The notes under the pieces are model-generated. The model made no database searches and was not told where the DNA came from. It saw only the letters and a program-made list of their open reading frames with translations. Of a DNA stretch of 64,000 bases, positions 1-64,000 are shown piece after piece. This stretch comes from Ehretia macrophylla (taxonomy: Eukaryota; Streptophyta; Magnoliopsida; Boraginales; Ehretiaceae): NCBI GenBank assembly GCA_037974665.1, contig CM075775.1, positions 67,054,622-67,118,621 on the forward strand, given 5' to 3'. Made by a program: the position numbers and the translations under genes. The stretch's first letter is position 1. The number at the start of each line of letters is the position of its first letter.

Positions 1-105
1 GGACTTCCCAAGGGGTCACCCATCCTAGTACTACTCTCGCCCAAGCACGCTTAACTTCGGAGTTCTGATGGGATCCGGTGCATTAGTGCTGGTATGATCG
101 CACCC
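1..105 (-). rRNA. 5S rRNA gene 1 (cut by window edge)
   Basis: RNA bases 1-105 are present; the last 14 bases of the RNA lie off the window. The only difference from consensus is C95U at the edge of the C box. A box and intermediate element are intact, so this copy looks functional as far as it can be seen. Confidence 0.95.
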
Positions 106-663
106 ATCATGTTGATCGCACAATTCCTTTATGTGTTAATGGTTCACAGTCCCAGCTTAGAGAGATGGCCCATTCAGAAGGCCCAATGGGCTTAACGACA
201 ACCCATCCACTTCAACAACCCAGCATCCGCGCAAGACGAGATATCGTGGCATTGTAGGGTCCTCTAATGTCCCGCGAGTAAAGTTGTCGTCCTTTAAACT
301 GCTCACGACGTATGATACGGGACGGAATAACAAAGAAAAATTAGAAAAGTGGCACAAAAGTGATGAACACGTTCGATTTTGGGCTCCAAAAAGTGCACAG
401 CGTGCAAGCTAGCAGCCCCCATCGTAGAGCTCTCGACGAGCTTTCCACCGGTATGCTGTGCACCGCATAACTCCTTAAGGATCAAAAGTTTTGGGCACAG
501 GAGCGAAGGAGACCTGGTCACAAACCCTAAGCCCTCGGTTTGCTGGCCCAGCCTCCACGTGAAGCGAAGTTGTCTTGCCCAAGGTGCCGTGGGATTCGAT
601 AATAGAAATGTGGTGGATAAAGTATCTTGGCAACCCTAACCGGAGGAAAAAAAATTGAAAAGG

Positions 664-782
664 GGGGTGCAACACGAGGACTTCCAAGGGGGTCACCCAT
701 CCTAGTACTACTCTCGCCCAAGCACGCTTAACTTCAAAGTTCCGATGGGATCCGGTGGATTAGTGCTGGTATGATCGAACCC
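664..782 (-). rRNA. 5S rRNA gene 2
   Basis: 5S rRNA is the small RNA of the large ribosomal subunit (central protuberance, with ribosomal proteins uL18 and uL5), made by RNA polymerase III through TFIIIA binding to the gene's internal control region. Length is the usual plant 119 nt. Differences: G97U, C47U, C46U, A40G, G25C, G5U. The A box is intact and the C box is touched only at its last base. The upstream heptamer is ATAAAGT instead of ATAAAGG. TTTT follows the 3' end two bases on. Four changes in the 5' half will disturb stem pairing, so this copy may not yield stable RNA. Confidence 0.94.
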
Positions 783-1340
783 GTCATGTTGATGGCACAA
801 TTACTTTATGTGTTAATGGTTCAGAGTTCCAACCTAAAGAGATAGCCCATTCAGAAGGCCCAATGGGCTTATCGACAACCCATCCGCTTCAATAACCCAG
901 CATCCTCGCAAGACGAGATATCGACGCGTTGTAGGGTCCTCTAATGTCTTGTGAGTAAGGTTGTCGTCCTTTTAACAGCTCGCGACGTACGATTCCGGAC
1001 TGAAAAACATAGCTAAACTAGAAAAGTGGCCCGAAACTGATGAAAATGTTCGATTTTGGGCTCCAAAAAGGCCACAGCGACCAAGCTAGCTGCCCCCATC
1101 GTAGAGCTCTCGGAGAGCTTTCCAACGGTATGTTGTGCGCCGCGTAACTCCTTACGGATCAAAAGTTATGGGCACCGGAGCGACGAAGAGCTGGTCACAA
1201 GCACTACGCCCTCGGTTTGCGGGCCCAGCCTCCACGTGAAGCGAAGTTGTCTTGCCCAAGGTACCGTGGGATTCGATAATAGAAATGTGGTGGTTAAAGT
1301 ATCTTGGCAACCCTAACCGGAGGAAAAAAAATTGAAAAGG

Positions 1341-1459
1341 GGGGTGCAACACGAGGACTTCCCAGGGGGTCACCCATCCTATTACTACTCTCGCCCAAGC
1401 ACGCTTAAGTTCGGAGTTCTGATGGGATCCGGTGCATTAGTGCTGGTATGATCGCACCA
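1341..1459 (-). rRNA. 5S rRNA gene 3
   Basis: 119 nt. Differences: C78A, G51C (inside the A box) and G1U at the first transcribed base. C box matches consensus. Upstream heptamer ATAAAGG is intact. Confidence 0.95.
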
Positions 1460-2019
1460 GTCATGTTGAGGGCACAATTCCTTTATGTGTTAATGGTTCA
1501 CAGTTCCAGCCTAGAGAGATAGCCCATTCAGAAGGCCCAATGGGCTAAACGAGAACCCATCTGCTTCATAAGCCCAGTATCCTCGCAAAATGAGATATCG
1601 ATGCGTTGTAGGGTCCTCTAATGTCCTGCAAGTAAGGTTCTCATCCTTTTAACAGCTCACGACATATAATCCGCGATGGAAAAACAGAGCTAAATTAGAA
1701 AAGTGGCCCGAAACTGAAGAAAACGTTCAATTTTGGGCTCCAAAAAAGGGCATAGCGAGCAAGCTGGCTGCCCCCGTCGTGGAGCTCTCGGAGAGCTTTC
1801 CAACTGTATGTTGTGCGCCACGTAACTCCTTACAGATCAAAGGTTATGGGCACCGGAGCGAAGGAGACCTGGTCACAAGCACTACGCCCTCGGTTTGCTG
1901 GCCCAACCTGCACGTGAAGCGAAGTTGTCTTGCCCAAGGTGCCGTAGGATTCAATAATAGAAATGTAGTGGATAAAGTATCTTGGGAACCCTAACCGGAG
2001 GAAAAAAAAATTGAAAGTG

Positions 2020-2138
2020 GGGGTGCAACACGAGGACTTCTCAGGGGGTCACCCATCCTAGTGCTACTCTCGCCCAAGCACGCTTAACTTCGGAATTCTG
2101 ATGGGATCCAGTGCATTAGTGCTGGTATGATCGCAACC
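2020..2138 (-). rRNA. 5S rRNA gene 4
   Basis: 119 nt. Differences: G98A, U76C, C44U, C29U, G3U; A box and intermediate element intact. The proximal terminator run is only TTT (plus GAAAGTGG), with a longer T9 run behind it. Confidence 0.94.
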
Positions 2139-2696
2139 GTCATGTTGAGGGCACAATTCCTTTATGTGTTAACGGTTCACAGTTCCAGCCTAGAGAGATA
2201 GCCCATTCAGAAGGCCCAATGGGCTTAACGAGAACCCATCTGCTTCAACAACCTAGTATCCTCGCAAGACGAGATATCGACGTGTTGTAGTGTCCTCTAA
2301 TGTCCTGCAAGTAAGGTTCTTGTCCTTTTAACAGCTCACAACGTACGATCCGTGACGGAAAAACAGAGCTAAATTAGAAAAGTAGCCCGAAACTGATGAA
2401 AATGTTCAATTTTAGGCTCCAAAAATGGCACATCGAGCAAGCTAGCTACCCCCGTCGTAGAGCTCTCAGAGAGCTTTCCAACGGTATTCTATGCGCCGCG
2501 TAACTCCTTATGGATAAAAAGTTATGGGCACCGGAGCGACGGAGAGCTGGTCACAAGCCCTACGCCCTCGGTTTGCGTGCCCAGCCTCCACATGAGGCGA
2601 TGTTGTAATTCCCAAGGTGCCGTGGGATTCGATAATAGAAATATGGTGAATAAAGTATCTTGGCAACCCTAACCAGAGGAAAAAAAATTGAAAAGG

Positions 2697-2815
2697 GGGG
2701 TGCAACACGAGGACTTCCTAGGGGGTCACCCATCCTAGTACTACACTCGCCCAAGCACACTTAACTTCAGAGTTCTGATGGGATCCGGTGCATTACTGCT
2801 GGTATGATCGCACAC
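2697..2815 (-). rRNA. 5S rRNA gene 5
   Basis: 119 nt. Differences: G97A, A71U (intermediate element), C57U (A box CpG), C47U, C20G, G2U. The next spacer begins with a different promoter-distal stretch (TATATAC after the heptamer). Confidence 0.94.
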
Positions 2816-3373
2816 ATCATGTTGAGGGCACAATTCCTTTATGTATATACGGTTCACAGTCGTAGCCTAGAGAGATGGCCCATTCAGAAGGCCCAATGGG
2901 CTTTACAACAACCCATTCGCTTCAACAACGCAGTATCCTCGCAAGACGTGATATCAACGCGTTGTAGGGCCCTTTAATGTCCCGCGAGTAAGTTTGTCGT
3001 CCTTTTAACAGCTCACGACATACGATCCGGAATAGAAAAACATAGCTAAATTAGAAAAGTTGCCCGAAATAAATAAAAACGTTCGATTTTGGGCTCTAAA
3101 AAGGGCAAAGCGAGCAAGCTAGCTGCCCCAGTCGTAGGTCTCTCGCAATGCATTCCAACGGTATACTGTGCACCGCGTAACTCCTTACAGATAAAAAGTT
3201 ATAGGCACCGGAGCGACAGAGACCTAGTCACACGCCCTACGCCATCGGTTTGCGGGCCCAGCCTCCACGTGAAGCGAAGTTGTCTTGCCCAAGGTGCCGT
3301 GGGATTCGATAATAGAAATGTGGTGGATAAAGTATCTTGGCAACCATAACCGGGAGAAAAAAATTTGAAAAGG

Positions 3374-3492
3374 GGGGTGCAACACGAGGACTTCCTAGGG
3401 GGTCACCCATCCTAGTACTAGTCTTGCCCAAGCATGCTTAACTTCGGAGTTCTGATGGGATCCGGTGCATTAGTACTGGTATGATCGCACCC
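3374..3492 (-). rRNA. 5S rRNA gene 6
   Basis: 119 nt. Differences: G97A, G72C and G68A (both in the intermediate element), G58A (A box CpG), C18U. Changes in all three internal control elements suggest reduced TFIIIA binding. Confidence 0.94.
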
Positions 3493-3512
3493 GTCATGTT
3501 GAGGGCACAATT

Positions 3513-3519
3513 CCTTTAT
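3513..3519 (-). promoter_or_regulatory. TATA-like element at -27, subfamily A example
   Basis: Reads ATAAAGG on the minus strand, occupying -27 to -21 relative to gene 6. It lies where plant 5S genes carry a TATA-like element around -28. It is conserved in most A units. Variants: ATAAAGT (gene 2), ATAAAGA (15), ATAAGGG (16), GTAAAGG (31), ATAAAAG (33, 39), ATAAACG (37), ATTAAGG (40, 41, 43). Confidence 0.7.
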
Positions 3520-3554
3520 GTGTTAACGGTTCACAGTCCCAGCCTAGAGAGATG

Positions 3555-3578
3555 GCCCATTCAGAAGGTGCAATGGGC
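3555..3578. repeat. Spacer inverted repeat GCCCATT...AATGGGC, example
   Basis: A 7-bp perfect inverted repeat with a loop of about 10 bases, at roughly -63 to -86 from the gene start. It is kept in most spacers of both subfamilies. Function is unknown; TGGGC also resembles plant site II promoter motifs, but that is only a resemblance. Confidence 0.6.
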
Positions 3579-4050
3579 TTAACGACAACCCATCTGCTTC
3601 AATAACCCAGCATCCCCGCAAGACGAGATATCGACGCGTTGTATGGCCCTCTAATGTCTCGTGACTAAGGTTGTCGTCCTTTTAACAGCTCACGACGTAC
3701 GATCCGGGACAGAAAAACAGAGCAAAAAAAGAAAAGTGGCCCGAAACTAATGAAAATGTTCGATTTTGGGCTCCAAAAAAGGGCATTGCGAGCAAGCTGG
3801 CTGCCCCGTCGTAGAGCTCTCGGAGAGCTTTCGAACAGTATGCTGTGCGTCGCGTAACTCCTTACGGATCAAAAGTTATGGGCACCGGAGCGAAGGAGAC
3901 CTGGTCACAAGCCCTACGCCCTCGGTTTGCTGGCCCAGCCTCCACGTGAAGCGAAGTTCACTTGCCCAAGTTGCCGTGGGATTCGATAATAGAAATGTGT
4001 TGGATAAAGTATATTGGCAACCCTAACCGGAGCAAAAAAAATTGAAAAGG

Positions 4051-4169
4051 GGGGTGCAACGCGAGGACTTCCCAGGAGGTCACCCATCCTAGTACTACTC
4101 TCGCCCAAGAACGCTTAACTTCGGAGTTCTGATAGGATCCGGTGCATTAGTGCTGGTATGATCGCACCC
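4051..4169 (-). rRNA. 5S rRNA gene 7
   Basis: 119 nt. Differences: U109C, C93U (C box), G60U (A box), C36U. Promoter heptamer intact. Confidence 0.95.
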
Positions 4170-4727
4170 GTCATGTTGATCGCACAATTCCTTTATGTGT
4201 TAACGGTTGACAGTCCCAGCCTAGAGAGATGGCCCATTCAGAAGGCCCAATGGGCTTAACAAAAACCCATCCTCTTCAACAACCCAGCATCCACGCAAGA
4301 TGAGATATCGACGCGTTGTAGGGTCCTCTAATGTCCTGCGAGTAAGGTTGTCGTCCTTTTAACCGCTCACGACGTATGATCCGGGATGGAAAAACAGAGC
4401 AAAACCAGAAAAGTGGACCGAAACTGATGAAAACGTTCGATTTTGGGCACCAAAATGGGCACAGTGAGCAAGCTAGCTGCCCCCGTCGTAGAGCTCTCGA
4501 AGAGCTTTCTAACGGTATGTTGTTCACCGTGTAACTCCTTACGGATCAAAATTTATGGGCATCAGAGCGACGGAGACCTGGTCACAAGCCGTACGCCCTC
4601 GGTTTGTAGGCCCAGCCTCCGCATGAAGCGAAGTTGTCTTGCCCAAGGTGCCGTGGGATTCGATAATAGAAATGTGGTGGATAAAGTATCTTGGCAACCC
4701 TAACCGGAGGAAAAAAAATTGAAAATG

Positions 4728-4846
4728 GTTGTGCAACACGAGGACTTCCCAGGGGGTCACCCATCCTAGTACTACTCTCGCCTAAGCACGCTTAACTTCA
4801 GAGTTCTGATGGGATCCGGTGCATTAGTGCTGGTATGATCGCACCT
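4728..4846 (-). rRNA. 5S rRNA gene 8
   Basis: 119 nt. Differences: C118A and C117A at the 3' end (breaking the terminal stem with the 5' GGG), G64A, C47U, G1A. The C box is consensus. Confidence 0.94.
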
Positions 4847-5404
4847 ATCATGTTGAGGGCACAATTCCTTTATGTGTTAACGGTTCGCAGTCCCAGCCTA
4901 GAGAGATGGCCCTTTCAGAAGCCCCAATGGGCTTAACAACAACCCATCCGCTTCAACAACGCAGCATTCTCGCAAGACGTTATATCGACGCGTTGTAGGG
5001 CCCTCTAATGTCCCGTGAGTAAGTTTGTCGTCCTTTTACCAGCTCACGACTTACGATCCAGAACGGAAAAACAGAGCTAAATTAGAAAAGTAGCCCGAAA
5101 CAGATAAAAACGTTCGATTTTGGACTCCAAAAAGGGCACAACGAGCAAGCTAGCTGCCCCCGTCGTAGAGCTCTTGAAGTTCTTTCCAACGGTATGCTGT
5201 GCGCCGCGTAAATCCTTACATATAAAAAGTTATGGGCACCGGAGTGACGGAGACCTGGTCACAAGCCCTATGCCCTCGATTTGCCGGCCCAGCCTCCACG
5301 TGAAGCGAAGTTGTCTTGCCCAAGGTGCCGTGGGATTCGATAATAGAAATGTTGTGGATAAAGTATCTTGGCAACCCTAACCAGTGGAAAAAAAATTGAA
5401 AAGG

Positions 5405-5523
5405 GGCGTGCATCACGAGGACTTCCCAAGGTGTCACCCATCCTAGTACTACTCTCGCCCAAGCACGCTTAACTTTGGAGTTCTGATGGGATCCGGTGCA
5501 TTAGTGATGGTATGATCGCACCC
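5405..5523 (-). rRNA. 5S rRNA gene 9
   Basis: 119 nt. Differences: C117G, U111A, C95U, C92A (two in the C box), G48A, G17U. A box intact. Confidence 0.94.
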
Positions 5524-6082
5524 ATCATGTCGAGGGCAGAATTCCTTTATGTGTTAACGGTTCACAGTTCCAGCCTAGAGAGATAGCCCATTCAGAAGGC
5601 CCAATGGGCTTAACGACAACCCATCCGCTTCAACAACCCAGCATCCTTGCAAGACGAGATATCGACACATTCTAGGGACCTCTAATGTCCTACGAGTAAG
5701 GTTGTCGTACTTTTAACAGCTCGCGACATACGATACTGGACGGAAAAACATAGCTAAATTTTAAAAGTGGCCTGAAACTGATGAAAACGTTCGATTTTGG
5801 GCTCCAAAAAAGGGCACAGCGAGCAAGCTAGCTGCCCCCGTCGTAGAGCTCTCGGAGAGCTATCCAAAGGTATGTTGTGCACCGCGTAACTCCTTACGGA
5901 TCAAAAGTTATGGGCACCGGAGCAACGGAGAGCTGGTCACAAGCCCTACACCCTCGGTATGCGTGCCCAGCCTCCACGTGAAGCGAAGTTGTCTTGCCCA
6001 AGGTGCCGTGGGATTTGATAATAGAAATGTGGTGGATAAAGTATCTTGGCAACCCTAACCGGAAGAAAAAAAATTGAAAAAG

Positions 6083-6201
6083 GGGGTGCAACACGAGGAC
6101 TTCCCAGGGGGTCACCCATCCTAGTACTACTCTCGCCCAAGCACGCTTAACTTCGGAGTTCTGATGGGATCCGGTGCATTAGTGCTGGTATGATTGCATC
6201 C
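6083..6201 (-). rRNA. 5S rRNA gene 10
   Basis: 119 nt with only G7A and G3A. All three control elements are consensus, making it one of the best-preserved copies. Its upstream spacer is split by solo LTR 1, which starts 367 bases upstream of the transcription start. Confidence 0.96.
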
Positions 6202-6563
6202 ATCATGTTGAGGGTGCAATTCCTTTATGTGTTAACGGTTCACAGTCCCAGCCTAGAGAGATGGCCCATTGAGAAGGCCCAATGGGCTTAACAACAACCC
6301 ATCCGCTTCAACAACGCATCATCCTCGCAAGACCTGATATCGATGCATTGTAGGGCCCTCTAATGTCCCGCGAGTAAGTTTGTCGTCCTTTTAACAGCTC
6401 ATGACTTACGATCCGGAACGGAAAAATAGAGCTTAATCAGAAAAGTGGCTCGAAACAGATAAAAATGTTCGATTTTGGGCACCAAAAAGTGCACAGCGAG
6501 CAAGATAGCTACCCCCGTCGTAGAGCTCTCGGAGAGCTTTCCAACAGTATGATGTGCACCGCG

Positions 6564-6568
6564 TAACT
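6564..6568. repeat. Target site duplication TAACT, LTR 1 left
   Basis: TAACT ends the 5S spacer immediately before TGTCACG and is repeated at 10395-10399. An uninterrupted spacer reads GCGTAACTCCTTAC here, so the duplication is direct evidence of integrase-type insertion. Confidence 0.95.
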
Positions 6569-7589
6569 TGTCACGCCCCAACCCGGCCTATAAAGGTTAG
6601 ACTAGGGTGTGTTCTTAACATTCAAGTCACGTCTCGTACTTAACCGTTCATGAAGATTTAATACTTAACGTCTTGGCCTAAACTCCAAATTTTTTTGATA
6701 AATCGGCAGTATAACGGCTATAATTGGGCTCTTTGGTTTGACCTAATTCTCTAAATGCCTCAATTATTCCAATCATTAATCCAATTCCGTTAAGGACTCC
6801 TATTTGTCATTAACCGATTTGCCTACTAGTTTATCTTGAAAGTCTCGTTTGGTTAATAAGCCTAACATGATAACTATGTCCTGTTTATTTGTCAATTTCC
6901 TATCATGCAAGTACCTATTATCCTTTTGTTTGCAAATGAGCACCTAAGTGAAATTAGATAGAATTAACTTAGTTGATTGTTCATCTAGTGGTTTGAATGC
7001 CTACGATAACTACTAATTATGAAAACGAAAGCAAACAACCAAATAAAAGTTTGTCCGGTTATAGATAGTACAATCCCAGAATTAGACCCAAATTACAATG
7101 GGGTCATTTACATCAATAAAATGAATAGTTTGCAATCAAACATAATATCCATATAGCAACTACTTTCAGGCAAAGCACAAAAGCACGTAGGGACAGGCAA
7201 CCACTCCAAGGAATCATCGTTAGGCACATCGTCCTCGGGTACCTATTCTTGATCTTCTTCACCTGAGATGATAAAAGAGGGTGAGTCCTTATGAACTCAG
7301 CGACGGGGAACGAGAAATAGGTTTTGAAACTCATTTTTCGGTTCAACTTATGAAAACTCATTTTTTTTAAAACATGTCACGTATTACAAATAATAAGGTA
7401 CGCAAATATATGAAATAAATCGAGTAACGGATACAAAGTAAGGGAACAGAAATACCAGTCTTTCCTCCCCGAGGTTCTCTAGGAACCAAGCGAGAGTACT
7501 TACATATAGTAAAAAGGATACAGTGAGCTTTTGCTCTCAGATCAATTCCAGAATCAGAAGTTGCGGCCGACTTCAAATAACCCCAAAAC

Positions 7590-7800
7590 ATGCCAGGTGG
7601 GTGTACTCCAGATGTACCCCGAAATCCTACGACCCAACTCTCCGAGGGTAGAATGCCAAGCGAGAGAGGGAATTGGACCATGGTAGTCATGGGAGCACCG
7701 GCAAGCCCTATGCCGCCCGGTGTTCGTGAAACGCTACCATGCCACAATGAAAGGTTGCAACCTCGTATGCAATGCACATTTATAACATTTGACATATCAC
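7590..7800 (-). other. Conserved GC-rich LTR block with short open frame
   Basis: The most conserved interior stretch shared by the three LTRs. On the minus strand a 142-codon frame (7367-7795) includes WHGSVSRTPGGIGLAG, which is also found in frame in LTR 2 and LTR 3. The frames diverge and end differently outside this block, so I regard it as conserved LTR sequence (perhaps leader or structural RNA), not a proven gene. Confidence 0.4.
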
Positions 7801-9424
7801 ATTAGGAGGACAACAAAGTAGGTCACCTCCGAGCAGTTATAAGATCACACGTTGTCAAGTAGTCAAACAAGGCACGATAAGACAAGTAATTTCACTTGAA
7901 AGGCATATAGAGCCATATGAACATTAAACGGGCAGCCATGTAACACATGCAAGTCAAGTCATATAACTCATTTCGAAGTCCACGTAATCAAGTGATACGA
8001 TTATTCAACATGCAACAACATCTACGTGGGTTTGGTTGCAAGAAAAGCTTATTTGACAACATACAATGGTCAAAATCACATTCGAAGTTATAAGACATTT
8101 ACGGGCAGCCCACTAAGCATATAATTTCCACACAATATCCAAATGATCAATACTTAGCAAAACTACCTAGTCATTAGGGTTTCCGTTTCATGCTTAACCG
8201 TGTGATTAAACCCTAAGTCAACTCAAAATCATTCTCAAGTCATGCATCATTCAATTCAAACATCCTCAAGTACCCAAAACAGTCCACACAACATTCCAAC
8301 ACCACAATTCAAAGCAATTAGTACCACAAGAGAGGTTACATCAATTTTCCAAGCATATAGCTAAGTGAAACCTTTACTGCAATAGGCTGTATTCTCACAA
8401 TCAATAGGATAATCAAACAATCTCCAAATCCAGTTAATAAGATTTCAAATTAAATCTTAAGGAGTTAACTAAAATCAGAAACAAACCTTGCATCAATTGG
8501 AGTTCGGGATCATTAGATATAGCCGAAACAGTGGAATAGCACAAAACTGTCTAGATTTGCACACTTTTCAGTAATTGATGTTTTTGGGGTCCTTAGGGTA
8601 AGATTTAGCCTTGGTCCATTTCTGACAAAAATGTCCAGAACTGAAAAATATAGAAGTACACAAAATTTCATGCATTTTTAATATCATTTACTAACTAAAA
8701 TCTGGTTCGTTATACACGGTCAGTGCATTTGCCAAAACCTGCTTCATTTTTCCAGATTTCCAGATTTGGACACATTTTAAAGAAGTGCCATTTTGAGGAC
8801 CTTAGAGTCAAAATTAGCTTCGGCCTATTTCTGGGAAAATGTTCAAAACTGTCCAAAATAGTCACCTACCAATTTTCAAGAATTTGCAACATCATTTGCC
8901 TAGCTAAACTTACCTCGAAACAGTCTGGTCAGAGAGCTGTCAACAATCCGACTTCACCTAGCATCACTTTCAAGCCAAGATCTTGCCATGCATGGTTGTT
9001 TAAGCTTATGAACGAACATATAACTCAAGTACAGAAGAAAATACATACATTTATGAGCATGCATGTGGATTTTTGAAGAGTTTTCAAAAGGTTTTAGCCC
9101 TCACCTTAGCAAACAACCAAGAAGATGCACAAAAACTTGTTGAAGCTCAAATCTCTTCTTCTTCTTGCTTAGCTGAGATTCCAACTTGGTTTTCTCTATT
9201 TTTCCTAGCCTAGTGATCAATCTCTTAGTACATTCATGAGGATAGAACAAGAAGAAAAGAAATGGAAGCTTAAAACTCACCTAGGGCCGAAATGAAGGCT
9301 TCAAAGGACATGCAAGTGTAGTTTTCGCATCTTAGCTTGTTTGCTTGAGTTTCTTTGATGGTTGCTTGTCTTGTTGCACCATATGATGAAGAAGATGAGC
9401 TAGGAGGTGGAGAGAACTCAGCCA

Positions 9425-9495
9425 AAACCGAATGGAGAGAGAAAATGAGAGGGAAGTGAGAGAAAAGAAGGAGAAATGAAAGAGAAATGAAAGAA
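9425..9495 (-). repeat. GA/CT-rich tract of LTR 1
   Basis: Purine-rich on plus (GAGAGAGAAAATGAGAGG and similar), so CT-rich in the inferred sense direction. The same tract occurs in the other two LTRs. Such pyrimidine tracts are common near LTR transcription starts; that role is inference. Confidence 0.6.
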
Positions 9496-9974
9496 TATGA
9501 CAAAAAAATGAAAGCCTTTGCATCCTTCAAGCATGTGGTCGGCCTTGGGCCATTAAATTCTGATTTTTGTGTCTTCAATGTGTGATTTTAAAATGTTTAG
9601 CATGGGCAAAGGTGGTTTGGTTGAGCAAGGTAGAGGATTTAGGTGGTTTTGAGCATTTTTTTTATGCATTGTGCTAAGTGTTTGTCATAGTTTGTCTAGG
9701 AATAATTCTTTATGCATTTGTGTCATTAGAATTGTCATAGGAATGTTGGGGAATTAGGGAATCTAGGTAGAATAAAATATAGGAATGTTTGTTGATGAGT
9801 TGAATTATGAATAGAATAATAGTTAGTGGGAAATGTAGGAATAGTTTAGTATTATTTTATTGTTAGTGGAGTTTGTAGAGAATTTGAATTATGAATATAA
9901 TATTGGTTAGTGGATTGTGTAGGATTATTTTAGTGTCTAGTGCTTTGTGTAGGATTCTTTCTTGATCAACGTGG

Positions 9975-10380
9975 TGGCACGGATTCCTAGGTCTAGGGCA
10001 CGAATTACGAGGTAGACACGAACTACGAGGTAAGACACGAACTTCAAGACTAATGCATAGATTTCAACGCAAATGCACGTAATCCTAGATAAATGTACGT
10101 AAACCAATACAAGGCACGTAATTCAATGCAATGCACGTAAATTGAGGTACGACTCTTAAACCTAGGTTAGGACACACAATTCAAGGTCAGGGCATACAAA
10201 ATGAGATAACGCACGCAATTGGAAGTCATGGCACGTAAGTCGAAGATTAGGGCAAATAATTCTAGGTTAAGGCACGTATAACGAGGCATGCACAAAAACA
10301 AAGACATGGCACGTAATCCAAGGTCGATCATATAATTTTAGGTCTAAGGCGCGCAAATTGAGGTAAGACATGTTATTCGG
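9975..10380 (-). repeat. Degenerate ~22-bp ACGTG repeats of LTR 1
   Basis: About twenty diverged short repeats on a GGCACGTAATTCNAGGT theme, spaced roughly 20-25 bp. In the inferred sense orientation they lie at the 5' end of the LTR (U3) and each carries an ACGTG-like core. Confidence 0.7.
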
Positions 10381-10394
10381 GGTCAGGCCTCACA

Positions 10395-10399
10395 TAACT
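10395..10399. repeat. Target site duplication TAACT, LTR 1 right
   Basis: Matches 6564-6568 exactly; the 5S spacer resumes as TAACTCCTTACGG. Confidence 0.95.
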
Positions 10400-10590
10400 C
10401 CTTACGGATCAAAAGTTATGGGCACCAGAGCAACGAAGACCTGGTCACAAGCCCTACGCCCTCGGTTTGCAGGCCCAGCCTCTACGTGAAGCGAAGTAGT
10501 CTTGCCCAAGGTGCCATAGGATTCGATAATAGAAATGTGGTGGATAAAGTATCTTGGCAACCCTAACCGGAGGAAAAAAAATTGAAAAAG

Positions 10591-10708
10591 GGGGTGCAAC
10601 ATGAGGATTTCCCAGGGGTCACCCATCCTAGTACTACTCTCGCCCAAGCACGCTTAAATTCGGAGTTCTGATGGGATCCGATGCATTAGTGCGGGTATGA
10701 TCGCACCC
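10591..10708 (-). rRNA. 5S rRNA gene 11 (118 nt)
   Basis: One C is missing from the C run at 91-95 in the C box. Other differences: G108A, G102A, G51U (A box), C28U, A16C. The first gene after LTR 1, whose edge is 196 bases beyond its 3' end. Probably weakened. Confidence 0.92.
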
Positions 10709-11265
10709 TTCATGTTGAGGGCACAATTCCTTTATGTGTTAACCATTCACAGTCCCAGCCATGAGAGATGGCCCATTCAGAAGGCCCAATGGGCTTAACA
10801 ACAACCCATCCGCTTCAACAACGCAGCATCCTCGCAAGACGTGATATCGACGCATTGTAGGGCCCTCTAATGTCCCGCAGGTAAGTTTGTCATCCTTTTA
10901 ACAGCTCACGATGTACGATCCGGAACGGAAAAACATAGATAAATTAGAAAAGTGGCCCGAAACAGATAAAAACGTTCAATTTTGGGCTCCAAAAAGGGCA
11001 CAGCAAGCAAGCTAGCTGCCCCCATCGTAGAGCTCTCGAAGATCATTCCAACGGTATGCTGAGCGCCTTGTAGCTCCTTACAGATAAAAATTTATGGGCA
11101 CCGGAGCGACAAAGACTTGGTCACAAGCCCTACGCCCTCGGTTTGCGGGCCCAGCCTTCACGTGAAGCGAATTTGTCTTGCCCAAGGTGCCGTGGGATTC
11201 GATAATAGTAATGTGGTGGATAGAGTATCTTGGCAACCATAACCGGAGGAAAAAAAATTGAAAAG

Positions 11266-11384
11266 GGGGTGCAACACGAGGACTTCCCAGGGGGTCATCC
11301 ATCCTAGTACTACTCTCGCCCAAGCACGCTTAACTTCGGAGTTCTGATGGGATCCAGTGCATTAGTGCTGGTATGATCGCACCC
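11266..11384 (-). rRNA. 5S rRNA gene 12
   Basis: 119 nt with two changes, G87A (C box) and C29U. Promoter heptamer and terminator intact. Confidence 0.96.
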
Positions 11385-11944
11385 GTCATGTTGAGGGCAC
11401 AATTCCTTTATGTGTTAACGGTTCACAGTCCCAACCTAGAGAGATGGCGCATTCAGAAGGCGCAATGGGCTTAACGACAACCCATCCGCTTAAATAACCC
11501 AACTTCCTCGCAAGACGAGATATCGACGCGTTGTAAGGCCCTCTAATTTCCCGTGAGTAAAGTTGTCATCCTTTTAACAGCTCACGACGTACGATCCGGG
11601 ACAGAAAAACAGATCAAAATGAGAAAAGTGGCCCGAAACTGATGAAAACGTTCGATTTTGGGCTAAAAAAAAGAGGATAGCAAGCAAGCTAGCTACCACG
11701 TAGTAGAGCTCTCGAAGTGCTTTCCAACGGTATGCTGTGCGCCGCGTAACTCCTTACGAATCAAAAGTTATGGGCACCGGAGCGAAGGAGACCTGGTCAC
11801 AAGCCCTACGCCCTCGGTTTGCTGGCCCAGCCTCCACGTGAAGCGAAGTTGTCTTGCCCAAGGTGCCGTGGGATTCGATAATAGAAATGTGGTGGATAAA
11901 GTATCTTGGCAACCCTAACCGGAGGAAAAAAAAAATTGAAAAGG

Positions 11945-12063
11945 GGGGTGCAACATGAGGACTTCCCAGGGGGTCACCCATCCTAGTACTAATCTCGCCC
12001 AAGCACGCTTAACTTCGGAGTTCTGATGGGATCCGGTGCATTAGTGCTGGTATGATCGCACCC
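11945..12063 (-). rRNA. 5S rRNA gene 13
   Basis: 119 nt with two changes, G108A and G72U. A and C boxes match consensus. Its upstream spacer is 26 bases short (see 12391-12402). Confidence 0.96.
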
Positions 12064-12390
12064 GTCATGTTGAGGGCACAATTCCTTTATGTGTTAACGG
12101 TTCATAGATCCAGCCTAGAGTGATAGCCCATTCAGAAGGCCCAATGGGCTTAACGACAACCCATTCGCTTCAACAACCCAGCATCCTCGCAAGACGAGAT
12201 ATCGACGCATTGTATGGTCCTCTAATGTCCCGCGAGTAAGGTTGTCGTCCTTTTAACAGCTAGCGACGTACGATTTGGGATCGAAAAACAGAGCTAAATC
12301 AGAAAAGTGGCCCGAAACTGATGAAAACGTTCGATTTTGGGCTCCAAAAAGGGCATAGCAAGCAAGCTAGCTGCCCCCGTCGTAGAGCTC

Positions 12391-12402
12391 TCGAAGGCGT
12401 AA
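12391..12402. other. 26-bp spacer deletion junction
   Basis: CTCTCGAAGGCGTAACTCC here lacks the stretch that normally reads TGCTTTCCAACGGTATGCTG and following bases. The spacer left of the junction looks like the GGATC variant and to the right like the AGATA variant, so this is a recombination or deletion joint. Confidence 0.75.
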
Positions 12403-12578
12403 CTCCTTACAGATAAAAATTTATGGGTACCGGAGCGACGGAGACTTGGTCACAAGCCCCATGCCCTCGGTTTACAAGCCCCACCTCCACGCGAAGCGAA
12501 GTTGTCTTGCCCAAGGTGCCGTGGGATTCGATAATAGAAATGTGATGGATAAAGTATCTTGGCAACCATAACCGGAGG

Positions 12579-12593
12579 AAAAAAAATTGAAAA
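12579..12593 (-). terminator. RNA polymerase III terminator, subfamily A example
   Basis: On the minus strand the RNA 3' end of gene 14 is followed after two C by TTTT (12590-12593) and then T8 (12579-12586). Runs of four or more T on the non-template strand terminate polymerase III. The double run is present in nearly every unit. Confidence 0.85.
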
Positions 12594-12595
12594 GG

Positions 12596-12714
12596 GGGGT
12601 GCAACACGAGGACTTCCCAGGGAGTCACCCATCCTAGTACTACTCTTGCCCAAGCACGCTTAACTTCGGAGTTCTGATGGGATCCAGTGCATTAGTGCTG
12701 CTATGATCGCACCC
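12596..12714 (-). rRNA. 5S rRNA gene 14
   Basis: 119 nt. Differences: C92U, G68A, C29U, C14G. A box intact. Confidence 0.95.
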
Positions 12715-13272
12715 GTCATGTTGTGGGCACAATTCCTTTATGTGTTAATGGTTCACAGTCCCAGCCTAGAGAGATGGTCCATTCAAAAGGCGCAATGGGC
12801 TTAACGACAACCCATCCGCTTCAATAACCCAGCATCCTCGCAAGACGAGATATCGATGCATTGTAGGGCCCTCTAATTTCCCATGAGTAAAGTTGTCATC
12901 CTTTTAACAGCTCACGACATACGATCCTGGATAGAAAAATAGAGCAAAAAAAGAAAAGTGGCCCGAAACTGATGAAAACATTCAATTTTGGGCTCCAAAA
13001 AAGGGCATAGCGAGCAAGCTGGCTACCCGGTCGTAGAGCTCTCGAAGTGCTTCCCAACGGTATACTGTGCGCCGCATAACTCCTTACGGATCAAAAGTTT
13101 TGGGAACCGGAGCGAAGGAGACCTGGTCACAAGCCCTACGCCCTCGGTTTGCTGGCCCAGCCTCCACGTGAAGCGAAGTTGTATTGCCCAAGGTGCCGTG
13201 GGATTCGATAATAGAAATATGGTGGATAAAGTATCTTGGAAACCCTAACTGGAGTAAAAAAAATTGAAAAGG

Positions 13273-13391
13273 GGGGTGCAACACGAGGTCTTCCTAGGGG
13301 GTCACCCATCCTAGTACTACTCTCGCCCAAGCACACTTAACTTCGGAGTTCTGATGGGATCCGGTGCATTAGTGCTGGTATGATCACACCC
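13273..13391 (-). rRNA. 5S rRNA gene 15
   Basis: 119 nt. Differences: U103A, G97A, C57U (A box CpG), C6U. Upstream heptamer is ATAAAGA. Confidence 0.95.
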
Positions 13392-13949
13392 GTCATGTTG
13401 TTCGGACAATTTCTTTATGTGGTAACAGTTCACAGTCCCAGCCTAGAGAGATGGCCCACTTAGAAGGCCCAATGGGCTTAACGATAACCCATCCGCTTCA
13501 ACAACCCAGCATCCTCACAAGACGTGATATCGATGCATTGTAGGGCCCTCTAATGTCCCGCGAGTAAGTTTGTCATCCTTTTAACAGCTCACGACTTACG
13601 ATCCGGAATGAAAAAACTGAGCTAATTTAGAAAAGTGGACCGAAACATATAAAAACGTTCGATTTTGGGATCTAAAAAGGGCACATCGAGGAAGCAAGCA
13701 GCCCCCATCGTAGAGCTCTCAGAGTGCTTTCCAACGGTATGCTGTGCATCGCGTAACTCCTTGCGAATCAAAGGTTATGGGCACCAGAGCGACGTAGGGC
13801 TGGTCACAAGCCCCACGCCCTCGGTTTGAGGGCCTAGCCTTCACGTGAAGCGAAGTTGTCTTGCCCAAGGTGATGTGGGATTCGATAATAGAAATGTGGT
13901 GGATAAAGTATCTTGGCAACCCTAACCGGAGGAAAAAAAATTGAAAAAA

Positions 13950-14068
13950 GGGGTGCAACACGAGGACTTCCTAGGGGGTCACCCATCCTAGTACTACTCT
14001 TGCCCAAGCACGCTTAACTTCGGAGTTCTGATGGGATCCGATGCATTAGTGCTGGTATGATCGCACCC
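13950..14068 (-). rRNA. 5S rRNA gene 16
   Basis: 119 nt. Differences: G97A, G68A, C28U. Upstream heptamer reads ATAAGGG. Its spacer is the shortest in the left half outside the 26.8 kb deletion (453 bp). Confidence 0.95.
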
Positions 14069-14124
14069 ACCATGTTGGGGGCACAATTCCCTTATGTGTT
14101 AATGGTTCACAGTCCCAGCCTAGA

Positions 14125-14315
14125 GAGATGGCCCAATGGGCTTAACAACAAGCTATCCGCTTCAACAACGCAGCATCCTCGCAAGACGTGATATCGACAC
14201 ATTGTAGGGCCCTCTAATGTCCTGCGTGTATGTTTGTCATCCTTTTAACAGCTCACGACTTACGATCCGGAACGGAAAAACAGAGCTAATTTAGAAAAGT
14301 GGACCAAAACAGATG
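14125..14315. other. Doubly deleted spacer (105 bp short)
   Basis: Two deletions occur in one spacer: about 13 bp at the inverted repeat near 14131 (GATGGCCCAATGGG, losing one arm) and about 92 bp near 14313 (AAAACAGAT joined to GTGCGCCGCG). Together they account for the 572-bp period between genes 16 and 17. Confidence 0.8.
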
Positions 14316-14521
14316 TGCGCCGCGTAACTCCTTACATATAAAAAGTTATGGGCACCGGAGCGTCGGAGAGCTGGTCACAAGCCCTATGCCTTCGGTTTGC
14401 GGGCCCAACCTCCATGTGAAGCGAAGTTGTCTTGCCCAAGGTGCCGTGGGATTCGATAATAGAAATTTGGTGGATAAAGTATCTTGGCAACCCTAACCCG
14501 AGGAAAAAAAAATTGAAAAGG

Positions 14522-14640
14522 GGGGTGCAACACGAGGACTTCCCAGGTGGTCACCCATCCTAGTACTACTCTCGCCCAAGCACGCTTAACTTCGGAGTTC
14601 TGATGGGATCCAGTGCATTAGTGCTGGTATGATCGCACCC
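14522..14640 (-). rRNA. 5S rRNA gene 17
   Basis: 119 nt with two changes, C93A (C box) and C29U. Its upstream spacer lacks about 15 bp near 15112 (TTGTCTTG joined to GATTCGAT). Confidence 0.96.
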
Positions 14641-15183
14641 GTCATGTTGAGGGCACAATTCCTTTATGTGTTAACGGTTCACAGTCCCAGCCTAGAGAGA
14701 TGGCCCATTCAGAAGGTGCAATGGGCTTAACGACAACCCATCCGCTTCAATAACCTAGCATCCTCGCAAGACGAGATATCGACGCGTTGTAAGGCCCTCT
14801 AATTTCCCGTGAGTAAAGTTGTCGTCCTTTTAATGGCTCACGACATACGATCCGGGACAGAAAAACAGAGCAATAAAAGAAAAGTGGCCCAAAACTAATG
14901 AAAACGTTCGATTTTGGGCCCCAAAAAAGGGCATTGCAAGCAAGCTGGCTACCCTGTCATAGAGCTCTCGAAGTGCTTTCCAACGGTATGTTGTGCGCCG
15001 CGTAACTCCTTACGGATCAAAAGTTATGGGCACCGGAGCGAAGGAGACCGGGTCACAAGCCCTACGCCCTTGGTTTGCTGGCCCAGCCTCCACATGAAGT
15101 GAAGTTGTCTTGGATTCGATAATAGAAATGGGGTGGATAAAGTATCTTGGCAAGCCTAACCAGAGCAAAAAAAATTGAAAAGG

Positions 15184-15302
15184 GGGCTGCAACACAAGGA
15201 CTTCCTAGGGGGTCACCCATCCTAGTACTACTCTCGCCCAAGCATGCTTAACTTCGGAGTTCTGATGGGATCCGGTGCATTAGTGCTGGTATAATCGTAC
15301 CC
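15184..15302 (-). rRNA. 5S rRNA gene 18
   Basis: 119 nt. Differences: C116G, C107U, G97A, G58A (A box CpG), C10U, G5A. The two 5' changes and C116G affect the terminal stem. Confidence 0.94.
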
Positions 15303-15859
15303 GTCATATTGTTCGCACAATTCCTTTATGTGTTAACGGTTCACAGTCCCAGCCTAGAGAGATGGCCCACTCAGAAGGCCCAATGGGCTTAACGACAACC
15401 CATCCGCTTCAACATCCCAGCATCCTCGCAAGACAAGATATCGACGCGTTGTAGGGTCCTCTAATGTCCTGCGAGTAAGGTTGTCGTCCTTTTACCTGCT
15501 CACGACGTATGATCCGGGATGGAAAAACAGAGCTAAATTAGAAAAGTGGCCCAAAACTAATGAAAACGTTCGATTTTGGTATCCAAAAAGGGCACAGCGA
15601 GCAAGCAAGCAGCCCCCATCGTAGAGCTCTCGGAGAGCTTTCCAACAGTATGCTGTGCGCCGCGTAACTCCTTACGGATCAAAGGTTATGGGCACCGGAG
15701 CGACGGAGGGCTGGTCATAAGCTCTACGCCCTCGGTTTGCGGCCCAACCTCCACGTGAAGCGACGTTGTCTTGCCCAAGGTGCCGTGGGATTCGATAATA
15801 GAAATGTGGTGGATAAAGTATCTTGGCAACCCTAACCGGAGGAAAAAAAATTGAAAAGG

Positions 15860-15978
15860 GGGGTGCAACACGAGGACTTCCCAGGGGGTCACCCATCCTA
15901 GTACTACTCTCGCACAAGCACGCTTAACTTCGGAGTTCTGATGGGATCCGGTGCATTAGTGCTGGTATGATCACAGCC
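15860..15978 (-). rRNA. 5S rRNA gene 19
   Basis: 119 nt. Differences: G65U, C6U, G3C. All three control elements are consensus. Confidence 0.95.
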
Positions 15979-16536
15979 GTCATGTTGAGGGCACAATTCC
16001 TTTATGTGTTAACGGTTCACGGTTCCAGCCTAGAGTGATAGCCCATTCAGAAGGCCCAATGGGCTGTACGATAACCCATCCGTTTCAACAACCCAGCATC
16101 CTCGCAAGACGAGATATCGACGCATTGTATGGTACTCTAATGTCCTGCGAGTAAGTTTGTGGTACTTTTAACAGCTCACGACTTAGGATCTGGAACGAAA
16201 AAACAGAGCTAAATCGGAAAATTGGCCCGAAACAGATAAAAATGTTGAATTTTGGACTCCAAAAAGGGGAAAGCGAACGAGCTAGGTGCCCCTGTTGTAG
16301 AGGTCTCGAAGTGCTTTCCAACGGTATGCAGTACGCCGCGTAACTCCTTACATATAAAAAGTTATGGGCACCGGAGCGACGGAGACCTGGTCACAAGCCC
16401 TACACCCTCGATTTGCGAGCCCAGCCTCCACGTGAAGCGAAGTTGTCTTTCCCAAGGTGCTGTGGCATTCGATAATAGAAATGTTATGGATAAAGTATCT
16501 TGGCAACCCTAACCGGAGGAAAAAAAATTGAAAATG

Positions 16537-16655
16537 GGGGGGCAACACGAGGACTTCCCGGGGTATCACCCATCCTAGTACTACTCTCTCCCAAGCACGC
16601 TTATCTTCGGATTTCTGATGGGATCCGATGCATTAGCGCTGGTATGATCGCACCC
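16537..16655 (-). rRNA. 5S rRNA gene 20 (degenerate)
   Basis: 119 nt but nine changes: A115C, U96C, C92A, C91U (three in the C box), C67A, U52A (A box), C44A, C28U, A19G. Damage to every control element makes this a likely inactive copy. Confidence 0.88.
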
Positions 16656-17212
16656 GTCATGTTGAGGGCACAATTCCTTTATGTGTTAACGGTTCACAGT
16701 TCCAGCCTTGAGAGATAGCCCATTCAGAAGGCCCAATGGGCTTAACGACAACCTATCTGCTTCAACAACTTAGCATCCTCGCAAGACGAGATATCGACGC
16801 GTTGTAGGGTCCTCTAATGTCCTGCGAGTAAGGTTGTTGTCCTTTTAACAGCTCGCGACGTACGATCCGGGACCGAAAAACAGAGCTAAATTAAAAAAGT
16901 GGCCTGAAACTGATGAAAATATTCAATTTTGGGCTCCTAAAACAGCACAGCAAGCAAGCTAACTTCCCCCGTCATAGAGCTCTCGGAGAGCTTTCCAACG
17001 GTATGATGTGCGCCGCGTAACTCCTCACGGATCAAAAGTTATGGGCCCTGGAGCGACGATGATATGGTCACAAGCCCTACGCCCTCGGTTTGCGGGCCTA
17101 GCCTCCACGTGAAGCGAAGTTGTCTTGCCCAAGGTGCCGTGGGATTCGATAATAGAAATGTGGTGGATAAATTATCTTGGCAACCCTAACCGGAGGAAAA
17201 AAAATCAAAAAG

Positions 17213-17331
17213 GGGGTGCAACACGAGGACTTCCCAGGGTGTCACCCATCGTAGTACTACTCTCGCCCAAGCACGCTTAAGTTCGGAGTTCTGATGGGAT
17301 CCGGTGCATTAGTGCTGGTATGATCGCACCC
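17213..17331 (-). rRNA. 5S rRNA gene 21
   Basis: 119 nt. Differences: C92A and G81C (C box), G51C (A box). G51C is shared with gene 3. Confidence 0.94.
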
Positions 17332-17887
17332 ATCATGTTGAGGGCACAATTCCTTTATGTGTTAACGGTTCACAATTCCAGCCTAGAGAGATAGCCCATT
17401 AAGAAGGCCCAATGGGGTTAACGACAACCCATCTGCTTCAACAACCCAGCATTCTTACAAGACGAGATATCGACATGTTGTAGGGTCCTCTAATGTCCTG
17501 CAAGTAAGGTTGTCCTCCTTTTAACAGCTCGCGACGTACGATCTGGGACGAAAAAACAGAGCTAAATTAGAAAATTGGCCCGAAACTGATGAAAACTTTC
17601 GATTTTTGGCTCCAAAAAGGGAAAAGCGAGCAAGCTAGCTGCCCCCGTCGTAGAGCTATCGGAGAACATTCCAACGGTACGCTATACGCTGCGTAACTCC
17701 TTACGGATAAAAAGTTATGGGCACCGGAGCGACGAAGAGCTTGTCACAAGCCCTACGCCCTCGGTTTACGGGCCTAGCCTCCTCGTGAAGCGAAGTTGTC
17801 TTCCCAAGGTGCCGTGGGATTCGATAATAGAAATGTGGTGGATAAAGTATCTTGGCAACCCTAACCAGAGGAAAAAAATTGAAAAGG

Positions 17888-18006
17888 GGGGTGCAACATG
17901 AGTACTTCCCAGGGGGTCACCCATCCTAGTACTACTCTTGCCCAAGCACGCTTAACTTCGGAGTTCTGATGGGATCCGGTGCATTAGTGCTTGTATGATC
18001 GCAGTC
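17888..18006 (-). rRNA. 5S rRNA gene 22
   Basis: 119 nt. Differences: G108A, C104A, G68A, C15A, G3C, G2A. A and C boxes intact, but the 5' end no longer matches the 3' strand of helix I. Confidence 0.94.
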
Positions 18007-18564
18007 ATCATGTTGAGGGCACAATTCCTTTATGTGTTAACGGTTCATAGTCCCAGCCTAGAGAGATGGCCCATTCAAAAGGACCAATGGGCTTAACAAC
18101 AACCCATCCGCTTCAACAACGCAGCATCCTCGCAAGACGTGATATCGACAAGTTGTAGGGCCCTCTAATGTCCCTCGAGTAAGTTTGTCGTGCTTTTAAT
18201 AGCTCACGACGTACGATCCAGAAAGAAAAAATAGAGGTAAATTAGAAAAGTGGCCCAAAATAGATAAAAACGTTCAATTTTGGGCTCCAAAAAGGGCACA
18301 GCGAGCAAGCTAGTTGCCCCCGTTGTAGAGCTCTCAAAAAGCATTCCAACGGTATGTTGTACGCCGCATAACACCTTAGAGATAAAAATTTATGGGCACC
18401 GGAGCGACAGAGACCTGGTCACAAGCCCTACGCCCTCGGTTTGCTGGCCCAGCCTCCACGTGAAGCGAAGTTGTCTTCCCCAAGGTGCCATGGGATTCGA
18501 TAATGGAAATGTGGTGGATAAAGTATCTTGGCAACCATAACCAGAGGATAAAAAATTGAAAAGG

Positions 18565-18682
18565 GGTGTACAACACGAGGACTTCCCAGGGGGTCACCCA
18601 TCGTAATACTACTCTCGCCCAAGCAGTTTAACTTCGGAGTTCTGATGGGATCCGGTGCATTAGTGCTGGTATGATCACACCC
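18565..18682 (-). rRNA. 5S rRNA gene 23 (118 nt, A box damaged)
   Basis: A one-base deletion with adjacent substitutions changes plus AGCACGCTT to AGCAGTTT, hitting the A box around RNA 56-58. Other differences: C117A, C114U, G81C, C78U, C6U. Likely inactive. Confidence 0.9.
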
Positions 18683-19240
18683 GTCATGTTGAGGGCACTA
18701 TTCCTTTATGTGTTAACGGTTCACAGTCCCATCCTAGAGGGATGGGCCATTAAGAAGGCGAAATGGGCTTAACGACAACCCATCCGCTTCATTAACCGAG
18801 CATCCTCGCAAGACGAGATATCGACGCGTTGTAGGGCCCTCTAATGTCCCATGAGTAAGGTTGTCGTCTTTTTAACAGCTCACGACGAACGATCCGGGAT
18901 GAAAAAATAGAGCAAAAAAAGAAAAGTAGCCCGAAACTGATGAAAACCTTCGATTTTGGGCTGCATAAAAGGGCATAGCGAGCAATCTGGCTGCCCCATT
19001 GTAGAGCTCTCAGAGAGCTTTCCAACGGTATGCTGTGCATCGTGTAACTCCTTACGGATTACAAGTTAAGGGCACCAGAGCGAAAGAGACCTTGTCACAA
19101 GCCCTACGCCCTCGGTTTGCTGGCACAGCCTCCACGTGAAGCGAAGTTGTCTTGTCCAAGGTACCGTGGGATGTGATAATAGAAATGTGGTGGATGAAGT
19201 ATCTTGGCAACCCTAACCGGAGAAAAAAAACTTGAAAATG

Positions 19241-19359
19241 GGGGTGCAACACGAGGACTTCCCAGGGGGTCACCAATCCTAGTACTACTATCGCCCAAGC
19301 ACGCTTAACTACGGAGTTCTGATGGGATCTGGTGTATTAGTGCAGGTAAGATCACACCC
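19241..19359 (-). rRNA. 5S rRNA gene 24 (diverged)
   Basis: 119 nt. Eight differences: G85U, G70U, A49U, G30A, G25A, A16U, A11U, C6U, mostly in the 5' half and the intermediate element. Confidence 0.92.
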
Positions 19360-19917
19360 GTCATGTTGATCGCACAATTCCTTTATGTGTTAACGGTTCA
19401 CAGTCCCAGCCTAAAGAGATGGCCCATTCAGAAGGCCCAATGGGCTTAACGACAACCCACCCGCTTCAACAACCCAGCATCCTCGCAAGACGAGATATTG
19501 ACGCGTGGTAGGGTCCTCTAATGCCCTGCGATTAAGGTTGTCGTCCTTTTAACCGCTCACGACGTACGATCCGGGATGGAAAATCAGAGCTAAATTAGAA
19601 AAGTAGCCCGAAAATGATGAAAACGTTCGATTTTGGGCTCCAAAAGGGGCACAGCGAGCAAGTTAGCTGCACCCATCGTAGAGCTCTCGATGTGCTTTCC
19701 AATGGTATGTTGTGCGCCACGTAACTCCTTACATATAAAAAGTTATGGGCACCGGAGCGACGGAGACCAGGTCACAAGCCCTACGCCCTTAGTTTGCGGG
19801 CCTAGCCTCAATGTGAAGCGATGTTGTCTTGCCCAAGGTGCCGTGGGATTCGATAATAGAAATGTGGTGGATAAAGTATCTTGGCAACCATAACTGGAGG
19901 GAAAAAAATTGAAAAGG

Positions 19918-20036
19918 GGGATGCAACACGAGGACTTCCCAGGGGCTCTTACATCCTAGTACTAGTCTCGCCCAAGCACGCTTAACTTCGGAGTTCTGAT
20001 GGGATCCCGTGCATTAGTGCTGGTATGATCGCACCC
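19918..20036 (-). rRNA. 5S rRNA gene 25 (C box scrambled)
   Basis: 119 nt. The C box carries C91G, U88A, G87A and G86U clustered within six bases; also C116U, G72C, C29G. The cluster looks like one complex event and should weaken TFIIIA binding. Its upstream spacer is about 43 bp short (junction near 20353). Confidence 0.9.
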
Positions 20037-20551
20037 GTCGTGTTGAGGGCACAATTCCTTTATCTGTTAACGGTTCACAGTCCCATCCTAGAGAGATGGC
20101 CCATTCAGAATGCGCAATGGGCTTAACGACAACCCATCCGCTTCAACAACCCAGCATCCTCGCAAGATAAGATATCGACGAGTTGTAGGGCCCTCTAATG
20201 TCCCATGAGTAAGGTTGTCGTCCTTTTAACAGCTCCCGACGTACGATCCGGGACGAAAAAACAGAGCTAAAAAAGAAAAGAGGCCCGAAACTGATGAAAA
20301 CGTTCGATTTTGGGCACCAAAAAAGTGTATAGCGAGCAAGCTGGATGCCCCGGTGTAACTCCTCACGCATCAAAAGTTATGGGCACCAGAGCGAGGGAGA
20401 CCTAGTCACAAGCCCTACGCCCTCTGTTTGCTGGCCCAGCCTCCACGTGAAACGAAGTTGTCTTGCCCAAGGTGCCGTGCGATTCGATAATAGAAACGTG
20501 GTGGATAAAGTATCTTGGAAACCCTAACCGGAGCAAAAAAAATTGAAAAGG

Positions 20552-20670
20552 GGGGTGCAACACGAGGACTTCCCAGGGGGTCACCCATCCTAGTACTACT
20601 CTCGCCCAAGCACGCTTAACTTCGGAGTTCTGATGGGATCCGGTGCATTAGTGCTGGTATGACCGCACCA
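20552..20670 (-). rRNA. 5S rRNA gene 26
   Basis: 119 nt with only A8G and G1U. All control elements are consensus. Confidence 0.96.
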
Positions 20671-21228
20671 GTCATGTTGATCGCACAATTCCTTTATGTG
20701 TTAACTACTCACAGTCCCAGCCTAGAGAGATGGCCCATTCAGAAGGCCTAATGGGTTTAACGACAACCCATCCGCTTCAACAACCCAGCATCCTCGCAAG
20801 ACGAGATATCGACATGTTGTAGGGCCCTCTAATGTCCCACGAGTTAGGTTGTCGTCCTTTTAACAGCTCATGACGTACGATACGGGACGAAATAACTGAG
20901 CAAAATTAGAAAAGTGGCCCGAAATGGATGAAAACGTTCGATTTTGGGCTCCAAAAAGGGCAGAGCGAGCAAGCTAGCTGCCCCCGTCGTATAGCTCTCG
21001 AAGAGTTTTGCAACGGTATGCTGTGCACCGCGTAACTACTTACGGATCAAAAGTTATGGGCACCAGAGCGAAGGAGACCTGGTCATAAGCCCTACGCCCT
21101 CGGTTTGCTGGCCCAGCTTCCACGTGAAGCAAAGTTGTCTTGACGAATGTGCCATGGGATTTGATAATAGAAATGTGGTGGATAAAGTATCCTAGCAGCC
21201 CTAACAGGAGGAAAAAAATTTGAAAAGA

Positions 21229-21347
21229 GGGGTGCAAGACGAGGACTTCCTAGGGGGTCACCCATCCTAGTACTGCTCTCGCCCAAGCACGCTTAACTTC
21301 AGAGTTCTGATGGGATCCGGTGCATTAGTGTTGGTATGATCGCACCC
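21229..21347 (-). rRNA. 5S rRNA gene 27
   Basis: 119 nt. Differences: G110C, G97A, U73C, C47U, G17A. Its upstream spacer is 11 bp short near 21672. Confidence 0.94.
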
Positions 21348-21894
21348 ATCATGTTGAGGGCACAATTCCTTTATGTGTTAACGGTTCACAGTCCCAACCT
21401 AGAGAGATGGACCATTTAGAAGGCGCAATGGGCTTAACAACAACCCATCGGCATCAACAACCCAGCATCCTTGCAAGACGTGATATCGAAGAGTTGTAGG
21501 GCCCTCTAATGTCCCGCGAGTAAGTTTGTCGTCCTTTTAACATCTCACAACATACGATCCGGAATTAAAAAATAGAGCTAAATTAGAAAAGTTGCCCGAA
21601 ACAGATAAAAATGTTCAATTTTGGGCTCCAAAAAGGGCACAACGAGCAAGCTAGCGGCCCCCATCGTAGAGCTTTCCAACGGTATGCCGTGCGCCGCGTA
21701 ACTCCTTACAGATAAAAAGTTATGGGCACGGGAGCGACGGAGACCTTGTCACAAGCCTTACGCCATCGATTTGCGGGCCCAGCCTCCACATGAAGCGAAG
21801 TTGTCTTGCCCAAGGTGCCGTGGGATTCGATATTAGAAATGTGGTGGATAAAGTATCTTGGCAACCATAACCGGAGGAAAAAAAATTAAAAAGG

Positions 21895-22013
21895 GGGGTG
21901 CAACACGAGGACTTCCCTGGGGGTCACCCATCCTAGTGCTAGTCTCGCCCAAGCATGCTTAACTTCGGAGTTCTGATGGGATCCGGTGCATTAGTGCTGG
22001 TATGATCACACCC
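21895..22013 (-). rRNA. 5S rRNA gene 28
   Basis: 119 nt. Differences: U96A, U76C, G72C, G58A (A box CpG), C6U. Confidence 0.94.
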
Positions 22014-22572
22014 GTCATGTTGAGGGCACAATTCCTTTATGTGTTAACGGTTCACAGTCCCAGCCTAGAGAGATGGACCATTCAGAAGGCCCAATGGGCT
22101 TAACAACAACCCATTGGCTTCAACAATGCAGCATCCTCGCAAGACGTGATATTGACGCGTTGTAGGGCCCTCTAATGTCCCACGAGTAAGTTTGTCATCC
22201 TTTTAACAGCTCACGACGTATGATCCAGAACGAAAAAACAAAGCTAAATCAGAAAAGTGGCCCGAAACAAATAAAAACGTTCGATTTTGGGCTCAAAAAA
22301 GGGCACTGCAAGCAAGCTAGCTGCCCCCATCGTAGAGCTCTCGAAGTGCTTAACAACGGTATGCTGTTCGCCACGTAACTCCGTACAGATAAAAAGTTAT
22401 GGGCACCGGAGCGACGTAGACCAGGTCACAAGCCCTACGCCCTCGATTTACGGGCCCAACCTCCACTTGAAGCGAAGTTGTCTTGCCCAAGGTGCCGTGG
22501 GATTCGATAATAGAAATGTGGTGGATAAAGTATCTTGCCCACCATAACCGGAGGAAAAAAAAATTGAAAATT

Positions 22573-22691
22573 GGGGTGCAACACGAGGACCTCCCAGGGG
22601 GTCACCCATCCTAGTACTAGTCTCGCCCAAGCACGCTAAACTTCGGAGTTCTAATAGGATCCGGTGCATTAGTAATGGTATGATCGCACCC
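22573..22691 (-). rRNA. 5S rRNA gene 29
   Basis: 119 nt. Differences: A101G, G72C, A54U (A box), C39U, C36U, C18U, G17U. A101G, G72C, C36U and C18U are shared with gene 30, and the neighbouring spacers match too (plus GAAAATTGGGGTGC, CCTCCACTTGAAG), indicating a recent single-unit duplication. Confidence 0.93.
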
Positions 22692-23249
22692 GTCATGTTG
22701 AGGGCACAATTCCTTTATGTGTTAACGGTTCATAGTTCCAGCCTAGAGAGATGGCCTATTCAGAAGGCCCAATGGGCTTAACGACAACCCATCCGCTTCA
22801 ACAACCGAGCATCCTCGCAAGACGAGATATCGACGCGTTGTAGGGTCCTCTAATGTCCTATGAGTAAGGTTGTCGTCCTTTTAACCGCTCACGACGTACG
22901 ATCTGGGACAAAAAACAGAGCTAAATTGGAAAAGTGGCCCGACACTGATGAAAACTTTCGATTTTGAGCTCCAAAAAGGGCACAGCGAGCAAGCTAGCTG
23001 CCCCCGTCGTAGAGCTCTCGAAGTTCTTTCCAACGGTATGCTATGCGCCGCGTAACTCCGTATAGATAAAAAGTTATGGGCACCGGAGCGACGCAGACCT
23101 GGTCACAAGCCCTATGCCCTCGATTTGCGGGCCCAACCTCCACTTGAAGCGAAGTTGTCTTGCCCAAGGTGTCGTGGGATTCGATAATAGAAATGTGGTG
23201 GATAAAGTATCTTGGCAACCATAACTGGAGGAAAAAAAAATTGAAAATT

Positions 23250-23368
23250 GGGGTGCAACACGAGGACCTCCCAGGGGGTCACCTATCCTAGTACTTGTCT
23301 CGCCCAAACACGCTTAACTTCGGAGTTCTGATAGGATCCGGTGCATTAGTACTGGTATGATCGCACCC
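23250..23368 (-). rRNA. 5S rRNA gene 30
   Basis: 119 nt. Differences: A101G, G85A, U73A, G72C, C61U (A box), C36U, C18U. Sister copy of gene 29. Confidence 0.93.
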
Positions 23369-23926
23369 GTCATGTTGAGGGCACAATTCCTTTATGTGTT
23401 AATGGTTCATAGTTCCAGCCTAGAGAGATGGCCTATTCAGAAGGCCCAATGGGCTTAACGACAACCCATCCGCTTCAACAACCTAGCATCCTCGCAAGAT
23501 GAGATATCCACGCGTTGTACGGTTCTCTAATGTCCTGCGAGTATGGTTGTCGTCCTTTTAACAGCTCACGACGTACGATCTGGGACGGAAAAACAGAGCT
23601 AAATTAGAAAAGTGGCCCGAAACTGATGAAAACGTTTGATTTTGGGATCCAAAAAGGGCACAGCGAGCAAGCAGGCTACCCCCGTCGTAGAGCTCTAGGA
23701 GAGCTTTCCAACGGTATGTTGTGCGCCGCGTAACTCCTTACGGATCAAAAGCTATGGTCACCGGAGCGACGGAGAGCTAGTCACAAGCCCTACGCCCTCG
23801 GTTTGCTGGCCCAACCTCCACGTAAAGCGAAGTTGTCTTGCCCAAGGTGCGGTGGAATTTGAAAATAGAAATGTGGTGGATAAAGTATCTTGGCAACCAT
23901 AACCGGAGGAAAAAAAATTGAAAAGG

Positions 23927-24045
23927 GGGGTGCAACACGAGGACTTCCCAGGGGGTCACCCATCCTACTACTACTCTCGCCCAACCACGCTTAACTTCGG
24001 AGTTCTGATGGGATCCAGTGCATTAGTGTTGGTATGATCTCACCC
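23927..24045 (-). rRNA. 5S rRNA gene 31
   Basis: 119 nt. Differences: C78G, C61G (A box), C29U, G17A, C6A. Upstream heptamer GTAAAGG. Confidence 0.94.
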
Positions 24046-24604
24046 ATCATGTTGAGGGCACAATTCCTTTACGTGTTAACGGTTCACAGTCCCAGCCTAG
24101 AGAGATGGCCCATTCAGAATGCGCAATGGGCTTAACGACAACCCATCCGATTCAACAACCCAGTATCCTCGCAAGATGAGATATCGACGAGTTGTAGGGC
24201 CCTCTAATGTCCCATGAGTAAGGTTGTCGTCCTTTTAACAGCTCACGACGTACGATCCAGGATGAAAAAACAGAGCTAAAAAAGAAAAGTGGCCCGAAAC
24301 TGATGAAAACGTTCGATTTTGGGCTGCAAAAAAGGGCATAGTGAGCAAGCTGGCTGCCCCCATCGTAGAGCTCTTGGAGTGCTTTCCAATTGTATGTTGT
24401 GCGCCGCGTAACTCCTTACGGATCAAAAGTTATGGGCACCATAGCGAAGGAGACTTGGTCACAAGCTCTACGCCCTCAGTTTGCTGGCCTAGCCTCCATG
24501 TGAAACGAAGTTGTCCTGCCCAAGGTGCCGTGCGATTCGATAATAGAAATGTGGTGGATAAAGTATCTTGGCAACCCTAACCGGAGCAAAAATAATTGAA
24601 AAGG

Positions 24605-24723
24605 GGGGTGCAACACGAGGACTTCGCAAGGGGTCACCCATCCTAGTACTACTCTCGCCCAAGCACGCTTAACTTCGGAGTTCTGATGGGATCCGGTGCA
24701 TTAGTGCTAGTATGATCGCACCA
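24605..24723 (-). rRNA. 5S rRNA gene 32
   Basis: 119 nt. Differences: G98C, C95U, C15U, G1U. Its upstream spacer repeats CAACCCATCCGNTTCAACAA around 24832-24856 and then jumps to CTCTAATG, a net loss of about 25 bp. Confidence 0.94.
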
Positions 24724-25257
24724 GTCATGTTGATCGCATAATTCCTTTATGTGTTAACGGTTCACAGTCCCAGCCTAGAGAGATGGCCCATTCAGAAGGC
24801 CTAATGGGCTTAACGACAATCCATCCGTTTCAACAACCCATCCGCTTCAACAACGCCTCTAATGTCCCGTGAGTAAGGTTGTCGTCCTTTTAACAGCTCA
24901 CGACGTACGATACGGGACGGAATGATAGAGCAAAATTAGAAAAGTGGCCCGAAACTGATGAAAACGTTTGATTTTGGGCTCCAAAAAGGGCACAACGAGC
25001 AAGCTGGCAGCCCCTGTCGTAGGGCTCTCGAAGAGCTTTCCAATGGTATGTTGTGCGCCACGTAACTCCTTACGGATCAAAAGTTATGGGCACCGGAGCG
25101 ACGGAAACCTGGTCACATGCCCTACGCCCTCGGTTTGTTGGCCCAGCCTCCACGTGAAGCGAAGTTGTCTTGCCTAAGTTGCCATGGGATTCGATAATAG
25201 AAATGTGGTGGATAAAGTATCGTAGCAACCCTAACCGGAGGAAAAAAATTGAAAAGG

Positions 25258-25376
25258 GGGATGCAACATGTGGACTTCCCATGGGGTCACCTATCCAAGT
25301 ACTGCTCTCGCCCAAGCACGCTTAACTTCGGAGTTCTGATGGGATCCGGTACATTAGTGCTGGTATGATCGCACCT
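25258..25376 (-). rRNA. 5S rRNA gene 33 (diverged)
   Basis: 119 nt. Nine differences: C116U, G108A, U106A, C95A, G85A, A80U (three in the C box), U73C, C26U, G1A. C116U, A80U and U73C recur in genes 36 and 38. Upstream heptamer ATAAAAG. Confidence 0.92.
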
Positions 25377-25936
25377 GTCATGTTGATCACACAATTCTTT
25401 TATGTGTTAATGGTTCACAGTCCTAGTCTAGAGAGATGGCCCATTCAGAAGGACCAATGGGCTTAACGACGACCCATCTGCTTCAACAACCCTACATCCT
25501 CGCAAGACGAGATATCGACGCGTTGTAGGGCCCTCTAATGTCCCGCGATTAAGGTTTTCATCCTTTTAACAGCTCATGACGTACGATATGGGACCGAATA
25601 ATAGAGCAAAATTAGAAAAGTGGCCCGAAACTGATGAAAACGTTCGATTTTGGGCTCCGAAAAGGGCACAGCGAGCAATCTAGTTGCCCCCATCGTAGTG
25701 CTCTTGAAGAGCTTTCCAACGGTATGCTGTGCACTGTGTTACTCCTTACGGATCAAAAGTTATGGGCACCGGAGCGACGGAGACCTGGTCACAAGTCCTA
25801 CGCCCTCGGTTTGCGGGCCCAGCCTCCACGTGAAGTGAAGTTGTCTTGCCCAAGGTGCCGTGAGATTCGATAATAGAAATGTGGTGGATAAAGTATCTTG
25901 GCAACCCTAACCGGAGGAAAAAAAAAATTGAAAAGG

Positions 25937-26055
25937 GGGGTGCAACACGAGGACTTTCCACGGGGTCACCCATCCTAGTACTACACTCGCCCAAGCACGC
26001 TTAACTTCGGAGTTCTGATGGGATCCATTGCATTAGTGCTGGTATGATCGCACCC
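25937..26055 (-). rRNA. 5S rRNA gene 34
   Basis: 119 nt. Differences: G99A, C95G, A71U, C29U, C28A. A box intact. Confidence 0.94.
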
Positions 26056-26613
26056 ATCATGTTGAGCACACAATTCCTTTATGTGTTAACGGTTCACAGT
26101 CCCAGCCCAGAGAGATGGCCCATTCAGAAGGCCCAATGGCCTTCACAACAACCCATCCGCTTCAACAACGCAGCATCATCGAAAGACGTGTTATCGTCGC
26201 GTTGTAGGGCACTCTAATGTCCCGCGAGTAAGTTTGTCGTACTTTTAACAGCTCATGATGTACGATCTGAAACTGAAAAACAGAGCTAAATTAGAAAAGT
26301 GTCCCGAAACAGAAAAAAACGTTCGATTTTGTGCTCTAAAAAGGGCAGAGCGAGTTAGCTAGCTTCCCCCGTCGTAGAGCTCTCGAAGAGCTTTCCAACG
26401 GTATGCTGTGCGCCATGTAACTCCTTTCATATAAAAAGTTATGGGCACCGGAGCGACGGAGACCTGGTCACAAGCTCTACGCCCTCGGTTTGAGGGCCCA
26501 ACCTCCACGTGAAGCGAAGTTGTCTTGCCCAAGGTGCCGTGGGATTCGATAATAGAAATGTGGTGGATAAAGTATCTTGGCAACCATAACCGGAGGAAAA
26601 AAAATTGAAAAAG

Positions 26614-26732
26614 GGGGTGCAACCCGAGGACTTCCCAATGGGTCACCCATCCTAGTACTAGTCTCGCCCAAGCACGCTTAACTTCGGAGTTCTGATGGGA
26701 TCCGGTGCATTAGTGCTGGTATGATCGCACCC
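26614..26732 (-). rRNA. 5S rRNA gene 35
   Basis: 119 nt. Differences: U109G, C95U, C94A, G72C. Its upstream spacer has lost about 96 bp. Confidence 0.94.
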
Positions 26733-26777
26733 ATCATGTTGAGGGCACAATTCCTTTATGTGTTAACAGTTCATAGT

Positions 26778-26790
26778 CCCAGTGTAGGGC
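26778..26790. other. 96-bp spacer deletion junction
   Basis: AGTCCCAG is joined directly to TGTAGGGCC, skipping the inverted repeat and the CAAGACGAGATATCG segment. The gene 35 to 36 period falls to 581 bp. The promoter heptamer is retained. Confidence 0.85.
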
Positions 26791-27194
26791 CGTCTAATGT
26801 CCCATGAGTAAGGTTGTCGTCCTTTTAACAGCTCACGACGTACGATCAGGGATGGAAAAATAGGGTTAAAACACAAAAGTGGCCCAAAACTGATGAAAAC
26901 ATTAGATTTTGGGCTCGAAAAAAGGGCATAGCGAGCAAGCTGGCAGCCACCGTTGTTAGGCTCTCGGAGAGCTTTCCAACGGTATGCTGTGCACCGTGTA
27001 ACTCCTTACGGATCAAAAGTTATGGGAACCAGAGCGAAGGTGACCTCGTCACAAGCCCTACGCCCCCGGTTTGCTGGCCCAGCTTCCACGTGAAGCAAAG
27101 TTGTCTTGCCCAAGGTGCCGTGGGATTCGATAATAGAAATGTTTTGGATAAAGTATCTTGGCAACCCTAACCGAAGGAAAAAAAATTGAAAAGG

Positions 27195-27313
27195 GGGATG
27201 CAACACGAGGACTTCCCAGGGGGTCACCCATCCAAGTACTGCTCTCGGCCAAGCACGCTAAACTTCGGAGTTCTGATGGGATCCGGTGCATTAGTGCTGG
27301 TATGATCGCACCC
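27195..27313 (-). rRNA. 5S rRNA gene 36
   Basis: 119 nt. Differences: C116U, A80U, U73C, G66C, A54U (A box). Shares three variants with gene 33, three units away. Confidence 0.94.
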
Positions 27314-27872
27314 GCCAGGTTGAGGGCACAATTCCTTTATGTGTTAACGGTTCACAGTCCCAGCCTAGAGAGATGGCCGATTCAGAAGGCGCAATGGGCT
27401 TAACGACAACCCATCCGCTTCAACAACCCAGCATCCTCGCAAGATGAGATATCGACGAGTTGTAGGGCCCTCTAATGTCCCATGAGGAAGGTTGTCATCA
27501 TTTTAGCAGCTCACGACGTACGATCCGGGATGAAAAAATAGTGCTAAAAAAGAAAATTGGCCCAAAACTAATGAAAACGTTCGATTTTGGGCACCAAAAA
27601 AGGGCATAGCGAGCAAGCTGGCTGCCCCTGTCGTACAGCTCTCGGAGAGCTTTCCAAGGGTATGCTGTGTGCCACGTAACTCCTTACGGATCAAAAGTTT
27701 TGGGTACCGGAGCGAAGGAAACCTGGTCACAAGCCCTACGCCCTCGGTTTGCTGGCCCAACCTCCACGTGAAGTGAAGTTGTCTTGCCCAAGGTACCGTG
27801 GGATTCGATAATAGAAATGTGGTGGATAAAGTATCTTGGCAACCCTAACCGGAGCAAAAAAAATTGAAAAGG

Positions 27873-27991
27873 GGGGTGCAACACGAGGACTTCCCAGGGG
27901 GTCACCCATCCTAGTACGACACTCACCCAAGCACGCTTAACTTCGGAGTTCTGATGGGATCCGGTGCATTAGTGCTGGTATGATCGCACCC
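27873..27991 (-). rRNA. 5S rRNA gene 37
   Basis: 119 nt. Differences: A74C, A71U and C67U, all in or beside the intermediate element. A and C boxes intact. Upstream heptamer ATAAACG. Confidence 0.95.
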
Positions 27992-28549
27992 GTCATGTTG
28001 AACGTACAATTCGTTTATGTGTTAACGGTTCACAGACCCAGCCAAGAGAAATGGCCCATTCAGAACGCCGAATGGGCTTAACGACAACCTATCCGCTTCA
28101 ATAACCCAGCATTCTCGCAAGAAGAGATATCGACGCATTGTAGGGCCCTTTAATGTCCCGTGAGTAAGGTTGTCGTCCTTTTTACAACCCACGACGTACG
28201 ATACGGGACGGAATAACATAGCAAAAATAGAAAAGTGGCCTGAAACTCATGAAAACATTCGATTTTGAGCTCCAAAAAGGGCACAGTGAGCAAGCTAGCT
28301 ACCCCCATCGTAGAGCTCTCGAAGAGCTTTCCAACGGTATGCTGTGCGCCGCGTAACTCCTTATGGATCAAAAGTTATTGGCACCAGAGCGACGGAGAGC
28401 TGGTCACAAGCCCTACACCCTCGGTTTGCGGTCCCAGCCTCCACGTGAAGCGAAGTTGTCTTGCCCAAGGTGCCGTGGGATACGATAATAGAAATGTGGT
28501 GGATAAAGTATCGTGGCAACCCTAACCGGAGGAAAAAAAATTGAAAAGG

Positions 28550-28668
28550 GGGATGCAACACGAGGACTTCCTAGGGGGTCACCCATCCAAGTACTGGTCT
28601 CGCCCAAGCACGCTTAACTTCGGAGTTCTGATGGGATCCGGTGCATTAGTGCTGGTATGATCACACTC
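28550..28668 (-). rRNA. 5S rRNA gene 38
   Basis: 119 nt. Differences: C116U, G97A, A80U, U73C, G72C, C6U, G2A. Confidence 0.94.
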
Positions 28669-29227
28669 GTCATGTGGAGGGTACAATTCCTTTATGTGTT
28701 CATGGTTCATAGTCCCAGCCTAGAGAGATGGCCCATTCAGAAGGCGCAATGGGCTTAACGACAACCCTTCCGCTTCAACAACCCAGTATCCTCGGAAGAC
28801 GAGATATCGACGCATTGTAAGGCCCTCTAATGTCCCGTGAGTAAGGTTGTTGTCCTTTTAACAGCTCACAACGTACGATCCGGGACCAAAAAACCGAGCT
28901 AAAAATGAAAACTGGCCCGAAACTGATGAAAACATTCGATTTTGGGCTCCAAAAAAAGGGATAGCAAGCAAGCTAGCTACCTCGTCGTAGAGCTCTCGGA
29001 AAGCTTTCCAACGGTATGCTGTGCGCCGCGTAACTCCTTACGGAATAAAAGTTATGGGCACCAGAGCAAAGGAGACCTGGTCACAAGCCCTACGCCCTCG
29101 GTTTGCTAGCCCAACCTACACGTGAAGCGAAGTTGTCTTGCCCAAGGTGCCGTGGGATTCGATAATAGAAATGTAGTGGATAAAGTATCTTCGCAACCCT
29201 AACCGGAGGAAAAAAAATTGAAAAGGG

Positions 29228-29346
29228 GGGGTGCGACAAAAGGACTTCCCATGGGGTCACCCATCCTAGTACAACTCTCGCCCAAGCACGCTTAACTTCG
29301 GAGTTCTGATGGGATCCGGTGCATTGGTGCTGGTATGATCGCACCT
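29228..29346 (-). rRNA. 5S rRNA gene 39
   Basis: 119 nt. Differences: U112C, G108U, C107U, C95A, A74U, U21C, G1A. First member of trimer copy 1. Confidence 0.94.
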
Positions 29347-29903
29347 ATCCTGTTGATCACACAATTCTTTTATGTGTTAACGGTTCACTGTCCCAGCCTA
29401 GAAAGATGCCCATTCAGAAGGCCCAATGGGCTTAATGACAACCCATTAGCTTCAACAACCCAGCATTCTCGCAAGACGAGATATCAACGTGTTGTAAGGC
29501 CCTCTAATGTCAAGCGAGTATGGTTGTCATCCTTTTAACAGCTCCCGACGTACGATACGGGACAGAATAACATAGCAAAATTAGAAAAGTGGCCTGAAAC
29601 TGATGAAAACGTTCGATTTTAGGCTCCAAAAAGGCCAAAGAGAGCAAACTAGCTACCCCCGTCGTAGAGCTCTCGAAGGGCTTTCCAACGGTATGCTGTT
29701 CGCGGCGTAACTCCTTACGGATCAAAAGTTATGGGCACCGGAGCGATGGAAACCTGGTCACATGCCCTACGCCCTCGGCTTGCGAGCCCAGCCTCCACGT
29801 GAAGCGAAGTTGTCTTGCCCAAGGTTCCGTGGGATTCGATAATAGAAATGTGGTGGATAAAGTATCTTGGCAACCCTAACCGGAGGAAAAAAAATTGAAA
29901 ATG

Positions 29904-30022
29904 GGGATGCAACACGAGGACTTCCTAGGGGGTCACCCATCCTAGTACTGCTCTGGCCCAAGCACGCTTAACTTCGGAGTTCTGATGGGATCCAGTGCAT
30001 TAGTGCTGGTATGATCACACCC
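29904..30022 (-). rRNA. 5S rRNA gene 40
   Basis: 119 nt. Differences: C116U, G97A, U73C, G68C, C29U, C6U. Upstream heptamer ATTAAGG, shared with genes 41 and 43. Confidence 0.94.
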
Positions 30023-30581
30023 ATCATGTTAGGGGCATAATTCCTTAATGTGTTAATGGTTCACAGTTCCAGCCTAGAGAGATGGCCCATTCAGAAGGCG
30101 CAATGGGCTTAACGACAACCCATCTGCTTCAACAGCCCAGCATCCTCGTGAGATGAGATATCGACGAGTTGTAGGGCCCTCAAATATCCGGTGAGTAAGA
30201 TTGTCGTCCTTTTAACAGCTCACGACGTACGATCCGGGACTGAAAAATCGAGCAAAAAAAGAAAAGTGGCCCGAAACTGATGAAAACATTCGATTTTGTG
30301 CTCCAAAAAAGGGCATGGCGAGCAAGCTGGTAGACCCCATCGTAGAGCTCTCGGAGAGCTTTCCAACAGTATGCTGTGCACTGCGTAACTCCTTACGGAT
30401 CAAAAGTTATGGTCACCGGAGCGAAGGAGACCTGGTCACAAGCCCTACACCCCCGGTTTGCTGGCCCAGCCTCTACGCGAAGCGAAGTTGTCTTGCCCAA
30501 GGTGCTGTGGGATTCGATAATAGAAATGTTGTGGATAAAGTATCTTGGCAACCCTAACCGGAGCAAAAAAAGTTGAAAAGG

Positions 30582-30700
30582 GGAGTGCAGCACGATGACT
30601 TCCCTGGGGGTCACCCATCCTAGTACTACTCTCGCCCAAGCACGCTTAACTTCGGAGTTCTGATGGGATCCGGTGCATTAGTGCAGGTATGATCACACCC
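30582..30700 (-). rRNA. 5S rRNA gene 41
   Basis: 119 nt. Differences: C117U, U111C, C105A, U96A, A16U, C6U. Third member of trimer copy 1. Confidence 0.94.
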
Positions 30701-31258
30701 GTCATGTTGATCGCACAATTCCTTAATTTGTTAACAGTTCACAGTCCCGGCCATGGGAGATGGCCCATTCAGAAGGCACAATGGGCTTAACGACAACCAA
30801 TCCGCTTCAACAACCCAGCATCCTCGCAAGATCAGATATCGACGAGTTGTAGGGCCCTCTAATGTCCCATGAGTAAGGTTGTCGTCCTTTTAACAGCTCA
30901 CGACGTACGATCCGGGATGGAAAAACAAAGCTATAAAAGAAAAATGGCCCGAAACTGATAAAAATGTTTGATTTTGGGATCCATAAAGGGTACAGCGAGC
31001 AATCTAGCTGCCCCCGTCGTAGAGCTCTCGAAGAGCTTTCTAACGGTATGCTGTACACCACGTAACTCCATACGGATCAAAAGTTATGGGCACCGGAGCG
31101 ACGAAGACTTGGTCACAGGCCTTACGCTCTCGGTTTGCAGACCCAGCCTCCACGTGATGCGAAGTTGTCTTGCCCAAGGTGCCGTGGGATTCAATAATAG
31201 AAATGTGGTGGATAATGTATCTTGGCAACCCTAACCGGAGGAAAAATAATTGAAATGG

Positions 31259-31377
31259 GGGGTGCAACACGAGGACTTCCCAAGGGGTCACCCATCCTAG
31301 TACAACTCTCGCCCAAGCACGCTTAACTTCGGAGTTCTGATGGGATCCGGTGCATTGGTGCTGGTATGATTGTACCT
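31259..31377 (-). rRNA. 5S rRNA gene 42
   Basis: 119 nt. Differences: C95U, A74U, U21C, G7A, G5A, G1A. Proximal terminator is reduced to TTT (plus TGAAATGG) with an interrupted A-run behind (AAAAATAATTG), so termination may be weaker. Confidence 0.94.
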
Positions 31378-31933
31378 ATCATGTTGATCACACAATTCCT
31401 TTATGTGTTAAAGGTTCACAGTCCCAGCCTACAGAGATGCCCATTCAGAAGGCCCAATGGGCTTAATGACAACCCATTTGCTTCAATAACCCAGCATCCT
31501 CGCAAGATGAGATATCGACGCGTTGTAGGGCCCTCTAATGTCAAGCGAGTATGGTTTTCATCCTTTTAACAGCTCCCGACGTACGATACGGGATAGAATA
31601 ACAGAGCAAAATTAGAAAAGTGGCCTGAAACTGATGAAAACGTTTGATTTTGGGCTCCAAAAAGGCCAAAGCGAGCAAGCTAGCTGCCCCCGTCGTAGAG
31701 CTCTCGAAGGGCTTTCCAACGGTATGCTGTCCGCCACGTAACTCCTTACGGATCAAAAGTTATGGGCACTGGAGTGACGGAAACCTGGTCACATGCCCTT
31801 CACCCTCGGCTTGCGAGCCCAGCCTCCACGTGAAGCGAAGTTGTCTTGCCCAAGGTGCCGTGGGATTCGATAATAGAAATGTGGTGGATAAAGTATCTTG
31901 GCAACCCTAACTGGAGAAAAAAAATTGAAAAGG

Positions 31934-32052
31934 GGGATGCAACACGAGGACTTCCCAGGGGGTCACCCATCCTAGTACTGCTCTCGCCCAAGCACGCTTA
32001 ACTTCGGAGTTCTGATGGGATCCGGTGCATTAGTGCTGGTATGATCACACCC
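31934..32052 (-). rRNA. 5S rRNA gene 43
   Basis: 119 nt with three changes, C116U, U73C, C6U. All three internal elements are consensus. Confidence 0.95.
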
Positions 32053-32611
32053 ATCATGTTAGGGGCTCAATTCCTTAATGTGTTAACGGTTCACAGTTCC
32101 ACCCTAGAGAGATGGCCCATTCAGAAGGCGCAATGGGCTTAACGACAACCCATCCGCTTCAACAACCCAGCATCCTCGTGAGATGAGATATCGACAAGTT
32201 GTAGGGCCCTCTAATATCCGGTGAGTAAGGTTGTCCTCCTTTTAACAGCTCACGACGTACGATCCGGCACGGAAAAATAGAGCTAAAAAAGAAAAGTGGC
32301 CCGAAACTGATGAAAACGTTCAATTTTGGGCTCCAAAAAAGGGCATAGCGAGCAAGCTGGCGGCCCCCGTCGTAGAGCTCTCGAAGAGCTTTCCAACAGT
32401 ATGTTGTGCGCTACGTAACTCCTTACGGATCAAAAGTTATGAGCACCTGAGCGAAGGACACCAGGTCACAAGCCCTACGCCCTCGGTTTGCGGGCCCAAC
32501 CTCCACGTGAAGCGAAGTTGTCTTGCCCAAGGTGCCGTGGGATTCGATAATAGAAATGTGGTGGATAAAGTATCTTGGCAACCCTAACCGGAGCAGAAAA
32601 AGTTGAAAAGG

Positions 32612-32730
32612 GGAGTGCAAGATGATGACTTCCTAAGGGGTCACCCATCCTAGTACTACTCTCGCCCAAGCACGCTTAACTTCGGAGTTCTGATGGGATC
32701 CGGTGAATTAGTGCAGGTATGATCACACCC
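32612..32730 (-). rRNA. 5S rRNA gene 44 (diverged)
   Basis: 119 nt. Nine differences: C117U, G110C, G108A, C105A, G97A, C95U, G25U, A16U, C6U, mostly in the 3' third. A box intact. Confidence 0.92.
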
Positions 32731-33288
32731 GTCATGTTGATCGCACAATTCCTTTATGTGTTATCGGTTCACAGTCCCAGCCTAGAGAGATGGCCCATTC
32801 AGAAGGCCCAATGGGCTTAACGACAACCCATCCGTTTCAACAACCCAGCATCCTCGCAAGATGAGATATCGACACGTTGTAAGGCCCTCTAATGTCCCGT
32901 GAGTAAGGTTGTCATCCTTTTAACAGCTCACGACATACGATCCGGGATGGAAAAACATAGCTAAAAAAGAAAAATGGCCCGAAACTAATGAAAACGTTCG
33001 ATTTTGGGATCCAAAAAGGGCACAGCGAGCAATCTAGCTGCCCCCGTCGTAAAGCTCTTGAAGTGCTTTCCAACGGTATGCTGTGCACCACGTAACTCCT
33101 TACTGATCAAAAGTTATGGGCACCGGAGCGACGAAGACTTGGTCACAGGCCCTACGCCCTCGGTTTGCGGACCCAGCCTCCACGTGATGTGAAGTTGTCT
33201 TGCCCAAGGGGCCGTGGGATTCGATAATAGAAATGTGGTGGATAAAGTATCTTGGCAACCCTAACCGGAGGAAAAAAAATTGAAATGG

Positions 33289-33407
33289 GGGGTGCAACAC
33301 GAGGACTTCCCAGGGGGTCACCCATCCTAGTACTACTCTCGCCCAAGCATGCTTAACTTCAGAGTTCTGATGGGATCCAGTGAATTAGTGCTGGTATGAT
33401 CGCACAC
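33289..33407 (-). rRNA. 5S rRNA gene 45 (A/B boundary)
   Basis: 119 nt. Differences: G58A (A box CpG), C47U, C29U, G25U, G2U. Its 3' flank is subfamily A (AACCGGAGGAAA) and its 5' flank is subfamily B (CCTATAT, CATTCAAAA), so the subfamily switch lies in or at the edges of this gene. Proximal terminator is TTT only. Confidence 0.94.
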
Positions 33408-33965
33408 GTCATGTTGAGGGCACAATTCCTATATGTGTTAACGGTTCACAGTGCCAGCCTAGAGAGATGGCCCATTCAAAATGCCCAATGGGCTTAACGA
33501 CAACCCATCCGCTTCAACAACGCAGCATCCTCGCTAGACGTGATATCGAAAAATTGTAGGGCCCTCTGATGTCCCTCGAGTCATGTTGTCGTCCTTTTAA
33601 CAGCTCAAGACGTATGATCCGAGACGAAAAAATAGAGCAAAAGAAGAAAAGTGGACTGAAACTGATGAAAATGTTCGATTTTGGGCTCAAAAAATGGGCA
33701 CAACGAGCAATCTAGTTGCGCCCGTCGTAGAGCTCTCAGAGAGCTTTGCAAAGGTATGTTGTGCGCCGTGTAACTCCTTACGGATCAAAAGTTATGGGCA
33801 CCAGAGCGACGGAGGCCTGGTCACAAACCCTACGCCCTCGGTTTGCCGGCACGGCCCCTACGTGAAGCGAAGTTGTCTTGCCCAATGTTCTGTGGGATTC
33901 GGTCATAGAGATTTGGTGGATAAAGTATCTTGGCAACCCTAACCAGGGCAAAAAAAATTGAAAAT

Positions 33966-34057
33966 GGGGTGCAACACGAGTACTACTCTCGCCCAAGCAC
34001 GCTGAACTTCGGAGTTCTGATCGGATCCGGTGCATTAGTGCTGGTATGATTGCACCC
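33966..34057 (-). pseudogene. 5S rRNA pseudogene 46, C box deleted
   Basis: 92 bp. Plus ACGAG is joined directly to TACTACTCTCG, removing RNA 78-104, which contains the whole C box and loop E region. Also A54C (A box), C36G, G7A. Without the main TFIIIA contact it should not be transcribed, and the product could not fold as 5S rRNA. It is the first gene of the B block. Confidence 0.95.
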
Positions 34058-34614
34058 GTCTTGTTTAGGGCATAATTCCTATATGTGTTAATGGTTCACA
34101 GAGCCAGCCTAGAGAGATGGCCCATTCAAAAGGCCCAATGGGCTTAACGACAACCCATCCGCTTCAACAATGCAGCATCCTCGCAAGACGTGATATCGAC
34201 ACATTGTAGGGCCCTATGATGTCCCGCGAGTCAGGTTGTCGTCCTTTTAACAGCTCACGACGTACGATCCGGGACGGAAAAACAGAGCGAAAGAAGAAAA
34301 GTGGACTGAAACTGATGAAAACGTTCGATTTTGGGCTCCAAACAGGGGCACAGTGGGAAAGCTGGCTGCCCCACTCGTTGAGCTCTGAGAGAGCTTTGCA
34401 ACGGTATGTTGTGCCCCATATAACTCCTTACGGATAAAAAGTTATGGGCACCGGAGCGACGGAGAGCTGGTCGCAAACCCTACCCCCTCAGTTTGTGGGC
34501 CCGGCCTCTACGTGAATCGAAGTTGTCTTGCCCAATGTTTTGTGGGATTTGGTAATTGAGATTTGGGGGATAAAGTATCTTGGCAACCCTAACCAGGGCA
34601 AAAAAATTGAAAAG

Positions 34615-34733
34615 GGGGTGCAACACGAGGACTTCCCAAGGGGTCACCCATCTTAGTACTACTCTCACCCAAGCACGCTTAGCTTCGGAGTACTGATGGG
34701 ATCCGGTGCATTAGTGCTGGTATGATCGCATCC
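34615..34733 (-). rRNA. 5S rRNA gene 47
   Basis: 119 nt. Differences: C95U, G81A (C box), C67U, U52C (A box), A42U, G3A. Confidence 0.94.
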
Positions 34734-35291
34734 ATCATGTTGAGGGCATAATTCCTATATGTGTTAACGGTTCACAGTCCCAGCTTAGAGAGATGGCCCA
34801 TTCAAAAGGCCCAATGGGCTTAACGACAACCCATTCGCTTCAACAACACAGCATCCTCGCAATACGTGATATCGACACGTTGTAGGGCCCTCTGATGTCC
34901 AGCGAGTCAGGTTGTCGTCCTTTTAACAGCTCACGACGTATGATCCAGCACGGAAAAAACAGAGCGAAAGAAAAAAGTGGACTGAAACTGATGAAAATAT
35001 TCGATTTTGGGCTCCAACGTTGGGCACAGCGGGCAAGCTGGCTGCCCCATTCGTAGAGCTCTCAGAGAGCTTTGCAACGGTATGCTGTACGCCACATAAC
35101 TCCTTACAGATAAAAAGTTATGGGCACCGGAGTGACGAAGACCTGGTTGCAAACCCTACGCCCTCGGTTTGTGGGCCCAGCCTCTACGTGAAGTGAAGTT
35201 GTCTTGCCCAATGTTCCATGGGATTTGGTTATAGAGATTTGGGGGATAAAGTATCTTGGAAACCCTAACCAGGGCAAAAAAAATTGAAAAT

Positions 35292-35410
35292 GAGGTGCAA
35301 CACGAGAACTTCCAAGGGGGTCACCCGTCCTAGTACTACTCTCGCCCAAGCACGCTTAACTTCGGAGTTCTAATGGGATCCGGTGCATTAGTGCTGGTAT
35401 GATCGCATCC
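35292..35410 (-). rRNA. 5S rRNA gene 48
   Basis: 119 nt. Differences: C118U, C104U, G97U, U84C (C box), C39U, G3A. U84C is shared with neighbour 49. Confidence 0.94.
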
Positions 35411-35967
35411 TTCATGTTGAGGGCACAATTCCTATATGTGTTAACGGTTCACAGTCCCAGCTTAGAGAGATGGCCCATTCAAAATGCCCAATGGGCTTAA
35501 CGACAACCCATCTGCTTCAACAACACAGCATCCTCACAAGACGTGATATCGACACGTTGTAGGGCCCTCTGATGTCTAGCGAGTCAGGTTGTCGTACTTT
35601 TAACAGCTCATGACGTACGATCCGGGACAGAAAAACAGATCAAAAGAAGAAAAGTGGCCTGAAATTGATGAAAAAGTTCAATCTTGGACTCCAAAAGCGT
35701 GCACAGCGAACAAACTGGCAGCCCCTGTCGTAGAGCTCACAGAGAGTTTGCAACGGTATGTTGTTCGCCGCGTAACTCCATACGGATCAAAACTTATAGG
35801 CACCAGAGCGACGGAGACCTGGCCACAAACCCTTTGCCCTCGGTTTGCGGGCCCGGCCTCTACGTTAAGTGAAGTTGTCTTGCCCAATGTTCCGTGGGAT
35901 TCGGTAATAGAGATTTGGTGGATAAAGTATCTTGGCAACCCTAACCAGGGCAAAAAAAATTGAAAAG

Positions 35968-36086
35968 GGGGTGCAACACGAAGACTTCCCAGGGGGTCAC
36001 TCGTCCTAGTACTACTCTCGCCCAAGCACACTTAACTTCGGAGTTCTGATGGGATCCGGTGCATTAGTACTGGTATGATCGTACCC
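35968..36086 (-). rRNA. 5S rRNA gene 49
   Basis: 119 nt. Differences: C105U, G86A, U84C (C box), C57U (A box CpG), C18U, G5A. Confidence 0.94.
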
Positions 36087-36644
36087 GTCATGTTAAGGGC
36101 ACAATTCCTATATGTGTTAACGGTTCACAGTGCTAGCCTAGAGAGATGGCCTATTCCAAAGGCCCAATGGGCTGAACGACAACCCCTCCGCTTCAACAAC
36201 GCAGTATCCTCATAACACGTGATATTGACACTTTGTAGGGCCCTCTGATGTACTGCGAGTCAAGTTGTCATCCTTTTAACAGCTCACGACGTATGATCTG
36301 GGATAGAAAAATAGGGCAAAAGAAGAAAAGTGGACTGAAATTGACGAAAATGTTCGATTTTCGGCTCCAAAAATGGGCACAGCGAGCAATCTCGCTGCCC
36401 TTGTCGTAGAGCTCTCAGAGAGCTTTGCAACGGTATGATGTGGACTACGTAACTCCTTACAGATCAAAAGTTAAGGGCACCGGAGCGACGGAGACCTGGT
36501 CACAAACACTACGCCCTCGGTTTGTGGGCCCGGCCTCTACGTGAAGCGAATTTGTCTTGCCCAATGTTCTGTTGGATTCGGTAATAGAGATTTGGTGGAT
36601 AAAGTATCTTGGCAACCCTAAGCAGGGCAAAAAATATTGAAAAT

Positions 36645-36763
36645 GGGGTGCAGCACGAGGACTTCCAAAGGGGTCACCCATCCTAGCACTACTCTCGCCC
36701 AAGCACGCTTAACTTCGGAGTTCTGATGGGATCCGGAGCATTAGTGTTGGTATGATCGTACCC
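36645..36763 (-). rRNA. 5S rRNA gene 50
   Basis: 119 nt. Differences: U111C, G97U, C95U, A77G, A27U, G17A, G5A. G5A is also in genes 49, 51 and 52, a local cluster. Confidence 0.94.
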
Positions 36764-37321
36764 GTCATGTTGAGGGCACAATTCCTATATGTGTTAACAG
36801 TTAACAGTGCCAGCCTAGATAGATGGCCCATTCAAAAGGCCCAATGGGCTTAACGATAACCCATTCGCTTCAACAACGCAGCATCCTCGTAAGACGTGAT
36901 ATCGACACGTTTTAGGGCCCTCTGATGTCCCGCGAGTCAGGTTGTCGTCCTTTTAACAGCTCACGACGTACGATCCGGGATGGAAAAACAGAGCGAAAGA
37001 AGAAAAGTGGACTAAAACTGATGAAAACGTTCGATTTTGGGCTCCAAACAGGGGCACAGCGGGCAAGCTGGCTGCCCCATTCGTTGAGTTCTCAGAGAGC
37101 TTTGCAACGGTATGCTTTGCGCCACATAACTCCTTACGGATAAAAAGTTATGGGCACCAGAGCGATGGAGACCTGGTCGCAAACCCTACACCCTCGGTTT
37201 GCGGGCCCGGCCTCTACGTGAAGCGAAGTTGTCTTGCCCAATGTTCCGTGGGATTTGGTAATAGAGATTTGGGGGATAAAGTATCTTGGCAACCCTAACC
37301 GGGGCAAAAAAATTTGAAAAG

Positions 37322-37440
37322 GGGGTGCAACACGAGGACTTCCCTGGGGGTCACCCATCCTAGTACTACTCTCGCCCAACCACGCTTAACTTCGGAGTTC
37401 TGATGGGATCCGGTGCATTAGTGCTGGTATGATCGTACCC
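37322..37440 (-). rRNA. 5S rRNA gene 51
   Basis: 119 nt with three changes, U96A, C61G, G5A. Its upstream spacer carries the terminator deletion affecting gene 52. Confidence 0.95.
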
Positions 37441-37961
37441 ATCATGTTGCGGGCACAATTCCTATATGTGTTAACGGTTCACAGTCCCAGCTTAGAGAGA
37501 TGGCCCATTCTAAATGCCCAATGGGCTTAACGACAACCCATCCGCTTCAACAACACAGCATCCTCACAAGACGTGATATCAACACGTTGTAGGGCCCTCT
37601 AATGTCTAGTGAGTCAGGTTGTCGTACTTTCAATAGCTCATGACGTATGATCCGGGACGAAAAAATAGAGCAAAAGAAGAAAAGTGGCCTGAAATTTATG
37701 AAAAAGTTCAATCTTCGGCTCCAAAAGCGTGCACAGCAAGCAAGCTGGCTGCTCTCGTCGTAGTGCTCTCAGAGAGCTTTGCAACGGTATGTTATGCACT
37801 GCGTAACTCCTTACGGATCAAAAGTTATGGGCACTAGAGCGACGGAGACTTGGTCACAAACCCTATGCCCTCGGTTTGCGGGCCCAGCCACTACGTGAAG
37901 CGAAGTTGTCTTGCCCAATGTTCCGTGGGATTCGGTAATAGAGATTTGGTGAATAAAGTAT

Positions 37962-37970
37962 CTTGAAAAG
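37962..37970 (-). other. 28-bp deletion removing the T8 back-up terminator
   Basis: Plus GTATCTTG is joined to AAAAGGGGG; the normal GCAACCCTAACCAGGGC plus A8 plus TTG is gone. TTG occurs at both edges in an intact unit, fitting slippage between short repeats. Gene 52 keeps only the proximal TTTT. Confidence 0.85.
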
Positions 37971-38089
37971 GGGGTGCAACACGAGGACTTTCCAGGGGGT
38001 CACCGATCCTAGTACTACTCTCACCCAAGCACGCTTAACTTCGGAGTTCTGATGGGATCCGGTGCATTAGTGCTGGTATGATCGTACCC
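37971..38089 (-). rRNA. 5S rRNA gene 52
   Basis: 119 nt. Differences: G99A, G85C (C box), C67U, G5A. Single TTTT terminator because of the adjacent deletion. Confidence 0.94.
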
Positions 38090-38647
38090 GTCATGTTGAG
38101 AGCAAAATTCCTATATGTGTTAACGGTTCACAGTGCCAGCCTAGAGAGATGGCCCATTCAAAAGGCCCAATGGGCTTAACGACAACCCATCCGCTTCAAC
38201 AACGCAGCATCCTCGCAAGACGTGATATCGACATATTGTAGGGCCTTCTGATGTACTGCGAGTCAGGTTGTCGTCCTTTTAATAGCTCACGACATACAAT
38301 CCGGGACAAAAAAACATGGCAAAAGAAGAAAAGTGGCCTAAAACTGATGAAAATATTCGATTTTGGGCTACAAAAATGGGTAAAGCGATCAAGCTCGCTA
38401 CCCTCATCGTAGAGCTCTCAGAGAGCTTTGCAACGGTATGATGTGCGCCGCCTAACTCCTTATAGTTCAAAAGTTATGGGCACCGGAGCGACGGAGACCT
38501 GGTCACAAACCCTACGCACTCGGTTTGCGGGGCCGGCCTTTACGTGAAGCGAAGTTGTCTTGCCCAATGTTCCGTGGGATTCGGTAATTGAGATTTGGTG
38601 GATAAAGTATCTTGGCAACCGTAACCAGGGCAAAAAAAATTGAAAAG

Positions 38648-38766
38648 GGGGTGCAACACAAGGTCTTCCCAAGGGGTCACCAATCCTAGTACTACTCTCG
38701 CCCAAGCACGCTTAACTTCAGAGTTCTGATGGGATCCAGTGCATTATTGCGGGTATGATCGCATCC
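38648..38766 (-). rRNA. 5S rRNA gene 53 (diverged)
   Basis: 119 nt. Nine differences: C107U, U103A, C95U, G85U, C47U, C29U, C20A, A16C, G3A. A box intact. Confidence 0.92.
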
Positions 38767-39324
38767 GTTATGTTGAGGGCACAATTCCTATATGTGTTAA
38801 TGGTTCACAGTGCCAGCCTAGATAGGTGGCCCATTCAAAAGGCCGAATGTGCTTAACAAAAACCCATCCGCTTCAACAACGCAGCATACTCGCAAGACGG
38901 GATATCGACAAGTTGTAGGGACCTCTGATGTCCAGCGAGTCAGGTTTTCATCCTTTTAACAGCTCACGACGTACGATCCGGGACAGAAAAACAGAGCAAA
39001 AGAAGAAAAGTTGAAAGAAACAGATGAAAACGTTCAATTTTGGGCACCAAAAACGGGTACAGCAAGCAAGCTGGCTGCCCCCTTCATAGACCTCTTAGAG
39101 AGCTTTGCAACGGTATGCTGTGCGCCGCGTAACTCCTTACGGATCAAAAGTTATGGGCACTGGAGCGACGGAGACCTGGTCATAAACCCTACGCCCTCGG
39201 TTTGCGGTCCCGGCCTCTACGTGAAGCGAAGTTGTCTTACCCAAAGTTCTGTGGGATTCGGTAATAGAGATTTGGTGGATAAAGTATCCTGGCAACCCTA
39301 ACCAGGGCAAAAAAAATTGAAAAG

Positions 39325-39443
39325 CGGGTGCAACACAAGGACTTCCTAGGGGGTCACCCATCTTAGTACTACTCTCGCCCAAGCACGCTTAACTTCGGCG
39401 TTCTGATGGGATCCGGTGCATTAGTACTGGTATGATCGCACCC
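39325..39443 (-). rRNA. 5S rRNA gene 54
   Basis: 119 nt. Differences: C119G, C107U, G97A, G81A, U45G, C18U. Upstream heptamer ATATAGA. Confidence 0.94.
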
Positions 39444-40000
39444 GTCATGTTGAGGGCACAATTTCTATATGTGTTAACGGTTCACAGTGCCAGCCTAGAG
39501 AGATGGCCCATTCAAAAGGCCTAATGGGCTTAACGACAACCCATCCGCTTCAACAACGCAGCATCCTCACAAGACGTGATATCGGCACATTGTAGGGACC
39601 TCTGATGTCCCGCGAGTCATGTTGTCGTCCTTTTAACAACTCACGATGTACGATCCGGACTTAAAAAAAGAGAAAAATAAGAAAAGTGGATTGAAACTGA
39701 TGAAAACGTTCGATTTTGCGCTCCAAAAATGGGCATAGCGAGAAATCTAGCTGCCCCCGTCGTAGAGCTCTCAGAGAGCTTTGCAACGGTATGTTGTGCG
39801 CCCCGTAACTCCTTAAGGATAAAAAGATATGGGCATAGGAGCGACGGAGGCCTGGTCACAAACCCTACGCCCTCGGTTTGCCGGCCCGGCCTCTACGTGA
39901 AGCGAAGTTGTCTTGCCCAATGTTCCGTGGAATTCGGAGATAGAGATTTGGTGGATAAAGTATCTTGGCAACCCTAACCAGGGCAAAAAAAATAGAAATT

Positions 40001-40119
40001 GGGGTGCAACACGAGTACTTCCCATGGCGTCACCCATCCTAGTACTACTCTTGCCCAAGCACGCTTAACTTCGGAGTTCTGATGGGATCCGGTGCATTAG
40101 TGCTGGTATGATCGCACCC
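40001..40119 (-). rRNA. 5S rRNA gene 55
   Basis: 119 nt. Differences: C104A, C95A, C92G, G68A. Upstream heptamer ATATATG. Proximal T run is TTT with an interrupted A run behind (AAAATAGAAATT). LTR 2 begins 165 bases upstream of its start. Confidence 0.94.
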
Positions 40120-40278
40120 GTCATGTTGAGGGCATAATTCATATATGTGTTAATGGTTCACAGAGCCAGCCTAGAGAGATGGCCCATTCAAAAGGACCAA
40201 TGGGCTTAACGACAACCCATCCGCTTCAACAACGCAGCATTCTCGCAAGACGTGATATCGACACGTTGTAGGGTCCTC

Positions 40279-40283
40279 TGATG
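40279..40283. repeat. Target site duplication TGATG, LTR 2 left
   Basis: TGATG from the spacer motif CCTCTGATGTCCCG, repeated at 44325-44329. Confidence 0.95.
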
Positions 40284-41317
40284 TGTCACGCCCCAACCCG
40301 TCCTATAAGGTTAGACTTGGGTGTGAACTAAACATTCAAGTCACGTCTCGTACTTAACTGTTTATAAAGATTTAACACTTATCGTTTTTAGTCTAAACTC
40401 CAAAGTTTTTGGAAAAACCGGCAACATAACGGCTGTAATTGAACTCTTTGGTTTGACCTAATTCTCTAAACGCCTCAATTATTCCAATCATTAATCCAAT
40501 TTCATTAAGGACTCCTATTTGTCACCAACCGATTTGCCTACTAGTTTATCTTGAAACTCTCGTTTGGTTAATAAGCCTAACATGATAACTATGTCCCGTT
40601 TATTTTTCAATTTCCTATCTTGCAAGTACCTATTATCCTTTAGTTTGCAAATGAACACCTAAGTGAAATTAGATAGAATTAACTTAGTTGATTGTTCATC
40701 TAGTGGTTTGAATGCCTACGATAACTACTAATTAAGAAAATGAAAGCAAACAACCAAATGAAAGTTCGTCCGGTTATAGATAGTACAATCTCAGAATTAG
40801 ACCCAAATTACAACGGGGTCATTTACATCAATAAACAACGAGCAACATAAAAGAAATAGTCTTCAAGTAGCATAGTTCACAAATAGCCATAATCACGCAA
40901 GGCACACAAGACAGGCAATCACTCCAGGGGTTCATCGTTAGGCACACCGTCCTCGGGTACCTGTACCTGTTCTTCTTCACCTGTGATGAAAAAGAGGGTG
41001 AGTCCTTATGAACTCAGCGAGGGGGAACGAGAAATACGTTTTGAAACTCGTTTTCCGGTTCAATTTATGAAAACTCTTTTTGAGAACATGTCACGTATTA
41101 CAAATAATAAGGTACGCAATTATAAGAAACAAATCGAGTAACGGATACAAAGTAAGGGAACAGAAATGCCAGTCTTTCCTCCCCGAGGTTCTCTAGGAAC
41201 CAAGCGAGAGTACTTATACACATAGTAAAAAGGATACGGTGAGCATTTGCTCTCAATGTCAATTTCGATTCATTTGGTGCGGCCGACTTCAATAATCCAC
41301 TTATCGCTCCCAATTGG

Positions 41318-41485
41318 GTGTACTCCGGATGTACCCCGAAACCTACGACCCAACTCTCCGAGGGTGAAATGCCAAGCGAGAGAGGGAATTGGACCATGGT
41401 AGTCAAGGTAACACCGGCAAGCCCGATGCCGCCCGGCGTGCGTGAAACACTACCATGCCACACTGAAAGGTTGCAACCTTGTATA
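41318..41485 (-). other. Conserved GC-rich LTR block of LTR 2
   Basis: Same block as in LTR 1, again open on the minus strand (137 codons, 41098-41511) with WHGSVSRTPGGIGLAG in frame. Differences from LTR 1 include changed residues right after this motif. Confidence 0.4.
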
Positions 41486-41513
41486 CAATGCCCATTTATG
41501 TCATTTAACATTT

Positions 41514-41880
41514 CACATTAGGAGGTCAACAAAGCAGGTTGCCTCCGAGCAAGTATATGATCACATTTTGACATATTGGCATATAAGGCATTGTAAGAAC
41601 ATATAATCATTTCATATATCCATTTGAAAGCAATTAAACTTTAACGGGCAGCCAAGTAATCATGTTCAAATAAACCATTGAATATCTTTTAACAATTCAC
41701 ATTAGGAGGACAACAAACTAGGTTGCCTCCGAGCAATTTCAAGATCACATATTGCCAAGTAAACGAACGAGGCATGCTTGACATGAAATTTCACTTTGTA
41801 CAACACATAGAGTCATATGAACATTAAACGGGCAGCCATGTAACACATGCAAGTCAAGCCATATAACTCATTTCGAAGTC
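41514..41880. repeat. 184-bp tandem duplication inside LTR 2
   Basis: CACATTAGGAGG.CAACAAA...GGTTGCCTCCGAGCAA...ACGGGCAGCC occurs at 41514 and again 184 bp on at 41698, with clear divergence between copies. LTR 3 has the same pair at the same 184-bp spacing. Confidence 0.8.
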
Positions 41881-43329
41881 CACGTAATCAAGTGATACGA
41901 TTATTCAACATGCAACAACATCTACGTGGTGGTTTCGGATGCAAGAAAAGCCTATTTGTCAACATGCAATGATCAAAATTACATTTAAGCTTATAAGACA
42001 TTTACGGGCAGCCTACTAAGCATATAATTTCCACACAATATCTAAATGATCAACACTTAGCAAGACTACCTAGTCATTAGGGTTTCCGTTTCATGCTTAA
42101 CCATGTGATTAAACCCTAAGTCAACTCAAGTTCATTCACAAGTCATGCATCATTCAATTCAAACATCCTCAAGTACTCAAAACAGTCCACACAACATCCC
42201 AACACCACAATTCCAAGCAATTAGCACCACAAGAGGGGTTACAACAATTTTCCAAGCATATAACTAAGTGAAACCTTTACTGCAATAGGCTGTTTTCCCA
42301 CAATCAATAGGATAATCAAACAATATCAAAATTCAGTGAATAAGATGTAAAATTAAAGCTTAAGAAGTTATATAAACTCAGAAACAAACCTTGCATCAAT
42401 TGGAGTTCAGAATCATTAGTTATGGCCGAAACAGTGAGGTAGCACAAAACTGTCCAGATTTGCACACTTTTCAGAAATTGACGTTTTTGAGGTCCTTAGA
42501 TTCATTTTTAGCTTTGGTCCATTTCTGAAAAAATTTTCCAGAACTGAAAAATCTAGTAGCACACCAATTTTCATGCATTTTGGGCAACATTTACTAAGTA
42601 AAACATGGTTCGCTCCACAAGGTCAGTGCATCTGCCAAAACCTGATTCATTTTCCCAGATTTCCAGATTTGGTCATATTTTAATGATTTTCCATTTTGAG
42701 GACCATAGAGTCAAAATTAGCTTCGGCCTATTTCTGGGAAAAATGTTCAAAACTGTCCAAACTAGTCACCCACCAATTTTCAAGCATTTTCAACATCATT
42801 TTCTTATCTAAACTTACCTCGAACAGACTGGTCAGAGAGCTGTCATCCACTTCGACTTCACCTAGCATCATTTTCAAGCCAAGATCTTGCCATGCATGGT
42901 TGTTTAAGCTTATGAACGACCATATAGCTCAAGTACAGAAGCAAATACACACATTTATGAGCATGCATGTGAAATTTCAAAGAGTTTTCAAAAGCTTTTA
43001 ACCCTCACCTTTGCAATCAACCAAAAGATGCACAAAAACCTTGTTGAGGCTCAAATTTCTTCCTCTTCTTGCTTAGCCGAGTTTCCAACATGGTTTTCTC
43101 TATTTTTCCTATCCTAGTAAGCAATCTCTTAGTACATGCATGTAGTTAGGACTTGAAGAAAAGAAATGGAAGCTTAGTAACTCACCTAGGCCGAAAATGA
43201 AGCTTCAATGCACATGCATGAGTGATTTTTGCATCCTAGCTTGTTCGGTTGAGGTCCTTTGCTTGTGGCTTGCTTGGTTTAGCTATGGTGTGAAGAAGAG
43301 AAGCTATGGAGATGAAGAACTCAGCCAAA

Positions 43330-43410
43330 ACCGAAATGGAGAGAGAAAATGAGAGGGAGAGAGAGAAATGTGAGGAAAGTGAGAGAAATGAGAGAAAAAT
43401 GAGGCTTTTT
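43330..43410 (-). repeat. GA/CT-rich tract of LTR 2
   Basis: Plus strand GAGAGAGAAAATGAGAGG and following GAGA-type sequence, the counterpart of 9425-9495. The plus-strand open frame at 43306-43581 is a low-complexity by-product of it. Confidence 0.6.
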
Positions 43411-43884
43411 GCAATTTTTGAGCATGTGGTCAGCCTTGGGCTTCCAAATCTGAATTTTTGTGTCTTCAAGGTGGAATTTGAAATGTTAGCATGGGCCATG
43501 AGTGGTTTGGTCGAAAATGAGAGGAAATTGAGGTGGTTTTGGGCAATTTTTTATGCATTGATAAGTGTTTTTGTGTCATGACTTGTCTAGAATTATTTTG
43601 AATTAAACATGCATGCAAAAATCTGATTTTGTGTCATCTTTTGAATTGTTTTAACATGTGTGTAAGAGAATGTTGGGTATTTAGGGATTTTAGGTAGAAT
43701 AGAATATAGGGTATGTTTAGAGGTTGGTGAGATTTTGTCTTGTAGTGAGTTCAAAATATAATATTTAGGTGTTAGTGGATTTTGTAGAGATTTGAATTAG
43801 GATTATAATAATAGTTAGTGGATTGTGTAGGATTATTTTATTGTCTTGTGCTTTGTGTAGGATTCTTTCTTGATCAACGTGGTG

Positions 43885-44310
43885 GCACGGATTCCTAGGT
43901 CTAGGGCACGAATTACGAGGTAAGACACGAACTTCAAGACTAATGCACGTACTTCAAGACTAATGCACAGATTTCAATGCAAATGCACGCAATCCCTAGA
44001 TAAATGTACATAAACCAACACAAGACACGTAATTCAAGACACGACTCTTAAAACTAGGGTAAAGCACGCAGGTCAAGGTTAATGCACACGAAACGAAGAG
44101 ACACACGCAAATCAAGGTCTCGCATGTAAATTAAGGTCATGGCACATTTATCTAGGTATCACACGTATCTTGAGGATTAGGGCACACAATTCTAGGTTAA
44201 GGCACGAATAACGAGGCATGCACGAAAATCAAGATAGGGCACGTAATCCTAGGTCGGTCATATAATTTTAGGTCTAAGGCGCGCAAATCGAGGTAGGACA
44301 CGTTATTCGG
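43885..44310 (-). repeat. Degenerate ~22-bp ACGTG repeats of LTR 2
   Basis: Counterpart of 9975-10380: a run of GGCACG-, GCACGTA- and ACACGAA-type short repeats up to the LTR end. A local perfect duplication, ACTTCAAGACTAATGCAC, is visible at 43930-43966. Confidence 0.7.
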
Positions 44311-44324
44311 GGTCGGGCCTCACA

Positions 44325-44329
44325 TGATG
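44325..44329. repeat. Target site duplication TGATG, LTR 2 right
   Basis: Matches 40279-40283; the spacer resumes as TGATGTCCCGCGA. Confidence 0.95.
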
Positions 44330-44723
44330 TCCCGCGACTCAGGTTGCCGTCCTTTTAACAGCTCACGACGTACGATCCGGGATGGAAAAACAGAGGAAAA
44401 GTAGAAAAGTGGACTAAAACTGATGAAAACGTTCGATTTTGGGCACCAAACACCAGCACAGCGGGCAAGCTGGCTGCCCCCTTCGTAGAGTTCTCAGAGA
44501 GCTTTGCAACGGTATGCTGTGCGCCGTGTAACTCCTTACGAATCAAAAGTTATGGGCACCGGAGCGACGGAGACCTGATCACAAATACTACGCTCACGGT
44601 TTGTGGGCCCGGCCTCTACGTGAAGCGAAGTTGTCTTTCCCAATGTTCCGTGGGATTCGGTAATAGAGATTTGGTGGATAAAGTATCTTGGCAACCCTAA
44701 CTAGGGCAAAAAAAATTGAAAAG

Positions 44724-44841
44724 GGGGTGCAACACAAGGACTTCCCAGGGGTCACCCATCCTAGTACTACTCTCACCCAAGCACGCTTAACTTCGGAGTT
44801 CTGATGGGATCTGGTGCATTAGTGCTGGTATGATCGCACCC
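44724..44841 (-). rRNA. 5S rRNA gene 56 (118 nt)
   Basis: One C missing in the 91-95 run of the C box, the same lesion as gene 11. Also C107U, C67U, G30A. Terminator runs intact. Confidence 0.93.
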
Positions 44842-45399
44842 GTCATGTTGAGGGCATAATTCCTATATGTGTTAACGGTTCACAGTGCCAGCCTAGAGGG
44901 ATGGCCCATTCAAAAGGCCCAACGGGCTTAACGACAACCCATCCACTTCAACAACAAAGCATCCTCGCAAGACGTGATATCGACACGTTGTAGGGCCCTC
45001 TTATGTCTAGCGAGTCATGTTGTCGTCCTTTTAACAGCTCACGACGTACAATCCGGGACCGAAAAACAGAGCAAAAGAAGAAAAGTCGTCTGAAACTATT
45101 GAAAATGTTCGATTTTGGGCTCCAAAAATGGGCACAGCGAGCAAGCTGGCTGCCCCCGTCATAGAGCTCTCAGAGAGCTTTGCAACGGTATGCTGTGCGC
45201 CGTGTAACTCCTGACGGATCAAAAGTTGTGGACACCGGAGCGACGGAGACCTGGTCACAAACACTACGCCCTCGGTTTGCGGGCCCGGCCTCTACGTGAA
45301 GCGAAGGTGTCTTGCCCAATGTTCCGTGGGATTCGGTAATAGAGATTTGGTTGATAAAGTACCTTGGCAACCCTAACCGGGGCAAAAAAAATTGAAAAT

Positions 45400-45518
45400 G
45401 GGGTGCAGCACGAGGACTTCCCAGGGGGTCACCCATCCTAGTACTACTCTCGCCCAAGCACACTTAACTTCAGAGTTCTGATGGGATCCGGTGCATTAGT
45501 AGTGGTATGATCGCACCT
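45400..45518 (-). rRNA. 5S rRNA gene 57
   Basis: 119 nt. Differences: U111C, C57U (A box CpG), C47U, C18U, G17C, G1A. C18U with G17C recurs in gene 71. Upstream heptamer ATATGGG. Confidence 0.94.
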
Positions 45519-46076
45519 GTCATGTTGAGGGCACAATTCCCATATGTGTTAACGGTTCACAGTCCCAGCTTAGAGAAATGGCCCATTCAAAATGCCAAAT
45601 GGGCTTAACGACAACCCATCCGCTTCAACAACGCAGCATCCTCACAAGACGTGATATCGACACGTTGTAGGGCCCTCTGATGTCCAGCGAGTCAGGTTGT
45701 CGTACTTTTAACAACTCACGACGTACGATCCGGGATGAAAAAATAGAGCAAAAGGAGAAAAGTGGACTGAAATTGATGAAAACGTTCGATTTTGGGCGCC
45801 AAAAAGGGGCATAGCAAACAAGTTGGCTGCCCCCTTCGTAGAGCTGTCAGAGAACTTTGCAACGGTATGCTGTGCGCCTCGTAACTCCTTCCGGATCAAA
45901 AGTTATGGGCACTGGAGCAACGGAGACCTGGTCAAAAACCCTTCGCCCTCGGTTTACGGGCCCGGGCTCTACGTGAAGCGAAGTTTTCTTGACTAATGCT
46001 CCGTGGGATTCGGTAATAGAGATTTTATGGATAAAGTATCTTGGCAACACTAACCAGGGCAAAAAAAATTGAAAAG

Positions 46077-46195
46077 GGGGTGCAACACGAGGACTTCCTA
46101 GGGGGTCACCTATCCTAGTACTACCCTCGCCCAAGCACCTTTAACATCGGAGTTCTGATGGGATCCGGTGCATTAGTGCTGGTATGATCACACCC
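46077..46195 (-). rRNA. 5S rRNA gene 58
   Basis: 119 nt. Differences: G97A, G85A (C box), A71G, C57G and G56A (A box), A49U, C6U. Upstream heptamer AAATAGG. Probably weak or silent. Confidence 0.92.
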
Positions 46196-46753
46196 GTCAT
46201 GTTGAGGGCACAATTCCTATTTGTGTTAATGGTTCATAGTGCCAGCCTAGAGAGATGGCCCATTCAAAAGTCTCAATGGGCTTAACGACAACCCATCCGC
46301 TTCTACAACGCAGCGTCCTCGCAAGACGTGATATAGACACGTTGTAGGGCCCTCTGATGTTCCGCGAGTCAGGTTGTCGTCCTTTTAACAGCTCACAACG
46401 TACGATCCGAGACGGAAAAAAATATTAAAAGGAGAAAAGTGGACTGAAACTGATGAAAACATTCGAATTTGTGCTCCAAAAACGGGCACAAAGAGCAAGC
46501 TGGCTACCCCATTCGTAGATTTCTCAGAGAGATTTGCAACGGCATGCTGTGCGCCGCATAACTCCATACGGATCAAAAGTTATGGGCACCGAAGCGGTGG
46601 AGACCTGGTCAAAAACCCTACGCCCCCGGTTTGAGGGCCCGGCCTCTACGTGAAGCGAAGTTGTCTTGCCAAATGTTCCGTGGGATTCGGTAATAGTGAT
46701 TTGTTGGATAAAGTATCTTGGCAACCCCAACCAGGGCAAAAAAAATTAAAAAT

Positions 46754-46871
46754 GGGGTGCAGCATGAGGACTTCCCAAGGGTCACCCATCCTCGTACTAC
46801 TCTCGCCCAAGCACGCTTAACTTCGAAGTTCTGATGGGATCTGGTGCATTAGTACTGGTATGATCGAAACC
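46754..46871 (-). rRNA. 5S rRNA gene 59 (118 nt, diverged)
   Basis: One base lost in the C box run plus U111C, G108A, C95U, U79G, C46U, G30A, C18U, G5U, G3U. Upstream heptamer ATATCGG. Likely inactive. Confidence 0.9.
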
Positions 46872-47428
46872 GTCATGTTGAGGGCACAATTCCGATATGT
46901 GTTAACGGTTCACAGTGCCAGCCTAGAGAGATGGCCCATTCAAAAGGCCCAATGGGCTTAACGACAACCCATCCGCTTCAACAACGCAGCATCCTCGCAA
47001 GACGTGATGTCGACATGTTGTAGGGCCCTCTGATGTCCACCAAGTCATTTTGTCGTCCTTTTAACAGCTCACGACGTACAATCCGGGATGAAAAAACAGA
47101 GCGAAAGAATAAAAGTCGACTGAAGCTGATGAAAATGATCGATTTTGGGCTCCAAAAACGGGTACAGCGTGCAAGCTGGCTGCCCCCTTCGTAGAGCTCT
47201 TAGAGAGCTTTGCAATGTTATGCTGTGAGCCGCTTAACTCCTTACTGAGCAAAAGTTATTGGCACCGGAGCGACGGAGACCTGGTCACAAACCCTACGCC
47301 CTCGGTTTCTAGGCCCGGCCTCTACGTGAAGCGAAGTTGTCTTGCCCAATTATCCGTGGGATTCACTAATAGAGATTTGGTGGATAAAGTATCTTGGCAA
47401 CCCTAACCAAGGCAAAAAAATTGAAAAG

Positions 47429-47547
47429 GGGGTGCAACACAAGTACTTCCAAGGGGGTCACCCATCCTAGTACTACTCTCGCGCAAGCACGCTTACCTTC
47501 GGAGTTCCGATGGGATCCGGTGCATTAGTGCTGGTATGATCGCACCC
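47429..47547 (-). rRNA. 5S rRNA gene 60
   Basis: 119 nt. Differences: C107U, C104A, G97U, G65C, U52G (A box), A40G. Confidence 0.94.
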
Positions 47548-48074
47548 GTCATGTTGAGGGCATAATTCCTATATGTGTTAATGGTTCGCACGGCCAGCCT
47601 AGAGAGATAGCCCATTCAAAAGGCCCTATGGGCTTAACGACAACCCATCCGCTTTAACAACACCGCATCCTCGCAAGACGTGATATCGACAAGTTGTAGG
47701 GCCCTCTGATGTCCCGTGAGTCAGGTTGTCATCCTTTTAACAGCTCACGACGTACGATCCGGGAAGGAAAAACAGAGCAAAAGAAGAAAAGTGGACTGAA
47801 ACTGATGAAAACATTCGATTTTGGGCTCCAAAAATGGGCACAGCGAGCAAGCTGGCTGCCCCGATCGTAGAGTTCTCAGAGAGCTTTGCAACGGTATGTT
47901 TTATGCCACGTAACTCCTTACGGATCAAAAGTTATGGGCACCGGAGTGACGGAGACCTGGTCACAAACCCTACGCCCTCGGTTTGCCGGCCCGGCCTCTA
48001 CGTGAAGCGAAGTTGTCTTGCTCAATGTTCCGTGGGATACGGTAATAGAGATTTGGTGGATAAAGTATCTTGGC

Positions 48075-48082
48075 AACCCTAA
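48075..48082. promoter_or_regulatory. Telobox-like AACCCTAA in the 3' flank, example
   Basis: AACCCTAA lies about 30 bp beyond the RNA 3' end in almost every unit. It matches the core of the plant telo box, but position and tandem copying make chance conservation possible. No function is claimed. Confidence 0.35.
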
Positions 48083-48089
48083 CCAGGGC

Positions 48090-48104
48090 AAAAAAAATTG
48101 AAAA
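48090..48104 (-). terminator. RNA polymerase III terminator, subfamily B example
   Basis: TTTT (48101-48104) one base beyond the gene 61 RNA end, then T8 (48090-48097) as back-up on the minus strand. Confidence 0.85.
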
Positions 48105-48105
48105 G

Positions 48106-48224
48106 GGGGTGCAACACGAGGACTTCCCAGGGGGTCACCCATCCTAGTACTACGCTCACCCAAGCACGCTTAACTACCGAGTTCTGATGGGATCCGGTGC
48201 ATTAGTGCTGGTATGATTGCATCT
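48106..48224 (-). rRNA. 5S rRNA gene 61
   Basis: 119 nt. Differences: A71C, C67U (intermediate element), A49U, C47G, G7A, G3A, G1A. The C box is consensus. Confidence 0.94.
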
Positions 48225-48244
48225 GTCATGTTGAGGGTACAAGT

Positions 48245-48251
48245 CCTATAT
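48245..48251 (-). promoter_or_regulatory. TATA-like element at -27, subfamily B example
   Basis: Reads ATATAGG on the minus strand at -27 to -21 of gene 61, a closer TATA match than the ATAAAGG of subfamily A. Variants: ATATAGA (54), ATATATG (55), ATATGGG (57), AAATAGG (58, 73), ATATCGG (59), ATATTGG (68), ATGTAGG (70). Confidence 0.7.
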
Positions 48252-48782
48252 GTGTTAATGGTTCATAGTGCTAGCCTAGAGAGATGGCCCATCCAAAAGG
48301 CACAATGTGTTTAACGACAACCCATCCGCTTCAACAACGCAACATCCTCACAAGACGTGATATCGACATGTTGTAGGGCCCTCTAATGTCCCGCGAGTCA
48401 GATTGTCGTCCTTTTAACAGCTCACGACATACGATCCGGGACGGAAAAATAGTGCAAAAGAAGAAAAGTGGAATGAAACTGATGAAAACGTTCGATTTTG
48501 GACTTGAAAAAAGGGTACAGCTAGCAAGCTGGCTGCCCCCTTCGTAGAGCTCTCAGAGAGCTTTGCAACGGTATGCTTTGAGCCGCGTAACTCCTTACGG
48601 ATCAAAAGTTATGGGCACCGGAGCGACAGAGACCTGGTAACAAACACTACGCCCTCTGTTTGCGGCCCCAGCCTCTACGTGAAGCGAAGTTGTCTTGCCC
48701 AATGTTCTGTGGGACACAAAAATAAAGATTTGGTGGATAGAGTATCTTGGCAACCCTAACCAGGGCAAAAAAAATTGAAAAG

Positions 48783-48901
48783 GGGAGGCAGCACGAGGAC
48801 TTCCTAGGGGGTCACCCATCCTAGTACTACTCTCGCCCAAGCACGCTTAACTTCGGAGTTCTGATGGGATCCGGTGCATTAGTGCAAGTATGATCGCACC
48901 C
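48783..48901 (-). rRNA. 5S rRNA gene 62
   Basis: 119 nt. Differences: C116U, A115C, U111C, G97A, A16U, C15U. A box and intermediate element intact. Confidence 0.94.
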
Positions 48902-49459
48902 GTAAAGTTGAGGGCACAATTCCTATATGTGTTAACGGTTCACAGTGCCAGCCTAGAGAGATGGCCCATTCAAAAGGCCCAATGGGCTTAACGACAACCC
49001 ATCAGCTTCAACAACGCAGCATCCTTGCAATACGTGATATCGACACGTTGTAGGGCCCTCTAATGTCCCGAGAGTCATGTTGTCGTCCTTTTAACAACTC
49101 ACGACGTACGATCCGGGACGAAAAAATAGAGCAAAAGAAGAAAAGTGGAATGAAACTGATGAAAACGTTCAATTTTGGGCTCCAAAAATGGGTACAGCGA
49201 GCAATCTGGCTGCCCCCGTCGTAGAGCTCTACGAGAGCTTTGCAACGGTATGCTGTGCGCCGCGTAACTCCTTACGAATCAAAAGTTTTGGGCACCGGAG
49301 CGACGGAGGCCAGGTCACAAACCCTACGCCCTCGGTTTGTCGGCCCGGCCTCTACGCGAAGCGAAGTTGTCTTGGCCAATGTTCCGTGGGATTCGGTAAA
49401 AGAGATTTGGTGGATAAAGTATCTTGGCAACCCTAACCAGGGCAAAAAAAATTGAAAAG

Positions 49460-49578
49460 GGGGTGCAACACGAGGACTTCCCAGGGGGTCACCCATCCTA
49501 GTACTACTCTCACCCAAACACGCTTAACTTCGGAGTTCTGGTGGGATCCTGTGCATTAGTGCTGGTATTATCACACCC
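49460..49578 (-). rRNA. 5S rRNA gene 63
   Basis: 119 nt. Differences: C67U, C61U (A box), U38C, C29A, C10A, C6U. C box consensus. Confidence 0.94.
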
Positions 49579-50135
49579 GTGATGTTGAGGGCACAATTCC
49601 TATATGTGTTAATGGTTCACAGAGCAAGCCTAGAGAGATGGCCCATTCAATAGGCCCAATGGGCTTAACGACAACACATCCGCTTCAACAACGCAGCATC
49701 CTCGCAAGACGAGATATTGACACGATGTAGGGCCCTCTGATGTCCCGAGAGTCATGTTGTCATCCATTTAACAGCTCACGACATGCGATCCGGGACGAAA
49801 AAATAGAGCAAAAGAAGAAAAGTGGACTGAAATTGATGACAACGTTCGTTTTTTAGCTCCAAAAAGGGGCACAGCGGGCAAGCTAGCTGCGCCCTTCGTA
49901 GTGCTTTCAGAGTGCTTTGCAAAGGTATGCTGTGTACTGCGTAACTCATTACGGATCAAAAGTTATGGGCACCGAAGTGACGGAGACCTAGTCACAAACC
50001 CTACGCCCTCGGTTTGCTGGCCCAGCCTCTACGTGAAGCGAAGTTGTCTAGCCCAATGTTCAGTGGGATTCGGTAACAGAGATTTGTTGAATAAAATATC
50101 TTGGCAACCCTGACCAGGGCAAAAAAAATTGAAAA

Positions 50136-50254
50136 GGGGTGCGGCACGAGGACTTCCCAGGGGGTCACCCATCATAGTACTACTCTCGCCCAAGCACGTT
50201 TAACTTCGGAGTTCTGATGGGATCCGGTGCATTAGTGTTGGTATGATTGGACCC
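50136..50254 (-). rRNA. 5S rRNA gene 64
   Basis: 119 nt. Differences: U112C, U111C, G81U (C box), G56A (A box), G17A, G7A, G5C. Confidence 0.93.
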
Positions 50255-50812
50255 GTCATGTTGAGGGCACAATTCCTATATGGGTTAACGGTTCACAGTG
50301 CTAGCCTAGAGAGATGGCCCATTCAAAAGGCCCAATGGGCTTAACGATAACCCATCCGCTTCAACAACGCAGCATCTTCGCAAGACGTTATATCGACACT
50401 TTGTAGGGCCCTCTGATGTCCCGCGAGTCATGTTGTAGTCCTTTTAACAGCTCACGACGTACGATCCGGGATCGAAAAATAGGGCAAAAGTAGAAAAGTT
50501 AACTGAAACAGATGAAAACGTTCGATTTTGGGCTCTAAAAATGGGCAAAGCGAGCAATCTGGCTACCCCCGTCGTAGAGCTCTCAGAGAGCTTTGCAACG
50601 GTATGTTGTGCACCGCGTAACTCCTTACGGATCAAAAGTTATGGGCACTAGAGCGACAGTGGCCTCGTCACAAACCATACGCCCTCGGTTTGTGGGCCCA
50701 GCCTCTACGTGAAGCGAAGTTGTCTTGCCCAATGTTCCGTGGGATTCGGTAATAGAGATTTGGTGGATATAGTATCTTGGCAACCCTAACCAGGGCAAAA
50801 AAAATTGAAAAG

Positions 50813-50931
50813 AGGTTGTAGCACGAGGACTTCCCAGGGGTTCAGCCATCCTAGTACTACTCTCGCCCAAGCACGCTTAACTTCGGAGTTCTGATAGGAT
50901 CCGGTGCATTAGTGCTGCTCTGATTGCACCC
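50813..50931 (-). rRNA. 5S rRNA gene 65 (degenerate)
   Basis: 119 nt, ten differences: C119U, C116A, G113A, U111C, C91A, G87C, C36U, C14G, U12G, G7A. Its C box (plus GGTTCAGCC) is shared only with gene 66, and its 5' end (C14G, U12G, G7A) only with gene 69. Confidence 0.9.
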
Positions 50932-51488
50932 ATCTTGTTGAGGGCACAATTCCTATATGTGTTAACGGTTCATAGTGCCAGCCTAGGGATATATCCCATT
51001 CAAAAGGCCCAATGGGATTAACGACAACCCATCCGTTTTAACAACGCAGCATCCTCACAAGACGTGATATCGACACGTTGTAGGGCCCTCTGATATCCCG
51101 CGAGTCAGGTTGTCATCCTTTTAACAGCTCACGACGTACGATCCGTGACGGAAAAATAGAGCAAAAGAAGAAAAGTGGCCTGAAATTGATGAAAACGTAC
51201 GATTTTGGGCTTCAAAAATGGGCACAGCGGGCAAGCTGCTGCCCCCGTCGTAGAGCTCTCAGGGAGCTTTGCAACGGTATGCTGTACGCCGCGTAACTCC
51301 TTACGAATCAAAAGTTATGGGCACCGGAGCGACGGAAACCTGGTCACAAACCCTACGCCCTCGGTTTTTTGGCCCGGCCTCTGAGTTAAACGAAGTCATC
51401 TTGCCCAATGTTCTGTGGGATTCGGTAATAGAGATTTGGTGGATAAATTGTCTTGACAACCCTAACCAGGGCAAAAAAAATTGAAAAG

Positions 51489-51607
51489 GAGATGCAGCAC
51501 GAGTACTTCCCAGGGGTTCAGCCATCCTAGTACTACTCTCGCCCAAGCATGCTTAACTTCGGAGTTCTGATGGGATCTGGTGCATTAGTGCTAGTATGAT
51601 CGCACCC
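51489..51607 (-). rRNA. 5S rRNA gene 66 (degenerate)
   Basis: 119 nt, nine differences: C118U, C116U, U111C, C104A, C91A, G87C (C box pair shared with gene 65), G58A, G30A, C15U. Its upstream spacer has the largest deletion in the window. Confidence 0.9.
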
Positions 51608-51634
51608 GTGAAGTTGAGGGCACAATTCCTATAT

Positions 51635-51648
51635 ATGTTAACAGCTCA
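51635..51648. other. 159-bp spacer deletion between GTTAAC/TTTTAAC repeats
   Basis: ATATATGTTAAC runs straight into AGCTCACGACG. In an intact spacer TTAAC occurs both after the promoter heptamer and before AGCTCACG, so the loss joins two short direct repeats. The gene 66 to 67 period is 518 bp. The TATA-like heptamer is kept. Confidence 0.88.
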
Positions 51649-52006
51649 CGACGTACGATCCGGGATGAAAAAACATAGCAAAAGAAGAAAAGTGGACTGA
51701 AACTGATGAAAACGTTTGATTTTGGGCTATAAAAATGGGTACAACGAGCAAGCATGCTGCCCCCATCGTAGAGCTCTCAGAGAGCTTTGCAACGGTATGC
51801 TGTGCGCCGCGTAACTCCCTACGGATCAAAAGTTATGGGCACTGAAGCGACGGAGACCTGGTCACAAACCCTACGCCCTCGGTTTGCGGGCCCAGCCTCT
51901 ACGTGAAGTGAAGTTGTCTTGCCCAATGTTCTGTGGGATTCGGTAATAGAGATTTGGTGGATAAAGTACCTTGGCAACTCTAACCAGGGCAAAAAAAATT
52001 GAAAAG

Positions 52007-52125
52007 GGGGTGCAACACGAGGACTTCCCACGAGGTCACCCATCCTAGTACTACTCTCGCCCAAGCACGCTTAACTTCGGAGTTCTGATGGGATCCGGTG
52101 CATTAGTGCTGGTATGATCGAACCT
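52007..52125 (-). rRNA. 5S rRNA gene 67
   Basis: 119 nt. Differences: C95G, C93U (C box), G5U, G1A. A box intact. Confidence 0.95.
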
Positions 52126-52682
52126 GTCATGTTGAGGGCACAATTCCTATATGTGTTAACGATTCCCAGTGCCAGCCGAGAGAGTTGGCCCATTCAAAAG
52201 GCCCAATGGGCTTAACGGCAACCCATCCGCTTCAACAACGTAGCCTCCTCGCAAGATGTGATATCGACACATTGTTGGTCCCTCTGATGTCCCGTGAGTC
52301 AGGTCTTCGTCCTTTTAATAGCTCACAACGTACGATCCGGTACGGAAAAATAGAGCGAAAGAAGAAAAGTGGCATGAAATTGTTCAAAACGTTGATTTTG
52401 GGCTCCAAAAACGAGCATAGCGAGCAAGCTAGCTACCCACGTCGTAGAGCTCTCAGAGAGCTTTGCAAAGGTATGCTGTGCTCCGCGTAACTCCCTACGG
52501 ATCAAAAGTTATGGGCACCGGAGCGACGGAGACCTGGTCACAAACCCTACGCCCTCGGTTTGCTGGCCCGACCTCTACGTGAAGCGAAGTTGTCTTGCCC
52601 AATGTTCCGTGGGATTCAGTAATAGAGATTTGGTGGATAAAGTATCTTGGCAACCCTAACTAGGGCAAAAAAAATTGAAAAG

Positions 52683-52801
52683 GGGGTGCAACTCGAGGAC
52701 TTCCCAGTGGGTCACCCATCCTAGTACTACTCTCGCCCAAGCACGCTTAACTTCTGAGTTCTGATGGGATCCGTTGCATTAGTGCTGGTATGATCGCATC
52801 C
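52683..52801 (-). rRNA. 5S rRNA gene 68
   Basis: 119 nt. Differences: U109A, C94A (C box), C47A, C28A, G3A. Upstream heptamer ATATTGG. Confidence 0.94.
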
Positions 52802-53358
52802 GTCATGTTGAGGGCACAATTCCAATATGTGTTAATGGTTCACAGTGCCAGCCTAGAGAGATGGCCCATTCAAAAGGCCCAATGGGCTTAACGACAACCC
52901 ATCCGCTTCAACAACGCAGCATCCTCGCAAGACGTGATATCGACACGTTGTAGGGCCCTCTGATGTCCCGCGAGTCAGGTTGTCATCCTTTTAACAGCTC
53001 ACGACATACGATCCGGGACGGAAAAACGGAGCAAAAGAAGAAAAGTGGACTGAAACTGAAGAAAATGTTCGATTTTGGGCTCCAAAAATGGGCACACATA
53101 GCAAGCTGGCTGCCAGCTTCGTAGAGCTCTCCGAGAGCTTTGCACCGGTATGTCGTGCGCCGCGTAACTCCTTGCGGATCAAAAGTTATGGGCACCGGAG
53201 CGACGGAGACCTGGTCACAAACCTTACGCTCTCGGTTTGCTGGCCCGGTCTCTAGGTGAAGCGAAGTTGTCTTGCCCAATGTTCCGTGGGATTCGGTAAT
53301 AGAGATTTGGTGGATAAAGTATCTTGGCAACCCTAACCAGGGCAAAAAAATTGAAAAG

Positions 53359-53477
53359 GGGGTGCAACACGAGGACTTCACAAGGGGTCACCCATCCTAG
53401 TACTACTCTTGCCCAAGCACGCTTAACTTCGGAGTTATGATGGGATCCGGTGCATTAGTGCTGCTCTGATTGCACCC
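53359..53477 (-). rRNA. 5S rRNA gene 69
   Basis: 119 nt. Differences: G98U, C95U, G68A, G41U, C14G, U12G, G7A. The last three are the block shared with gene 65, four units away. Confidence 0.93.
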
Positions 53478-54037
53478 GTCATGTTGCGGGCATAATTCCT
53501 ATATGTGTTAACGGTTCACAGTGCCAGCCTTGAGATATGGCCCATTCAAAAGGCCCAATGGGCTTAACGACAACCCATCCGCTTCAACAACGCAGCATCC
53601 TCGCAAGATGTGATATCGACACGTTGTAGGGCCCTCTGATGTCCCGCGAGTCAGGTTGTCATCATTTTAACAGCTCACGACGTACGATCCGGGACCCAAA
53701 AAAAGAACAAAATTAGAAAAGTGGCCTGAAATTGATGAAATCGTTAAATTTTGTTCTTCAAAAATGGGCATAGCGAGCAAGCTAGCTGCCCCCATCGTAG
53801 AGCTCTCAGAGAGCTTTGCAACGGTATGCTGTGCGCCGCGTAACTCCTTACGGATCAAAAGTTATGGGCACCGGAGCGATGGAGACCTGGTCACAAACCC
53901 TACGTCCTCGGTTTGCTGGCCCGTCCTCTACGTGAAACGAAGTTGTCTTGGCCAATGTTCCGTGGGATTCGGTAATAGAGATTTGGTGGATAAAGTATCT
54001 TGGCAACCCTAACCAGGGCAAAAAAAAAATTGAAAAT

Positions 54038-54156
54038 GGAGTACAACACGAGGTCTTCCTAGGGGGTCACCCATCCTAGTACTACTCTCGCCCAAGCACG
54101 CTTAACTTCGGTGTTCTCATGGGATCTGGTGCATTTGTGTTGGTATGATGGCATCC
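54038..54156 (-). rRNA. 5S rRNA gene 70 (most diverged full-length copy)
   Basis: 119 nt, eleven differences: C117U, C114U, U103A, G97A, U45A, C39G, G30A, U21A, G17A, G7C, G3A. The A box is still consensus. Upstream heptamer is ATGTAGG. LTR 3 starts 162 bases upstream of its start. Confidence 0.9.
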
Positions 54157-54312
54157 GTCATGTTGAGGGCACAATTCCTACATTGTTAATGGTTCACAGT
54201 GCCAGGCTAGAGAGATGGCCCATTCAAAAGGCCCAATGGGCTTAATGACAACCCATCCGCTTCAACAACACAGCATCCTCGCAAGACGTGATATCGACAC
54301 GTTGTAGGGCCC

Positions 54313-54317
54313 TCTGA
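54313..54317. repeat. Target site duplication TCTGA, LTR 3 left
   Basis: TCTGA from CCCTCTGATGTCCC, repeated at 58150-58154. Confidence 0.95.
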
Positions 54318-54336
54318 TGTGAGGCCCGACCCCGAA

Positions 54337-54775
54337 TAACGTGTGTTACCTTGATTTGCGTGCCTTAGACCCCTAATTATATGACCGACCTTGGATTACA
54401 TGTCCTGTCTTGGTTTTCGTGCATACCTCGTCATACGTGCCTTGACCTAGAATAGTGTGCCCTAATCCCCGACTCACGTGCGGTACCTAGAAATACGTGC
54501 CCTGATCTCGATGTACGTGCGTTACCTCATTTTGTGTGCCCTAACCTTGAACTGCGTGCCTTAACCTACGTTTAAGATTTGTACCTCAATTTACGTGTAT
54601 TACATTGTATTTCGTGTCTTGCATTGGTTTACGTGCATTCACGTAGGATTGCATGCATTAGTCTTGAAGTCCGTGTCTTACCTCATAGTTCGTGTCTACC
54701 TCGTGATTCGTGCCCGGTATTGATTTCTGTGTGTGTCTCGTAGTGCGTGCCCTAGACTTTGGAAAGCGTGCCCGC
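54337..54775 (+). repeat. Degenerate ~22-bp ACGTG repeats of LTR 3
   Basis: About 23 short diverged repeats around TACGTGCCTTGACCT, roughly 22 bp apart, filling the first 450 bp of the LTR (U3 if orientation is right). ACGTG is the core of plant G-box and ABRE sites; regulatory use is inference. Confidence 0.7.
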
Positions 54776-54813
54776 ACGCTAATCAATAAAGAATCCTACA
54801 CAAATCACTAGAC

Positions 54814-54822
54814 TATAAAATA
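54814..54822 (+). promoter_or_regulatory. Candidate LTR TATA box TATAAAATA
   Basis: TATAAAATA follows the repeat region and precedes the CT-rich tract by about 270 bp. The match is by sequence only. Several other AT-rich stretches nearby could serve, and the start site is unknown. Confidence 0.3.
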
Positions 54823-55086
54823 ATCCTACAAACACCACTAACTATTATTATAATCCTAATTCAAATCTCTACAAAATCCACTAACACCTAAATATTATAT
54901 TTTAAACTCACTACAAGACAAAATCTCACAAACCTCTAAACATATCCTATATTCTATTCTACCTAAAATCCCTAAATACCCAACATTCTCTTACACATGT
55001 TAAAACTATTCAAAAGATGACACAAATCTGAATTTTTGCATGCCCAAGGCCAACATATGCATCAACTTTTGCAAAAGCCTCATTTT

Positions 55087-55146
55087 TCTCTCATTTCTCT
55101 CACTTTCCTCACATTTTCTCTCTCTCCCTCTCACTCTCTCTCTCCA
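55087..55146 (+). repeat. CT-rich tract of LTR 3
   Basis: TCTCTCTCCCTCTCACTCTC and similar, counterpart of the GA-rich tracts in LTR 1 and 2. Confidence 0.65.
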
Positions 55147-56776
55147 TTTCGGTTTTGGCTGAGTTCTCTCCACCTCTTAGATCATCTTCATCATCCTATG
55201 GTGCATCAAGACAAACCACAAGCAAAGAAACTCACCCAAGCAAGCTAGGATGCAAGAAACACACATGCAAGCATTTTTAGTCACCATTTTCGGCCTTGGT
55301 GAGTTTTTAAGCTTCCATTTCTTTTCTTCTTGTTCTAACCTTATGCATGTGCTAAGAGATTGATCACTAAGCTAGGAAAAATAGAGAAAAGCTAGTTGGA
55401 ATCTCGGCTAAGCAAGAAGAAGAAGAGATTTGAGCTTCAACAAGGTTTTTGAGCATTTTTTGGGTTGATTGCAAAGGTGAGGGCTAAAACCTTTTGAAAA
55501 CTCTTCAAAAATCCACATGCATGCTAATAAATGTGTGTATTTGCTTCTGTACTTGAGCTATATGGTCGTTCATAAGCTTAAACAACCGTGCATGGCAAGA
55601 TCTTGGCTTGAAAATGATGCTAGGTGAAGTCGAAATTGTTGACAGCTCTCTGACCAGTCTGTTTTAGGTAAGTTTAACTAGGAAAATGATGTTAAAAATG
55701 CATGAAAATTGGTAAGTGACTAGTTTGGACAGTTTTGAACATTTTTCCCAGAAATAGGCCGAAGCTAATTTTGAGTCTAAGGTCCTCAAAATGGCAAATC
55801 TTTAAAATGTGACCAAATCTGGAAATCTGGAAAAATGAAGCAGGTTTTGGCAGATGCAATGACCTTGTGGAACGAACCATATTTGACTTAGTAAATGTTG
55901 TCCAAAATTCATGATATTTGGTGTGCTGCTATATTTTTCAGTTCTAGACAATTTTGTCAGAAATGGACCAAGGCTAAAACTGACCCTAAGGACCTCAAAA
56001 ACGTAAATTTCTGAAAACTGTGTAAATCTGGACAGTTTTGTGCTCTTTCACTGTTTCGGCTATATCTAATGATCCCGAACTCAAATTGAGCAAGGTTTAT
56101 TTCTGATTTTAGTTAACTTCTTAAGCTTTAATTTGACATCTTATTCACCGAATTTGGAGATTGTTTGCTTATCCGATTGATTGTGAGAAGACAGCCTATT
56201 GCAGTAAGGGTTTCACTTAATGTTGTGCTTAGAAAATTGTTGTGACTCCTCTTGTTGAATTAAATGCTTGGGATTATAGCTACGGGATGTTGTGTGGACT
56301 GTTTTGAATGTTTGAGGATGTTGAATTAAATGATGCATGGTTTGAGATTGACTTTGAGTTGGGTTGAGGCTCAAATTGCACGAATATACATGACATGGAA
56401 ACCCTAATGACTAGGTAGTTTTGCTAAGTATTGATCAATTGGACATTGTGTGGGAATTATATGCTTAGTGGGCTGCCCGTAAATGTCTTATAACTTCAAA
56501 TGTGATTTTGACCATTGCATGTTGACAAATAAGCTTTTCTTGCACCCGAACCCATGATTGATGTCATTGCATGTTGAATAATCGTATCACTTGATTACGT
56601 GGACTTCGAAATGAGTTATATGGCTTGACTTGGATGTGTTACATGGCTGCCCGTTTAATGTTCATATGACTCTATGTGTTCTACAAGTGAAATTTCATGT
56701 CAAGCATGCCTCGTTCGTTTACTTGGCAATATGTGATCTTGAAATTGCTCGGAGGCAACCTACTTTGTTGTCCTCT

Positions 56777-56990
56777 TAATGTGAATTGTTAAAAGATATT
56801 CAATGGTTTATTTGAACATGATTACTTGGCTGTCCGTTAAAGTTTAATTGCTTTCAAATGGATATATGAAATGATTATATGTTCTTACAATGCCTTATAT
56901 GCCAATATGTCAAAATGTGATCATATACTTGCTCGGAGGCAACCTACTTTGTTGACCTCCTAATGTGAAATGTTAAATGACATAAATGTG
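56777..56990. repeat. 184-bp tandem duplication inside LTR 3
   Basis: TAATGTGAA preceded by GCTCGGAGGCAACCTACTTTG occurs at 56777 and again 184 bp on at 56961, matching the pair in LTR 2. The shared duplication groups LTR 2 and 3 together against LTR 1. Confidence 0.8.
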
Positions 56991-57004
56991 CATTGCATAT
57001 GAGG

Positions 57005-57180
57005 TTGCAACCTTTCATTGTGGCATGGTAGCGTTTCACGAACGCCGGGCGGCATAGGGCTTGCCGGTGCTCCCGTGACTACCATGGTCCAACTCCCTCT
57101 CTCGCTTGGCATTCCACCCATGGAGAGTTGGGTCGTAGGTTTTGGGGTACATCCGGAGTACACCCAATTGGGAGCGATAT
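57005..57180 (+). other. Conserved GC-rich LTR block of LTR 3
   Basis: Counterpart of 7590-7800. The 82-codon plus frame (57018-57266) again includes WHGSVSRTPGGIGLAG and then diverges. Treated as conserved LTR sequence, not a gene. Confidence 0.4.
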
Positions 57181-58149
57181 GGGGATTATTGAAGCCGGGC
57201 GCAACAATTGTATCGAAATTGAAATTGAGAGCAACCGCTCACCGTATCCTTTTACTGTGTGTATAAGTACTCTCGCTTGGTTCCTAGAGAACCTCGGGAA
57301 GGAAAGACTGGTATTTCTGTTCCTTTACTTGATTTTACTGTTATATTCATGTTTGAAAAAGGTATTTTCATAAATTGAACCGAAAAATGAGTTTCAAAAC
57401 GTATTTCTCGTTCCCCCTCACTGAGTTCATAAGGACTTACCCTCTTTTTATCATAGGTGAAGAAGAACAGGTACAGGTACCCGAGGACAACGTGCCTATC
57501 GATGATTCCTTGGAGTGATTGCCTGTCCCTACGTGCTTTTGTGCCTTGCCTGAAAGTGGTTGCTATATGGATGTTGTGTTTGATTGCAACTATTCATTTT
57601 ATTGATGTAAATGACCCCGTTGTAATTTGGGTCTAATTCTGGGATTGTACTATCTATAACCGGACGAACTTTTATTTGGTTGTTTGCTTTCGTTTTCTTC
57701 ATTAGTAGTTATCGTAGGCATTCAAACCACTAGATGAGCAATCAACTAAGTTAATTCTATCTAATTTCACTTAGGTGCTCATTTGCAAACTAAAGGATAA
57801 TAGGTACTTGCATGATAGGAAATTGACAAATAAACGAGACATAGTTATCATGTTAGGCTTATTAACCAAACGAGACTTTCAAGATAAACTAGTAGGCAAA
57901 TCGGTTGGTGACAAATAGGAGTCCTTAATGGAATTGGATTAATGATTGGAATAATTGAGGCGTTTAGAGAATTAGGTCAAACCAAAGAGCCCAATTACAG
58001 CTGTTATGCTGCCGGTTTGCCGAAAAATTTTGGAGTTTAGGCCAAAACGTGAAGTGTTAAATCTTTATAAACAGTTAAGTATGTGATATTACCTGAATGT
58101 TTAGATCACACCCTATTCTAACCTTCATAGGTCGGGTTGGGGCGTGACA

Positions 58150-58154
58150 TCTGA
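58150..58154. repeat. Target site duplication TCTGA, LTR 3 right
   Basis: Matches 54313-54317; the spacer resumes as TCTGATGTCCCGCGAG. Confidence 0.95.
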
Positions 58155-58550
58155 TGTCCCGCGAGTCAGGTTGTCGTTCTTTTAACAGCTCACGACGTAC
58201 GATCCGGGACAGAAAAACATAGCAAAAGAAGAAAAGTGGAATGAAACTGTTGAAAACGTTTGATTTTGGGATCCAAAAATGGGTACAGTGAGCAAGCTTG
58301 CTGCCCCCTTCGCAGAGCTCTCAGAGAGCTTTGCAACGGTATGCTGTTCGACGCGTAACTCCTTACGGATCAAAAGTTATGGGCACCGGAGCGATGGAGA
58401 CCTGGTCACAAACCCTACGCCCTCGGTTTACGGGCCCGGCCTCTACGTGAAGCGAAGTTGTCTGGCCCAATGTTCCGTGGGATTCAGTAATAGAGATTTG
58501 GTGGATAAAGTATCTTGGCAACCCTATCCAGGGCAAAAGAAATTGAAAAG

Positions 58551-58669
58551 GGGGTGCAACACAAGGACTTCCCAGGGGGTCACCCATCCTAGTACTACTC
58601 TCGCCCAAGCATGCTTAACTTCGGAGTTCTGATGGGATCCGGTGCATTAGTAGTGGTATGATCGCACTC
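58551..58669 (-). rRNA. 5S rRNA gene 71
   Basis: 119 nt. Differences: C107U, G58A (A box CpG), C18U, G17C, G2A. C box intact. Confidence 0.95.
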
Positions 58670-59226
58670 ATCATGTTGAGGGCACAATTCCTATATGTGT
58701 TAATGGTTCACAGTGCCAGCCTAGAGAGATGGCCCATTCAAAAGGCCCAATGGGCTTAATGACAACCCATCCGCTTCAACAACGCAGCATCCTCGCAAGA
58801 CGTGATATCGACACGTTATAGGGCCCTCTGATGTCTAATGAGTCAGGTTGTCGTCCTTTTAATAGCTCACGACGTACGATCCGGGAAGGAAAAACAGAGC
58901 AAAAGAAGAAAAGTGGACTGAAACTGATGAAAACGTTTGATTTTAGGCTCCAAAAAAGGCAAAGCAAGCAAGCTGGCTGCCCCCTTCGTAGAGCTCTCAA
59001 AGAGCTTTGCAACAGTATGCTGTGCGCCATGTAACTCCTTACGGATCAAAAGTTAAGGGCACCGGAGCGACGGAGACCTGGTCACAAACCCTACGCCCTC
59101 GGTTTGCTGGCCCGGCCTCTACGTGAAGCGAAGTTGTCTTGCCCAATGTTCCGTGGGATTCGGTAATAGAGATTTGGTTGATAAAGTATCTTGGCAACCC
59201 TAACAAGGGCAAAAAAAATTGAAAAG

Positions 59227-59345
59227 GGGGTGCAGCACGAGGACTTCCCGTGGGGTCACCCATCCGCGTACTACTCTCACCCAAGCACGCTTAACTTCGG
59301 AGTTCTGATGGGATCCGGTGCATTAGTGCTGGTACGATCGCACCC
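59227..59345 (-). rRNA. 5S rRNA gene 72
   Basis: 119 nt. Differences: U111C, U96C, C95A, A80C (C box), U79G, C67U, A11G. Nearly identical to gene 74. The spacer upstream is 8 bp short (CTCTAAGCG for CTCTACGTGAAGCG). Confidence 0.94.
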
Positions 59346-59895
59346 GTCATGTTGAGGGCACAATTCCTATATGTGTTAACGGTTCATAGTGTCAGCCTAG
59401 AGAGATGGCCCATTCGGAACGCCCAATGGCCTTAACGACAACTCATCCACATCAACAACGCTGCATCCTCGCAAGACGTGATATCGACAAGTTGTAGGGC
59501 CTCTGATGTCCCCCGAGTCTGTTGTCGTCCTTTTAACAGCTCACGAAGTACGATCCGGGACGGAAAAATAGAGCAAAAGAAGAAAAGTGGACTGAAACTG
59601 ATGAAAATGTTCGATTTTGGGCTGCAAAAACGGGCACAGCTAGCAATCTGGCTGCCCCCATCGTAGAGCTCTCAGAGAGCTTTGCAACGGTATGCTGTGC
59701 GCCGCGTAACTCCTTACAGATCAAAAGTTATGCGCACTGGAGCGACGGACACCTGGTCACAAACCCTACGCCCTCGGTTTGCGCACCCGGCCTCTAAGCG
59801 AAGTTGTCTTGCCCAATGTTCCGTGGGATTCAGTAATTTAGATTTGGTGGATAAAGTATCTTGGCAACCCTAACCAGGGCAAAAAAATTGAAAAG

Positions 59896-60014
59896 GGGGT
59901 ACAGCACGAGGACTTCCCAGGGGGTCACCAATCCTACTAATACTCTCGCCCAAGCACGCTTAACTTCGGAGTTCTGATGGGATCTGGTGCATTAGTGCTG
60001 GTATGATCGCACCC
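59896..60014 (-). rRNA. 5S rRNA gene 73
   Basis: 119 nt. Differences: C114U, U111C, G85U, C78G, G75U, G30A. Partner of gene 75. Upstream heptamer AAATAGG. Confidence 0.94.
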
Positions 60015-60572
60015 GTCATGTTGAGGGCACAATTCCTATTTGTGTTAACGGTTCACAGTGCCAGCCTAGAGAGATGGCCTATGCAAAAGGCCCAATGGGT
60101 TTAACGACAACCCATCTGCTTCAACAACGCAGCATCCTCGAAAGACGTGATATCGACGCGTTGTAGGGCTCTCTGATGTCCGGCGAGTCAGGTTGTCATC
60201 CTTTTAACAGCTCACAATATACGACCCGGGTTGGAAAATCAGAGCAAAAAAAGAAAAATGGACTGAAACTGATGAAAAAGTTCGAATTTGGGTTCCAAAA
60301 ATGGGCACAGCGAGCAAGCATGATGCCCCCGTCATAGAGCTCTTAGAGAGCTTTACAACGATATGTTGGGCACCACGTAACTCCTTACGGATCAAAAGTT
60401 ATCGCCACCGGAGCGACGGAGACCGGGTCACAAACCCTATGCCCTCGGTTCACGGGCCCAGCCTCTACGTGAAGCGAAGTTGTCTTGCCCAATGTTCCGT
60501 GGGATTCGGTAATAGAGATTTGGTTGATAAAATATCTTGGCAACCCTAACCAGGGCAAAAAAAATTGAAAAG

Positions 60573-60691
60573 GGGGTGCAGCACGAGGACTTCCCGTGGG
60601 GTCACCCATCCTCGTACTACTCTCACCCAAGCACGCTTAACTTCGGAGTTCTGATGGGATCCGGTGCATTAGTGCTGGTACGATCGCACCC
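60573..60691 (-). rRNA. 5S rRNA gene 74
   Basis: 119 nt. Differences: U111C, U96C, C95A, U79G, C67U, A11G. A box intact. The upstream spacer repeats the CTCTAAGCG deletion of gene 72's. Confidence 0.94.
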
Positions 60692-61243
60692 GTCATGTTG
60701 AGGGCACAATTCCTATATGTGTTAACGGTTCACAGTGTCAGCCTAGAGAGATGGCCCATTCGGAAGGCCCAATGGCCTTAACGACAACCCATCTGCATCA
60801 ACAACGATGCATCCTCGCAAGACGTGATATCGACATGTTGTAGGGCCCTCTGATGTCCCGCGAGTCATGTTGTCGTCCTTTTAACAGCTCACGACGTACG
60901 ATCCGGGACAGAAAAATAGAGCAAAAGAAGAAAAGTGGACTGAAACTGATGAAAATGTTCGATTTTGGGCTGCAAAAAGGGGCACAGCGAGCAATCTGAC
61001 TGCCCCCATCGTAGAGCTCTCAGAGAGCTTTGCAACGGTATGCTGTGCGCCGCGTAACTCCTTACGGATCAAAAGTTATGCGCACCGGAGCGACGGACAC
61101 CTGGTCACAAACCCTATGCCCTCGGTTTGCGCGCCCGACCTCTAAGCGAAGTTGTCTTTCCCAATGTTCCGTGGGATTGGGTAATATAGATTTGGTGGAT
61201 AAAGTACCTTGGCAACCATAACCAGGGCAAAAAAATGGAAAAG

Positions 61244-61362
61244 GGGGTGCAGCACGAGGACTTCCCAGGGGGTCACCTATCCTACTAATACTCTCGCCCA
61301 AGCACGCTTAACTTCGGAGTTCTGATGGGATCTGGTGCATTAGTGCTAGTATGATCGCACCC
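61244..61362 (-). rRNA. 5S rRNA gene 75
   Basis: 119 nt. Differences: U111C, G85A, C78G, G75U, G30A, C15U. The distal A run is interrupted (plus AAAAAATGGAAAA), the proximal TTTT intact. Confidence 0.94.
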
Positions 61363-61920
61363 GTCATGTTGAGGGCACAATTCCTATATGTGTTAACGGT
61401 TCACAGTGCCAGCCTAGAGAGATGGCCTATGGAAAAGGCCCAATGGGCTTAACGACAACCCATCTGCTTCAACAACGCAGCATCCTCAAAAGACGTGATA
61501 TCGACACGTTGTAGGGACCTCTGATGTCCCATGAGTCAGGTTGTCGTCCTTTTAACAGCTCACGATGTACGATCCGGGTGGGAAAAATGGAGCAAAAGAA
61601 GAAAAGTGGACTGAAACTGATGAAAACGTTCGATTTTGTGTTCCAAAAATGGGCACAGCGAGCAAGCATTCTGCCCCCATCGTAGAGCTCTTAGATAGCT
61701 TTACAACGATATGTTGTGCACCACATAACTCCTTACGGATCAAAAGTTATGGCCACCGGAGCGACGGAGACCGGGTCACAAACCCTATGCCCTCGGTTTG
61801 TTGGCCCAGCCTCTACGTGAAGCGAAGTTGTCTTGCCCAATGTTTTGTGGGATTCGGTAATAGAGATTTGGTTGATAAAGTATCTTGGCAACCCTATCCA
61901 GGGCAAAAAAAATTGAAAAG

Positions 61921-62039
61921 GGGGTGCAGCACGAGGACTTCCCATAGGGTTACCCATCCTCGTACTACTCTCGCCCAAGCACGCTTAACATCGGAGTTCT
62001 GATGGGATCTGGTGCATTAGTGCTGGTACGATCGCACCC
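61921..62039 (-). rRNA. 5S rRNA gene 76
   Basis: 119 nt. Differences: U111C, C95A, C94U, G89A (C box), U79G, A49U, G30A, A11G. Confidence 0.93.
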
Positions 62040-62596
62040 GTCATGTTGAGGGCACAATTCCTATATGTGTTAACAGTTCACAGTGCCAGCCTAGAGAGAT
62101 AGCCCATTCAAACGGCCCAATGGCCTTAACGACAACCCATCCGCATCAACAACGTAGCATCTTCGCAAGACGTTATATCGACACGTTGTAGGGCCCTCTG
62201 ATGTCGCGCGAGTCATGTTGTCATCCTTTTAACAGCTCACGACGTACGATTCGGGACGGAAAAATAGAGCAAAAGAAGAAAAGTGGACTAAAACTGATGA
62301 AAATGTTCAATTTTGGGTTGTAAAAATGGGCAAAGCGAGCAATCTGGCTGCCCCCATCGTAGAGCTCTCAAAGAGCTTTGCAACGGTATGCTGTACGCTG
62401 CGTAACTCCTTACGGATCAAAAGTTATGGGCACCAGAGCGACGGAGACCTGGTCACAAACCCTACGCCCTCTGTTTGCGCGCCCGGCCTCTACGTGAAGC
62501 GAAGTTGTCTTGCCCAATGTTCTGTGAGATTCAGTAATATAGATTTGGTGGATAAAGTATCTTGGCAACCCTAACCAGGGAAAAAAAATTGAAAAG

Positions 62597-62715
62597 GGGT
62601 TGCAGCACGAGGACTTCCCAAGGGGTCACCCATCCTAGTACTACTCTCGCCCAAGCACGTTTAACTTCGGAGTTCTGATGGGATCCGGTGCATTGGTGCT
62701 GGTATGAACGCACCC
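62597..62715 (-). rRNA. 5S rRNA gene 77
   Basis: 119 nt. Differences: C116A, U111C, C95U, G56A (A box), U21C, A8U. Confidence 0.94.
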
Positions 62716-63272
62716 GTCATGTTGAGGGCACAATTCCTATATGTGTTAACGGTTCACAGTGCCAGCCTAGAGAAATTGCCTATTCAAAAGGCCCAATGGG
62801 CTTAATGACAACCCATCAACTTCAACAACGCAGCATCCTCGAAAGACATCATATCCACGCGTTGTAGGGCCCTTTGATGTCCCACGAGTTAGGTTGTCAT
62901 CCTTTTAACAGCTCACGATGTACGATCCGGGTGGGAAAAACGGAGCAAAAGAAGAAAAGTGGACTGAAACTGATGAAAACGTTCGATTTTGGGCTCGAAA
63001 AATGGGCACAGCTAGCAAGCATGATGCCCCCGTCGTAGAGCTCTTCGAGAGCTTTACAACGGTATGTTGTGCACCACGTAACTCTTTACGGATCAAAAGT
63101 TATGGCCACCGGAGCGACGGAGACCTGGTCACAAGCCCAACACCCTCGGTTTACGAGCCCGGCCTCTACGTGAAGCGAAGATGTCTTGCCCAATATTTTG
63201 TGGGATTCGGTAATAGAGATTTGGTGGATAAAGTACCTTGGCAACCCTAACCAGGGAAAAAAAATTGAAAAA

Positions 63273-63391
63273 GGGGTACAACACAAGGACTTCCAAGGAG
63301 GTCACCCATCTTAGTACTACTCTCGCCTAAGCGCACTTAACTTCGGAGTTTTGATGGGATCCGGTGCATTAGTGCTGGCATGATCGCACCC
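63273..63391 (-). rRNA. 5S rRNA gene 78 (diverged)
   Basis: 119 nt, ten differences: C114U, C107U, G97U, C93U, G81A (three in the C box), G64A, U59C, C57U (three in the A box), G41A, A13G. Damage in both main boxes suggests it is silent. Confidence 0.9.
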
Positions 63392-63949
63392 GTCTTGTTG
63401 AGGGCACAATTCCTATATGTGTTAACGATTCACAGTGCCAGCGTAGAGAGATGGCCCATTCAAATGGCCCAATGGGCTTAACGACAACCCATCCGCTTCA
63501 ACAACGTAGCATCCTTGCAAGATATGATATCGACTCGTTGTTGGGCCCTCTGATGTCCCGTGAGTCAGGTTGTCGTCCTTTTAACAGCTCACGACGTACG
63601 ATCCGGGATAAAAAATAGAGCAAAAGAAGAAAAGTGGCCTGAAATTGATGAAAACGTTCGATTTTGGACTCCAAAAATGGGCACAGCGAGCAAGCTGGCT
63701 GCCCCCATCATAAAGCTCTCAGAGAGCTTTCCAACAATATGTTGTGCGCTGCGTAACCTCCTTACGGATCAAAAGTTATGGGCACCGGAGCGACGGAGAC
63801 CTGGTCACAAACCCTACGCCCTCGGTTTGCTGGCCCGGCCTCTACGTGAAGCGAAGTTGTCTTGCCCAATGTTCCGTGGGATTCGGTAATAGAGATTTGG
63901 TTGATAAAGTATCTTTGCAACCCTAACCAAGGCAAAAAAAATTGAAAAT

Positions 63950-64000
63950 GGGGTGCAGCACGAGGGCTCCATATGGGGTCACCCATCCTCGTACTACTCT
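63950..64000 (-). rRNA. 5S rRNA gene 79 (cut by window edge)
   Basis: Only the RNA 3' 51 bases (69-119) are inside. Differences: U111C, U103C, A100G, G98U, G97A, C95A, U79G; five fall within 95-103, just at the C box border. Confidence 0.9.

Follow-up and report, generated by a model that had tools for sequence, protein, structure and literature searches.

In a 64,000-nt window of the Ehretia macrophylla genome (contig 12, 67,054,622–67,118,621; genome of 1.58 Gb in 20 contigs), two solo LTRs of one family interrupt the spacers of two 5S rRNA gene units, and the question was what had brought both of them to nearly the same bases. The preliminary description of this locus had suggested a preferred target upstream of genes transcribed by polymerase III (Pol III), with yeast Ty1 and Ty3 as a possible parallel. 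All 78 5S genes in the window lie on the minus strand, and the length of the unit was taken from a consensus of 62 full-length units, which was numbered along the window's plus strand with the 5S gene at positions 1–119 in reverse. A motif adjoining the 5S gene was matched about 117,000 times.

Three inserts in the array (Table 1) were classed as solo LTRs on the basis of their TG...CA ends and 5-bp duplications. No LTR pair was found inside any of them, and none contained a 5S sequence at Rfam's threshold; their main matching segments showed 74–88% mutual agreement. The offset of 2 bp and the opposite orientation described earlier for LTR2 (TGATG) and LTR3 (TCTGA) were confirmed on the unit consensus. 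Their region upstream of the 5S gene was also as described, but the targets lie about 158–164 bp from the gene start and not 162–165 bp. With three inserts placed at random, some two would lie no more than 2 bp apart with a probability of 2.2%, so this coincidence is weak evidence when judged by the window alone.

Table 1. Coordinates within the window of the 5S array, its three LTR inserts and the 5S genes of the units containing LTR2 and LTR3.
Feature	Position	Strand	Remarks
5S array	1..64000	-	78 genes, 677-bp unit, interrupted by LTR1, LTR2 and LTR3
LTR1 including duplications	6564..10399	-	solo LTR 6569-10394; TAACT on both sides, consensus unit 483-487; family of LTR2 and LTR3
5S gene 55	40001..40119	-	unit containing LTR2
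LTR2 left target-site duplication	40279..40283	.	TGATG; consensus unit 279-283
LTR2	40284..44324	-	solo LTR, 4041 bp; strand is the true LTR orientation, inferred from PBS and PPT of a full-length copy
LTR2 right target-site duplication	44325..44329	.	TGATG
5S gene 70	54038..54156	-	unit containing LTR3
LTR3 left target-site duplication	54313..54317	.	TCTGA; consensus unit 277-281
LTR3	54318..58149	+	solo LTR, 3832 bp; opposite to LTR2
LTR3 right target-site duplication	58150..58154	.	TCTGA

The nature of the family was determined from a full-length relative on contig 4 (L014/L026), in which two LTRs, 98.1% identical, enclose about 2.9 kb. In the internal region, the PBS-like sequence TGGTATCAGAGC, read as its reverse complement, adjoins the TGTCACG end, and a purine tract, likewise in reverse complement, adjoins the other end. 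With a PBS and a polypurine tract between two LTRs, this copy is an LTR retrotransposon, and the placement of the two elements gives the true LTR orientation as TGTGAGG...CGTGACA. The working label "plus" used below is the reverse of that orientation, and the opposition of LTR2 and LTR3 is unaffected. In the interior of L014/L026, the one copy examined, no ORF longer than 69 codons was present, and gag-pol with an integrase chromodomain, which characterizes the Tekay clade, was not found. As this interior of about 2.9 kb has no long ORFs, the family is probably a non-autonomous LTR element with LTRs of approximately 3.8–4.0 kb, and an autonomous partner would supply the enzymes. We take a PBS of the TGGTATCAGAGC type to match the initiator tRNA, and the family presumably resembles Tekay-type Ty3/gypsy chromoviruses.

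To place the two insertions among others of the family, LTR junctions were drawn from the top-ranking BLAST matches of six LTR queries; accordingly, the sample is non-random. Among the 178 small junction pieces, 33 had an internal element end as the flank, and in 45 the 200-bp flank was neither 5S, nor the gene-less satellite described below, nor element interior. Thus, the family also inserts outside the 5S and satellite repeats.

Within the arrays, copies of one insertion were frequent. The site of LTR1 was common to 28 junctions, including that of the window, on contigs 2, 3, 4, 5, 8, 9, 10, and 12, and these represent one copied event. The site of LTR2 was shared by five junctions, with the window's included, and 11 of the 12 junctions at the LTR3 site fell into one cluster. 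Around relatives of the 3' part of LTR3 (20 of 40 hits), the site and orientation of LTR3 recurred at one LTR end at least in 15 of the 20 loci, on contigs 2, 4, 5, 8, 10, and 12; the nearest copy agreed with the window at 99.6% in the LTR and at 99.7 and 99.85% in two 2-kb 5S flanks. A segment of the window is repeated, inverted, at 69.29–69.34 Mb on contig 12 and recurs also on contigs 10 and 2. LTR1, LTR2, and LTR3 are each a separate insertion, which was then carried to other chromosomes with its 5S array. As arrays with old insertions were copied between chromosomes, raw position counts mislead and were rejected as evidence, the sites of all three LTRs having been multiplied in this way.

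Because array copying inflates raw counts, the junctions were clustered into events, one event comprising junctions at the same site (within 2 bp) and in the same orientation, with an identity of 90% or more in the flank and likewise in the LTR. From 110 junctions, of which 96 belonged to the 178 small pieces and 14 were taken in the window and in 10-kb loci, 57 clusters resulted, which became 56 events after two hand corrections (37 of one label and 19 of the other). In this list, one event of L028 was set by hand (471, minus label), L019 was joined to the event at 277, and 410–412 were entered as 412; sites 642, 643, and 644 were merged in the event list and counted as three in the set of 43 position-and-orientation combinations used below. 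The 82 remaining pieces had interior ends, other flanks, or a mapping slack of more than 5 bases (e.g., L053 and L129). Each of the 56 events is an insertion that arose independently, either within the 5S unit or within the satellite of about 340 bp. The independence of LTR2 and LTR3, asserted previously, was upheld, insertions of opposite orientation not being copies of one another.

The coarse distribution over the 5S unit was flat. Across the 43 combinations from the sampled junctions, no departure from uniformity was detected (KS p 0.84), and 10 of the 43 lay inside the 5S gene against 7.6 expected, one of them starting at the first base of the gene. In the sampled junctions, insertions were not concentrated at any fixed interval upstream of Pol III genes, and the body of the 5S gene was also used. 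Since the sites are flat with the gene included, they show no preference for the region ahead of the Pol III gene. The preliminary description had itself named a uniform distribution as the outcome that would speak against a preferred region, and such a distribution was obtained at this scale and in this sample. Orientation was uneven, with 30 of the 43 combinations in one direction (p 0.014, post hoc).

At the level of single bases, the sites recurred. Nine of the 13 minus-label sites had a plus-label site within 2 bp, compared with 2.6 expected (p 0.00025, 4000 uniform draws), and five of 10 coincided in this way in the first data set without the LTR2/LTR3 pair (p 0.004). Because a copied insertion retains its orientation with respect to the flank, such coincidences of opposite orientation do not come from copying. 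The pairs were located at 44/45, 88, 96/97, 268/269, 412, 471, 483, and 595/596. The largest accumulation, 11 events at one spot, was at 410–412 (nine plus label and two minus label), followed by 471 (one plus and four minus) and 483 (one plus and three minus). Flank identity among the plus junctions at 410–412 averaged 0.81, compared with 0.95 at the copied LTR1 site, and these junctions are read as separate insertions on that basis, with six of them (four events) coming from a list with 98–99% LTR identity to one query. In total, 79 event pairs of all orientations lay within 2 bp of each other against 12.2 expected (0 of 5000 draws); when each position and orientation was counted once (41), there were 10 such pairs in any orientation against 6.1 (p 0.09). 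Of the preferred target suggested earlier, the recurrence of particular bases holds, but a link to the region upstream of Pol III genes is not supported.

Some of these bases were also used where there is no 5S gene. A tandem satellite of about 340 bp, recognized in the flanks of 12 junctions, consists of unit positions 295–633 joined head to tail with an extra T and lacks the gene; the 24-base junction first guessed for it was absent, the actual junction having one more T. Positions 412, 471, and 483 were used in both gene-bearing units and the satellite. Six of the plus-label events at 410–412 lay in the satellite and three in 5S-type flanks; some junctions, including all three minus-label ones examined at 412, were unassignable as 5S or satellite. 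Thus, the local DNA, and not the machinery of the gene, seems to set the target. Of all observations that speak against Pol III as the cause, the use of shared bases in the gene-less satellite weighs most, and it also argues against a dependence on Pol III or TFIIIB/TFIIIC. Together with the use of the gene body, it leaves the suggested link to Pol III and the parallel to Ty1 and Ty3 unsupported.

A weak mirrored motif was found around the 5-bp cut, namely, a purine at -3 and a base other than A at -2, together with the mirror image. One side of this preference was seen at unrelated sites, and the mirrored matrix predicts the 5S sites. A mirrored weight matrix built from 20 non-5S sites gave an AUC of 0.77 (p 1e-6) against the first 27 5S sites. 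In a test fixed beforehand on the next 60 junctions, the AUC for 12 new 5S sites was 0.786 (p 3e-4), and both features were present at 9 of 14 new non-5S sites compared with 37% of the background (p 0.034). At all non-5S sites, the corresponding count was 23 of 34, these 34 being the 45 outside pieces and L124 minus 12 repeats or interior ends. The 34-site matrix reached an AUC of 0.745 in place and 0.41–0.62 when shifted by 1–6 bp; without the doubtful L081, L124, and L149, the 31-site matrix gave 0.77, or 0.72 with the unit base composition as background. A four-base rule held at 21 of 39 sites compared with 106 of 677 positions, its positions having been chosen after the first sites were seen. 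Strict complement symmetry of single target sites was not in excess (p 0.22) and was dismissed.

The motif explains only part of the site choice. The motif percentiles of sites 277, 279, 412, 483, and 643 were 94, 24, 59, 66, and 37, respectively, and a simulation at the best-fitting strength of the motif reproduced 3.0 of the nine coincidences in opposite orientation. A periodicity of 10.15 bp was also detected among the 37 distinct positions (p 0.001 against uniform draws and 0.0008 against motif-weighted draws), with p 0.02 when sites closer than 4 bp were merged. At nucleosome-length periods, no signal was observed at 169 bp (z 1.1–2.0) or 338 bp (z 0.2). The 10.15-bp period suggests insertion on nucleosomal DNA, and a role of chromatin in the choice of target is possible.

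With good though not full confidence, these results are explained as follows. LTR2 and LTR3 are solo-LTR remnants, each left by its own insertion, of a single LTR-retrotransposon family that inserts throughout the 5S unit and also in other parts of the genome. Its integration machinery would favor certain bases by the mirrored pattern around the 5-bp cut and, since that pattern is mirrored, a suitable site could accept insertions in both orientations. A few sites would be much hotter than the motif predicts owing to a further component, probably the way in which the DNA is rotationally set on nucleosomes, with its 10.15-bp spacing, or otherwise DNA shape. The LTR-bearing units were then duplicated along with their 5S arrays, both on one chromosome and from one chromosome to another, so that single events such as LTR1, LTR2, and LTR3 were multiplied. 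The best reading is a target-DNA preference of the integrase, perhaps exerted on nucleosomes: the integrase would read the motif, and nucleosomes would cause the 10.15-bp period.

Other explanations were weighed against this one. An integrase brought to 5S genes by the Pol III machinery, at a fixed distance upstream as in Ty1 and Ty3 (precedents in the available part of PMC5911963), would fit sites 268, 269, 277, 279, and 296, about 149–181 bp upstream of the gene, and the 4 of 43 combinations in 269–299, where 2.0 were expected. However, it is very improbable given the flat distribution and the use of the gene body; the most-used bases lie elsewhere, about 290–370 bp upstream, and are shared with the gene-less satellite, and 45 of the 178 junction pieces place the family outside these repeats. 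Pure chance, in which two of three inserts happened to land 2 bp from each other and later copying of the arrays inflated the apparent frequency, would be in line with a probability of 2.2%, which is not negligible, and with the multiplication seen at the LTR1 and LTR3 sites; it is nevertheless improbable, as opposite-orientation pairs that are not mutual copies recur at eight places and a motif derived outside the repeats predicts new sites.

Chromatin might also act alone, with strictly placed nucleosomes in the 677-bp unit (4 x 169) and the 340-bp satellite (2 x 170) exposing the same bases and the motif being secondary. The 10.15-bp period (p 0.0008–0.02, depending on the null) would agree with this, as would site 412, the most used despite its middling motif percentile. 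Against it stand the absent signals at 169 and 338 bp and the best performance of the motif from unrelated sites at shift 0, and we regard it as unlikely. A further proposal is offered tentatively: the 5S unit and the satellite may hold strictly set nucleosomes whose rotational setting the family reads, entering on one helical face along the 677 bp and piling up on few bases. If so, these repeats would amount to a saturation screen, carried out by nature, of how an integrase acts on a fixed nucleosome array, and the solo LTRs preserved in them would allow the movement of 5S arrays between chromosomes to be dated and followed.

A term search of the literature found no report of such recurrent insertions in 5S units, and the comparisons below follow the available parts of the papers cited. 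In 12 plant genomes, LTR retrotransposons show a weak palindromic target preference (Jedlicka et al. 2019, PMC6911290). As in those elements, duplications of 5 bp and a mirrored preference just outside the cut were found here, and the 10.15-bp period is in line with their association with predicted nucleosome occupancy. Unlike that statistic over 12 genomes, the present case concerns one family that entered a tandem repeat in both orientations and struck identical bases as many as 11 times. Yeast Ty1 and Ty3 and Dictyostelium TRE5 insert beside Pol III genes, and Ty1 favors nucleosomal faces (PMC5911963); 5S genes can be targets here too, but no fixed distance is kept, the gene body is used, and the gene is dispensable. 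Beet Beon1, a Galadriel-clade chromovirus, likewise spread in a ribosomal gene array, although this is the 18S array, the clade is another, and base-level recurrence is not described in the part of PMC3605345 available. Cassandra also ties 5S rDNA to a non-autonomous LTR element, but its LTR carries 5S sequence, whereas here the LTR sits within 5S units (PMC10853983, PMC7215508). In pikes, 5S rDNA exceeds 20,000 copies and was massively amplified on multiple chromosomes, as here, where the motif matches number about 117,000 (PMC5437419).

How plant retrotransposons choose their targets is usually deduced from averages across dissimilar sites. In a tandem repeat of about 10^5 copies, one target is presented again and again, which permits a direct reading of base-level preference. 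This preference can then be viewed apart from gene context, and effects of chromatin on it can be tested. As tags, the LTRs also reveal the movement of whole segments of 5S arrays from one chromosome to another. Among the close relatives of LTR1 and LTR3 that were sampled, most represent a single old insertion that travelled with the array, which the preliminary description had not foreseen.

The window's three-LTR segment, which carries the solo LTRs of one retrotransposon family (LTR1, LTR2, and LTR3), was found again on contig 10 (9.69–9.75 Mb) and contig 2 (88.14–88.18 Mb). In both copies, the LTR matches reached 99–100% over query parts, and the spacing was partly unlike that of the window. 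In the case of the contig 2 copy, one of the 5S flanks of LTR3 was 99.1% identical to the window and the other only 92.9%, as if array exchange had stopped there.

On contig 12 itself, the coordinate sum of the LTR2 copies was identical to that of the LTR3 copies (136,402,875), while that of the LTR1 copies was off by 606 bp; the 5S matches and the other LTR matches on this contig were paired in like manner. The end of contig 12, at about 66.98–69.43 Mb, thus looks like a giant inverted repeat centered near 68.2014 Mb, and this symmetry may be real or may be an assembly artefact. The window (67.05–67.12 Mb) sits inside the apparent inverted repeat.

At L019, a locus fetched from contig 10, two LTR3-type LTRs were separated by ~5.2 kb, i.e., about one LTR plus two 5S units, an arrangement like a higher-order repeat. 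On contig 8 (12.17–12.20 Mb), three LTR matches were spaced by 10,775 bp, and this periodicity suggests tandem amplification of a larger unit.

When up to one mismatch was allowed, a 21-base motif adjoining the 5S gene gave 116,947 matches in the whole genome, of which 53,982 were forward and 62,965 reverse. As the same search yielded 47 matches in the window, compared with its 78 5S genes, the genome total was scaled to about 190,000 5S units, or roughly 5–8% of the genome, if the window is typical. In the genome-level scored 5S search, the 47 scored matches were carried by 11 contigs.

A few 5S genes in the window scored far lower with the Rfam model than most others (67–79 versus 90–112 bits), and those listed below are probably pseudogenes.

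Low-scoring 5S genes and their window coordinates
Feature	Position	Basis
5S gene	50813–50931	Rfam model score
5S gene	46754–46871	Rfam model score
5S gene	33966–34057	Rfam model score

Part of the spacer was also found without the gene, as a ~340-bp tandem satellite consisting of segment 295–633 of the 5S unit (L118, L095, L089, L113, L143, and others). Its junction, GGATTAGGTTGTCG, was present in most of the 12 junction pieces examined. The satellite length of 340 bp is approximately half of the 677-bp 5S unit.
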